A DNA stretch of 37,852 bases from Calditrichota bacterium (lineage in GTDB: Bacteria; Calditrichota; Calditrichia; RBG-13-44-9; J075), in contig JAGRBF010000022.1 of the NCBI GenBank assembly GCA_020434205.1, positions 1 to 37,852 of the forward strand. Reading direction: 5' to 3'. Made by a program: the position numbers and the translations under genes. Shown here piece after piece: positions 1 to 37,852 of the stretch (within the stretch, counting starts at the first letter, position 1; the number at the start of each line of letters is the position of its first letter). The notes below the pieces were generated by a model that saw only the letters and a program-made list of their open reading frames with translations, searched no databases and was not told where the DNA came from.

Positions 1-124
1 GGTGGCAACCTCTTAATCGTCACCCTGGGGCCGGGGGCCATACCCAAAGTCCCGATAGATCCCGGTAACACGTCCGGCCAAGGGTAACCCAAACGCGATT
101 ACTGCTGAACAACATAGCAAATTC
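1..124. repeat. Direct repeat copy 1 (may continue left of window)
   Basis: This ~125-bp sequence recurs at 216-341 with only a few substitutions and a one-base indel. It begins at the first base of the window, so the unit may extend further left. The spacing of about 215 bp and the REP-like hairpin between the copies suggest a dispersed or tandem intergenic repeat family. Short reading frames on the minus strand run through both copies, but they have no ribosome binding site and I do not consider them genes. Confidence 0.85.
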
Positions 125-178
125 AGCTTACTAAGTGGGGTTGCGTTGTCCATCCAACCCAACACTTTCCAATGTCTT

Positions 179-203
179 GTCGGGTTGGACAACACAACCC
201 GAC
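179..203. repeat. REP-like hairpin
   Basis: A perfect 9-bp inverted repeat (GTCGGGTTG at 179-187, CAACCCGAC at 195-203) surrounds a 7-nt loop. The sequence continues into a GTAGGTCGGGTT-type end on the minus strand. This resembles the REP-type palindromes scattered between genes in many bacteria. A related half-palindrome (GTCCATCCAACCC) lies just left of it near 148-160. Confidence 0.6.
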
Positions 204-215
204 CTACCTTTTTCC

Positions 216-341
216 GGTGGCAACCTCTTAATCGTCACCCCTGGGGCCGGGGTCCATACCCAAAGTCCCGATGGATCCCGGTAACACGCCCTGGCAGAGG
301 GTAACCCAAACGCGATTACTGCTGAACAACATAGCAAATTC
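216..341. repeat. Direct repeat copy 2
   Basis: This is the second copy of the repeat at 1-124, roughly 94% identical by eye. Sequence after 341 is not shared with copy 1. The remaining stretch to 632 holds no gene that I can support; it is AT-richer from about 500 on, as expected for the promoter region of the next gene. Confidence 0.85.
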
Positions 342-557
342 GGGTGGGAAAAGAAAGGCGAACCTGACGGTCTGGCGGGGCAAAAAGGTGCCACAATCCC
401 TCTCCGCTTCAAAAGAGGCAAATTCATTAAAAACAATGTTTTGAGTCTAGAAAAACTGATATCGGGGGCCCTTTGTGGCATTTACCCGCGGGAGCACCCT
501 CTTGTTTATCCCCCCTTAAATTCATATTTTACAACACTTAACAAACCCATGTTTCAT

Positions 558-574
558 TTGGCAGGATCTTTGTC
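558..574 (+). promoter_or_regulatory. Weak sigma-54-like element upstream of yceI-like gene
   Basis: TTGGCA at 558-563 is followed six bases later by TTGTC. The -24 half matches well, but the -12 half has GT where GC is nearly invariant. It lies about 60 nt before the start of the YceI-like gene. This is a weak candidate only. Confidence 0.2.
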
Positions 575-632
575 TTTTTTTACACAGGCATGTTTTGAGA
601 AGAGGCAATTTTGTTAACGAAAGGAGACTCCC

Positions 633-1268
633 ATGAGAGCTCTTGGAATCATCATTTTTCTGGCGGCTTTAAGCGCCGGATTATCTGCACAGGAAAAGTA
701 TCAGCTGGACAAAGCCCATTCCTCGATCACCTTCGAAGCTTCCCATGTGGTGGTTATGCCGGAAGTGAGCGATGACGAAGAGGATGCTTTTATCACGGTC
801 GGAACAACCAACGGTTCTTTCAAAGATTTTGATATTGAATTTGATCCCGGCAGCGCCGATTTCGAAAAGGCCAAACTGAAGGTCACCATCCAGGCCGCCA
901 GTCTGACCACCGAAAACGAAGCGCGGGACGCTCACCTGAAAAGCAAGGATTTTCTCGACACCCCAACCTATTCCACCATTGTATTTTCCAGCACCAACTT
1001 CACAATGGTTGCCCCCGAACTGCTCAAGGTAACCGGGGATTTAACCATGAAGGGCGTCACCAAAACCGTTTCCTTTGATATCCGGGTTTTGGGGATCAGC
1101 AAGGACAACAATAAGAACAGTTACATGTCCTTTGAGGGGGAAACGGACCTGGACCGTCTGGAGTTTGGGCTGCGTTGGAATGATCTGCTCGAGAATGGCG
1201 CTTTCCGCATTTCCAACTACATAAAAGTAAAAGTCCAGGCAAACCTGGTCGAAGACCGTGCCTCCTGA
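633..1268 (+). CDS. YceI-like secreted lipid-binding (lipocalin-fold) protein
   Basis: The 211-residue product has an N-terminal signal peptide (hydrophobic residues 4-16, cleavage likely after Ser-Ala near residue 19). The mature part follows the YceI pattern: an opening YQLDKAHSSITFEASHV, a central segment with acidic residues, and the late family signature MKGVTKTVSFDIRVLG. YceI proteins are periplasmic or secreted beta-barrels that bind polyisoprenoid or other amphiphilic lipids; the ligand here is unknown. The ATG is preceded by AAAGGAG at good spacing. The TPR gene follows 11 nt after the stop and is probably co-transcribed. It sits in opposite orientation to the chemotaxis genes and shows no obvious link to motility. 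Family call fairly secure, role unknown. Confidence 0.85.
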   Translation: MRALGIIIFLAALSAGLSAQEKYQLDKAHSSITFEASHVVVMPEVSDDEEDAFITVGTTNGSFKDFDIEFDPGSADFEKAKLKVTIQAASLTTENEARDAHLKSKDFLDTPTYSTIVFSSTNFTMVAPELLKVTGDLTMKGVTKTVSFDIRVLGISKDNNKNSYMSFEGETDLDRLEFGLRWNDLLENGAFRISNYIKVKVQANLVEDRAS

Positions 1269-1279
1269 AAGGAGTAATT

Positions 1280-2590
1280 GTGAAGAGTTATCTGCGTTAT
1301 CACTTTATCAGCATACTTTCGGTTTTAGCAATCTTGTTTTTCGGCTCTCTGGCAGCTCAAACTGCAGATCTAACCGTTCCGGACAATTGTAAAAAAACCC
1401 TTACCACGGTCGCATGGATGCCGGCGGATGCCGCCGAGGCCAATCCCCAACAACTGAGCATCTGGTACGACTTTGCGCGGGACCCCTACACCAAGGCCGT
1501 TCACGTCAACGCCAGCGAGCATCTGCTGCGCAAGGCGGTGCGTTACTACTGGATGGTGGTCCTTAATGACAAGGTAGGCACCTTCAAGATTGCCTACAGC
1601 AAACTGGCCGACTCCTACATCCGGCTCAACGAACCGGATTCCGCCCTGCTGGCGGTTTACACCGGTCTGGCGCATTTCGAAGACTATCAGACCCTCAACT
1701 ATTACGGGGCCCAGGTGCATCAGGCCAAAGGTGACGACGCCTGTGCCGCCGCCCATTACCGGATTATGCTGGCCACCAAGGGCAAAAAGGACCCGGATCG
1801 CATAACCTATCTGGGCATTCTCGCCAAACTGTATGAGCAAATGGATGATGAGCGGGCGATCGAAGCTCAGCAGGAAGTGGTGGAGCTGGACCCCGGAAAT
1901 CCGGAAGCCGGCGCCTATCTGGCCCGCCTGATGGAAAAATTCGGACTGGATCCCATGGACGCGTTGCGCGCATCCTTTAAGGGGGATACCACCCACGTCG
2001 GCAACGCCAAACGCTACGGCAAAGCCGCCTACGAAGCCGGGTATTACAAGCAAGCTCTGCAGGCTTACCGGGCCGCGCTTCTCCAAAGCAAAGGCGATGT
2101 GGAATCGCTCAATTACATGGCCCGTTCCTACGAGGGTCTCAATCAGTTAAACAATTCCAAAAAAGCCTATAAGACCCTGCTGGGGGTAGATCCGCAGAAC
2201 CAGAATGCCCTGTGTGCGCTGGCCTCCCTGGAAGGGCGTCAGGGCAATTTCGTCAGCGCCTTCAACTACCTCAACAAAGCCAAACGCATTAAAGCCGATT
2301 ACGGCTTGATCTATATGGTTACCGGCGAGGTTTACGAGCAGTCGGTTACCCAGTGCAGCAACGAACGCAGCAAGCAGGGCTTCAGCTATGACGACAAGCT
2401 GATGTACGAGCTGGCCCGCAAGGCTTATCGCCGGGCCGCTCAGGATCCCAGCTATGCCATGTCCGCCAACCGCCGCTACGAGCAGTTGGAGCCCTTTGTT
2501 CGCACCAAGGAGGACATGCACATGCACAGCAACCGCTCCAAAATCAACACCAAATGTTACCAGTGGGTTAGCCAGGTTTCGGTGCTGTAA
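1280..2590 (+). CDS. Exported tetratricopeptide-repeat protein, function unknown
   Basis: The product is 436 residues, starting at a GTG whose GGAG ribosome site lies immediately after the preceding stop. Residues 1-27 form a signal peptide ending in Ala-Ala-Gln. The rest is alpha-helical, with TPR-like units (for example around residues 105-215 and 245-345, with helices ending in DP or PDS turns such as ELDPGNPEAGAYLARL). No catalytic motif is visible. A conserved-looking N-terminal part (about 28-100) with one Cys precedes the repeats. It probably acts as a periplasmic or outer-membrane-associated scaffold, but no partner can be named from context beyond co-transcription with the YceI-like gene. 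A hairpin terminator follows directly. Confidence 0.75.
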   Translation: MKSYLRYHFISILSVLAILFFGSLAAQTADLTVPDNCKKTLTTVAWMPADAAEANPQQLSIWYDFARDPYTKAVHVNASEHLLRKAVRYYWMVVLNDKVGTFKIAYSKLADSYIRLNEPDSALLAVYTGLAHFEDYQTLNYYGAQVHQAKGDDACAAAHYRIMLATKGKKDPDRITYLGILAKLYEQMDDERAIEAQQEVVELDPGNPEAGAYLARLMEKFGLDPMDALRASFKGDTTHVGNAKRYGKAAYEAGYYKQALQAYRAALLQSKGDVESLNYMARSYEGLNQLNNSKKAYKTLLGVDPQNQNALCALASLEGRQGNFVSAFNYLNKAKRIKADYGLIYMVTGEVYEQSVTQCSNERSKQGFSYDDKLMYELARKAYRRAAQDPSYAMSANRRYEQLEPFVRTKEDMHMHSNRSKINTKCYQWVSQVSVL

Positions 2591-2603
2591 AGCAGAATTT
2601 ATC

Positions 2604-2646
2604 AAAAAAAGGCCGGTTGCATCAATTGCAACCGACCTTTTTTTTT
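2604..2646. terminator. Bidirectional rho-independent terminator
   Basis: A run of A, an 11-bp stem with one mismatch (GGCCGGTTGCA / TGCAACCGACC, loop TCAAT) and a run of nine T form a terminator usable on both strands. It lies between the end of the TPR gene (+) and the end of cheB (-) and so ends both convergent units. Confidence 0.9.
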
Positions 2647-2688
2647 GCCAATCCCTGCATATCCGACCAGAGCAATAATTTTACCGTC

Positions 2689-3777
2689 TTATTTACCGGC
2701 CAGATCCAATACAAAATCGGTGATTTTATCCAGGGGAAGGACGTGGTGGGTTCCCCCGTGTTTGATGGCCTCCTTGGGCATCCCGAAGACCACGCAGGAA
2801 GCTTCGTCCTGGGCAATATTGGTGGCCCCGGCATCAAACATTTCCTTCATCCCCAGGGCTCCGTCGCTGCCCATGCCGGTGAGGATGATCCCGATAGCGT
2901 TTTTCCCGGCATAACGGGCCGCGGAGCGGAACAACACGTCCACCGAGGGGCGGTGCCGGGAAACCAGAGGTCCGTCCTTGAGCTCCACGAAATAGCGGGC
3001 GCCACTGCGTTTGAGGAGCATGTGGCGGTTTCCCGGAGCGATCAGGGCCCGACCGCGCACCACGGTATCGTTGTCTTCGGCTTCCTTGACGGTCATTTGC
3101 GAGAGACTGTCCATGCGGTCGGCGAAGGATTTGGTGAACTTCTCCGGCATGTGCTGGGTGATCACGATGCCCGGGGCATCGGCCGGCATTTTTTCCAGCA
3201 GGGTGCGAATGGCTTCTACCCCGCCGGTGGAGGCGCCGATTACCAGAATCTTTTCAGTAGTGGTGATGTTCATCGGAGCGGCCCCGCGCTGCAGAACCAC
3301 ATCCGCACTCAGCTTTTTGGTGGGGGTCTTGGGCGGTTCCTCATGCACCACCCGCCGGGTAGCCCGCTTGATCTTGGCCTGGGAAGCGGCCTTCACCACG
3401 TCCCGAATGCGCATGCCGGACTCTTCGATAAACTTCTTGGTGCCCAGCTTGGGTTTCTGAATAAGGTCCACCGCTCCCAACTCCAGCGCTTTGATGCTGG
3501 AATCCGAATGGCTGTCCACCAGGGTAGAGCAGATCACCACCGGAATGGGGTGCTGGGTCATGATTTTTTGCAGGAAGGTGAGTCCGTCCATGCGGGGCAT
3601 TTCGATATCCAGGAGAATAACATCCGGAACTTCCTTGCGGATTTTCTGCGCGGCGATAAAGGGATCGGAGGCGGTATCGATAACCCGGATCCCGGCATCC
3701 TCTTCCAGAATTGCTTTCATGGTCTGGCGCACCACGGAAGAATCGTCGACAATCAAAGTTCTGACTGGTTCAGCCAT
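2689..3777 (-). CDS. cheB: CheB, receptor glutamate methylesterase/deamidase response regulator
   Basis: The 362-residue product has the full CheB architecture. An N-terminal receiver domain (1-~125) carries D11/D12, phospho-acceptor D57 ([11 protein letters not shown]), S84 and K108. A linker (~130-170) leads to the methylesterase domain. The catalytic triad is visible as S183 (GASTGG), H209 (TQHMP) and D305 (GMGSDGA). It removes methyl groups from MCP glutamates when phosphorylated by CheA and so drives adaptation. It is last in the chemotaxis operon, directly after cheD, with an AGAGG site overlapping the cheD stop. Nothing appears missing or truncated. Confidence 0.97.
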
Positions 3778-3785
3778 GTTTACCT

Positions 3786-4253
3786 CTAACTTTTTTTCAT
3801 TTTGATACGACCGGTTTCGGTCTCAAACCAGATTTTGCGGGAGTGGGTTTCCCCACAGCTGGAACCGGAAATGGGGATTCTGAGCTCCGTCAGCATTTTT
3901 CTGGCCAGTTCGATATTGCGTTCCCCGACGTTCAGATGACCGGAAGCAGACTGAATAACCGCTCCCCCGCCGAACACCTTGGCGACCAGATCCCGGCGCT
4001 GCGAGCCCATGTCGGTCATTTTTTCCAGCAACTTGGGAATGGCGATATTGCCGTAGCGGGGCGAGGGAATTCCGTCGTTATTCCACAGGGGCAGCACAAA
4101 GTGATTCATCCCCCCGATATTCTGGCGCTGGTCCCAGAGACACACCGCGATGCAGGAACCCAGAATGGTGGTGATAATCGCCGGCTCCCTGCTCACCTGG
4201 ATTTCCCCGGGGTAAACAAACAATTTGGGTAAAGCTTCAACAGTAGCCGTCAT
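3786..4253 (-). CDS. cheD: CheD, chemoreceptor glutamine deamidase
   Basis: The 155-residue product carries the CheD signature: catalytic Cys34 in [11 protein letters not shown] and His51 in GGMNHFVLP, at the same 17-residue spacing as Thermotoga CheD Cys27/His44. The GGGAV and [13 protein letters not shown] segments also fit. CheD deamidates receptor glutamines and can interact with CheC-type phosphatases. The frame is open 54 nt further upstream, but that extension lies inside the preceding gene. The ATG at 4253, one base after the upstream TAG, is the natural coupled start. It lies between the kinase-like gene and cheB. Confidence 0.95.
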
Positions 4254-4254
4254 C

Positions 4255-5169
4255 CTAGAACTCTTCAAATTCTTCTGCGTCGTCAAACATAAATTCGTTT
4301 CCATCATCGCTTACCAGCTCGCGTTCCAGCAGCTCGGGCATGCGCAGTTGCAGGGAGAAACGACTGCCTTTTCCCACGGTACTGTCGATGTTCAGTTTCC
4401 CTTCCATCAGGTCTACCAGGGCTTTGACCACGCTCAGACCCAGGCCGTGGCCCTTATAACGTTTGTTGAAACCGGTATCCAGCTGATAAAAGCGGCTGAG
4501 GATATCCTTCTGGGCGGAAACCGGGATGCCGATTCCGTTGTCCACCACCTGAATTTCGAAGTCCTTTTCGCGCACCTCCACCACCAGCTTGACCTTGCCT
4601 TTTTCGCGGTTGAATTCGATGGCGTTGTCGAAGAGATTGGCCAGGATCAGATACACTTTTTCGCTGTCGGCGACCACCTCAAGCTGTTCGATCCGCTCCA
4701 TATCGACTTTACCTTTCCACTCCACCGCCACTTCCAGATTTTTGGATTCCAGGCGGTGCCGGAAAGAGTTCAGGAGACGCTGAATGAGCTGATTGAGGTG
4801 AACCGAGCCGTATTCCGGTGCGGTTTCCCCGGCTTCCAGATCAGCGACCACAAAAATGTTGCGCATCTGGAAATTCAGGTAAAAAGCTTCGGTATGCAGG
4901 GTTTTGCCCAGGCTGGCCACCTCTTCGGCGCTAAAGCTGCTGCTGCCCATTAACAGCTCGGACATGGCCAGAATAGAGGCCAGGGGGTTGTTGATTTCGT
5001 TGCGGATATTGGAAAGAAAATTGCTTTTCAGCTCCTCGGAGGCCAGCAGTTTCTGGTTGAGGGTCTCCAGTTTGCTGGTCATTACCTGCAGATCCCGGAT
5101 GGCAAGATTGTATTCGCCAAAACGCGCCTTCAGGGTTGCGATTATTTGATCGTCAGAAATTCGATTCAT
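4255..5169 (-). CDS. Histidine-kinase-like protein lacking the phospho-acceptor His
   Basis: The 304-residue soluble product has an N-terminal coiled coil (~10-48), a HisKA-like dimerisation helix (~45-110) and a HATPase_c domain (~125-285). The ATP-binding boxes are intact: N box 178-186 with N182, G1 (DNGIGIP, 210-216) and G2 (KGHGLGLS, 239-246). At the position of the phosphorylated His in the H box it reads SNIRNEINNPL; residue 57 is Asn (codon AAC at 5001-4999). It therefore cannot autophosphorylate in the usual way. It has no sensor or membrane segment. An acidic tail ends in EFEEF, which fits the CheR-docking pattern x-[HFYW]-x-x-[HFYW]. It sits between cheR and cheD with a strong AAAGGAG site. 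A role as an ATP-binding scaffold or a partner of the adaptation enzymes is inference. Confidence 0.85.
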   Translation of the reverse strand: MNRISDDQIIATLKARFGEYNLAIRDLQVMTSKLETLNQKLLASEELKSNFLSNIRNEINNPLASILAMSELLMGSSSFSAEEVASLGKTLHTEAFYLNFQMRNIFVVADLEAGETAPEYGSVHLNQLIQRLLNSFRHRLESKNLEVAVEWKGKVDMERIEQLEVVADSEKVYLILANLFDNAIEFNREKGKVKLVVEVREKDFEIQVVDNGIGIPVSAQKDILSRFYQLDTGFNKRYKGHGLGLSVVKALVDLMEGKLNIDSTVGKGSRFSLQLRMPELLERELVSDDGNEFMFDDAEEFEEF

Positions 5170-5199
5170 GGAAAACTCCTTTTTACAAAGCGCCCGGCG

Positions 5200-6045
5200 C
5201 TAAAATGTTGTTTGATAAACCGTGTTGGCGATGGTTTTCAGGGGGAGCTTCATCCCGTTGAGGGACTCCGAATGGCCGATAAAGATGTATCCCCCCGGTT
5301 CCAGGACCCGGATAAATTTATTGAACAGCTTTTCCCGGGTGGGCAGGTCAAAATAGATCATCACATTCCGGCAAAAGATGACGTCGATTTTTTCCTCCAT
5401 CTTGAAGCCGTTGTCCATCAGGTTAAGGCGTCCGAAGGACACTTTCTGACGGATAAAGGGCTGCACCCGCACCAGCTTCTTGGCGGGATTTTTGCTCTTC
5501 ATGAAGTACTTTTGCTTCAGGGCTATCGGCACACTGGCGATTTTATCTTCTCCGTAAATGCCTTTCTGGGCCTCATCCAGAATTTCGGTGGAGAGGTCGG
5601 TGGCCAGAATCCGGAAGTCGAATCCCCGCTGTCCTTCCGCAAACTCGCTGAGCACCATGGCCAGGGTGTAGGGTTCCTGACCGCTGGAGCAACCGGCGCT
5701 CCAGATCCCCAGGGGACGGGCATTGGTTTTGCGCGCCAGCAAATCCGGCAAAACGGTCCGGGTAAGCACATCGAAGTGATCGGCCTCCCGGAAAAAGCTG
5801 GTTTTGTTGGTGGTGATGCTGTCGATCATGGAGATCAACTCCAACCGCTTGCCTTCATCGCTGAAAACGTAATCCGCGTAATTTTCGAAGGTTTCCAGGT
5901 TCAAAAGGCGCATGCGCTTGCGAAGCCGGGCTTCCAGCATACTTTTTTTGCTGTCGGGCAATTGGATACCGGTCTCTTCCGTCACAAAACGGCTTATTTT
6001 TCGGAAGAGCTTGTCGCTGATACCAACCGGAATGGTAATAGCCAT
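5200..6045 (-). CDS. cheR: CheR, MCP glutamate O-methyltransferase
   Basis: The 281-residue product matches CheR at full length. The N-terminal helical domain (1-~85) ends in the TTNKTSFFRE motif. The SAM-binding domain has SAGCSSGQEPYTLAM (116-130), ILATDLS (147-152), the FCRNVMIYF motif (224-232) and GGYIFIGHSESL (251-262). CheR methylates receptor glutamates using S-adenosylmethionine. The transmembrane MCP upstream ends in a pentapeptide of the type that tethers CheR, so this enzyme is probably recruited to that tail. It is flanked by cheW and the His-less kinase gene in the same operon. Confidence 0.97.
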   Translation of the reverse strand: MAITIPVGISDKLFRKISRFVTEETGIQLPDSKKSMLEARLRKRMRLLNLETFENYADYVFSDEGKRLELISMIDSITTNKTSFFREADHFDVLTRTVLPDLLARKTNARPLGIWSAGCSSGQEPYTLAMVLSEFAEGQRGFDFRILATDLSTEILDEAQKGIYGEDKIASVPIALKQKYFMKSKNPAKKLVRVQPFIRQKVSFGRLNLMDNGFKMEEKIDVIFCRNVMIYFDLPTREKLFNKFIRVLEPGGYIFIGHSESLNGMKLPLKTIANTVYQTTF

Positions 6046-6069
6046 AATTAAATCCCTGATTAAAAGTGT

Positions 6070-6558
6070 TTACTCCGAACCCAGCTGACCGGGAAGTGCG
6101 GCATCGCTGAAGACCTGGCGAAGGTTCAGCAACAAGGCAAACTCCTGATCGCGCTTACCCACCCCGTCCAGAAAATGGGTATCGAACTGGAAACCCATAT
6201 TGGGAGGCGGTTCGATCTCTTCTGCGGAGAGATCGAAGACCTCTTCCACCGCGTCGACCAGGGCTCCAAAGGTGATCCCGTCCTCGTCGGACTCCCCTTT
6301 TTGCTCGACCACCACCACCGAAGTATCGATGGTGTTTTCAATCTTCTGCACCCCCAGTTTCATGCGCAGGTCCAGCACCGGCACCACTTCCCCGCGCAGG
6401 TTAATTACCCCCCGCATAAAATCCGGGGTGCGCGGTACCGGGGTGATTTTGGGAATTTCCAGGACTTCGCGAACCCCGGCGACCGGGATTCCAAAAAGCT
6501 CTTTCCCCACCCGAAAGGAGAGGTAAGTCGTGTATTTGTTTTCCACTTCAACAGCCAT
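6070..6558 (-). CDS. cheW: CheW coupling protein (copy 1, MCP-proximal)
   Basis: The 162-residue product is a single CheW domain. Typical segments are YLSFRVGKELFGIPVAGVRE near the N terminus, IPKITPVPRTPDFMRGVINLRG and VVPVLDLRMKLG. CheW bridges the receptor tip and the CheA P5 domain. It is preceded by AAAGGAAAAC. The 91-nt gap to the MCP gene contains a GC-rich imperfect inverted repeat (about 6600-6640) that could act in RNA processing. The window encodes a second CheW at 9964-10518, so the two copies may serve different receptors (the membrane MCP and the soluble MCP-like protein); this is inference. Confidence 0.95.
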   Translation of the reverse strand: MAVEVENKYTTYLSFRVGKELFGIPVAGVREVLEIPKITPVPRTPDFMRGVINLRGEVVPVLDLRMKLGVQKIENTIDTSVVVVEQKGESDEDGITFGALVDAVEEVFDLSAEEIEPPPNMGFQFDTHFLDGVGKRDQEFALLLNLRQVFSDAALPGQLGSE

Positions 6559-6649
6559 GGCCGTTTTCCTTTAATCAAAAGTTTGGCAATTTCAACAGTT
6601 GCGGCGCCGGCCGTGGGGACGGTCGCGGCGCTCCAACCGGTAGCAGTGT

Positions 6650-9034
6650 CTAGAAGGTTTCAAAGTCCTCATCGGCATGGTCCCGTCCCCGTCCCATATC
6701 CAGGGTCAAACCGGCGCCGTTGCTGCTGGCTGCGGCCTTGGGGGTCACGCTTTTGGCGCCACCGTTTTTCGGGGCCGCTTTGGCAGAGGCCGCTTTGGGC
6801 GGGGCGGCGGGGCGTTCCATCTTACCGCCCAAAGGACGGGTGGCACCGGCATCATCGGTCTTGAAGTAGCGCATCACCGTTTCGAGTTCGTCGGCTTGCA
6901 GCATCATTTCCGAAGCCATGGCGGAGAGTTCTTCCGAGCTGGAGGCGTTCTGCTGAATGACCTGGTCCAGTTGCTGGATGGCTTTGTTGATCTCTTCCAC
7001 CCCGATGCTCTGCTCGTTGGTGGCGGCGCTGATTTCCTGAATCAACTCGGCGGTGCGCTGAATATCCGGCACCATGCGGTTGAGGGTTTCCCCGGCCTGC
7101 TCGGCTACCGCCACGCTGTTGCCGGACAATTCGCTGATCTCCGAAGCGGCGGTTTGGCTGCGTTCGGCCAGTTTGCGCACTTCGGCGGCCACCACGGCAA
7201 AACCTTTGCCGTGTTCCCCGGCGCGGGCGGCTTCGATGGCGGCGTTGAGGGCCAGCAGGTTGGTTTGCCGGGCAATTTCCTCGATAATGGAAATTTTTTC
7301 GGCAATTTCCTTCATGGCGCTAACCGTTTCATTCACCGCTTTTCCACCGCTGCGGGCGTCTTCGGCGGCCTTGAGGGCGATTTTTTCGGTTTGCAGGGCG
7401 TTATCGGCATTTTGCTGGATGTTGGCCGACATTTCTTCCATCGAAGAGCTGACCTCTTCGGCGGTGGCAGCCTGTTCGCTGGCGCCCTGGGCGATCATTT
7501 CCGCGGTGGAGCTAACTTCGCTGCTGTTGGCGGAAACCGCCGTGGAGACGCGTTTCACATTCCCGACCGTATCCTGGAGTTGCACCACCATCATGTTGAC
7601 GGTGCTGGCCAGGGTGCCGATTTCGTCGCCCTGGTTTACATCCACGCTGACCCGCAGATCACCTTCGGCGACCTGGGAGGTGGCATCCATGAGTTTGGAG
7701 ATGGGATTGGTAAAGGTGCGGGTAATCCACAGGGCCAATGCCACCACAAACGCCATAAAGATCAGGGAAACCAGACTAATAATGCTCAACAGGCGGCTGG
7801 TCGCGGCAAAGGCTTCATCGGTTTCCATTTCCGATACGATTGCCCAATTCACGTCCTTAATATCCAGGGGTTTAAAGGAGATCAATGCGGGCTCGCCGAA
7901 GTAGGTCACCTCTACTTCCTGGCCATTAATGCCCTTAAACGCCTGATTCGCGGCATGGCTCTGGATTTCCAGAAAGAGAATAGTGGTTTCCAGGTTGTCG
8001 ATATTGGCCAGGGTTTCCTCGTCAACGTCATGGTCTTTCAGCGTTTGCAGAAAGCCGGATTTCTCTTCCACCAACGGACGGGCAATGGAGCGCATTTTGT
8101 GGTCGACACCAACCAGATACACCTCGCCGGTTTCGCCCAGGCCTTTTTCCGCCCAGGCTTTTTCGACCGTTACAATCTGGTTGATATTGTCGATGGGCAT
8201 CTGAAAAGCCAGTACCCCCACCTTTTCCCCGTGGTCAAATATCGGGGCGGCAATAAAGGCGGCCGGGGCGGCATAAGAGGGGTCATAGCGGTCGAAGTCC
8301 ACCATTCTCACGAAATCGGGATCGTTGGACTGGGCTGCCTCGCGAACCGCCCTGGCAAAATTGGTGTTTTTGTAGGGCCCATCGAAAAGGCTGGTTGCGT
8401 AGTCGACTTCCTTGAAAACCGAATACACGATATGCCCGGTTTTATCATCGATCAAAAAGATGTCGTAATACCCGAAATGCTCCAGGTATTCCCGGATCGT
8501 GGGGTGGTATTCGGCATGCACCTCGCTGTAGAAAGAACCGTCTTCCGCCATGTCCAGCAGGTGTTTGCTGCCGGCGGGATTTTTATTGGAAGACAGGTAA
8601 TAATATTGAAAATGCCGGGTTTCGGGATCCTGAGGCCAGTAAGCGGACAGGGCCGCGGAGGTCCCCAGGTTTTTGCTCAGACGGGTCAGGAACTCTTTCT
8701 GATAATACCCTTTGGTGGTCTCATCCAGAACGGCCTGCTCCCTTTCGTTGACCAGGGCGCCGTGGAAGGTTTCCTTAAAGAGTTTCATGCCCTGAATTAC
8801 GGTATAGCTGTTGGCAAAAGTATGGACCTGGCTGCGGATGGTGGCAAAATAATTCTCGACCTCAGCCCCCAGGCTTTCTTTCACCAGCTTGAGTTTGTTG
8901 AATTCGCTTTCCTTGAGGGCATTCCGGGCGTTGAAGTAAGCCACCGAAGCGCTGATCAGGGTGGCAAAAAGACCGATTCCCACCAGGGAGATCAACAGCT
9001 TGGCCTTGATATTGAAATTACTTGCTTTAAACAT
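6650..9034 (-). CDS. Transmembrane methyl-accepting chemotaxis protein
   Basis: The 794-residue receptor has TM1 (~11-33), a large periplasmic sensor of Cache type (~35-413, with [18 protein letters not shown] at 189-206), TM2 (~416-438), a HAMP domain (~438-492) and a cytoplasmic signalling coiled coil. The hairpin tip ([20 protein letters not shown] region, 585-626) is canonical. A ~65-residue Ala/Pro/Lys/Gly-rich linker (~727-789) leads to the C-terminal pentapeptide DFETF, a CheR-docking motif. The ligand cannot be read from sequence. It lies between a porin gene and cheW, with an AAAGGAG site before the ATG. The cluster encodes methylation, demethylation and deamidation enzymes, so this receptor probably shows full adaptation. 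Confidence 0.95.
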
Positions 9035-9058
9035 GTCCCTGCTCCTTTCTGAGGTAAA

Positions 9059-9760
9059 CTATCGGGACACCGATAATACGACAAACCAATGGTGGACTTC
9101 CGTCATCGAATGTTCCGGCGCCAGCTCTGCATTAATGGAAGGGGTGACCGAAAAATCCCCCACGGCCAGTTCGCTTCCCAGGGAAAAGAGCAGCTCCCGG
9201 AAACCGGCTTCGGCGCCAAACTGGTTTTGGTTATACCCGAGATGGGTCGCAAAAACAAACGGCTGACTGGCCACATGAAATTCTTTTTCCCCGCCGACGG
9301 CGGCAAACCAACCGTCACCGAGATTGAGATCGTAATAAAAAGCCACGTGCGGGGTAAAGGGCAGGTTGGCAAAACCCAGGCTGGCAAATACTTCCGGAGT
9401 GGTGTGGTCTCCCAAGGAGAAATTATCCTGATTGGGGAAGGTGTAGTAAATCACCCCCAGGTTCAGGTGATAGGCATGGTGGGCCAGTTCCCGTCCATAA
9501 GTGAGGGTTACGTCGAATTCGTCGGCAATCCCGTACTGCCCGCGATCGCTGAGGGCGAAAGAACCCCAGAAATTCACCGAAAAGCCGCTATTCCCCAGGG
9601 CCATATCGAGGGTGGGCTGGGCCACCGGGCTGTCGGTTACTTCGTATCCGCGCCACAGGTATTTGGAGGCAAAATCCACCCCTCCGGAAAGCCCGACCTG
9701 AGCCCGGGCAAAGCCGGCCAAAAGGGCCAGCAGGGTCAAAACGTTCAAAATCCTTTTCAT
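9059..9760 (-). CDS. TorF/Gcw_chp-like outer-membrane beta-barrel protein
   Basis: The 233-residue product has a signal peptide (1-20, ending ARAQ) followed by alternating beta-strand sequence. The opening GGVDFASKYLWRGYEVTDS and a terminal strand with alternating aromatic/hydrophobic residues (HHWFVVLSVSR) match the TorF-like putative porin family (Gcw_chp). Such proteins are small outer-membrane barrels with poorly known substrates. It ends 24 nt before the MCP start and reads in the chemotaxis direction, so it is probably co-transcribed. An outer-membrane protein inside a che operon is unusual; it may supply the ligand sensed by the adjacent receptor, or be a later insertion, since a dispersed repeat lies just upstream. 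Confidence 0.75.
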   Translation of the reverse strand: MKRILNVLTLLALLAGFARAQVGLSGGVDFASKYLWRGYEVTDSPVAQPTLDMALGNSGFSVNFWGSFALSDRGQYGIADEFDVTLTYGRELAHHAYHLNLGVIYYTFPNQDNFSLGDHTTPEVFASLGFANLPFTPHVAFYYDLNLGDGWFAAVGGEKEFHVASQPFVFATHLGYNQNQFGAEAGFRELLFSLGSELAVGDFSVTPSINAELAPEHSMTEVHHWFVVLSVSR

Positions 9761-9834
9761 CCTTCAATCCTTCCTGATTGGACAAATCCATTTCAAGATG
9801 GTCGCAAGTTGCGAGACTCCTGCTAAACAGGTGG

Positions 9835-9950
9835 TCTCTCTGGCGAAAGCAGGGGTCCGGGGGCATCCAAATTTCCCCGGCGTTCCGACTTCGGATCCCG
9901 GATCAAGTCCGGGATGACCGGGGAGCTGTCCCCATAGACCCCGTTTAAAC
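9835..9950. repeat. Dispersed intergenic repeat with perfect hairpin
   Basis: The 203-nt gap between cheW and the porin gene contains no gene. It holds a perfect 8-bp hairpin (ATCCCGGA at 9895-9902, loop TCAAG, TCCGGGAT at 9908-9915). This sits within a sequence of the GATCCCGGATCAAGTCCGGG type, and the adjoining AGGGGTCCGGGGGCA segment also looks repeat-derived. Elements of this style are scattered between genes in many genomes. It may weaken or process the transcript between cheW and the porin gene. The boundaries are approximate. Confidence 0.6.
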
Positions 9951-9963
9951 ACAGGTGCAGATA

Positions 9964-10518
9964 TTAGCCCGGGGTGTAGTTTTCCGCGCCGCCGACTTCC
10001 AGCGCCTCGGCCATTTCGGTGCTCAGTTCTCCGGCCTGTTCGGCGGCTTCGCGCATGGCCTCCGCCTGTTCGAGGGTCAGCAGGCTGTCGGTATCGATCA
10101 CCAGAATAAAATTATCCTGATGGCGGGTGATCCCACTGAGGTATTCCGCCCGTGCTTTCTGATCGAAGCGCGGGGGCGCTTTGATGGCATCCGGGGCAAG
10201 GTCGACCACCTCGCGAACCCCGTCCACCATGGCGCCGAACACCATTTCTTCTTCCTCAATCTTGCCTTCCAGGATAATGAAACTGGTCTGGGCGTCGGAC
10301 TCGCGCGCTTTCATATTGAATTTGGTGCGCAGATCCAGGATGGGAATGGCTTCTCCCCGCAGGTCGATGACCCCTTTGAGGTAATCCGGCATCACCGGAA
10401 GCATGGCGGGTTTCAGGTATTCCACGACCTCGCGGACCCGGAACACGTCGATGCCGTACAGCTCTTCGCGAAGGCGAAAGGTCAGAATGGTTACCTGTTG
10501 TTCGTGAAAATCTTTCAT
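9964..10518 (-). CDS. cheW: CheW coupling protein (copy 2, CheA-proximal)
   Basis: The 184-residue product contains one CheW domain (~8-150). Characteristic segments are ILTFRLREELYGIDVFRVRE, YLKGVIDLRGEAIPILDLR and a terminal DNFILVIDTDSLL strand. It carries an extra ~35-residue Ala/Glu-rich tail not present in the other CheW of this window. It lies 23 nt after cheA with a GGTGGA ribosome site. Its probable role is coupling a receptor to CheA P5. The charged tail may distinguish it from the MCP-proximal copy. Confidence 0.95.
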   Translation of the reverse strand: MKDFHEQQVTILTFRLREELYGIDVFRVREVVEYLKPAMLPVMPDYLKGVIDLRGEAIPILDLRTKFNMKARESDAQTSFIILEGKIEEEEMVFGAMVDGVREVVDLAPDAIKAPPRFDQKARAEYLSGITRHQDNFILVIDTDSLLTLEQAEAMREAAEQAGELSTEMAEALEVGGAENYTPG

Positions 10519-10541
10519 GGCGATTGTCCACCGTTTAATAA

Positions 10542-12614
10542 TTAGTTATGGGAAGCCAACTCGAGAAGGTCTTCCTGTTCTCCGATTCGGTTTAGTTCCT
10601 GAATATCCAGGATGAGGGCCACTTCGCCGCTGCCGAGGATGGTTGCCCCGGCCACACCCCGCACCTCTTCGTAAAGAGGCCCGAGAGATTTGATGACGGT
10701 CTGGTGCTGGCCCAGCACTTCGTCTACCAGCAGCCCCAGCTTTTTGTCGGCGATGGTGGTTATGGCGACCTGCTGGATTTGCGGCGCTTCCTCGACAATC
10801 TCAAAATAACGGCGCAGATCCAGATAGGGCACCAGAGAGCCGCGCAGGTTAATGACCCGCTTTTCGTTGCGAAGGTCGGTTTTCTGGATTTCCAGGCATT
10901 CGTTTACCGAGGAGAGCGGCAGCACAAAGGCATTTCCGCCGATATTGACCAGCAAACCATCGATAATGGCGAGGGTGAGGGGCAGCTTCAGGGTAAACAC
11001 CGAGCCCTTGCCCAGTCGGCTTTCCACTTCGATGGTCCCGCGCAATCCCTCGATGGTGCGGCGAACCACATCCATCCCTACCCCGCGCCCGGAAACCCGG
11101 GTTACGGCTTCTGCGGTGGAAAAACCGGGCTCGAAAAGCAGGTTAAAAATCTCGCGTTCGCTCATTTGGGCATCCGCATGAACCAGGCCTTTTTCCACTG
11201 CTTTGGCAAAGATCTTTTGGGGATCGATACCCTTTCCGTCGTCGATGATGCGGATGAGCACATGTCCGCCGGAATGTTCGGCGGAGAGGTGAACCCGTCC
11301 TTCTTCCGGTTTGCCGGCTTTGCGGCGTTCTTCCGGCGATTCCACCCCGTGGTCGGCGGCATTGCGGATCAGGTGAACCAGCGGATCGTTAAGCTGTTCG
11401 ATAACCGTTTTATCCAGCTCGGTATCTTCCCCGGAGGTTTCGAATTCGATTTTTTTATCCAGCTCTTTGGCCAGATCGCGGGTCAGGCGGCCGAATTTGT
11501 TGAACAGGGTCCCGATGGGCAGCATCCGCATATTCAGGGCGCTGTCCCGCAGTTGCATGGTGAGGCGGTTGAAAGACTCGGCAATGGCGGTCAGTTCGAT
11601 ATCGCCTTTTTTCTGGCTCATCTGGTCCAGACGGGCCTGCAGGGAGACCAATTCGCCGACCAGGTTAACCAGTTCGTCCAGTTTGCGGGACCCGACTTTA
11701 ATGGTTTGTTCGCGGCGATTGCCGGCGTTGGGAGCAGCGCTGCGCGTTTTGTTTTCCCCGGGGGTTTGAGGAAGATCTTTTTTCTCTTCCGTCTTTTCGG
11801 GGTGGGCGTGTTTGGCGACCATTTTGGCGATCTCGCCCTTATCGGGCTCGGAGGTGGACCGAAAATAGTCGGTCAGCTCGCCCCACAGGTGTTCCAGATC
11901 GGTCCGGGCGTTGCCGGCAATGCCGGTGATGGAGAGATCGCATTCATCCTCCACGAAAATAAAGACGTCCCGGACGCTGTTTTCGGTATTGGCGGTATCC
12001 AGGAGAATATCCCAGGTGAGGTAGCACTGCTCGCCGTTCATTTTGTCCAGAGCGGGGAGTTTCCCGGCCCGGGTAAAAGCTTTCATTTCTCCCAGAGACT
12101 GGAGGTCCTCCAGTAAATGCAGGGGGTTGGTGCCATTGAGCAGCAAATCGGACTTGGGCACGAACTTCACCCACCACAAACAGCGGTTGGAATCCTGGGA
12201 AACATCCGTGTTTGTTTCCTCTTCCGGAGCGGTTTGCGGGGAGTCCCCCGAGAATTTTTTGAGGCCGGCGGTAATCGCGCTCACCTCGTTTTCATCAATA
12301 GCCGCTTCATCCCCCAGCATCAGCAGCAGCTGGTCCCGGGCGCGCAGGGAGAGGTCGATCAGATCCTCGTTGAGGCTCAGCTTTCCGTCCCGGAGCAAAT
12401 CGAAGACCGTTTCCAGATCGTGGGTAAAGGTTTCGATTTTCGAGAAACCGAACATCCCGGCGGCCCCTTTCAGGGTGTGCATAACCCGGAAGGTAGCTTC
12501 CAGGCTTTCCCGGTTGTCGGGGGTTTGTTCCAGTTCGATCAGCAAGGTTTCCAGTTGCTCCAGCAACTCGCTTGCTTCTTCCAGAAACGCGACTTGAAAT
12601 TTATCGTTTGACAT
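10542..12614 (-). CDS. cheA: CheA, chemotaxis histidine kinase
   Basis: The 690-residue product has all expected parts. The P1 HPt domain carries phospho-acceptor H46 (MHTLKGAAGMFG). A P2-like segment (~145-235, starting CLWWVKFVPKSDLLL) is of a type different from the E. coli P2 domain. P3 dimerisation helices span ~303-370. The P4 ATPase has the N box HLIRNAADHG (414-423), DDGKGID (458-464) and GRGVGMDVV (509-517). The P5 CheW-like domain spans ~548-690. It phosphorylates CheY and CheB. Its ATG overlaps the cheY stop by one base (TAATG), implying translational coupling. All catalytic residues are present, unlike the kinase-like gene downstream. Confidence 0.97.
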   Translation of the reverse strand: MSNDKFQVAFLEEASELLEQLETLLIELEQTPDNRESLEATFRVMHTLKGAAGMFGFSKIETFTHDLETVFDLLRDGKLSLNEDLIDLSLRARDQLLLMLGDEAAIDENEVSAITAGLKKFSGDSPQTAPEEETNTDVSQDSNRCLWWVKFVPKSDLLLNGTNPLHLLEDLQSLGEMKAFTRAGKLPALDKMNGEQCYLTWDILLDTANTENSVRDVFIFVEDECDLSITGIAGNARTDLEHLWGELTDYFRSTSEPDKGEIAKMVAKHAHPEKTEEKKDLPQTPGENKTRSAAPNAGNRREQTIKVGSRKLDELVNLVGELVSLQARLDQMSQKKGDIELTAIAESFNRLTMQLRDSALNMRMLPIGTLFNKFGRLTRDLAKELDKKIEFETSGEDTELDKTVIEQLNDPLVHLIRNAADHGVESPEERRKAGKPEEGRVHLSAEHSGGHVLIRIIDDGKGIDPQKIFAKAVEKGLVHADAQMSEREIFNLLFEPGFSTAEAVTRVSGRGVGMDVVRRTIEGLRGTIEVESRLGKGSVFTLKLPLTLAIIDGLLVNIGGNAFVLPLSSVNECLEIQKTDLRNEKRVINLRGSLVPYLDLRRYFEIVEEAPQIQQVAITTIADKKLGLLVDEVLGQHQTVIKSLGPLYEEVRGVAGATILGSGEVALILDIQELNRIGEQEDLLELASHN

Positions 12615-12979
12615 TATCTCAGCACCTTTTTAACAACGGCCAGAAGTTGATCCGGGGAGAAGGGTTTGATAATCCATCCGGTGGCCCCGGCCTGTTTTGC
12701 TGCCATCTTTTTTTCCGCCTGGGATTCGGTCGTTAAGGCAACGATCGGCACGAAGCGGAGGTTGGCATTGGCCCGCACTTTTTGAATCAGCTGAATCCCG
12801 TTCATATTGGGCATGTGGATATCGGTGATAATCATATCCACCCGATTCTGGCTGAGCTTGTTCAGGGCGTCCACGCCATCGCTGGCCTGGACCATCGTAT
12901 ATCCCGCCTGGGAGAGCGTCAAACTCACCATTTGGCGAATGCTTGATGAGTCATCCACGGTCATGACTACTTTACTCAT
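12614..12979 (-). CDS. cheY: CheY-type single-domain response regulator
   Basis: The 121-residue product is one receiver domain. D9/D10 form the acidic pocket, D53 (ITDIHMPNMNG) is the phosphorylation site, T83 (VALTTES) and K105 (IIKPF) complete the switch residues. It is the likely CheA target that signals to the flagellar motor. The position equivalent to the switch aromatic is Trp102 rather than Tyr, as in many CheY proteins close to CheA genes. Its ATG overlaps the STAS stop (ATGA) and its stop overlaps the cheA ATG, giving tight coupling. Whether this or another CheY in the genome contacts FliM cannot be decided here. Confidence 0.95.
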   Translation of the reverse strand: MSKVVMTVDDSSSIRQMVSLTLSQAGYTMVQASDGVDALNKLSQNRVDMIITDIHMPNMNGIQLIQKVRANANLRFVPIVALTTESQAEKKMAAKQAGATGWIIKPFSPDQLLAVVKKVLR

Positions 12980-13299
12980 TTCGTAACTCCTTTGGTTCTG
13001 TATTCACCGCTCAGTCCCGCATATCCGCTCAACGAAACCGTTTCCTCCCACAAGCCGTCACCGGGGAATGCGCACTGAACGTCAATTTTGTTTTTCTCGC
13101 AATACTTCAGAACACCGTCCAACAACTGCAGTCCGGTGATATCGACCTCTTCCACATCCGCCAGCTCCAGCCTGACCGGTTCTTTTCCGGAGAGTATTTC
13201 CAGAAGCTTGCCGCGGGTTTCCTCTGCGCTGGCGATGGTAAAGTCGCCGCTCAGGGAAATGGTTTTAAGTCCGTCTTTTTCTGTTTGCCGAAGGTCCAT
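12976..13299 (-). CDS. STAS-domain protein (anti-sigma-antagonist-like)
   Basis: The 107-residue product is a single STAS domain: LKTISLSGDFTIASAEETR, then LELADVEEVDITGLQLLDG. The residue aligned with the phosphorylated Ser of SpoIIAA-type antagonists is Thr55 (DITGLQ), so phospho-regulation is still possible. STAS proteins occur in some chemotaxis gene clusters, where their role is poorly defined. It follows the MCP-like gene and overlaps cheY by four bases. No partner anti-sigma kinase is seen in the window apart from the ATP-binding, His-less kinase-like protein at 4255-5169. A link between these two is speculative. Confidence 0.88.
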   Translation of the reverse strand: MDLRQTEKDGLKTISLSGDFTIASAEETRGKLLEILSGKEPVRLELADVEEVDITGLQLLDGVLKYCEKNKIDVQCAFPGDGLWEETVSLSGYAGLSGEYRTKGVTK

Positions 13300-13315
13300 T
13301 TCTTACCTCTGGTTA

Positions 13316-15307
13316 TTAAAACAAGTCTACGTTATCGCCGAGCAGATCATCGCCCCCGATATCGCCCCAGATCTCATCATCTTCTCCGCCGGCGGCGGGA
13401 TCCGGGGTATCCACAACGCTTTGATCGTGGAAAAGCCGGGCGTGAATTTCCCGTTCGCTATCCATGGAGTATAGGCTGGCGTAGTGGCGGACCAGCCCTC
13501 CCAGATCCGGCAGCAGGATTTCCGGTTCGATGCGACTGCTGTGGTCGATCAGACCATTGATGCCGCGGATTACCGAGTCCACTTTCTCCGAGAACAGGTC
13601 TTTGAACCGGGAATTGCGCACCAGGCGGGCCAGGTTATCGGAGATAAAATCGCTGCCCTTTTGAATTTCACTGACCAGGTGCAGGAGACTATGATGGGTT
13701 CCCTGAAAGATGGTCAGCTGTTTTTCCAGGGCGGTCATGGATTCCGCACCGTTGAATTTCCATTTGCTGGCTTCGCTATTGGAAATGCTTTTCTGCAATT
13801 CCTCGGAAATGGTGGTAATGTCCTTGAGATCGGTTAACAGCCGTTCGGTGTCCGCCTGGGTGTGCATCGAGGCTTCCTTGATATGTTCGGCCACCACCGC
13901 CATGGCGGCGCCTTCGCTACCGGCGCGGGCCGCTTTGATGCGGGCGTTGAGGGCGGTGGTTTCGATATTGGAGCCGATTTCCTCGATTTCGGCGATAAAA
14001 CCCGAAAACTGCTGGACATCGTGGGAAACGGAGAGGATCAGGTCTACCAGTTCGTCCCGGTGAGCGGTATTGCCCTGGAGCATGTCCATCAGCTCCACCA
14101 TACCGTTTTCGATTTCCTTAAAGAAATCGTCCTGAACCAGTTTGGTGGATCCCCCCAGGGTCTCGACCTGATCGCAGAGCTGGCTGACGTCGTGCCCGAT
14201 GCCGCGAAGGTTGGAGAAAATATTGTGGATGGCCTTATTGAAATCGTTGCGGGCGTCCACGCTCTGGGCGATTTCCAGATGAAAGCTGGCCCGGGCGGTC
14301 AAAAGCGCCAGGTAAAACTTGGGAATCGCTTCCGAAGTGGTGGCGTCACAGTTTTCAAAATCCTCCATTTTGCCCACCACGTCTTCGAAAACCGAAACCA
14401 CGTGTTCCAGTTTCTGGCGAATGATGTCGTGGTGCTGGAGGGACATGATCACTTCCGAGAAGCGATTTTCGATGTCCTCGGACAGGTAGGCGACCTGCTC
14501 GGCCAGGCGGTAAGAGGAGGTTTGCCGTCCCGTAAAGTTGATCAGGCGGGTCAGGGTGGCCTTGATGTTGGCCTGGGTCTGATTCACCTGAAGATCTTTA
14601 AGCTGCTGCATGCGGCTGATGGTTTTGCCGATGGTTTTGCGGACCTTGCGCAGCATCTGGAAGAACTTGGTAAATTTGTCGCGAATCTGGTTGGACAGGG
14701 ATTCGATATTTTTGCCAAGGGTGTTGAAGTCCTTGCCCATTTTGCGGAGGGCGGTGCTTTCGATCCGGGTTACCCGGCTGTACATCTCCAGGGTTTTGAC
14801 AATCTTCTCGAAGCCCTGTTCGAAATTGAGGATGCGCTCGAAAATCCCGTTGATCTCCAGAAGGAACTGAAGATCCCGCTGGATATTTTTGTTAACCCCG
14901 GCCAGAGAGCTATCGATATCGTCCATGATCGAGGTAATGGCATCGAAAACCTTTTCGGTTTCCTCTCCGGCAATGGTTTCCAGAAAACTTTTGAAATGGC
15001 GATTGAGGTTGTTGGTCTCGGTTTTAAAGCTGAAGAGCGATTCCCCGATGCCCAGAAAATCTTTTTCGGTCTCGGTGGACAGTTGCGAGGCGTTCTTTTT
15101 GATAGCCTGAAGGTTGTTGCGAATGCTGGCTAAAGTGCTGCGGCCATCGGCCGGCACCATTTTGGCGGAAATGTCGATGGGCAGGGAGGAAACAATATCA
15201 TTAACCGTCGAATAGGTGGGAGAAATGAGCTCGCCCAGCTTATCGACCCTGGCATCCATGCCTTCAGGTAAGGTATTTTGCGATTCGTTCGTGAGATCCA
15301 ATTCCAT
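13316..15307 (-). CDS. Soluble MCP-like protein with CheZ-like motif and tail
   Basis: The 663-residue product has no membrane segment and is almost wholly alpha-helical coiled coil. Residues ~440-485 are a divergent MCP hairpin tip (TALNARIKAARAG then MAVVAEHIKEAS; compare [13 protein letters not shown] and [12 protein letters not shown] in the membrane MCP). In an earlier helix, SLQHHDIIRQKLEHV (289-303) contains D294-x3-Q298. This matches the DxxxQ catalytic pattern of the CheZ phosphatase and its surrounding sequence (QDFQDLTGQ). A weaker copy, RFKDLFSEKV, occurs at 567-576. The C terminus is an acidic linker followed by DDLLGDNVDLF, resembling the CheY-binding CheZ tail DDLLDSLGF. No other CheY-P phosphatase gene is seen in the window. 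It is the first gene after a sigma-28-like promoter. Receptor-like scaffold, phosphatase, or both remain possible. Confidence 0.75.
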   Translation of the reverse strand: MELDLTNESQNTLPEGMDARVDKLGELISPTYSTVNDIVSSLPIDISAKMVPADGRSTLASIRNNLQAIKKNASQLSTETEKDFLGIGESLFSFKTETNNLNRHFKSFLETIAGEETEKVFDAITSIMDDIDSSLAGVNKNIQRDLQFLLEINGIFERILNFEQGFEKIVKTLEMYSRVTRIESTALRKMGKDFNTLGKNIESLSNQIRDKFTKFFQMLRKVRKTIGKTISRMQQLKDLQVNQTQANIKATLTRLINFTGRQTSSYRLAEQVAYLSEDIENRFSEVIMSLQHHDIIRQKLEHVVSVFEDVVGKMEDFENCDATTSEAIPKFYLALLTARASFHLEIAQSVDARNDFNKAIHNIFSNLRGIGHDVSQLCDQVETLGGSTKLVQDDFFKEIENGMVELMDMLQGNTAHRDELVDLILSVSHDVQQFSGFIAEIEEIGSNIETTALNARIKAARAGSEGAAMAVVAEHIKEASMHTQADTERLLTDLKDITTISEELQKSISNSEASKWKFNGAESMTALEKQLTIFQGTHHSLLHLVSEIQKGSDFISDNLARLVRNSRFKDLFSEKVDSVIRGINGLIDHSSRIEPEILLPDLGGLVRHYASLYSMDSEREIHARLFHDQSVVDTPDPAAGGEDDEIWGDIGGDDLLGDNVDLF

Positions 15308-15361
15308 TTGCTCCCATCCATGAGAATTTTGGTTCGAAACTCCATAAACCTTTAAACCCTA

Positions 15362-15388
15362 TTGTCGTTATCTTGCGGGTAAACTTTA
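15362..15388 (-). promoter_or_regulatory. Sigma-28 (FliA)-type promoter for the chemotaxis operon
   Basis: On the minus strand TAAAGTTT (15388-15381) matches the sigma-28 -35 consensus exactly. After 11 nt comes AACGACAA (15369-15362), five of eight matches to the -10 consensus GCCGATAA. It lies about 55 nt upstream of the ATG of the MCP-like gene, with a GGGAG site in between. The spacing and gene content fit class-3 flagellar regulation. Confidence 0.6.
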
Positions 15389-15608
15389 CCACCATTGTTG
15401 ATTTTTGAAAAGCGCCTGATGCCGCCCGGGTTCTTTCAGCCAAACAGCCCCGGATCGGGTCGCGACCCTCTCTTTTTTCGCGGTTGGTTTCCCGGAAGGG
15501 GTTTTCCGCGGGTTTCCTCAGCAAAGGGGATACAAGGGTGGGCAGGCCGGAGAAAAGGTCCCCCGGGGCGGGATGACGAACAGAACTTACCATAATTGAC
15601 AGTCTACC
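15389..15608. other. Intergenic stretch without a recognisable gene
   Basis: The interval between the MCP-like gene and the GT2-TPR gene is 365 nt in total. Apart from the promoter and the inverted repeat annotated separately, it contains GC-rich, repeat-like sequence (for example around 15500-15590, ending in CGGGATGACGAACAG). A short minus-strand frame runs through it, but it has an unlikely composition and no ribosome site, so no gene is called. Confidence 0.5.
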
Positions 15609-15655
15609 AGGGCGTGTTGACAATCATCTAAATTTTCGAATTATCAACACGCCCT
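15609..15655. terminator. 12-bp inverted repeat after the glycan gene block (possible terminator)
   Basis: AGGGCGTGTTGA (15609-15620) and TCAACACGCCCT (15644-15655) are perfect inverted repeats around a 23-nt AT-rich loop, 17 nt after the stop of the GT2-TPR gene. There is no clear T-run on the minus strand, so termination is uncertain. Its symmetry could also mark a small repeat element. Confidence 0.5.
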
Positions 15656-15672
15656 TAGGGACCGGATGCAGG

Positions 15673-17040
15673 TTATTGCGGCAGGGTTTGCAGGAGGTTT
15701 AACGCCCGTTGTTGATCCCCACCTTTGGCATAAATGCCGGCCAGGCGGCGCACCAGCACCGGAGTCGGGTCATACGCCAGAGATTTTTCCAGAACCATCG
15801 AGGCTTCGCGAAAACGCTCCATTTTGATCAGCACCACGCTGAGCAGGTCGGCCACCTGGGCATTTTCCGGCTCTTTTTCCCAGAGTTTACAGAGCACCGT
15901 GCGGGCCTCGCTGAGGCGCTGGGTTTTCAGATAGAGCTCGGCAAGCTGCCGCAGCAGGCGGGTATTTTCCGGATGGACGGGCAGCACCTTTTCCAAATAG
16001 GTCAGCGCCTCTTCGAAATTGCCTTCCCGCAGGGCCAATTGCCCCAGCTCAAAATCAATCTGACTTTCATTGATAATAATGTCGGTCGAAATCTGGTTGT
16101 CTTCCGGGCGGGTCCGGCGATTCTGTTCGGCCAGTTTCAACAGGTATTTTCTGGCGGATGCGTGTTCTCCGCGCTCCATTGCCACCCGGTAGGACAAATA
16201 ATACCCGCCGATTTGATTGGCCTGCAGCTTCAGGGAATAGCGGAGCAAATCTTCCGCTTTGTCGAGATCCTGCACCTTCATGCACGCTTCGGCAAAGGCA
16301 TTGTAAAGCGAAACCGTCATGGCCTTGTCAAACTGATCGAGATCCAGCCCTTTCTGAAAATGGGGCAGGGATTTTTCGATTTCCTCGCTGAGCACGTAAT
16401 GTTGGGCGAGGGTAAAATGAGCGTAGGCGCTATCGGGGCATTCCTCGGCCATTTGTTCGAGCAGCTTGCGATTGCGCAGTCTTTTGTGGTCCTGAAGGGC
16501 CTGATCGGCATTGTCGTAACCGAGGTGATCCAGAATTATTTTACTGTTCCGGGTTTTACCGCCCATTTTCGATACGCTGGGGGAAATTTGTTCGTGGATA
16601 CGCCCGGAGAAGTAAATGCCATGATGGTTGGTGAAAAGGCGGTGTCCGGTGGACATGTGCACATGTTGCCCGGCCTTAACCACGCTGGCAATCTGCACCA
16701 GCACCATCACCGGTTCCTTCTCCACGGTCAGTTCGTTGAGCAGGGTTTCCCGGCTCTCTTTCCACAGCCGCTCATCGGCATCCATCCAGAGAATCCAATC
16801 TCCGGTAGCGTGTTGGATAGAGGCATTGCGGGCTGCCGCAAAATGGTCGCACCATTCAAAATGATGCACCTCGGCGCCGAATTTTTTGGCAATTTCCACG
16901 GTGTTATCCGTGGAGCCGGTATCCACCACCACGATTTGGTCCACCACGTCCCGAACGCTGCTCAGACAGTCTGCTAAAAAGCGGCTTTCATTCCGGACGA
17001 TCATACACAGCGACAGGGTGGGGCGCTCCTGATTACTCAT
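15673..17040 (-). CDS. GT2 glycosyltransferase with C-terminal TPR array
   Basis: The 455-residue product begins with a GT2 domain of the SunS/'TPR glycosyltransferase' style: SLCMIVRNESRFLADCLSSV (~10-29), VVVDTGSTDNTVEIA (~37-51) and the metal-binding WILWMDADERLW (~82-93). The nucleotide-sugar donor and acceptor are unknown. From about residue 210 onward TPR units follow (for example AYAHFTLAQHYVLSEEIEKS and LLRQLAELYLKTQRLSEAR), which usually bind protein acceptors or partners. It starts inside the last codons of the giant upstream gene (8-nt overlap), so translation is coupled. Together with the giant protein it probably builds or attaches the same glycan. It is the last gene of the block. 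Confidence 0.9.
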   Translation of the reverse strand: MSNQERPTLSLCMIVRNESRFLADCLSSVRDVVDQIVVVDTGSTDNTVEIAKKFGAEVHHFEWCDHFAAARNASIQHATGDWILWMDADERLWKESRETLLNELTVEKEPVMVLVQIASVVKAGQHVHMSTGHRLFTNHHGIYFSGRIHEQISPSVSKMGGKTRNSKIILDHLGYDNADQALQDHKRLRNRKLLEQMAEECPDSAYAHFTLAQHYVLSEEIEKSLPHFQKGLDLDQFDKAMTVSLYNAFAEACMKVQDLDKAEDLLRYSLKLQANQIGGYYLSYRVAMERGEHASARKYLLKLAEQNRRTRPEDNQISTDIIINESQIDFELGQLALREGNFEEALTYLEKVLPVHPENTRLLRQLAELYLKTQRLSEARTVLCKLWEKEPENAQVADLLSVVLIKMERFREASMVLEKSLAYDPTPVLVRRLAGIYAKGGDQQRALNLLQTLPQ

Positions 17041-20000
17041 TTTCGACCTCCTTCTCCGAGCCCGTTTTCATACTTTCCAGATAGGCCTGCGCGACCCCGT
17101 TTTGTTCATCGATTTCGGTGACCCGCTCAAAATATTCCCGGGCGGTTCCCGGGCGGCCGGCCTGAAGGTTGATTTCCCCCAGGCGGATCAGCGCGGCGGT
17201 GTTGTCGGGATCTTCTTCGGCCAGGGTATTGAGAAGCTTCAGAGCTTCCTGGTATTGCTCCCGATCCAGCAGTAAATCGGCCAGATTGAGGCGTCCCATG
17301 GCGTGTTGCGGATCCAGGGAAAGGGCATTTTCCAGAAAAGCCGCGGCTTCCTCAAACTTGCCCTCCTGGCGGGCGATATTGCCCAGATGGGCAAAGGCGT
17401 CCGGGAAGGCGGGTTCCAGTTGCGAAACCCGTTCCAGGTAGCGTCGGGCATTGCTGAGCTGTCCCTCCCCCAGGTAGGCCAGGGCGCTGCCGTACAAAGC
17501 CTCCAGGTGGTCGGGATTTTTGATCAGCACCCGTCCGTATTCGGCCAGAGCGGTGTCCAGATCCCCGACATTGAGGGCGGTTTTGGCCTGAAGCAGGGCT
17601 TCCCTGAGGACGTCCCGGGCCGGTTCCTCGCCGCTTTCCACCACGTGGGCCAGCAGCTCCCGGGCCTCGGGATTATCGGGGTCCGTCACCAGCACCTGCT
17701 CGAGATTACTCCGGGCATCGGCCTTATGTCCCGCCTCCATCTGGAGTCTGGCGATATCCAGCCGGGTGTCCAGATCATCAGGATGTTTGGCCAGGATCTG
17801 GTTCAGGGCGGCTACACCGTTTTCGAAATCCCCTTCCTGCAGCAGCAGATGGGCATAATTGCGCTGGGCACTCAGGAAGTCGTTTTCCAGCTCAATGGCC
17901 TTGATAAACAAACTTTTGGCAGATTCCAGATCTCCGGCGTGGGCGAGAATGGTGCCGATTTCGTTGTAAGCGCCGGCATAGTCGGGGGCCAGGCCCACCA
18001 GCTCGTCCAGGGTTTCCAGGGCCTGATGGGTGTTACCCAATTCCCGGGCGCTCACCGCCAGGGCATAGAGGGCGTCCGGCCAGACGGGGTTTTCGGCAAC
18101 CAGGTTTTCCAGAATCCGGTAAGCCTCTTCCACATCTCCGGTCAGCAAGGCTTCGGTTGCGCGCTCCAGCAGGGCGGGATGCATTTCGTGGAGGGGATTT
18201 TTTTTCTCCAGCATCTCCACGTAATCCACCTCCGGCCATTTCTGGTGAAAGAGATCCTTGCGCTCCCGCAGATTGGCTTCGTAGTCGATATTGTTGGCTT
18301 TAAAGGTCTGGCTGCCGAAATGGTGGATAAAGGTGCTTTCGTCGACCATCAGGGTGTAGCCCGCTTTGCGGATGCGCAGGCACAGATCATCGTCCTCAAA
18401 ATTACCGTCGCCGAAAGCCTCGTCGAAGCCGCCCAGTTCCCGGTAAAGTTCGGTACGCATCAGCATGGCAAATCCGGCTAACCGCCTGCGCGGGGTTAAC
18501 ACCCCTTCGTTGGTGCGTCGCACCTTTTCCGCAAATGCCGGGAAATCCCGAACATCCGAATAGGGTACGTTGGCCACCATTTGCCGCCCGCTGATGCTGT
18601 TGGTTATCGGGCCGACGGCCCCAATTCGCGGGCTTTTGTTGAGGCTGTCCACCAGACTCTCCAACCACCCGTCGCAGACCAGCACATCGTTGTTGAGCAG
18701 CATAACCAGCTCGCCGGAAGCTTTTTCCACGCCCTGATTATTGCCCCCGGCAAATCCGAGGTTCTTTTTGTTGTTGATCAACCGGATTCGCGGATCCTTA
18801 CGCGCTCTGGTTTTGAGAGCTTTCTTGACCTTGTAGTCCGAACCGTTGTCCACCAGGACAATCTCATACGAGATGCGGGTGTGGGCCGCGATGGCGTCCA
18901 GACATTTTTCAGTAAACTCCAGGGCGTTAAAGGACAGCATGACAATCGATACCTGCGGCTGTTCCGCTCCGGCTCCCCTTTCGGGATTTTCCGCAGCAGT
19001 GCCCGGTTTGGACGCCCCGGCCTGATAAGCAACCGGTTTCATGGTCGCCTTACCCACCGGCCTGCTGCTGCCGTCGGCGAGGATTTTTTCCAGCTCCCGG
19101 CGGATGGCGGCAGGACTCCAATTGGTCTCCACCAGCTCCCGACCGGCCTGGGAAAGCTGCTCCCACAAGGCCTGATCCTGGTAAAGACGCACCACCGCTT
19201 CGGCAAAAGCCCCGGGATCGTCGGCAATCAGCGCGTGGGTTTCGTCTTTCAGCCCCATGCCCTCCGCCCCAATGGTGGTGGACACCACCGGCAGGCCCCA
19301 GGAAAGCGCCTCGCCGATTTTACCCTTCATCCCCGCCCCGTATCGCAGAGGACTAACCGAAACCCGGGCGCCGGTAAGGTATTCGTCCAGACTTTCCACG
19401 AAGCCCGGCACCGCCACCTTGTCGCCCTCGTAAGCCTGAATTTCCGGCGGGGGCTGCTGCCCCCCCAGAACCAGGGGAACTTCCGGCAGGGCTTTTTGAA
19501 TAAGGGGCCAGATCTCCTTCATGAAGAAATGAACCCCGTCCACATTGGGGAGATGATTGTAATTTCCGACGAAAAATAGTCCCTCGGTTTCCCCGAAACT
19601 TTTTCGCACTTCTACTTCCTTGTGGATATTGGGCACAACGTAAATGGGCTTGTCCTTCAATGCCGGCTGAACCGCCTTGCGGTCTTCATCGGTAACCACC
19701 CAAAGACTGTCCGCGCTCATGTAGGTGAAGATCTCAAGGCGCATGTTTTTTTCGGCCTGATCCATCAGATCCGAATCGTTTTTCAGTTCGGCCTCGCGCT
19801 TTTCGCGCAGGAAGTGAATATCCACGGTATCGACAACGATGTGCGTTTCCGGGGAGAGCTGGCGGATCAGGGGAATGTAATAAAGACCGATGTTCCAGAA
19901 GGACATGATGGCGTATTCGAAGAAGCGCTCCTGGAAGATCAGTTTGTAAGGGATCTCCGGAACTTCTTTCTCCATCCTCAGCCCCACCGCCATGAGGGCT

Positions 20001-23000
20001 TTGTTGTCGTTGCTGTGAACTTCCACCCCGAGCTGCCGCAGAATTTCCGCGTAGTGCAGGCGCTGGTCCCCTACCCTGGCCAGGAAGGTGACGTGATAGC
20101 CCATTTCGCGGAGAATTTTGATATAGCTGAACAGCCGCAGGGAGCCGGAAGCGCGGTCAAAAATGGGAAACATGGGATCGGCAATAAAGATATTCCCGAT
20201 GATGTTGCGGTTGGAGGCCTTCACCACATTGGCGGGGTGATTGACCTGCTGTTCGGCCAGTTCGGCATCCCATTTTTCCACAAACTTGTCGCGGTTTATG
20301 ACCTGAAAACGTTTCATGCCGCTGCTCAGATCCGTCCCGGCGCTTTTGCCCTCGTGGTGAACCACCCGGCTGGCCGGCTGGTAAAAAACCTTGTATCCCA
20401 GGCTGCGAACCCCGAAACACAGGTCGGTATCCTCATAATAGGCCGGGCTGTAGCGGGTGTCGAAGCCGCCCAGTTCCCGCCACAAACTCTGGCGGACCAT
20501 CAGGGCGGCGCCGGAGCAGTAGTCCACCTCCCGCACAAAATTGAAGCGCGGATCGTTGGGATTGCCCCCGCGGCCGTAATTCCAGCCGTTGCCGTCGGAA
20601 AAAATGATCCCCCCGGCTTCCTGAAGGGTGCCGTCCGGATAGATCAGCTTGGAGCCAATCGCCCCGCAGTCTTCCCGCTCGTCCATGGTGCGCACCAGGG
20701 TGCTCAACCAGGCCCTCTCCACCTCGGTATCGTTATTCAGGAACAGAATAAACTCCCCGCGGGCCATGGCCGCCCCGGCGTTACAGGCCCCCACAAAACC
20801 GAGATTTTTTTCGTTGAAGTGATAGCGGATTTTCCCGTCCATTTTGGCCAGGTAGTTGCGGGTATCGTCCGTGGAGCCGTCGTCCACCACAATGATCTCA
20901 TAAGGCACCTGATCGGTATTGTTGAAAATGGCCTTCAGGCATTGATGGGTGAGATCCAGGTGATTGTAAACCGGAATAACGATCGAGACACGGGGCAGAA
21001 CCGCCTGCGCTTTGGGCAACACGGCGGCCAGATCCGTCAGGTAATCCGAGGGTTCAATGGGGTAATTACGCGCCTCCAGAGAAACCTCGGGAGTCTGGAA
21101 ACAGCACTGCGGTTCCGCCACGGTACCTTTGGCCTGCAGGCGGAGAAATCCCTGACAGGGCGCCAGCTTGCCTTCGGAGAGCAGGCGCAGATCCAGATCC
21201 AGAAGCCCCAGGATCAGGGCCTGATCCGCCTCGTTTTCCGGATCGAAATTGGGGCCGTAAACCCGGTCGATCAGGCGATTAACCAGGGCTCCGAAAGGCA
21301 GGTAGTGGGAAACGTCGAAATGCTGAAGCAGGGCCGGCAGAATATCCTGGGCGCGGATCCCTTCGAATCCCATATCGGTGCAATCCACATTGTAAATAGC
21401 CTGATCAATATGGCCGCTGTAGCCGTTGCGGCGGTAGCGCTCCGGCAGACGCTGCCAGATCTCGTCCATCACCGTTTTGGCGTTGTCCCAGAGCAGGTGA
21501 CCGTTGCGGCCGATCATGTCGTTGACCAGGAAAATCACCTCCGGGGTGGCATGGGCGGCCACGGTGGCGAAAATTTCCTCCAGCGAAACCAGGTGATGCA
21601 GGGAGTGATTGGCCAGCACCACGTCGATGCGCAGATCCCCCAGATCGAGGCGGTTGACGTCCTGCACCTCAAAACTGGCGGTAATCCCGGCCTCGGAGGC
21701 TTCCTTGCGGGCCCGCTCGATCATATCCGGATTAATATCATATCCGTGCAGAATCACCATTTCCGGCTCTTTGAGCTTTTTGAGCAGGCGAATTTCGGTA
21801 TCGCCGTTGCCGCAGGCCAGGGACAACACATGGACGGGGCGGTCCAGCTTTTCGATAAGAGCGTCGATTTCCATCACCCACCAATCCAGAAAATTGGGAT
21901 AGCCGGTGAGGGATTTCAGGTTGGGCTGCAACAGCTGTTTGGCGTAAAAATGGTGAATGGCCGGCAGCTTGTGGACCTGGGTGGTGTTCTGGTAGATGGA
22001 GATCTCGTGCTTCATTTTTTGATGATAAGCCGTTGATCCCACTTCGGTTGCATCGCCTTTTTCCGCCGGGGCGGCAGTAGCCGGTCCGGCCAGTTGCAAA
22101 ATTTCGGCGGCACTGCGGAAAACATCGGGCAGCTGCCCGACGGCCCGGGCGGTTTCTACCCAGCTGTTGTCCGCCTCGTAGCCAAGGGCGATCAGCAATT
22201 GACCACTTTCCTCGTCAAAAATGCGGCGCTGCTCCTCATCCCAGCTTTCCGCCCAGGTCACCCGTTTTTTGCCGTCCTTAAAGGACGAATTGACGCTTTG
22301 GTCCGAGCTGAGGGCCTCCGCCACCGCGGCCTCGTAGGCAAATCCCAGCGCCGGCAGGGCCTGGTGCATTTCCCCCACGGGATCGGTGCGCAACTGCTCG
22401 TTGTAGAGGCGATACATACGTTCGGGATGCTCCGCCTCGAAGCGCAGGCCGGCCGTTACAAATTGGGTCCAGGTGCGGCAGGCCTTGCGAAAATCGCTGG
22501 CCCAGTCGATCTCGAAGCCGCTGTTGATCATCGATTGCACCACATTGCGGCCGTCGCGAATCAGTTGAACAAAGCTGCCTTTGGGAAACATCAGGCTGAG
22601 CAACTGAACGCTCAGGGTGTACTGCGGAGTCCCGTCCACCCAGCGTTTGCCGGGGGTGCGGCGCCGGTACATCTCGTTGATGCCGTTGCCGATGGAGGCC
22701 ATGTATTCCTGAAGGGAAACCTGGCGGTTGGAGAGCCAATGGTGTTTGCCCCGGGTGGTGCCGTTGGCGTAGCCGTCCAGAGCCCCGCGGGCTACAAATT
22801 CCAGGTAATTGCTTTCCGGGCCGGGCGTGGCCTGGGAATGCTGCCCGATGGCGATGGAGAGGGCGCTGGTGCCGGAGCGATGGCAGCCCATCACAAAAAC
22901 GGGATTTTCGTCTACCGGCACCACCCGGACACCGGTATTGCGCACCGTATACCAGGCGTATTGTTTACCGAGGCCCCCGGTTTTCAGAATTTCGAACCCC

Positions 23001-25984
23001 AATTCCCGGGAAAGGGCCTCAATTTCTTCGGGGGAAATATTGGCCCCCATCCAGGTGTCTTTTTCCACCTGCTGATATTCTATGGAGTTATCTCCCTGAA
23101 CCTGAAACTTGAAGATGCCGCCTTTCTTGAGCACCCGCATGGTTTCGCGAATGTAGTTGAAGATCACCGCCTTGTCGGGAATATGCTGGAAAACGATAAA
23201 GGAGAAGACGAAATCGAAGCTGTTATCATCAAAATCGCCCAGATCGCTGCCGCTGGTCTCCAGCAGGGTGGCGTTGGGAACATCCGCGAGGCGCGATTTC
23301 CCCTGGCGAATCATTTCACCGGAAACGTCGATGCCGACCACCTCGCCGAAATGGGTGGCCAGGTGTTTGGTCATACGTCCGATGCCGCAGCCGATTTCCA
23401 GCATACGCTTGTTCCTGAGATCTCCATCGGGGGCGATCAACTCCCGGTCCACCAGCACGTATTCCCGGACGTTTTGCTCCCCGGAACCGTCGAACTCCGC
23501 CTCGCTCTGATTGCGATCGGTGCTGCGCACGTAGTATCGGGCGTTTTCGACGGCGCGGGCATTCCAGTCCTCTTTCATGTTTTTTCCGCCACCGGGGCGT
23601 TTCGGCCGGGATTCACTTTCCCGGGGAGCGGGGGCACGCAGGGCGGCCAGGGCTTCCGGGAAATCCGGGGCCTGGGCGGCCGCTTCCGGATCCTTGCGGA
23701 ACAAAAAGGCGTGGTTGTGGAAATTCTCCAGGCGCCCAAACTGGCCGCAATCCTGGTAGAAATCCATCACAAAACCCAACTCGCGCAGCTTGTTGTAAAG
23801 GTCTCCGTCCACGATGCCCCACTGCCAGATGTTGTGGATATCGCGGTAGGTTCTCCCGGGATGATCGGGATGCGGCTCGTCCAGTTTGTTGAACAGATCG
23901 GGATAAAAACCCTCAGTGGGATTATGGGGCACGTTGTGGAAGTATTCCTCTGCCCCTAACTCCAATAGCCGCTGGGTTTTATCACCCTTAATAAATTGCT
24001 GATTATAGATAATGAAGTGCCCGGTATGGGGGGCATAACGCTCCAGAACCGCATCCCAATTGGGCTTTACCTGGTGCAGCAGCACATCGTAGAGCAGTAT
24101 GGCGTCCACTTCACCGATGGTTTGGGCGGGATCCACCTCGCCGAAATTCCCGGTTTTGAGGGAGAGCTGGGGATAATCTTCCTGGCGCGCCTGGACCGCC
24201 TCGTTGATTTTGGTATCCACCAGAACCATTTTGTCCAATTGACCGTGTTCCAGGGCGTAAAAGGTATAGCCGCCATCAACGCCCCAGACCCCGCCCAGAT
24301 CTGCCAGACTTTTGATCGGGTAGCGCTGCAGGGCCAGATCGATCAACGACAATTTTTCCGGCACCAGGCGGGGATATTCCGGGCGGGCCCGCTCGGACAA
24401 ACGCTGCGGAGGAGCCGCTTTTTCCAGCCCGGCGGGAGGTGCTTCGTTTTGGGGAGAGGCAATGGCATAGGCCCATTTAACCCCGTGAACATTGTCCAGG
24501 GGAGCGGCCAGCAGGGCCTGGGGCGCGTCCGGGCTCAAAAAACCGGCCGCTTTGGCATCCTGATAAAGTTGACGCCAGGCCTCCACAGCCCGGGTGGCGT
24601 ATTCATCCTGCTTGCTGCGCTGCTTCTCGTGCAGACGAAATTCGCTGAGGGGATCGACCAGATACACCAGATCTCCCTTGCCCAACAGGTTCACCCACAT
24701 CGTCACGTCGCCGTTGCGGGGAGCGGGCCGCCCGCGGTAGCTCATGATATGCGGTTTGGCGCCTTCCAGATCGCGGCGGCGAAACAGGGTGGTAGAGGGC
24801 TCCCCGATGTAATTGACGCAGGCGTTCAGCAGGGCGTTAACCGCCAGAACCCCGTCGATGCGGCAATCCTCGCCCACAATGGGACTGTTGAAGTGCCGAT
24901 CCGGCAGGGCATTGCCGTCCTGGTCTATCAGGCGGCGGTAGGAAGTTACCAGAGCAATTTCCGGCCTATCTCTCAGGATGGCGGCCATGCGGGCGACCGC
25001 CTCGGGATGAAGTCGGTCGTCATCGTTCAAAAATTTGACGTATTCCCCTTTGGCCAGGGAAAAGACCTTGAGGTAATTGGCCCGTCCCCCGATGTTGCCT
25101 TCGTTGTTGACGTAGCGAATGCGGTTGTCGTTGCGGAATTCCGCCACCACCGCGGCAACCGCTTCCTCGTCGCTGTCGTCGCAGACCACCACTTCAATAT
25201 TTTGGTAGCTTTGGTTGAGGGCGCTTTCCAGGGTTTCCCGCAGGTAATCGGCTTTATAGGCAGGAACCAGAATGCTGACCAGCGGCTCCTCCTCGCTATC
25301 GCGCTCCGGCCAGTAGCAGGTTACCTCCAGGAAATTGGGATCCCGATCGGCGGAGGCGTGTTCGTCATTTTCTTCGGCGGGAATGGGCACCAGCCCCACC
25401 TGGGTAATCAGATCTTCCAGGCTTTCCCGGTTAAACAGGCATTTGTAATGGGAAAAAGCGTGAGACAGCCATTCCGAGCTGTTGTCGGTCCAGGTGGTCA
25501 GGGAGTCCTTCTCCCGGTAATCCCGCCAGGAACCGTCCCGAAGGGTATCCAGGATTTTGTCCATATCCGGGGTAAGGATTTGCATGGCGCCTTCCGGGGC
25601 CAGCACCCGGCGACATTCCCGCAGCAGCGCCAGGGCGGAGCCGACCCCCAGGTGTTCCAGGCAGTTTTCCAGGACCACCCCGGCCACCACGTTTCCGGGG
25701 ATGGGAAGGTTTTGGCTGAGGGTGGCCTGCCCGTTTTTAACGGCGGCCAGATCGATGGTTAAGGCGCCCTCGATGGGGGAAAGATTAAAACCGATCCGCA
25801 GGAAGCGCACCCCCTGCTCATGGTCTTTCCAGACCTCTATCTGGCGATCCAGATCTGCTGAGGTTTGGATTAGTCGGGCGCTGATGCTGGGCTTCTCCCC
25901 TGCCTGCCGTTTCTGGTTCCGGTCCGCGCTTTTTTCAACCTGAGGTTGATGCTCACTGGCGCTGGGGTTGTTTAAATCCGTCAT
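17033..25984 (-). CDS. Giant modular methyltransferase/glycosyltransferase/sulfotransferase-TPR protein
   Basis: One uninterrupted frame encodes 2983 residues. Approximate modules: MT1 (~60-225, degenerate SAM motif, LRIGFNLSPIEG); GT2-A (~233-485, VCDDSDEE, FLNDDDRLHPE); MT2 (~545-765, LADLGGVWGVDGG); MT3 (~800-1000, MLEIGCGIGRMTKHL); sulfotransferase (~1025-1280, VMGCHRSGTSALS and LIRDGRNVVQSMI); MT4 (~1323-1570, LSLACGNGDTEIRLL); GT2-B (~1660-1915, VVDDGSTDDT, FLNNDTEVERAW, EDTDLCF); GT4 (~1925-2305, GMKGKIGEALSWGLPVV); GT2-C (~2340-2580, LLNNDVLVCDGW, EDDDLCLRI); about ten TPRs (~2600-2975). The frame is open 159 nt further upstream, but that overlaps the aminotransferase gene, so ATG 25984 is preferred although its ribosome site is weak. 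No signal peptide or membrane segment: it is probably cytoplasmic. It likely assembles and decorates a sulfated, methylated oligosaccharide; substrate and acceptor are unknown. Confidence 0.88.
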   Translation of the reverse strand: MTDLNNPSASEHQPQVEKSADRNQKRQAGEKPSISARLIQTSADLDRQIEVWKDHEQGVRFLRIGFNLSPIEGALTIDLAAVKNGQATLSQNLPIPGNVVAGVVLENCLEHLGVGSALALLRECRRVLAPEGAMQILTPDMDKILDTLRDGSWRDYREKDSLTTWTDNSSEWLSHAFSHYKCLFNRESLEDLITQVGLVPIPAEENDEHASADRDPNFLEVTCYWPERDSEEEPLVSILVPAYKADYLRETLESALNQSYQNIEVVVCDDSDEEAVAAVVAEFRNDNRIRYVNNEGNIGGRANYLKVFSLAKGEYVKFLNDDDRLHPEAVARMAAILRDRPEIALVTSYRRLIDQDGNALPDRHFNSPIVGEDCRIDGVLAVNALLNACVNYIGEPSTTLFRRRDLEGAKPHIMSYRGRPAPRNGDVTMWVNLLGKGDLVYLVDPLSEFRLHEKQRSKQDEYATRAVEAWRQLYQDAKAAGFLSPDAPQALLAAPLDNVHGVKWAYAIASPQNEAPPAGLEKAAPPQRLSERARPEYPRLVPEKLSLIDLALQRYPIKSLADLGGVWGVDGGYTFYALEHGQLDKMVLVDTKINEAVQARQEDYPQLSLKTGNFGEVDPAQTIGEVDAILLYDVLLHQVKPNWDAVLERYAPHTGHFIIYNQQFIKGDKTQRLLELGAEEYFHNVPHNPTEGFYPDLFNKLDEPHPDHPGRTYRDIHNIWQWGIVDGDLYNKLRELGFVMDFYQDCGQFGRLENFHNHAFLFRKDPEAAAQAPDFPEALAALRAPAPRESESRPKRPGGGKNMKEDWNARAVENARYYVRSTDRNQSEAEFDGSGEQNVREYVLVDRELIAPDGDLRNKRMLEIGCGIGRMTKHLATHFGEVVGIDVSGEMIRQGKSRLADVPNATLLETSGSDLGDFDDNSFDFVFSFIVFQHIPDKAVIFNYIRETMRVLKKGGIFKFQVQGDNSIEYQQVEKDTWMGANISPEEIEALSRELGFEILKTGGLGKQYAWYTVRNTGVRVVPVDENPVFVMGCHRSGTSALSIAIGQHSQATPGPESNYLEFVARGALDGYANGTTRGKHHWLSNRQVSLQEYMASIGNGINEMYRRRTPGKRWVDGTPQYTLSVQLLSLMFPKGSFVQLIRDGRNVVQSMINSGFEIDWASDFRKACRTWTQFVTAGLRFEAEHPERMYRLYNEQLRTDPVGEMHQALPALGFAYEAAVAEALSSDQSVNSSFKDGKKRVTWAESWDEEQRRIFDEESGQLLIALGYEADNSWVETARAVGQLPDVFRSAAEILQLAGPATAAPAEKGDATEVGSTAYHQKMKHEISIYQNTTQVHKLPAIHHFYAKQLLQPNLKSLTGYPNFLDWWVMEIDALIEKLDRPVHVLSLACGNGDTEIRLLKKLKEPEMVILHGYDINPDMIERARKEASEAGITASFEVQDVNRLDLGDLRIDVVLANHSLHHLVSLEEIFATVAAHATPEVIFLVNDMIGRNGHLLWDNAKTVMDEIWQRLPERYRRNGYSGHIDQAIYNVDCTDMGFEGIRAQDILPALLQHFDVSHYLPFGALVNRLIDRVYGPNFDPENEADQALILGLLDLDLRLLSEGKLAPCQGFLRLQAKGTVAEPQCCFQTPEVSLEARNYPIEPSDYLTDLAAVLPKAQAVLPRVSIVIPVYNHLDLTHQCLKAIFNNTDQVPYEIIVVDDGSTDDTRNYLAKMDGKIRYHFNEKNLGFVGACNAGAAMARGEFILFLNNDTEVERAWLSTLVRTMDEREDCGAIGSKLIYPDGTLQEAGGIIFSDGNGWNYGRGGNPNDPRFNFVREVDYCSGAALMVRQSLWRELGGFDTRYSPAYYEDTDLCFGVRSLGYKVFYQPASRVVHHEGKSAGTDLSSGMKRFQVINRDKFVEKWDAELAEQQVNHPANVVKASNRNIIGNIFIADPMFPIFDRASGSLRLFSYIKILREMGYHVTFLARVGDQRLHYAEILRQLGVEVHSNDNKALMAVGLRMEKEVPEIPYKLIFQERFFEYAIMSFWNIGLYYIPLIRQLSPETHIVVDTVDIHFLREKREAELKNDSDLMDQAEKNMRLEIFTYMSADSLWVVTDEDRKAVQPALKDKPIYVVPNIHKEVEVRKSFGETEGLFFVGNYNHLPNVDGVHFFMKEIWPLIQKALPEVPLVLGGQQPPPEIQAYEGDKVAVPGFVESLDEYLTGARVSVSPLRYGAGMKGKIGEALSWGLPVVSTTIGAEGMGLKDETHALIADDPGAFAEAVVRLYQDQALWEQLSQAGRELVETNWSPAAIRRELEKILADGSSRPVGKATMKPVAYQAGASKPGTAAENPERGAGAEQPQVSIVMLSFNALEFTEKCLDAIAAHTRISYEIVLVDNGSDYKVKKALKTRARKDPRIRLINNKKNLGFAGGNNQGVEKASGELVMLLNNDVLVCDGWLESLVDSLNKSPRIGAVGPITNSISGRQMVANVPYSDVRDFPAFAEKVRRTNEGVLTPRRRLAGFAMLMRTELYRELGGFDEAFGDGNFEDDDLCLRIRKAGYTLMVDESTFIHHFGSQTFKANNIDYEANLRERKDLFHQKWPEVDYVEMLEKKNPLHEMHPALLERATEALLTGDVEEAYRILENLVAENPVWPDALYALAVSARELGNTHQALETLDELVGLAPDYAGAYNEIGTILAHAGDLESAKSLFIKAIELENDFLSAQRNYAHLLLQEGDFENGVAALNQILAKHPDDLDTRLDIARLQMEAGHKADARSNLEQVLVTDPDNPEARELLAHVVESGEEPARDVLREALLQAKTALNVGDLDTALAEYGRVLIKNPDHLEALYGSALAYLGEGQLSNARRYLERVSQLEPAFPDAFAHLGNIARQEGKFEEAAAFLENALSLDPQHAMGRLNLADLLLDREQYQEALKLLNTLAEEDPDNTAALIRLGEINLQAGRPGTAREYFERVTEIDEQNGVAQAYLESMKTGSEKEVENE

Positions 25985-26027
25985 GGCTGTATCCGTTCTG
26001 GTTTTTGGCTGCGAAGGCCGGGGACTC

Positions 26028-27302
26028 TCAGGAGACCCGCGGCGTCCGGGTGATTTTCTTTTTCGGTTTTGCGGCAATGCTGACCGCCTCCAGTTGGGCT
26101 TCCTGGGTGCGATGCAGCAGATTAACGTGAATGCGGCTGCCATTCTCCGCTATAAAGCGAATCAGTCCGCACAGGCGGGAGATGCTTTGCGAATCCATGG
26201 CGGTGCCGGTGGGCAGCAGCATAAAACGCTCCACCGCCCTTTCGGTTGCCGGCAGCAGCATTCCCGCATTGGGGAAATAGGAGCGATACGGCTCCATACG
26301 ATGGCATCCGGGATAGAAATAGCGCCGGGCGCGGACATTCTCCGCATGCAGAATTTCCACGAAAGCATCGCGGGAGAGGCCGCAGCGATTAGCGTCCACC
26401 TCTACGGCGATGTACTGGTAATTGTATTGCTCTCCGGGTTCAAACCTGAAAAGGGCTATACCCGGTATATCGGCCAGTTCCCGTTCATACTGGAGATAAT
26501 GCTGATAATTAACCGCCATAAACTCATCCAGGCTTTCCAGCCCGGTTAACCCCATGGCCGCGGAAACTTCGTTCATTTTGCCGTTGGTTCCGATGTAGAT
26601 GACGTTGTCCAGCCCGGAAAAACCGAAATTCTGCATCAGGCGCATGCGGGCGGCCAGTTCGTCGTTATTGGTAGCCACCGCCCCGCCCTCGAAGGTGTTG
26701 AAAAATTTGGTGGCGTGGAAGCTGAAGACCTCCGCATCGCCGAAATTGCCCACCATGCGGCCGTTGCGGCTGCAGCCAAAGGCATGTGCGGCGTCGAAGA
26801 GCAAGGCCAGTTGGTGCTCCCCGGCAATTTCCTGCAGCGCTTCGGTATTGCAGACCCGTCCCCACAGGTGAACCCCGAGAATACCGCTGGTTTTGGGGGT
26901 TATCATACGGCGGACCTGGGCGGGATCGATGGTCATGGTCTGGGGATCGATATCGCAGAAAACCGGGGTAATTTCCTGCCATTGCAGGGCGTGGGGGGTG
27001 GCGATGAAGGTCATCGACGGTACGATCACTTCACCGGTCAGGCCCAGGGCGCGAATGGCGATTTCCAGGGCGACGGTGCCGTTGCACATGGTGATGCAGT
27101 GTTTGACGCCCAGAAAAGCGGCCAGGCGCTGCTCCAGCTCTTCCACGTAAGGCCCGCGATTGGTAAGGCGGCGGCGATCCAGCATGGTCTCGATCCTGGC
27201 CATCAACTGCGCGCGGTCTCCGATATTGGGAGATCCGACATGCAGCGTTTCGGCAAAGGCGGGCTGACCGCCAAAAACCGCCAGTTTGGCTATGTCTTTC
27301 AC
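26028..27302 (-). CDS. DegT/DnrJ/EryC1-family sugar aminotransferase
   Basis: The 424-residue product is a PLP-dependent aminotransferase of the DegT family. CNGTVALEIAIRAL (73-86) binds the cofactor phosphate, D170 in LLFDAAHAFG contacts the pyridine nitrogen, and K199 in SFHATKFFNTFEGG is the PLP-binding lysine. Members convert a keto nucleotide-sugar to an amino sugar (for example 4-amino-4,6-dideoxy sugars) used in glycans and flagellar glycosylation. The GTG start at 27302 has an AGGGAA element upstream. A basic tail (AKPKKKITRTPR) extends past the usual end. No dehydratase or epimerase is in the window, so the keto-sugar must come from elsewhere. The GNAT upstream could acylate the amino group (inference). 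Confidence 0.93.
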   Translation of the reverse strand: MKDIAKLAVFGGQPAFAETLHVGSPNIGDRAQLMARIETMLDRRRLTNRGPYVEELEQRLAAFLGVKHCITMCNGTVALEIAIRALGLTGEVIVPSMTFIATPHALQWQEITPVFCDIDPQTMTIDPAQVRRMITPKTSGILGVHLWGRVCNTEALQEIAGEHQLALLFDAAHAFGCSRNGRMVGNFGDAEVFSFHATKFFNTFEGGAVATNNDELAARMRLMQNFGFSGLDNVIYIGTNGKMNEVSAAMGLTGLESLDEFMAVNYQHYLQYERELADIPGIALFRFEPGEQYNYQYIAVEVDANRCGLSRDAFVEILHAENVRARRYFYPGCHRMEPYRSYFPNAGMLLPATERAVERFMLLPTGTAMDSQSISRLCGLIRFIAENGSRIHVNLLHRTQEAQLEAVSIAAKPKKKITRTPRVS

Positions 27303-27404
27303 CTGTTCCCTGCTTTCGGGATTTGGGTTTGCTTATGTTGAAGTCCCCGGAGCGCTGGCCTGGTTGCTCCTCGCCCGGGGCGAAATCCGGCATTGGAAGG
27401 CTAC

Positions 27405-28406
27405 TTATCCGACGTGTACAACTTCCCTGCGACTGCGAATCCGGTTGACGACCGCTCCCCACTCCCGCCGCTTTTCCCGCTCTTCCGGGGGGAGTTTTTG
27501 ATATGCGGGTTTTTCGTGCAATTCCAGAGGCGCAATTTTTTCGCGAAGGGCCGCTTCCTCGCCGATTTCAAAATCCGGCCAGTAATGCAATTCGCTCATT
27601 TCCCGGTGGCAAACGGCCTCGACATAGCGGATTTCCTCCTCGCTGAGGCCTTCCCGGTACTTGTTGAAATTCTTTTTCATCACCGCTTTTTGGGTGTTTT
27701 CCCAATCGGGATTGCGCCGGGCATTGGCCACGCCCAGGGCGTTTTTTTCCAGGGATTGCATCCCGCTTTCGTAGGGAATATCCAGAAAAGTGCACACCTT
27801 GCGGAGGGTGGCCGGGGTATCGGCGACCAGATCTTCATAGTGAATTTTGAGAATGAAGGGTCGATTCTCCAGCTGATGATACAGCGATAAACAGGCGCTT
27901 TGATCCTGCTGCCAGATACTGGCGGAGCGGATGGCGCAGCCGCGCAGGTTCGGCGATTTTTTCCAGGAGAGGGCCATATCGCGCGGGTCGCGCACCAGCC
28001 ACACAAAGCGGGCCTCCGGAAAATGGCGGCGAATAAAGTCCCATTGGCGGTACAGGTGGTTTTCCTTCACAAAAAGGCGATTTTTATGGTGGCCGCGGGC
28101 TTCGCGTTCAAAAAAAGCCCGAAACAGGCCACTCAGGTCTCCCGGAGTGGTAATCTGCAGCAGCTCGCTGCGGGTCCAGCGGGTAGCCCACACCCCCATT
28201 TTGGCCTGAAAAAGATCCGCGATATCTTCGATCAGCAACTCCCAGTTTCCCGGATCCTGGAGATCCCCGTATCCGGCGGCATTTTCCAGAACAATGCGCA
28301 TGGCGTGGGTTGGAGAGGGTCCGCAATACTGGCTGTGGTTATCCATGAGGCGGGTTATCAGGTTGCTTCCGGAGCGTTCCGAGCACAGCAGAAAGGTAAA
28401 ATCCAC
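27405..28406 (-). CDS. Sulfotransferase-family protein (second stand-alone copy)
   Basis: The 333-residue product has the PAPS-binding 5' motif near its N terminus (LLCSERSGSNLITRLM, 6-21) and the 3' motif FVWLVRDPRDMALSW (134-148), followed by the usual helical C-terminal half. Such enzymes transfer sulfate from PAPS to a hydroxyl or amino group, often on carbohydrates. The frame is open 210 nt further upstream, but that part overlaps the previous gene in another frame. The GTG at 28406, four bases after the preceding stop and following GGGAG, gives a protein starting MDFTFLLCSERSGS, as typical for the family. The sugar acceptor is unknown. A 102-nt gap without a recognisable signal separates it from the aminotransferase gene. 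Confidence 0.88.
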   Translation of the reverse strand: MDFTFLLCSERSGSNLITRLMDNHSQYCGPSPTHAMRIVLENAAGYGDLQDPGNWELLIEDIADLFQAKMGVWATRWTRSELLQITTPGDLSGLFRAFFEREARGHHKNRLFVKENHLYRQWDFIRRHFPEARFVWLVRDPRDMALSWKKSPNLRGCAIRSASIWQQDQSACLSLYHQLENRPFILKIHYEDLVADTPATLRKVCTFLDIPYESGMQSLEKNALGVANARRNPDWENTQKAVMKKNFNKYREGLSEEEIRYVEAVCHREMSELHYWPDFEIGEEAALREKIAPLELHEKPAYQKLPPEEREKRREWGAVVNRIRSRREVVHVG

Positions 28407-28410
28407 GGGG

Positions 28411-29445
28411 CTAACTCCCTTCCTTAACCAGGGTTTCTTCGGCGAGGCGATAGCGACTCCACAAGGCCTTGCGAAGGCGTTCCTTGCCGGCGGCATCCAG
28501 GAATTTGGGGGTCCGGACATCAAAGGAAGGGGGACCCTCGTATCCGGCCGGCAATTCCCAACCGGCGTTAGCCAGCAAGGTGCGCAGGCGATGCCAGACC
28601 ATGGCCGGATTCTCACAGAATTGTTGATAATCGACGGTTATATGGCGTTCCGGGGCAATTTCGGCGAGCCCCTGGCACACGTCGCGATCGGTTTCCATCA
28701 CCTGGACGGCCACCTGATGAAAGGCATCGCAGTCGCGAACGGCCTCATAAGCAGGGGGTTTAAAAGAATACCAGCGGCTGATGGTGCCGAAATATTTCTG
28801 GCGGGCGCGCAGCAAGGACTGAGCGTTCCAGAAAGGATCCCGCCGGGTGTGGATAAAAACCATTTGGGGGAATTTTTCGGCCATAAAGGGCAGATTCCAG
28901 TTGAACATCAGCCCCTTGAAGGCAAAGGGTTTTCCGAATACCGAGGTCAGGGCGTCCAGCTCGGCAGCCAGGGTGGGAATGTCCACCTGCGCCAGAGCGG
29001 CATCATCGAGAAACTGGACATCCGGATAAGAAAAAAAGCGCCGCCAGAAATACCAGAACTCGTTGGGCGCCAGGGTGCCGCTGGTTTTGCCGAGTTCGTT
29101 TTCCCAGTTGGGCTCCATCTGCCGCCATTCCTGCAGTTCGTCCCGAAAGGCAAAGCGCGGATCGGTGAGCAACTGCTGAATTTTGGCCCCGATATAAGGT
29201 GCCTGATAAAAGCGGGAGAGCAAATTGCTGGGATAGGCAAAAGCGCCGCTGTTGGCCAGCCACTGCATCATCAGGGTGGTGCCGCTACGCGGCGCGCCAA
29301 CCACCATCACCAGGGGAAAACGGGGATGATGGAAATCCTCAAGAACCTGATCTTCGGCGTTGCCGAGGAGGGTATTCAGCTCGGCGAGGAGCTTTTCCAG
29401 GTCGGCGTTGCGGGCAAATCCGGGGAGTTGGGTCAGCTCAACCAT
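28411..29445 (-). CDS. Sulfotransferase-family protein (first stand-alone copy)
   Basis: The 344-residue product has the 5' phosphosulfate-binding loop GAPRSGTTLMMQWL (50-63) and the 3' motif IHTRRDPFWNAQSLL (198-212). An N-terminal extension of about 45 residues precedes the loop. It is distinct in sequence from the neighbouring sulfotransferase and from the internal sulfotransferase module of the giant protein, so three separate sulfation activities are encoded in this block. It starts within the last codons of the GNAT gene (8-nt overlap) and ends just before the next sulfotransferase. The acceptor is presumably a surface glycan, from context only. Confidence 0.88.
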   Translation of the reverse strand: MVELTQLPGFARNADLEKLLAELNTLLGNAEDQVLEDFHHPRFPLVMVVGAPRSGTTLMMQWLANSGAFAYPSNLLSRFYQAPYIGAKIQQLLTDPRFAFRDELQEWRQMEPNWENELGKTSGTLAPNEFWYFWRRFFSYPDVQFLDDAALAQVDIPTLAAELDALTSVFGKPFAFKGLMFNWNLPFMAEKFPQMVFIHTRRDPFWNAQSLLRARQKYFGTISRWYSFKPPAYEAVRDCDAFHQVAVQVMETDRDVCQGLAEIAPERHITVDYQQFCENPAMVWHRLRTLLANAGWELPAGYEGPPSFDVRTPKFLDAAGKERLRKALWSRYRLAEETLVKEGS

Positions 29446-30385
29446 TGTGGCGCTCCGGGTCCCGGTAAGCGGGAAAAAAAGGTGACGCGGCGTCGCCGCT
29501 CAGATGCCGGTAAAGTTTTCGATTCACGATGCGGCCACCCAGATAAACGGTGCCCTTTTCGTTGCTCCATCCGCTTTTGAAGGCGCTCAGGCCGTCCTTT
29601 TGCCGGACGTTTCCGGCGGCGGCGCCCAGGTCTGCGAAGGCGAAACCCTGCTGCTTAAAAAAGCCGAGGGCTTCCCACATTAACCCGTAGGAAACGCGGG
29701 TGCGATAGCCGGTCTGGCTGTAAGCGCTGAGGTGGTGATAAACCCAGTCCCCATGGCCCAGCCACAGCTGAATACCGGTAATTTCCCCGTCCTTGCGGGC
29801 GGCAAAGGCCAGCATTTCCGGCATGGCCAGCTGGCGCCGGAATCCCTCCGGCGAAAAGGCGGCTACGCCGCTGATGGCGTGCCGGATCATCAATTCGCCA
29901 TACAAACGGTTCCAGTCCTCCCATAAATCCACCGGCAGGGGATGGAGGCCGATCTGATGCTGTTTGCGGCTACGCCGCGCATAATAGCGGTGATGGGAAT
30001 TCACCGCCAGATCCAGATCCTCACTCAAATTCACCAGATAATGCTCCTTGAAAGGGCGCAGGAGATCCGGGAAGGCCCGGCGCAACAGGGCGGGACTAAA
30101 ATTACCGGCGGGCGGGGTTACCAGGGTTACGCTGGCCAGATCTTCCGGCAAAGCGGCGAGATCTTCGGGGAGGGCCTGCCAATTGCGGCAGAAGAACATG
30201 GGATAAGTGCCCATGGCGTCAAAAAAAGCGGTATTGGGAATGGGGCGTTTCAGCAGCCAGCCTCCGGACCCGTTCAAGTGGAGAGGATCCCCGTACTCCG
30301 AGAGCGATTCGGCGTAGGCCCTGCTCAGATATCCGAAATCGCCGCCCAAAACCGGCTGCGCGGTAGGTGCCAGTAGCCAGCTCAT
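29438..30385 (-). CDS. FemAB-like GNAT acyltransferase
   Basis: The 315-residue product resembles the FemAB-like GNAT proteins found in polysaccharide and lipid-modification clusters. The C-terminal acyltransferase half includes FAARKDGEITGIQLWLGHGD (~193-212), YHHLSAYSQTGYRTRVSYGL and DLGAAAG...LSAFKSGWS. It probably transfers an acyl or aminoacyl group, perhaps to the amino sugar made by the DegT-type enzyme downstream. The start lies four bases after the flgL stop and uses the overlapping GAGGTAAGG as ribosome site. It is therefore directly coupled to the flagellar operon and is the first gene of the modification block. Substrate unknown. Confidence 0.8.
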   Translation of the reverse strand: MSWLLAPTAQPVLGGDFGYLSRAYAESLSEYGDPLHLNGSGGWLLKRPIPNTAFFDAMGTYPMFFCRNWQALPEDLAALPEDLASVTLVTPPAGNFSPALLRRAFPDLLRPFKEHYLVNLSEDLDLAVNSHHRYYARRSRKQHQIGLHPLPVDLWEDWNRLYGELMIRHAISGVAAFSPEGFRRQLAMPEMLAFAARKDGEITGIQLWLGHGDWVYHHLSAYSQTGYRTRVSYGLMWEALGFFKQQGFAFADLGAAAGNVRQKDGLSAFKSGWSNEKGTVYLGGRIVNRKLYRHLSGDAASPFFPAYRDPERHNG

Positions 30386-30389
30386 CGCC

Positions 30390-31271
30390 TTACCTCAGCA
30401 GATTTAAGATATTGAGATGCAACAATTTGGAACCCGATTGCATGGCGGCGTTGAAAGCGGTTTGCTCCGTTTCGTATTGGACAATGGCATCGGCGATATC
30501 CACGTCCTCCGCATCGCTGATGTAAGTGGCCAGGCTGAGGTTGGCGTTCTCCAGGCGCTCCCGGGTGAGGGCCAGGGTATTGCGCACCGAACCGTTGCGG
30601 GCGGAAAGATTGAGCATATTATTGGCCGCGGTATCCAACTGGTCGATCAGCCCGCTCAGGGCGGCGGTATCGTTGGCCAGCAGGGCGGCGTGGAGGTCGT
30701 TTAAGGCCACAAAAGCACCGGTGTCCTCAATTTCCTGGCCGGTCACGTTGATCTCCACCGTCAGGCGATCGGCTACCCGGCGGTCCATACGCTGGTCATT
30801 ACCGCTGTAGGTTACCCCCGTTGCCCCGCGGGTAAAAGGTTGACCGCCTTTGGTATCCGTGCCGGCAAAAACATTCTTGCCCAGAAAATCCGCATTGGTC
30901 AGGGTCACAAATTCGTTAAACAGGGCGTCTACCTCCCCGGCCAGCACCTGACGGGTATCGTCGGTGGTAATCCCGTCCGCCCCGCGCTGGGCGTAGGACT
31001 TGGCTTCCAGAAGCATATCTTCCATTTGCTGGAGATAATTGCCCGATTCGTCGATCCAGCCCAGGGCACTGTTGATATTGTCCATAAACTGCTCATTCTG
31101 CCGGCTGGCTTCCTTGAGGCGGGCCGCTTTGGCAAAACGCAGGGGATCGTCCGAGGGCAGGCTAACGTCCTTGCCGGTCGCAATGGAACGCTGGATTTCC
31201 TCCAGCCTGACCGTTTTGCGACTGAACTCCCGGAGAACGTTGCGATTGATCATGGTTTGGGTGATACGCAT
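30390..31271 (-). CDS. flgL: FlgL, hook-filament junction protein (HAP3)
   Basis: The 293-residue product has the flagellin-like N terminus (MRITQTMINRNVLREFSRK, then LEEIQRSIATGKDVSLPSDD) and a C terminus rich in heptad hydrophobics (DIADAIVQYETEQTAFNAAM) that together form the coiled-coil core. FlgL forms the ring between FlgK and the filament. It is slightly shorter than the ~317-residue Salmonella protein. It follows flgK by 53 nt with an AGAGGGAC site. Glycan-modification genes follow it without a break, which makes the filament or hook-associated proteins candidate targets. Confidence 0.95.
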   Translation of the reverse strand: MRITQTMINRNVLREFSRKTVRLEEIQRSIATGKDVSLPSDDPLRFAKAARLKEASRQNEQFMDNINSALGWIDESGNYLQQMEDMLLEAKSYAQRGADGITTDDTRQVLAGEVDALFNEFVTLTNADFLGKNVFAGTDTKGGQPFTRGATGVTYSGNDQRMDRRVADRLTVEINVTGQEIEDTGAFVALNDLHAALLANDTAALSGLIDQLDTAANNMLNLSARNGSVRNTLALTRERLENANLSLATYISDAEDVDIADAIVQYETEQTAFNAAMQSGSKLLHLNILNLLR

Positions 31272-31324
31272 ATCAAAGTCCCTCTCGATTGCGGGGTGGA
31301 TGCCGGGAAAACCGGCCTAATAAA

Positions 31325-32683
31325 TTAAACCAGGCCCAGAACGACCTGCATCATTTCGTCGACCGTATTGATAACCCGGCTGGCAGCCTGGTAAGCCTGC
31401 TCAAACTGGATCAGCTGGGTCATTTCTTCTTCCAGAGAGACCCCGGAAATAGAGTCCCGCTGATTTTCCAACTGCTGGACAATCAGGGCCTGACTGTCGT
31501 TGAGGTAATTGGCCTCGTTAAGCTGCGAACCGATTTCGGTGAGAAGCCCGGTAAAGCTGGTGCCCAGGGTGTCCCCGTCCACCAACAGCTCATCCTGAAT
31601 ATCAAAAATGGACATGGCCACCGAATTATCGCCCACTTCCGCACCGGCGGCCCGGCTGGCGATCAGGGAAGGGGCGTTGAGCACCCCGTTGTCCAGACGG
31701 ATGTTGGCCGCGCCGGTGGTGTTGGCGGAGAAAAAATTCTGGCCGGTGATGCCCTCCAGATTCTGACCGCTGCGGTGAATATTGTTGACGCGCTCCACCA
31801 GGGCATTGGCCAGACTGTCGAGATGGTTTATGGTCGCGGGAATGGTTTCGTTCTGGTGCTTCAGCTTGCTGCCCAGGGTGCCCCCGGAAAAAGCGGGCTG
31901 AGGTCCCACGTTGCGCAAGCTGACCGTGGTTTGGTAAACCCCGTTTTCCTTGACGGTTTCTACCGCCAGTTGCTCCACCTCCCGCCCGGAGACCAGCAGC
32001 AGACCGTCGGTGCTGATGATGGTTTCCCCGGCTTCGTTCTCCCGAACATCAATTTTGATGAGCTCGGAAAGCTCGCCGATCAGGCGATCCCGCTCGTCCA
32101 GCAGATCGAGATTGCCGGTATTGGTGTATTTTTCATTGAGATTGGCCAGTTGGGCGGTAATCTGGTTGACGCGGTTGACGTCCGCGCGGATGTCCCGGTC
32201 GACTTCCCGCTGGGTGTCGATCAGAGTGTCGTGGGTGCGATTGAAGGCGTTGCTGAGCAGCACCCCTTTATCCCGCACCACCGTCCGCGCCGAGGCGCTT
32301 TCCGGATCGCTGGCCAGATTGTTCCAGGCCTCCCAGAATTCCCCCATCAGATTGCCGATGCTGGCGTCGGTATCCGAGGCGAACACCGTTTCCACCTGGG
32401 TGAGCAGGCGGCTGTCGGTATCGTAATACCCCTGGCGCTGACGCTCCTGCCAGAGCTGGTTTTCCACCAGGCGCTGCTGAATGCGGGAGACCGTATCCGC
32501 CTCCACCCCGACCCCGATCTGGCCGATCCCGGGCACTCCAATAGCCAGATTGGTCATGTTGACCCGCTGACGGGTATAGCCTTCCGTACCGGCATTGGCG
32601 ATATTTTTGGAAGTGATGTTGATGGCGCGCTGGTTGGCGAACAAAGAGCGCCGCCCGATTTCCATGAGTTGGTTGAGAGACAT
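31325..32683 (-). CDS. flgK: FlgK, hook-associated protein 1 (HAP1)
   Basis: The 452-residue product has the rod/hook family N terminus (SLFANQRAINITSKNIANAG, then TEGYTRQRV) and the C-terminal FlgK/FlgE signature (SLEEEMTQLIQFEQAYQAAS, then RVINTVDEMMQ). It forms the first junction layer on the hook. It is about 100 residues shorter than the Salmonella protein, mainly in the exposed middle region. An AAGGAAG site precedes the ATG. Its chaperone gene flgN lies directly upstream. Confidence 0.96.
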   Translation of the reverse strand: MSLNQLMEIGRRSLFANQRAINITSKNIANAGTEGYTRQRVNMTNLAIGVPGIGQIGVGVEADTVSRIQQRLVENQLWQERQRQGYYDTDSRLLTQVETVFASDTDASIGNLMGEFWEAWNNLASDPESASARTVVRDKGVLLSNAFNRTHDTLIDTQREVDRDIRADVNRVNQITAQLANLNEKYTNTGNLDLLDERDRLIGELSELIKIDVRENEAGETIISTDGLLLVSGREVEQLAVETVKENGVYQTTVSLRNVGPQPAFSGGTLGSKLKHQNETIPATINHLDSLANALVERVNNIHRSGQNLEGITGQNFFSANTTGAANIRLDNGVLNAPSLIASRAAGAEVGDNSVAMSIFDIQDELLVDGDTLGTSFTGLLTEIGSQLNEANYLNDSQALIVQQLENQRDSISGVSLEEEMTQLIQFEQAYQAASRVINTVDEMMQVVLGLV

Positions 32684-32710
32684 GGTATTCTTCCTTGATG
32701 CTAAAGCGTG

Positions 32711-33223
32711 CTAAACCTGCCAGTCCAGAATCTGTTTACCCTGACCGCCTTTTTCCATCTTCCCGGATTTGGAATAGGTGCCGGGTTTACTCTCGATATT
32801 GGGGAACAAGGTTTTGAACATCTCGCGGTTCAACTGCATGCAAACCGCCACCAAACGCTGATTTTCGCGGTTGAGGTTCTGGACCTTCTCCAGATTTTCC
32901 CGCAGATTGCGGACCCGTCCGGCCCATTCCTGGCGGTCGGCGCCGTCAAAATGGCGGGCCAGATCGGAAAGAGTGAGGGGGGAATCGCCCAGATCGTATT
33001 CCCGGGCGGCCAGGCGAACCAGCTCCACCCGGCGGGTAACCAGGTCGCCCATCTTGCGGGCCAGGGCCTGTTCCTCCCCAATGGCGTCCCGCAGTCCGGA
33101 GACATCCCCGCTTACCACCATACGCTGCTTGCGGGTCATAATTGCCAGAAGCGCATCGGCAACCGCGTTTTCTTCGTTGATTTCGCTGCTGAGCTGGGCG
33201 CGCAATTGAGCTGAATCAGTCAT
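32711..33223 (-). CDS. flgN: FlgN-like export chaperone for FlgK/FlgL
   Basis: The 170-residue product is almost entirely helical and charged, with a FlgN-like pattern: ENAVADALLAIMTRKQRMVV, an ALARKMGDLVTRRVELVRLA helix, and a C-terminal NRENQRLVAVCMQLNREMF segment where FlgN binds substrates. FlgN holds FlgK and FlgL for flagellar type III export. The sequence itself is weakly diagnostic; the position directly before flgK and after flgJ supports the call. It overlaps flgJ by 8 nt, implying coupling. No flgM is found between flgJ and flgN, where it often lies. Confidence 0.82.
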   Translation of the reverse strand: MTDSAQLRAQLSSEINEENAVADALLAIMTRKQRMVVSGDVSGLRDAIGEEQALARKMGDLVTRRVELVRLAAREYDLGDSPLTLSDLARHFDGADRQEWAGRVRNLRENLEKVQNLNRENQRLVAVCMQLNREMFKTLFPNIESKPGTYSKSGKMEKGGQGKQILDWQV

Positions 33224-33578
33224 TTTCCCACCTTAAAGATTTCAGGTTTTCCAACATATCCGGAGCGAGGAGCGGGTTCAGTTTGTTGAGCAATCCGTTT
33301 TCCGCATTTTCCATATTTTCGCGAATAAAATCGGCCAGACCAATCCCGCCTTTGTCGGCAATGGCCTTGCCCATTACGGTACTGAACATCATTTTGGCCA
33401 TGGAATTGCCGGATTCGCCGTAGGGATTTTCGGGAATGGTTTTTTCCATGGTTTTAAGCAACATGGTTATAAACACCGATTCCATATCTTTGGCCGCCGA
33501 GGCCATTTTGGAATTTTTATCCGCGGCGCTCTTATTGGCGAAGACGCCCGGTGCTCCTGGCATTTCTATTTTGCTCAT
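33216..33578 (-). CDS. flgJ: FlgJ N-terminal-type rod-binding protein
   Basis: The 120-residue product corresponds to the rod-binding domain of FlgJ: AAKDMESVFITMLLKTMEKT, then the NSMAKMMFSTVMGKAIADKGG and LADFIREN segments. The peptidoglycan-hydrolase domain of the enterobacterial protein is missing, as in many non-enteric bacteria, so another enzyme must open the wall for the rod. The ATG at 33578 has AGGAAG eight bases upstream. A GTG nine bases earlier is in frame but too close to that site. It lies between flgI and flgN. Confidence 0.9.
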   Translation of the reverse strand: MSKIEMPGAPGVFANKSAADKNSKMASAAKDMESVFITMLLKTMEKTIPENPYGESGNSMAKMMFSTVMGKAIADKGGIGLADFIRENMENAENGLLNKLNPLLAPDMLENLKSLRWEND

Positions 33579-33590
33579 TATCGGCACTTC

Positions 33591-34754
33591 CTACAAAATG
33601 ATTAACTCGGCACGCAAGGCGCCCGCTTCTTTAATGGCCTGAAAAATGGAGATCATATCCCGCGGCTTCAGCCCCAGCGCGTTGAGGGCCTCGGCCAGTT
33701 CCCCGACATTAGTGGTGCGGTTGATCACCGCGGTTTTGGGAAGATCTTCCTCGGCCTGGGTTTCGGTAACCTCATCCTGAACGGTCTGACCGGTAGAAAA
33801 GGGGGCCGGTTGGGAAATTACCGGGGTCCGCCGGGTATGGATGGTCAGATTGCCGTGGGAGATCAGCACCTCGTCGATGCGCACCGCGCTGCCGGCCACT
33901 ACCGTTCCGGTGCGTTCGTTGATCACCACCCGCGCTTCCACATCCGGCTGCACGGCCAAAATTTCCAGGGCGGCGATAAAACGAACCGCATCTCCCTCGC
34001 TGGCGACCGAAGGCGGATAGGGCACCTCCACCATCGCCGGACTAATGGGCGCCGCCGGGGCGGCCTGGGTGGTGTCCACAAAAGCGGGGTTGCGGGAGAT
34101 CATGGCATTGATGCTGTCGGAGATCATGCTGGCGGTCCGGAAATCCGGATTGAGCAGGTGCAGGCGCAGCGGTTGGGTAATGTCTATGCTCCCGCCCGGG
34201 ACTTCGCGGGTGAGGCTGGCCCCATCGGGCACCCGGCCCACCAAAGCGTAATTTTTGCGAAGCTGCTCGCCGGCGGAGGTTTCGATATTAAACCCGCCGA
34301 TGGAAACCGCTCCCTGCCCCATGGCAAAAGGGGTTCCGGCGGCATCCACCAGGGGGGTCATCAACAGCACCCCGCCTTCCAGACTTTTGGCATCCCCCAG
34401 GGAAGAAACGGTAATATCGAAGCGGGTGCCATTGCGACCGTAGGCGGGGATCTCCCCGGTTACCATCACCGCGGCGGCGTTGCGGGTGCGCAACTGCTCC
34501 TGCGGCACGGTAATCCCGAAGCGCTCCAGCATATTGCTGATCGACTGAATGGTAAAAACCGATCCCCGGTTTCCCGAAGAGCGGTCTCCGCTGCCGTTGA
34601 GGCCGACTATCAAACCGTAGCCCACCAGGGCCACGCGGGGACTCTCCACCCTCACCACGTCCTTAATGCGGGGCTGGGCGGAAAGACCCGGCGCCAGGAC
34701 CAGCATCAGGGTGAAAATCCAAAGGGCACTTGTGCTGAAGAACATCCTGTTCAT
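33591..34754 (-). CDS. flgI: FlgI, flagellar P-ring protein
   Basis: The 387-residue product has a signal peptide (1-26, ending LSAQ) and typical FlgI sequence: RIKDVVRVESPRVALVGYGL, then VGLNGSGD, a later VVINERTGTVVAGSAVRID, and a C terminus ending LNALGLKPRDMISIFQAIKE. FlgI assembles in the periplasm around the rod within peptidoglycan, with FlgA as chaperone. An AAGGAGA site precedes the ATG. It is complete and lies between flgH and flgJ. Confidence 0.97.
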   Translation of the reverse strand: MNRMFFSTSALWIFTLMLVLAPGLSAQPRIKDVVRVESPRVALVGYGLIVGLNGSGDRSSGNRGSVFTIQSISNMLERFGITVPQEQLRTRNAAAVMVTGEIPAYGRNGTRFDITVSSLGDAKSLEGGVLLMTPLVDAAGTPFAMGQGAVSIGGFNIETSAGEQLRKNYALVGRVPDGASLTREVPGGSIDITQPLRLHLLNPDFRTASMISDSINAMISRNPAFVDTTQAAPAAPISPAMVEVPYPPSVASEGDAVRFIAALEILAVQPDVEARVVINERTGTVVAGSAVRIDEVLISHGNLTIHTRRTPVISQPAPFSTGQTVQDEVTETQAEEDLPKTAVINRTTNVGELAEALNALGLKPRDMISIFQAIKEAGALRAELIIL

Positions 34755-34764
34755 GTTGGTCTCC

Positions 34765-35382
34765 TTATTGGGCAGCCGTGGTAAAAGCGACCGTTCCCAT
34801 GCCCACCATCACCAGCAGCACCCCCAGGCCTTTGGCCATCATGCGGGTAAATCCCCCCTGACCCACCATGCGGTGCACGATGCCGCTTTTGCGGTAGGTG
34901 ATCTCCGCGTCGGCGATCTGGAAGGAATAGATGGTGTTGTCGGCATTGATGTCCCGGGGCCGCACATAGCCGGTCAGCTTCATGACGTTTTCCTCGCCGT
35001 TAACCGATAGTTTGCGTTCCCCTTCAATTTTGAAAATGCCCCCGGCGCTTTCCTCGACGATGCGCACCGACATGCGGCCGGTCAGGCGATCGCTCTGGGC
35101 GGTGCCTTCCTTGCCGTCAAATTTGTTGGCCACTTTGGAAGAAAGGCTGAGGCTGGCGCCCAGATCGAAGACGTCTCCCCCCAGGGTTCCCCCGGCCTGC
35201 ATGTCCGAGCTGTTGTCGCTCTGGGAGCTGGAGGCGCGGTTGGCGTCGGCATTTTCCAGGATCATCACCGAGAGGATATCCCCCACGTTATGTCCGGTAA
35301 CATCCGAGTAAAGCGAGATGGTTTGCTGGGCCTGCAGGGCAAAAAAGCCGCTGATCAGCAGCAGGGTAAGCATAAATTTCAT
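34765..35382 (-). CDS. flgH: FlgH, flagellar L-ring protein without lipobox
   Basis: The 205-residue product carries the FlgH core: LYSDVTGHNVGDILSVMILE, then NADANRASSS and the central LTGRMSVRIVEESAGGIFKIEGERKL-type strand region, with YVRPRDINADNTIYSFQIAD. FlgH forms the outer-membrane L-ring and is normally a lipoprotein. Here the N terminus is an ordinary signal peptide (FALQAQQ) with no Cys anywhere in the protein, so lipidation is impossible. The C terminus ends in a hydrophobic stretch (KGLGVLLVMVGMGTVAFTTA) that could provide an alternative membrane contact. The ATG at 35382 has AGGAG at ideal spacing; a TTG two codons earlier is less likely. Confidence 0.93.
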   Translation of the reverse strand: MKFMLTLLLISGFFALQAQQTISLYSDVTGHNVGDILSVMILENADANRASSSQSDNSSDMQAGGTLGGDVFDLGASLSLSSKVANKFDGKEGTAQSDRLTGRMSVRIVEESAGGIFKIEGERKLSVNGEENVMKLTGYVRPRDINADNTIYSFQIADAEITYRKSGIVHRMVGQGGFTRMMAKGLGVLLVMVGMGTVAFTTAAQ

Positions 35383-35388
35383 TTCCAA

Positions 35389-35506
35389 TTCTCCTTGTCA
35401 ACCGCCAGAGCGCCAGGGCGCCGAGCAATTAAATCAATGTTTTTCATAATCTTTGGTATTCCCGGCGTCCTTGCAATCCCCTGTATCTCCCTTCGAAAGG
35501 GGGGAC
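35389..35506. repeat. Repeat-like spacer between flgA and flgH
   Basis: This 118-nt gap is unusual in an otherwise tightly packed operon. It contains a short palindrome CCCTTCGAAAGGG (near 35491-35503) within a TCTCCCTTCGAAAGGGGGGA context, and a GGCGCC-containing end. Both resemble dispersed intergenic repeats. No gene is present. Confidence 0.4.
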
Positions 35507-36232
35507 TCAGGGGGTTGCGACGGCCAGTTCGGGGGAAGCCAGGCGAGCGGTCACAATACTGCTGCTGCCCTCGCATTTCACCTCCACCAGATCCCCGACC
35601 CGGCTGTCCCGGCGGATAATGCCGGGCACGCTGATCACCAGATTGCCGACATTCATTTGCAGGGTCAGTTTACTACCGCGGCGCAGCATGGCGTCCGAAT
35701 TCAGCATTTGCGGGGACAGCACCGTGCCGGCCTGGATGTAGCGGGCCGCGCTGAGATTCCCCCCATTCAGAGCGGGTAGTTCGAAAAGCTGATCGTCGCG
35801 GCGCAAGGAGCGCATCTCCACGGCAAAAAGATCGGGGGTCAGGGTTTGTCCCTTTCGGATAGAAACCCGGGCCACCAGCACCTCGCGATTGAGGGTGACG
35901 TCCACCGTGGCGCTGCGCCGGGCAATCTCCCGGCCGCCCTGCTGCAAGCTCACCCAAACCAGCTGATAACCCAGCTGCCAGCGGTATTTGGGGGTCACCG
36001 AAACCGACAGCCCCCCGCCGGAGAGCGGGCCAAAATCCGGAAAACGCATCATTTTGAGGGTGATGTCGCCGGGTGAGGCATCGAGGGTCCCGGCCAGTTC
36101 CGACACAATCAGGTCCTGCACCTCGGCCTGTAAAGCATTACCGCTCTCCCCGGCCAATAGAAAACCGGAGGAGAGCAGTATCAGGCTGGCCAAAAGAACC
36201 CGGCGGGGTCGGTTAAAACAGGTAAACATCAT
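35507..36232 (-). CDS. flgA: FlgA, P-ring assembly chaperone
   Basis: The 241-residue product has a signal peptide (~1-27) and a C-terminal SAF-like domain typical of FlgA: VLVARVSIRKGQTLTPDLFA, then AARYIQAGTVLSPQML, KLTLQMNVGNLVISVPGI and SRVGDLVEVK. FlgA is a periplasmic chaperone that helps FlgI polymerise into the P-ring. It starts ten bases after the flgG stop with a poor ribosome site (two consecutive ATG codons, either could be used), so coupled translation is likely. The location next to flgG and flgH/I fits. Confidence 0.93.
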   Translation of the reverse strand: MMFTCFNRPRRVLLASLILLSSGFLLAGESGNALQAEVQDLIVSELAGTLDASPGDITLKMMRFPDFGPLSGGGLSVSVTPKYRWQLGYQLVWVSLQQGGREIARRSATVDVTLNREVLVARVSIRKGQTLTPDLFAVEMRSLRRDDQLFELPALNGGNLSAARYIQAGTVLSPQMLNSDAMLRRGSKLTLQMNVGNLVISVPGIIRRDSRVGDLVEVKCEGSSSIVTARLASPELAVATP

Positions 36233-36241
36233 GCTAACCCA

Positions 36242-37030
36242 TCAGCGTTTGAGATTGTTAACCATGGACAACAATTCGTCTGCGGTGCGCACCGCCTTGG
36301 TGTTCACCTCGAAAGCCCGCTGGGTAACGATCAGGTCGATCATCTCCTGGGCCACATCGACATTGGACTTTTCCAGGTAACCCTGGGCCAGCATGCCCAT
36401 GTTGTTTTCGCCGGGGGTTCCCAGGCTGGGATCCCCGGAGGCATCGGTAACCTCATACAGATTTCCCCCCAGGGCCCGCAGGCCGGCGGGGTTCATAAAA
36501 GAGACAATCTCCAACTGCCCGATTTCGGTGGAATTGGTCTCACCGGCGAACTGGACGGTGACGGTTCCGTCCTGGCCGATGCTCAGTTGTTGGGCGTTTT
36601 CAGGGATGGTGATATCAGGGTAGATTCGCAAGCCGGAATTGTTTACCAAAACGCCGTCCTGATTGACCTTCAAGGCACCGTCGCGGGTGTAGACAATCGT
36701 TCCGTCCGGTTTGAGGACCTGCAGAAATCCGGCGCCGTTGATGGCGATATCCAGGGGATTTCCGGTTTGAACGATGCTTCCCTGCGAAAAAGAGCGGAAG
36801 GTGGAAATGGGTTTATTTCCCAGACCAATCTGAATTTCAGTGGGCTTCTGATAATCTCTGCTGCCCCCTGCCCCACCGGCCTGGATATTTTCGTAGAGCA
36901 GGTCCTGGAATTCGACGGTGCTCTTCTTATAGCCGGTGGTATTCACGTTGGCCAGGTTGTTGGAGATGTTGTCCACATTCATCTGTTGGGCGGTCATGCC
37001 CAGGGCAGATGTTTTTAAGGCACGAAACAT
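36242..37030 (-). CDS. flgG: FlgG, flagellar distal rod protein
   Basis: The 262-residue product is a full FlgG. The N-terminal rod motif reads ALKTSALGMTAQQMNVDNIS, then NNLANVNTTGYKK, and the middle contains GSIVQTGNPLDIAINGAGFL. The C-terminal segment is QGYLEKSNVDVAQEMIDLIV, then TQRAFEVNTKAVRTADELL. Its length matches the family (260-262). An AGGAGA site precedes the ATG. It builds the distal rod that crosses the P- and L-rings encoded next in the operon. Confidence 0.98.
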   Translation of the reverse strand: MFRALKTSALGMTAQQMNVDNISNNLANVNTTGYKKSTVEFQDLLYENIQAGGAGGSRDYQKPTEIQIGLGNKPISTFRSFSQGSIVQTGNPLDIAINGAGFLQVLKPDGTIVYTRDGALKVNQDGVLVNNSGLRIYPDITIPENAQQLSIGQDGTVTVQFAGETNSTEIGQLEIVSFMNPAGLRALGGNLYEVTDASGDPSLGTPGENNMGMLAQGYLEKSNVDVAQEMIDLIVTQRAFEVNTKAVRTADELLSMVNNLKR

Positions 37031-37058
37031 TCAGGTCTCCTCGGTTAATTAAAATGGG

Positions 37059-37778
37059 TTACGAAACCCGTCCGACCGACGAAGCGGCCTGACGAAAAAT
37101 GTCGTCCAGAGTCTGGATCATTTTCTGGGTGCTTTCAAACTGGCGCTGCACCTCGATCAGCCCCATCATTTCGTTAATGGGATTGACGTTGGCGTCCTCC
37201 AGGAATCCCTGCTGCACGTCCACCTCCTCCACTTCGAAGAGGGCATTGGCATCTTCCACCTGCATCAGATTATCCCCCAGTTTGTTGAGGGCCTGCAGAT
37301 CTTCGACATCCTGGATGCGCAGGGTGGCGCGCAAATCCCCGTCGACAAAAATCTCCCCGGCGCGGGTAACGGAAACTTCCGCGGGGGTCAGGCCTTCGTC
37401 GGTCAGGATAATCCATCCCTGCTCGCCAATTACCGGATGGCCGGCGCTGGTGCGCAGCACCCCGTCCTCATCGAGCTTGAACTGGCCGTCGCGGGTCAAC
37501 ATTTCCCCGTTTTCCGTTTCCACGGTAAAAAAACCGCGTCCGGCAAGGGCCAGGTCGAGGGGATTCTCGGTTTTGCTGAGCATTCCCTGAGAGAAGTCGG
37601 TGTATTGGCGGGTTTGCATCTCCAGGGCGCGATCGCCGTCTTCGTCGACCAACTCGAAAAAAACCACGTCCCGCTTAAATCCGGCATTGTCCAGATTAGC
37701 CAGGTTGTTGGAGATGGATTCGTTGCGGATGTTTTGGCCGTTCAGCAGGTTGCGCAACTTGGGAAGAGTAATATCCAT
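37059..37778 (-). CDS. flgF: FlgF-like flagellar proximal rod protein
   Basis: The 239-residue product has the rod-family N terminus (RNESISNNLANLDNAGFKRD), the FSQGMLSKTENPLDLALAGRGF segment in two parts and a C terminus (NPINEMMGLIEVQRQFESTQ, then KMIQTLDDIF) of the FlgF/FlgG type. Its place before flgG and its divergence from FlgG favour FlgF. The reading frame is open for 18 more codons, but those lie across the sigma-54 promoter. The ATG at 37778, with GTGGAG upstream, is downstream of the predicted transcription start and is the true start. It is the first gene of the operon in this window. Confidence 0.92.
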   Translation of the reverse strand: MDITLPKLRNLLNGQNIRNESISNNLANLDNAGFKRDVVFFELVDEDGDRALEMQTRQYTDFSQGMLSKTENPLDLALAGRGFFTVETENGEMLTRDGQFKLDEDGVLRTSAGHPVIGEQGWIILTDEGLTPAEVSVTRAGEIFVDGDLRATLRIQDVEDLQALNKLGDNLMQVEDANALFEVEEVDVQQGFLEDANVNPINEMMGLIEVQRQFESTQKMIQTLDDIFRQAASSVGRVS

Positions 37779-37815
37779 ATTGAAGCTCCACTTTCTTGTG
37801 TTCGCTTCGGGAAAA

Positions 37816-37832
37816 AGCAAGGGGGGTGCCAA
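37816..37832 (-). promoter_or_regulatory. Sigma-54 (-24/-12) promoter upstream of flgF
   Basis: On the minus strand TTGGCA, six C, TTGCT gives a perfect GG-N10-GC arrangement (GG at 37830-37829, GC at 37818-37817) with consensus flanks. Transcription is expected to start near 37805, leaving a ~27-nt leader before flgF. A sigma-54 activator of the FlgR/FleQ type would be needed; none is encoded in the window. Confidence 0.88.
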
Positions 37833-37852
37833 TTGGCAAGGGGGCGAGGGGG

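Follow-up and report, generated by a model that had tools for sequence, protein, structure and literature searches.

A single gene of 2983 codons in the flagellar operon of a Calditrichota bacterium raises two questions: does it really encode one protein, and what would such a protein do for the flagellum? To answer them, we analyzed the window (the whole stretch of 37,852 nucleotides, contig JAGRBF010000022.1) together with related loci from other genomes. The giant gene is on the minus strand, with an ATG at 25984 and a stop codon ending at 17033, and its product of 2983 aa has a mass of 334 kDa and a pI of 5.1. This confirms the single open frame claimed by an earlier note on this DNA, to which we add the strand. 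The frame has a single, terminal stop and zero ambiguous bases. The computed chance of a stop-free run of 2983 codons at the window's composition is around 10^-46, and GC3 varies little along the frame (0.68-0.78) and is similar to that of the neighbouring genes (0.65-0.75). An in-frame ATG further upstream, at 26143, was rejected as the start because it falls within the aminotransferase gene (26028-27302), which makes 25984 the better choice. The full 2983 aa contain no hydrophobic segment of the kind that usually spans a membrane. NCBIfam gave many matches, generic, nearly all sub-threshold and mostly far below cut-off, and has no family named for this protein.

To identify the modules of the protein, we searched it with Pfam and modeled parts of its structure. 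From the N- to the C-terminus, the order is MT1, GT2a, MT2, MT3, sulfotransferase, MT4, GT2b, GT4, GT2c, and an array of TPRs, where MT stands for methyltransferase-like and GT for glycosyltransferase. Pfam recovers the three GT2, one GT4, and one sulfotransferase that had been proposed (E from 1.5e-31 to 1.6e-23). The family 2 glycosyltransferases match PF00535: GT2a at 24488-25288 (E 2e-25; motifs VVCDDSD and FLNDDD), GT2b at 20270-21013 (E 1.5e-31; VVDDGS, LNND, and YEDTDLC), and GT2c at 18185-18973 (E 4e-24; LVDNGS, LNND, EDDDLC, TPRRR, and GSQTFKAN). All three keep the acidic nucleotide-binding and DxD-like motifs, and GT2b and GT2c also keep E-D-x-D. The GT4 module (19058-20269; PF13692, Glyco_trans_1_4, E 5e-26) keeps EALSWGLPVV, and the sulfotransferase (22172-22921; PF13469, Sulfotransfer_3, E 1.6e-23) keeps both PAPS-binding motifs (GCHRSGTS and RDGR). 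Two modules are class I SAM methyltransferases, MT3 at 22955-23584 (PF08241, E 4e-22; LEIGCGIGRMT) and MT4 at 21065-22030 (PF13847, E 6e-18; LSLACGNGD). The earlier statement that the key motifs of all these modules are intact thus agrees with our analysis.

Of the four methyltransferase-like domains that had been claimed, MT3 and MT4 are sound in Pfam, but the other two are less clear. MT1 (25385-25873) has a Pfam match below cut-off that covers the second half of the module only. Its alignment with five relatives indicates a degraded domain: the glycine motif is gone (RIGFN, vs NIGSG or NIGCG in genomes G002, G003, G007, and G027) and the second motif reads LENCLEH, vs SEHFIEH or NEHFIEH in the same four genomes. 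MT1 is thus probably a worn-out methyltransferase whose counterparts in relatives are intact. MT2 (23645-24364; DLGGVWGVDGG and DVLLHQ) has no match in Pfam, and comparison with PDB sequences gave nothing useful. Its AlphaFold model, built from an alignment of two sequences, is poor (pLDDT 56). Among the 50 PDB fold matches listed for this model, nearly all are SAM methyltransferases or have that fold, each match being weak (best E 0.009), which makes MT2 a probable SAM methyltransferase. As active enzymes, MT1 and MT2 are both putative. Loss of catalytic residues in most modules had been named in advance as an argument against the multi-enzyme reading; we found the glycine motif of MT1 lost and the motifs of the modules other than MT1 and MT2 kept.

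The C-terminal end gave the best structural results. The AlphaFold model of the last 663 residues has a mean pLDDT of 87 and displays one GT domain followed by about 12 TPR hairpins, close to the ten or so repeats counted before; Pfam also recognizes this TPR array (17036-18169, E 3e-47). The best PDB fold match of the TPR part is the superhelix of O-GlcNAc transferase (E 5e-17), and polypeptide GalNAc transferases are among the fold matches of the GT part. In the model, an OGT-like TPR array next to a GalNAc-transferase-like GT fold would suit transfer of sugars to protein. The domain searches and structure predictions that the note had proposed were therefore clear in Pfam for all modules but MT1 and MT2 and good for the C-terminal model, but poor for the MT2 model.

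We then asked if the gene has relatives. A search of contigs with the whole giant protein as query returned no matches, and the alignment of GT2c succeeded as a query. This GT2c profile identified 80 loci, in Calditrichota, Neomarinimicrobiota, Brocadia and other Planctomycetota, Verrucomicrobia, Deltaproteobacteria, Nitrospira, and others. GT2c is the most conserved module, with 44-58% identity in 15 relatives. Identity is 49-56% for GT2a (G002, G003, G007, G018, and G027), 62% for the MT2 counterpart in G018, and, for MT4, 52% in G027 and 49-53% in three Neomarinimicrobiota. In most Calditrichota members the GT2c-TPR end of the protein is constant, and the module content otherwise differs strongly: two sulfotransferases accompany GT2-GT4-GT2-TPR in G017, there are five GT2 in G024, and both G034 and G021 combine GT2 and GT4 modules with two sulfotransferase types. 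The search for the same domain order in relatives, another suggestion of the note, thus found partial runs that recur and a full order that varies, with the neighbourhood of sulfotransferase and MT4 seen in no genome but this one.

These relatives allow an assessment of whether the frame is partly an artefact of assembly or binning that fused separate genes. The source genome is a draft of 710 contigs, and read in this light the long frame could be suspect. We compared the seams between modules across assemblies. The MT1-GT2a seam recurs in G002, G003, G007, and G027, the run GT2a-MT2-MT3-sulfotransferase in G018, the MT4-GT2b seam in G027 and in three Neomarinimicrobiota, and GT2b-GT4-GT2c, then followed by the TPRs, in many genomes. 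Every seam but one was thus reproduced. The exception, between sulfotransferase and MT4, had no second case in the 40 Calditrichota genomes searched nor a counterpart in any other genome examined; it is an ordinary Ala/Pro-rich linker devoid of direct repeats, and our repeat search saw none at the other seams of the gene either. Genome G027 could also be cited for an artefact, since it holds its modules in two overlapping frames. On the other hand, giant frames of 1.6-2.9 kaa are found at the same place in many independent Calditrichota assemblies, and one of these, the single-contig genome G017, has a frame of 1860 aa there. This recurrence argues against an artefact, which we regard as very improbable. 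The break in G027 lies inside the GT4 module (L023:6018-12931) and is most likely a frameshift in a draft genome or a recent split.

What the protein might act on is first suggested by its neighbours. The gene order in the window is flgF-like/flgG-flgA-flgH-flgI-flgJ-flgN-flgK-flgL, an acyltransferase-like gene, two sulfotransferases, an aminotransferase, the giant gene, and a GT2-TPR gene, all on the minus strand. From flgK-flgL through the accessory genes to the giant gene, most gaps are shorter than 120 nt. The genes for FlgK, FlgN, a FlgJ-like protein, FlgI, FlgH, FlgA, FlgG, and a further rod protein (31325-37850) were recognized with Pfam and NCBIfam, and that for FlgL, hook-associated protein 3 (30390-31271), with TIGR02550 (186 bits, above cut-off). 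The acyltransferase-like protein (29438-30385) resembles Acetyltransf_6 (FemAB/GNAT-type), scoring 20.5 bits with PF13480, just under the cut-off of 22, and a sequence search of the PDB gave no solved relative. Both stand-alone sulfotransferases match PF13469, B at 28411-29445 (E 5e-16) and A at 27405-28406 (E 4e-25). The start of A is probably the GTG at 28406 and not the listed GTG at 28616, because a GGGAG box precedes the former and the latter would overlap the upstream sulfotransferase by 206 nt. The aminotransferase (26028-27302) belongs to the DegT/DnrJ/EryC1/StrS group. It is closest to a dTDP-4-dehydro-6-deoxyglucose aminotransferase (PDB 2po3, E 7e-122), which we take to be DesI, and scores 521.5 bits with TIGR04427 of NCBIfam, under the cut-off of 650. 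Its sequence suggests that a 4-amino sugar donor of the viosamine/anthrose type is made in the flagellar operon. The genome also encodes an APS kinase and RmlB, which makes a supply of PAPS and dTDP-sugars plausible.

Downstream, a gene for a 455-aa GT2-TPR protein (15673-17040) shares its first 8 nt with the giant gene. Pfam finds only GT2 and TPR in its product. In the PDB, this product matches GmaR of Listeria with its GT2 half (22ao, E 1.7e-32), as well as SunS, a peptide glycosyltransferase (E 1.5e-21). Past a 365-nt gap there is a chemotaxis block (2689-15307, minus strand) with MCPs, STAS, CheY, CheA, CheWs, CheR, a histidine kinase, CheD, and CheB. An MCP-like protein with a weak signalling-domain match (13316-15307) stands between the glycosylation genes and this block, and beyond cheB a YceI-like gene and a TPR-like frame (633-2590) are on the opposite strand. 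A point against a role in flagellin modification is that this locus has no flagellin gene: flagellin is encoded on another contig (136), next to a fliD-like frame. Counted from its first ATG it is a short protein of 272 aa, and 21 of 60 residues in a central stretch are Ser/Thr. The genome has no match to Maf (PF01973), a profile whose control matches were all archaeal and thus gave no bacterial positive control.

Exopolysaccharide and LPS glycans are also products of GT2 families, and sets of GT2, GT4, MT, and sulfotransferase occur in polysaccharide loci too. The giant protein might instead make a cell-surface polysaccharide, an LPS, or an S-layer glycan, its place in the flagellar operon being due to chance or co-regulation. 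Some far relatives, in Verrucomicrobia and Deltaproteobacteria, are indeed away from any recognized flgL within the stretches examined. Yet wherever both genes were recognized, the giant GT gene is downstream of flgL, on the same strand and at 0.1-5.2 kb (24 of 24 loci, of which 19 are distinct, five having been counted twice). Among these loci, those from Neomarinimicrobiota, Brocadia, and Verrucomicrobia had been selected independently of any flagellar criterion. This arrangement reaches beyond Calditrichota and Neomarinimicrobiota. Giant GT-TPR proteins 3' of flgL were observed in Verrucomicrobia (L103:5741-12823 and L121:3428-10513) and in Brocadia (L092:6617-11221).

We also compared the distribution of GT2c (profile match with E below 1e-40) and flagellin (PF00669) in 40 Calditrichota genomes. 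The GT2c profile is found in 25 of the 27 genomes with flagellin and in none of the 13 without it (Fisher P 9e-9, ignoring the kinship between genomes). In each of four families (f1, f3, f4, and f5), some members have both and others have neither. In G010, one of the two exceptions, a giant frame is cut by the end of a contig that also carries FlgL. The flagellar link of the giant protein is therefore strong, as the synteny across phyla, the co-occurrence, and the GmaR-like partner gene all bear out the flagellar operon context originally claimed. The synteny and the co-occurrence, together with the lack of a polymerase, flippase, or exporter among the annotated genes of the window, make a role in making surface polysaccharides quite unlikely.

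In our view, the giant protein is likely a multi-enzyme glycan synthase of the flagellum that works in the cytoplasm. Beyond the domains, operon, synteny, and co-occurrence with flagellin, which we observed directly, we infer the acceptor, the order of reactions, the activities, the identity of the sugars, and the service of one chain to one glycan as follows. The C-terminal TPR superhelix would hold flagellin before export. The first sugar would be placed on Ser/Thr either by the GmaR-like GT2-TPR neighbour or by the GT2c-TPR end itself, and the remaining GT modules would lengthen it into a chain a few sugars long. This chain would be methylated by the MT modules and, with PAPS as sulfate donor, sulfated by the built-in sulfotransferase and the two stand-alone ones. 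One sugar donor, an N-acylated 4-amino-4,6-dideoxyhexose (viosamine/anthrose-like), would probably come from the DesI-like aminotransferase together with the acyltransferase-like protein. By analogy with known systems, the product of this locus should be a short chain, O-linked and bearing methyl and sulfate groups and possibly N-acyl-4-amino-4,6-dideoxyhexose. From lineage to lineage, N-terminal modules come, go, and are exchanged, whereas the GT2-TPR end is conserved, so the glycans of the filament should differ between genomes. The idea of the earlier note, an oligosaccharide built, methylated, and sulfated while the TPRs hold the acceptor, is compatible with these data and partly supported by them.

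The modules might instead act on separate sites or proteins of the flagellum, with no assembly line and several of them passive, e.g., the sulfotransferase on tyrosines and the MTs on side chains. The nearest solved relatives of the built-in sulfotransferase are tyrosylprotein sulfotransferases, MT1 is degraded, and the set of modules varies freely between genomes, all of which would fit such a scheme. However, the tyrosylprotein sulfotransferase match (PDB sequence search, E 1e-7) is weak, Sulfotransfer_3 (PF13469) is a broad family, and the adjoining genes for a sugar aminotransferase and an acyltransferase-like protein point to sugar chemistry. We thus find independent action of the modules unlikely and retain the glycan synthase. 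A more specific form of it is tentative, and we would not bet on it: flagellin would bind a single time to the TPR superhelix, the growing glycan would be passed by channelling from one fused GT, MT, or sulfotransferase module to the next, and lineages would diversify their filament glycans by swapping whole modules in the manner of modular polyketide synthases.

How does this protein relate to known systems? FlmG of Caulobacter crescentus is also a cytoplasmic modular flagellin O-glycosyltransferase with TPR and GT fused in one chain, and its TPR domain binds flagellins and is required for glycosylation (PMC7591256). It differs in having 596 aa, one GT-B domain, and pseudaminic acid as its sugar (PMC7591256), whereas the giant protein has several GT2, GT4, MT, and sulfotransferase modules. 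The TPRs are N-terminal and the GT-B C-terminal in FlmG, whereas the TPRs of the giant protein are C-terminal and adjoin a GT2. It may thus work like FlmG, but it is not a FlmG-type member. GmaR of Listeria, a GT with TPRs, transfers GlcNAc to flagellin, to which its authors propose that the TPRs bind (PMC9638930). It has a single GT and is also an anti-repressor (PMC9638930). Its sequence relative in the window is the neighbouring gene at 15673-17040, not the giant one.

In Clostridioides difficile type B, the GT1/GT2/GT3 locus has PF00535 GTs, a FemAB-like acyltransferase, an FdtB-like aminotransferase, and a fusion of a GT with a methyltransferase (PF08241), assigned to adding and methylating rhamnoses; these are, however, separate small proteins, with a sulfonated peptidyl-amido sugar and no sulfotransferase fusion (PMC5207246). 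PA1091/FgtA of Pseudomonas, in a flagellin glycosylation locus, fuses a GT to a second transferase, and VioT/Fgt of P. syringae is a transferase of 1173 aa; the flagellin there bears viosamine, made via an aminotransferase, then acylated and methylated (PMC11833859, PMC3927599). These proteins reach at most about 1.2 kaa, and the available text of both sources reports no TPR or sulfotransferase in them. The flagellin glycosylation islands of enterobacteria are also variable and include GT41 enzymes with methyltransferase domains, but they have one to three GTs each, and their description has no sulfotransferase in its text (PMC4875605).

Flagellin glycosylation islands, TPR-guided flagellin GTs, GT/MT fusions (PMC5207246, PMC4875605), and a GT-transferase fusion (PMC11833859) are therefore already known. 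In the open-licence literature searched, we found no sulfotransferase in flagellin glycosylation, no multi-domain GT-TPR protein of such size near flagella, and no module shuffling at flgL. The combination, described before as unfamiliar in a flagellar operon, is thus known in kind, as fusions of GTs with MTs or other transferases by flagellin, and new in the size of the protein, the sulfotransferase module, and the shuffling of modules. The flagellin glycosylation enzymes described in the papers cited here have one to a few domains, whereas in this family as many as nine catalytic-type modules are joined in one chain to a putative protein-docking array. Members occupy the same flagellar position in several phyla and, in Calditrichota, are missing where flagellin is missing. 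If our reading is true, the order of modules could predict the structure of the glycan, sulfation would give flagella a novel surface chemistry, and swappable glycosylation modules targeted by TPRs would be readily available from this family. The largest relative that we saw is a frame of 3893 aa in a Nitrospira MAG (L125:1567-13245), in which eight GT2 stretches are combined with GT4-like modules and TPRs.
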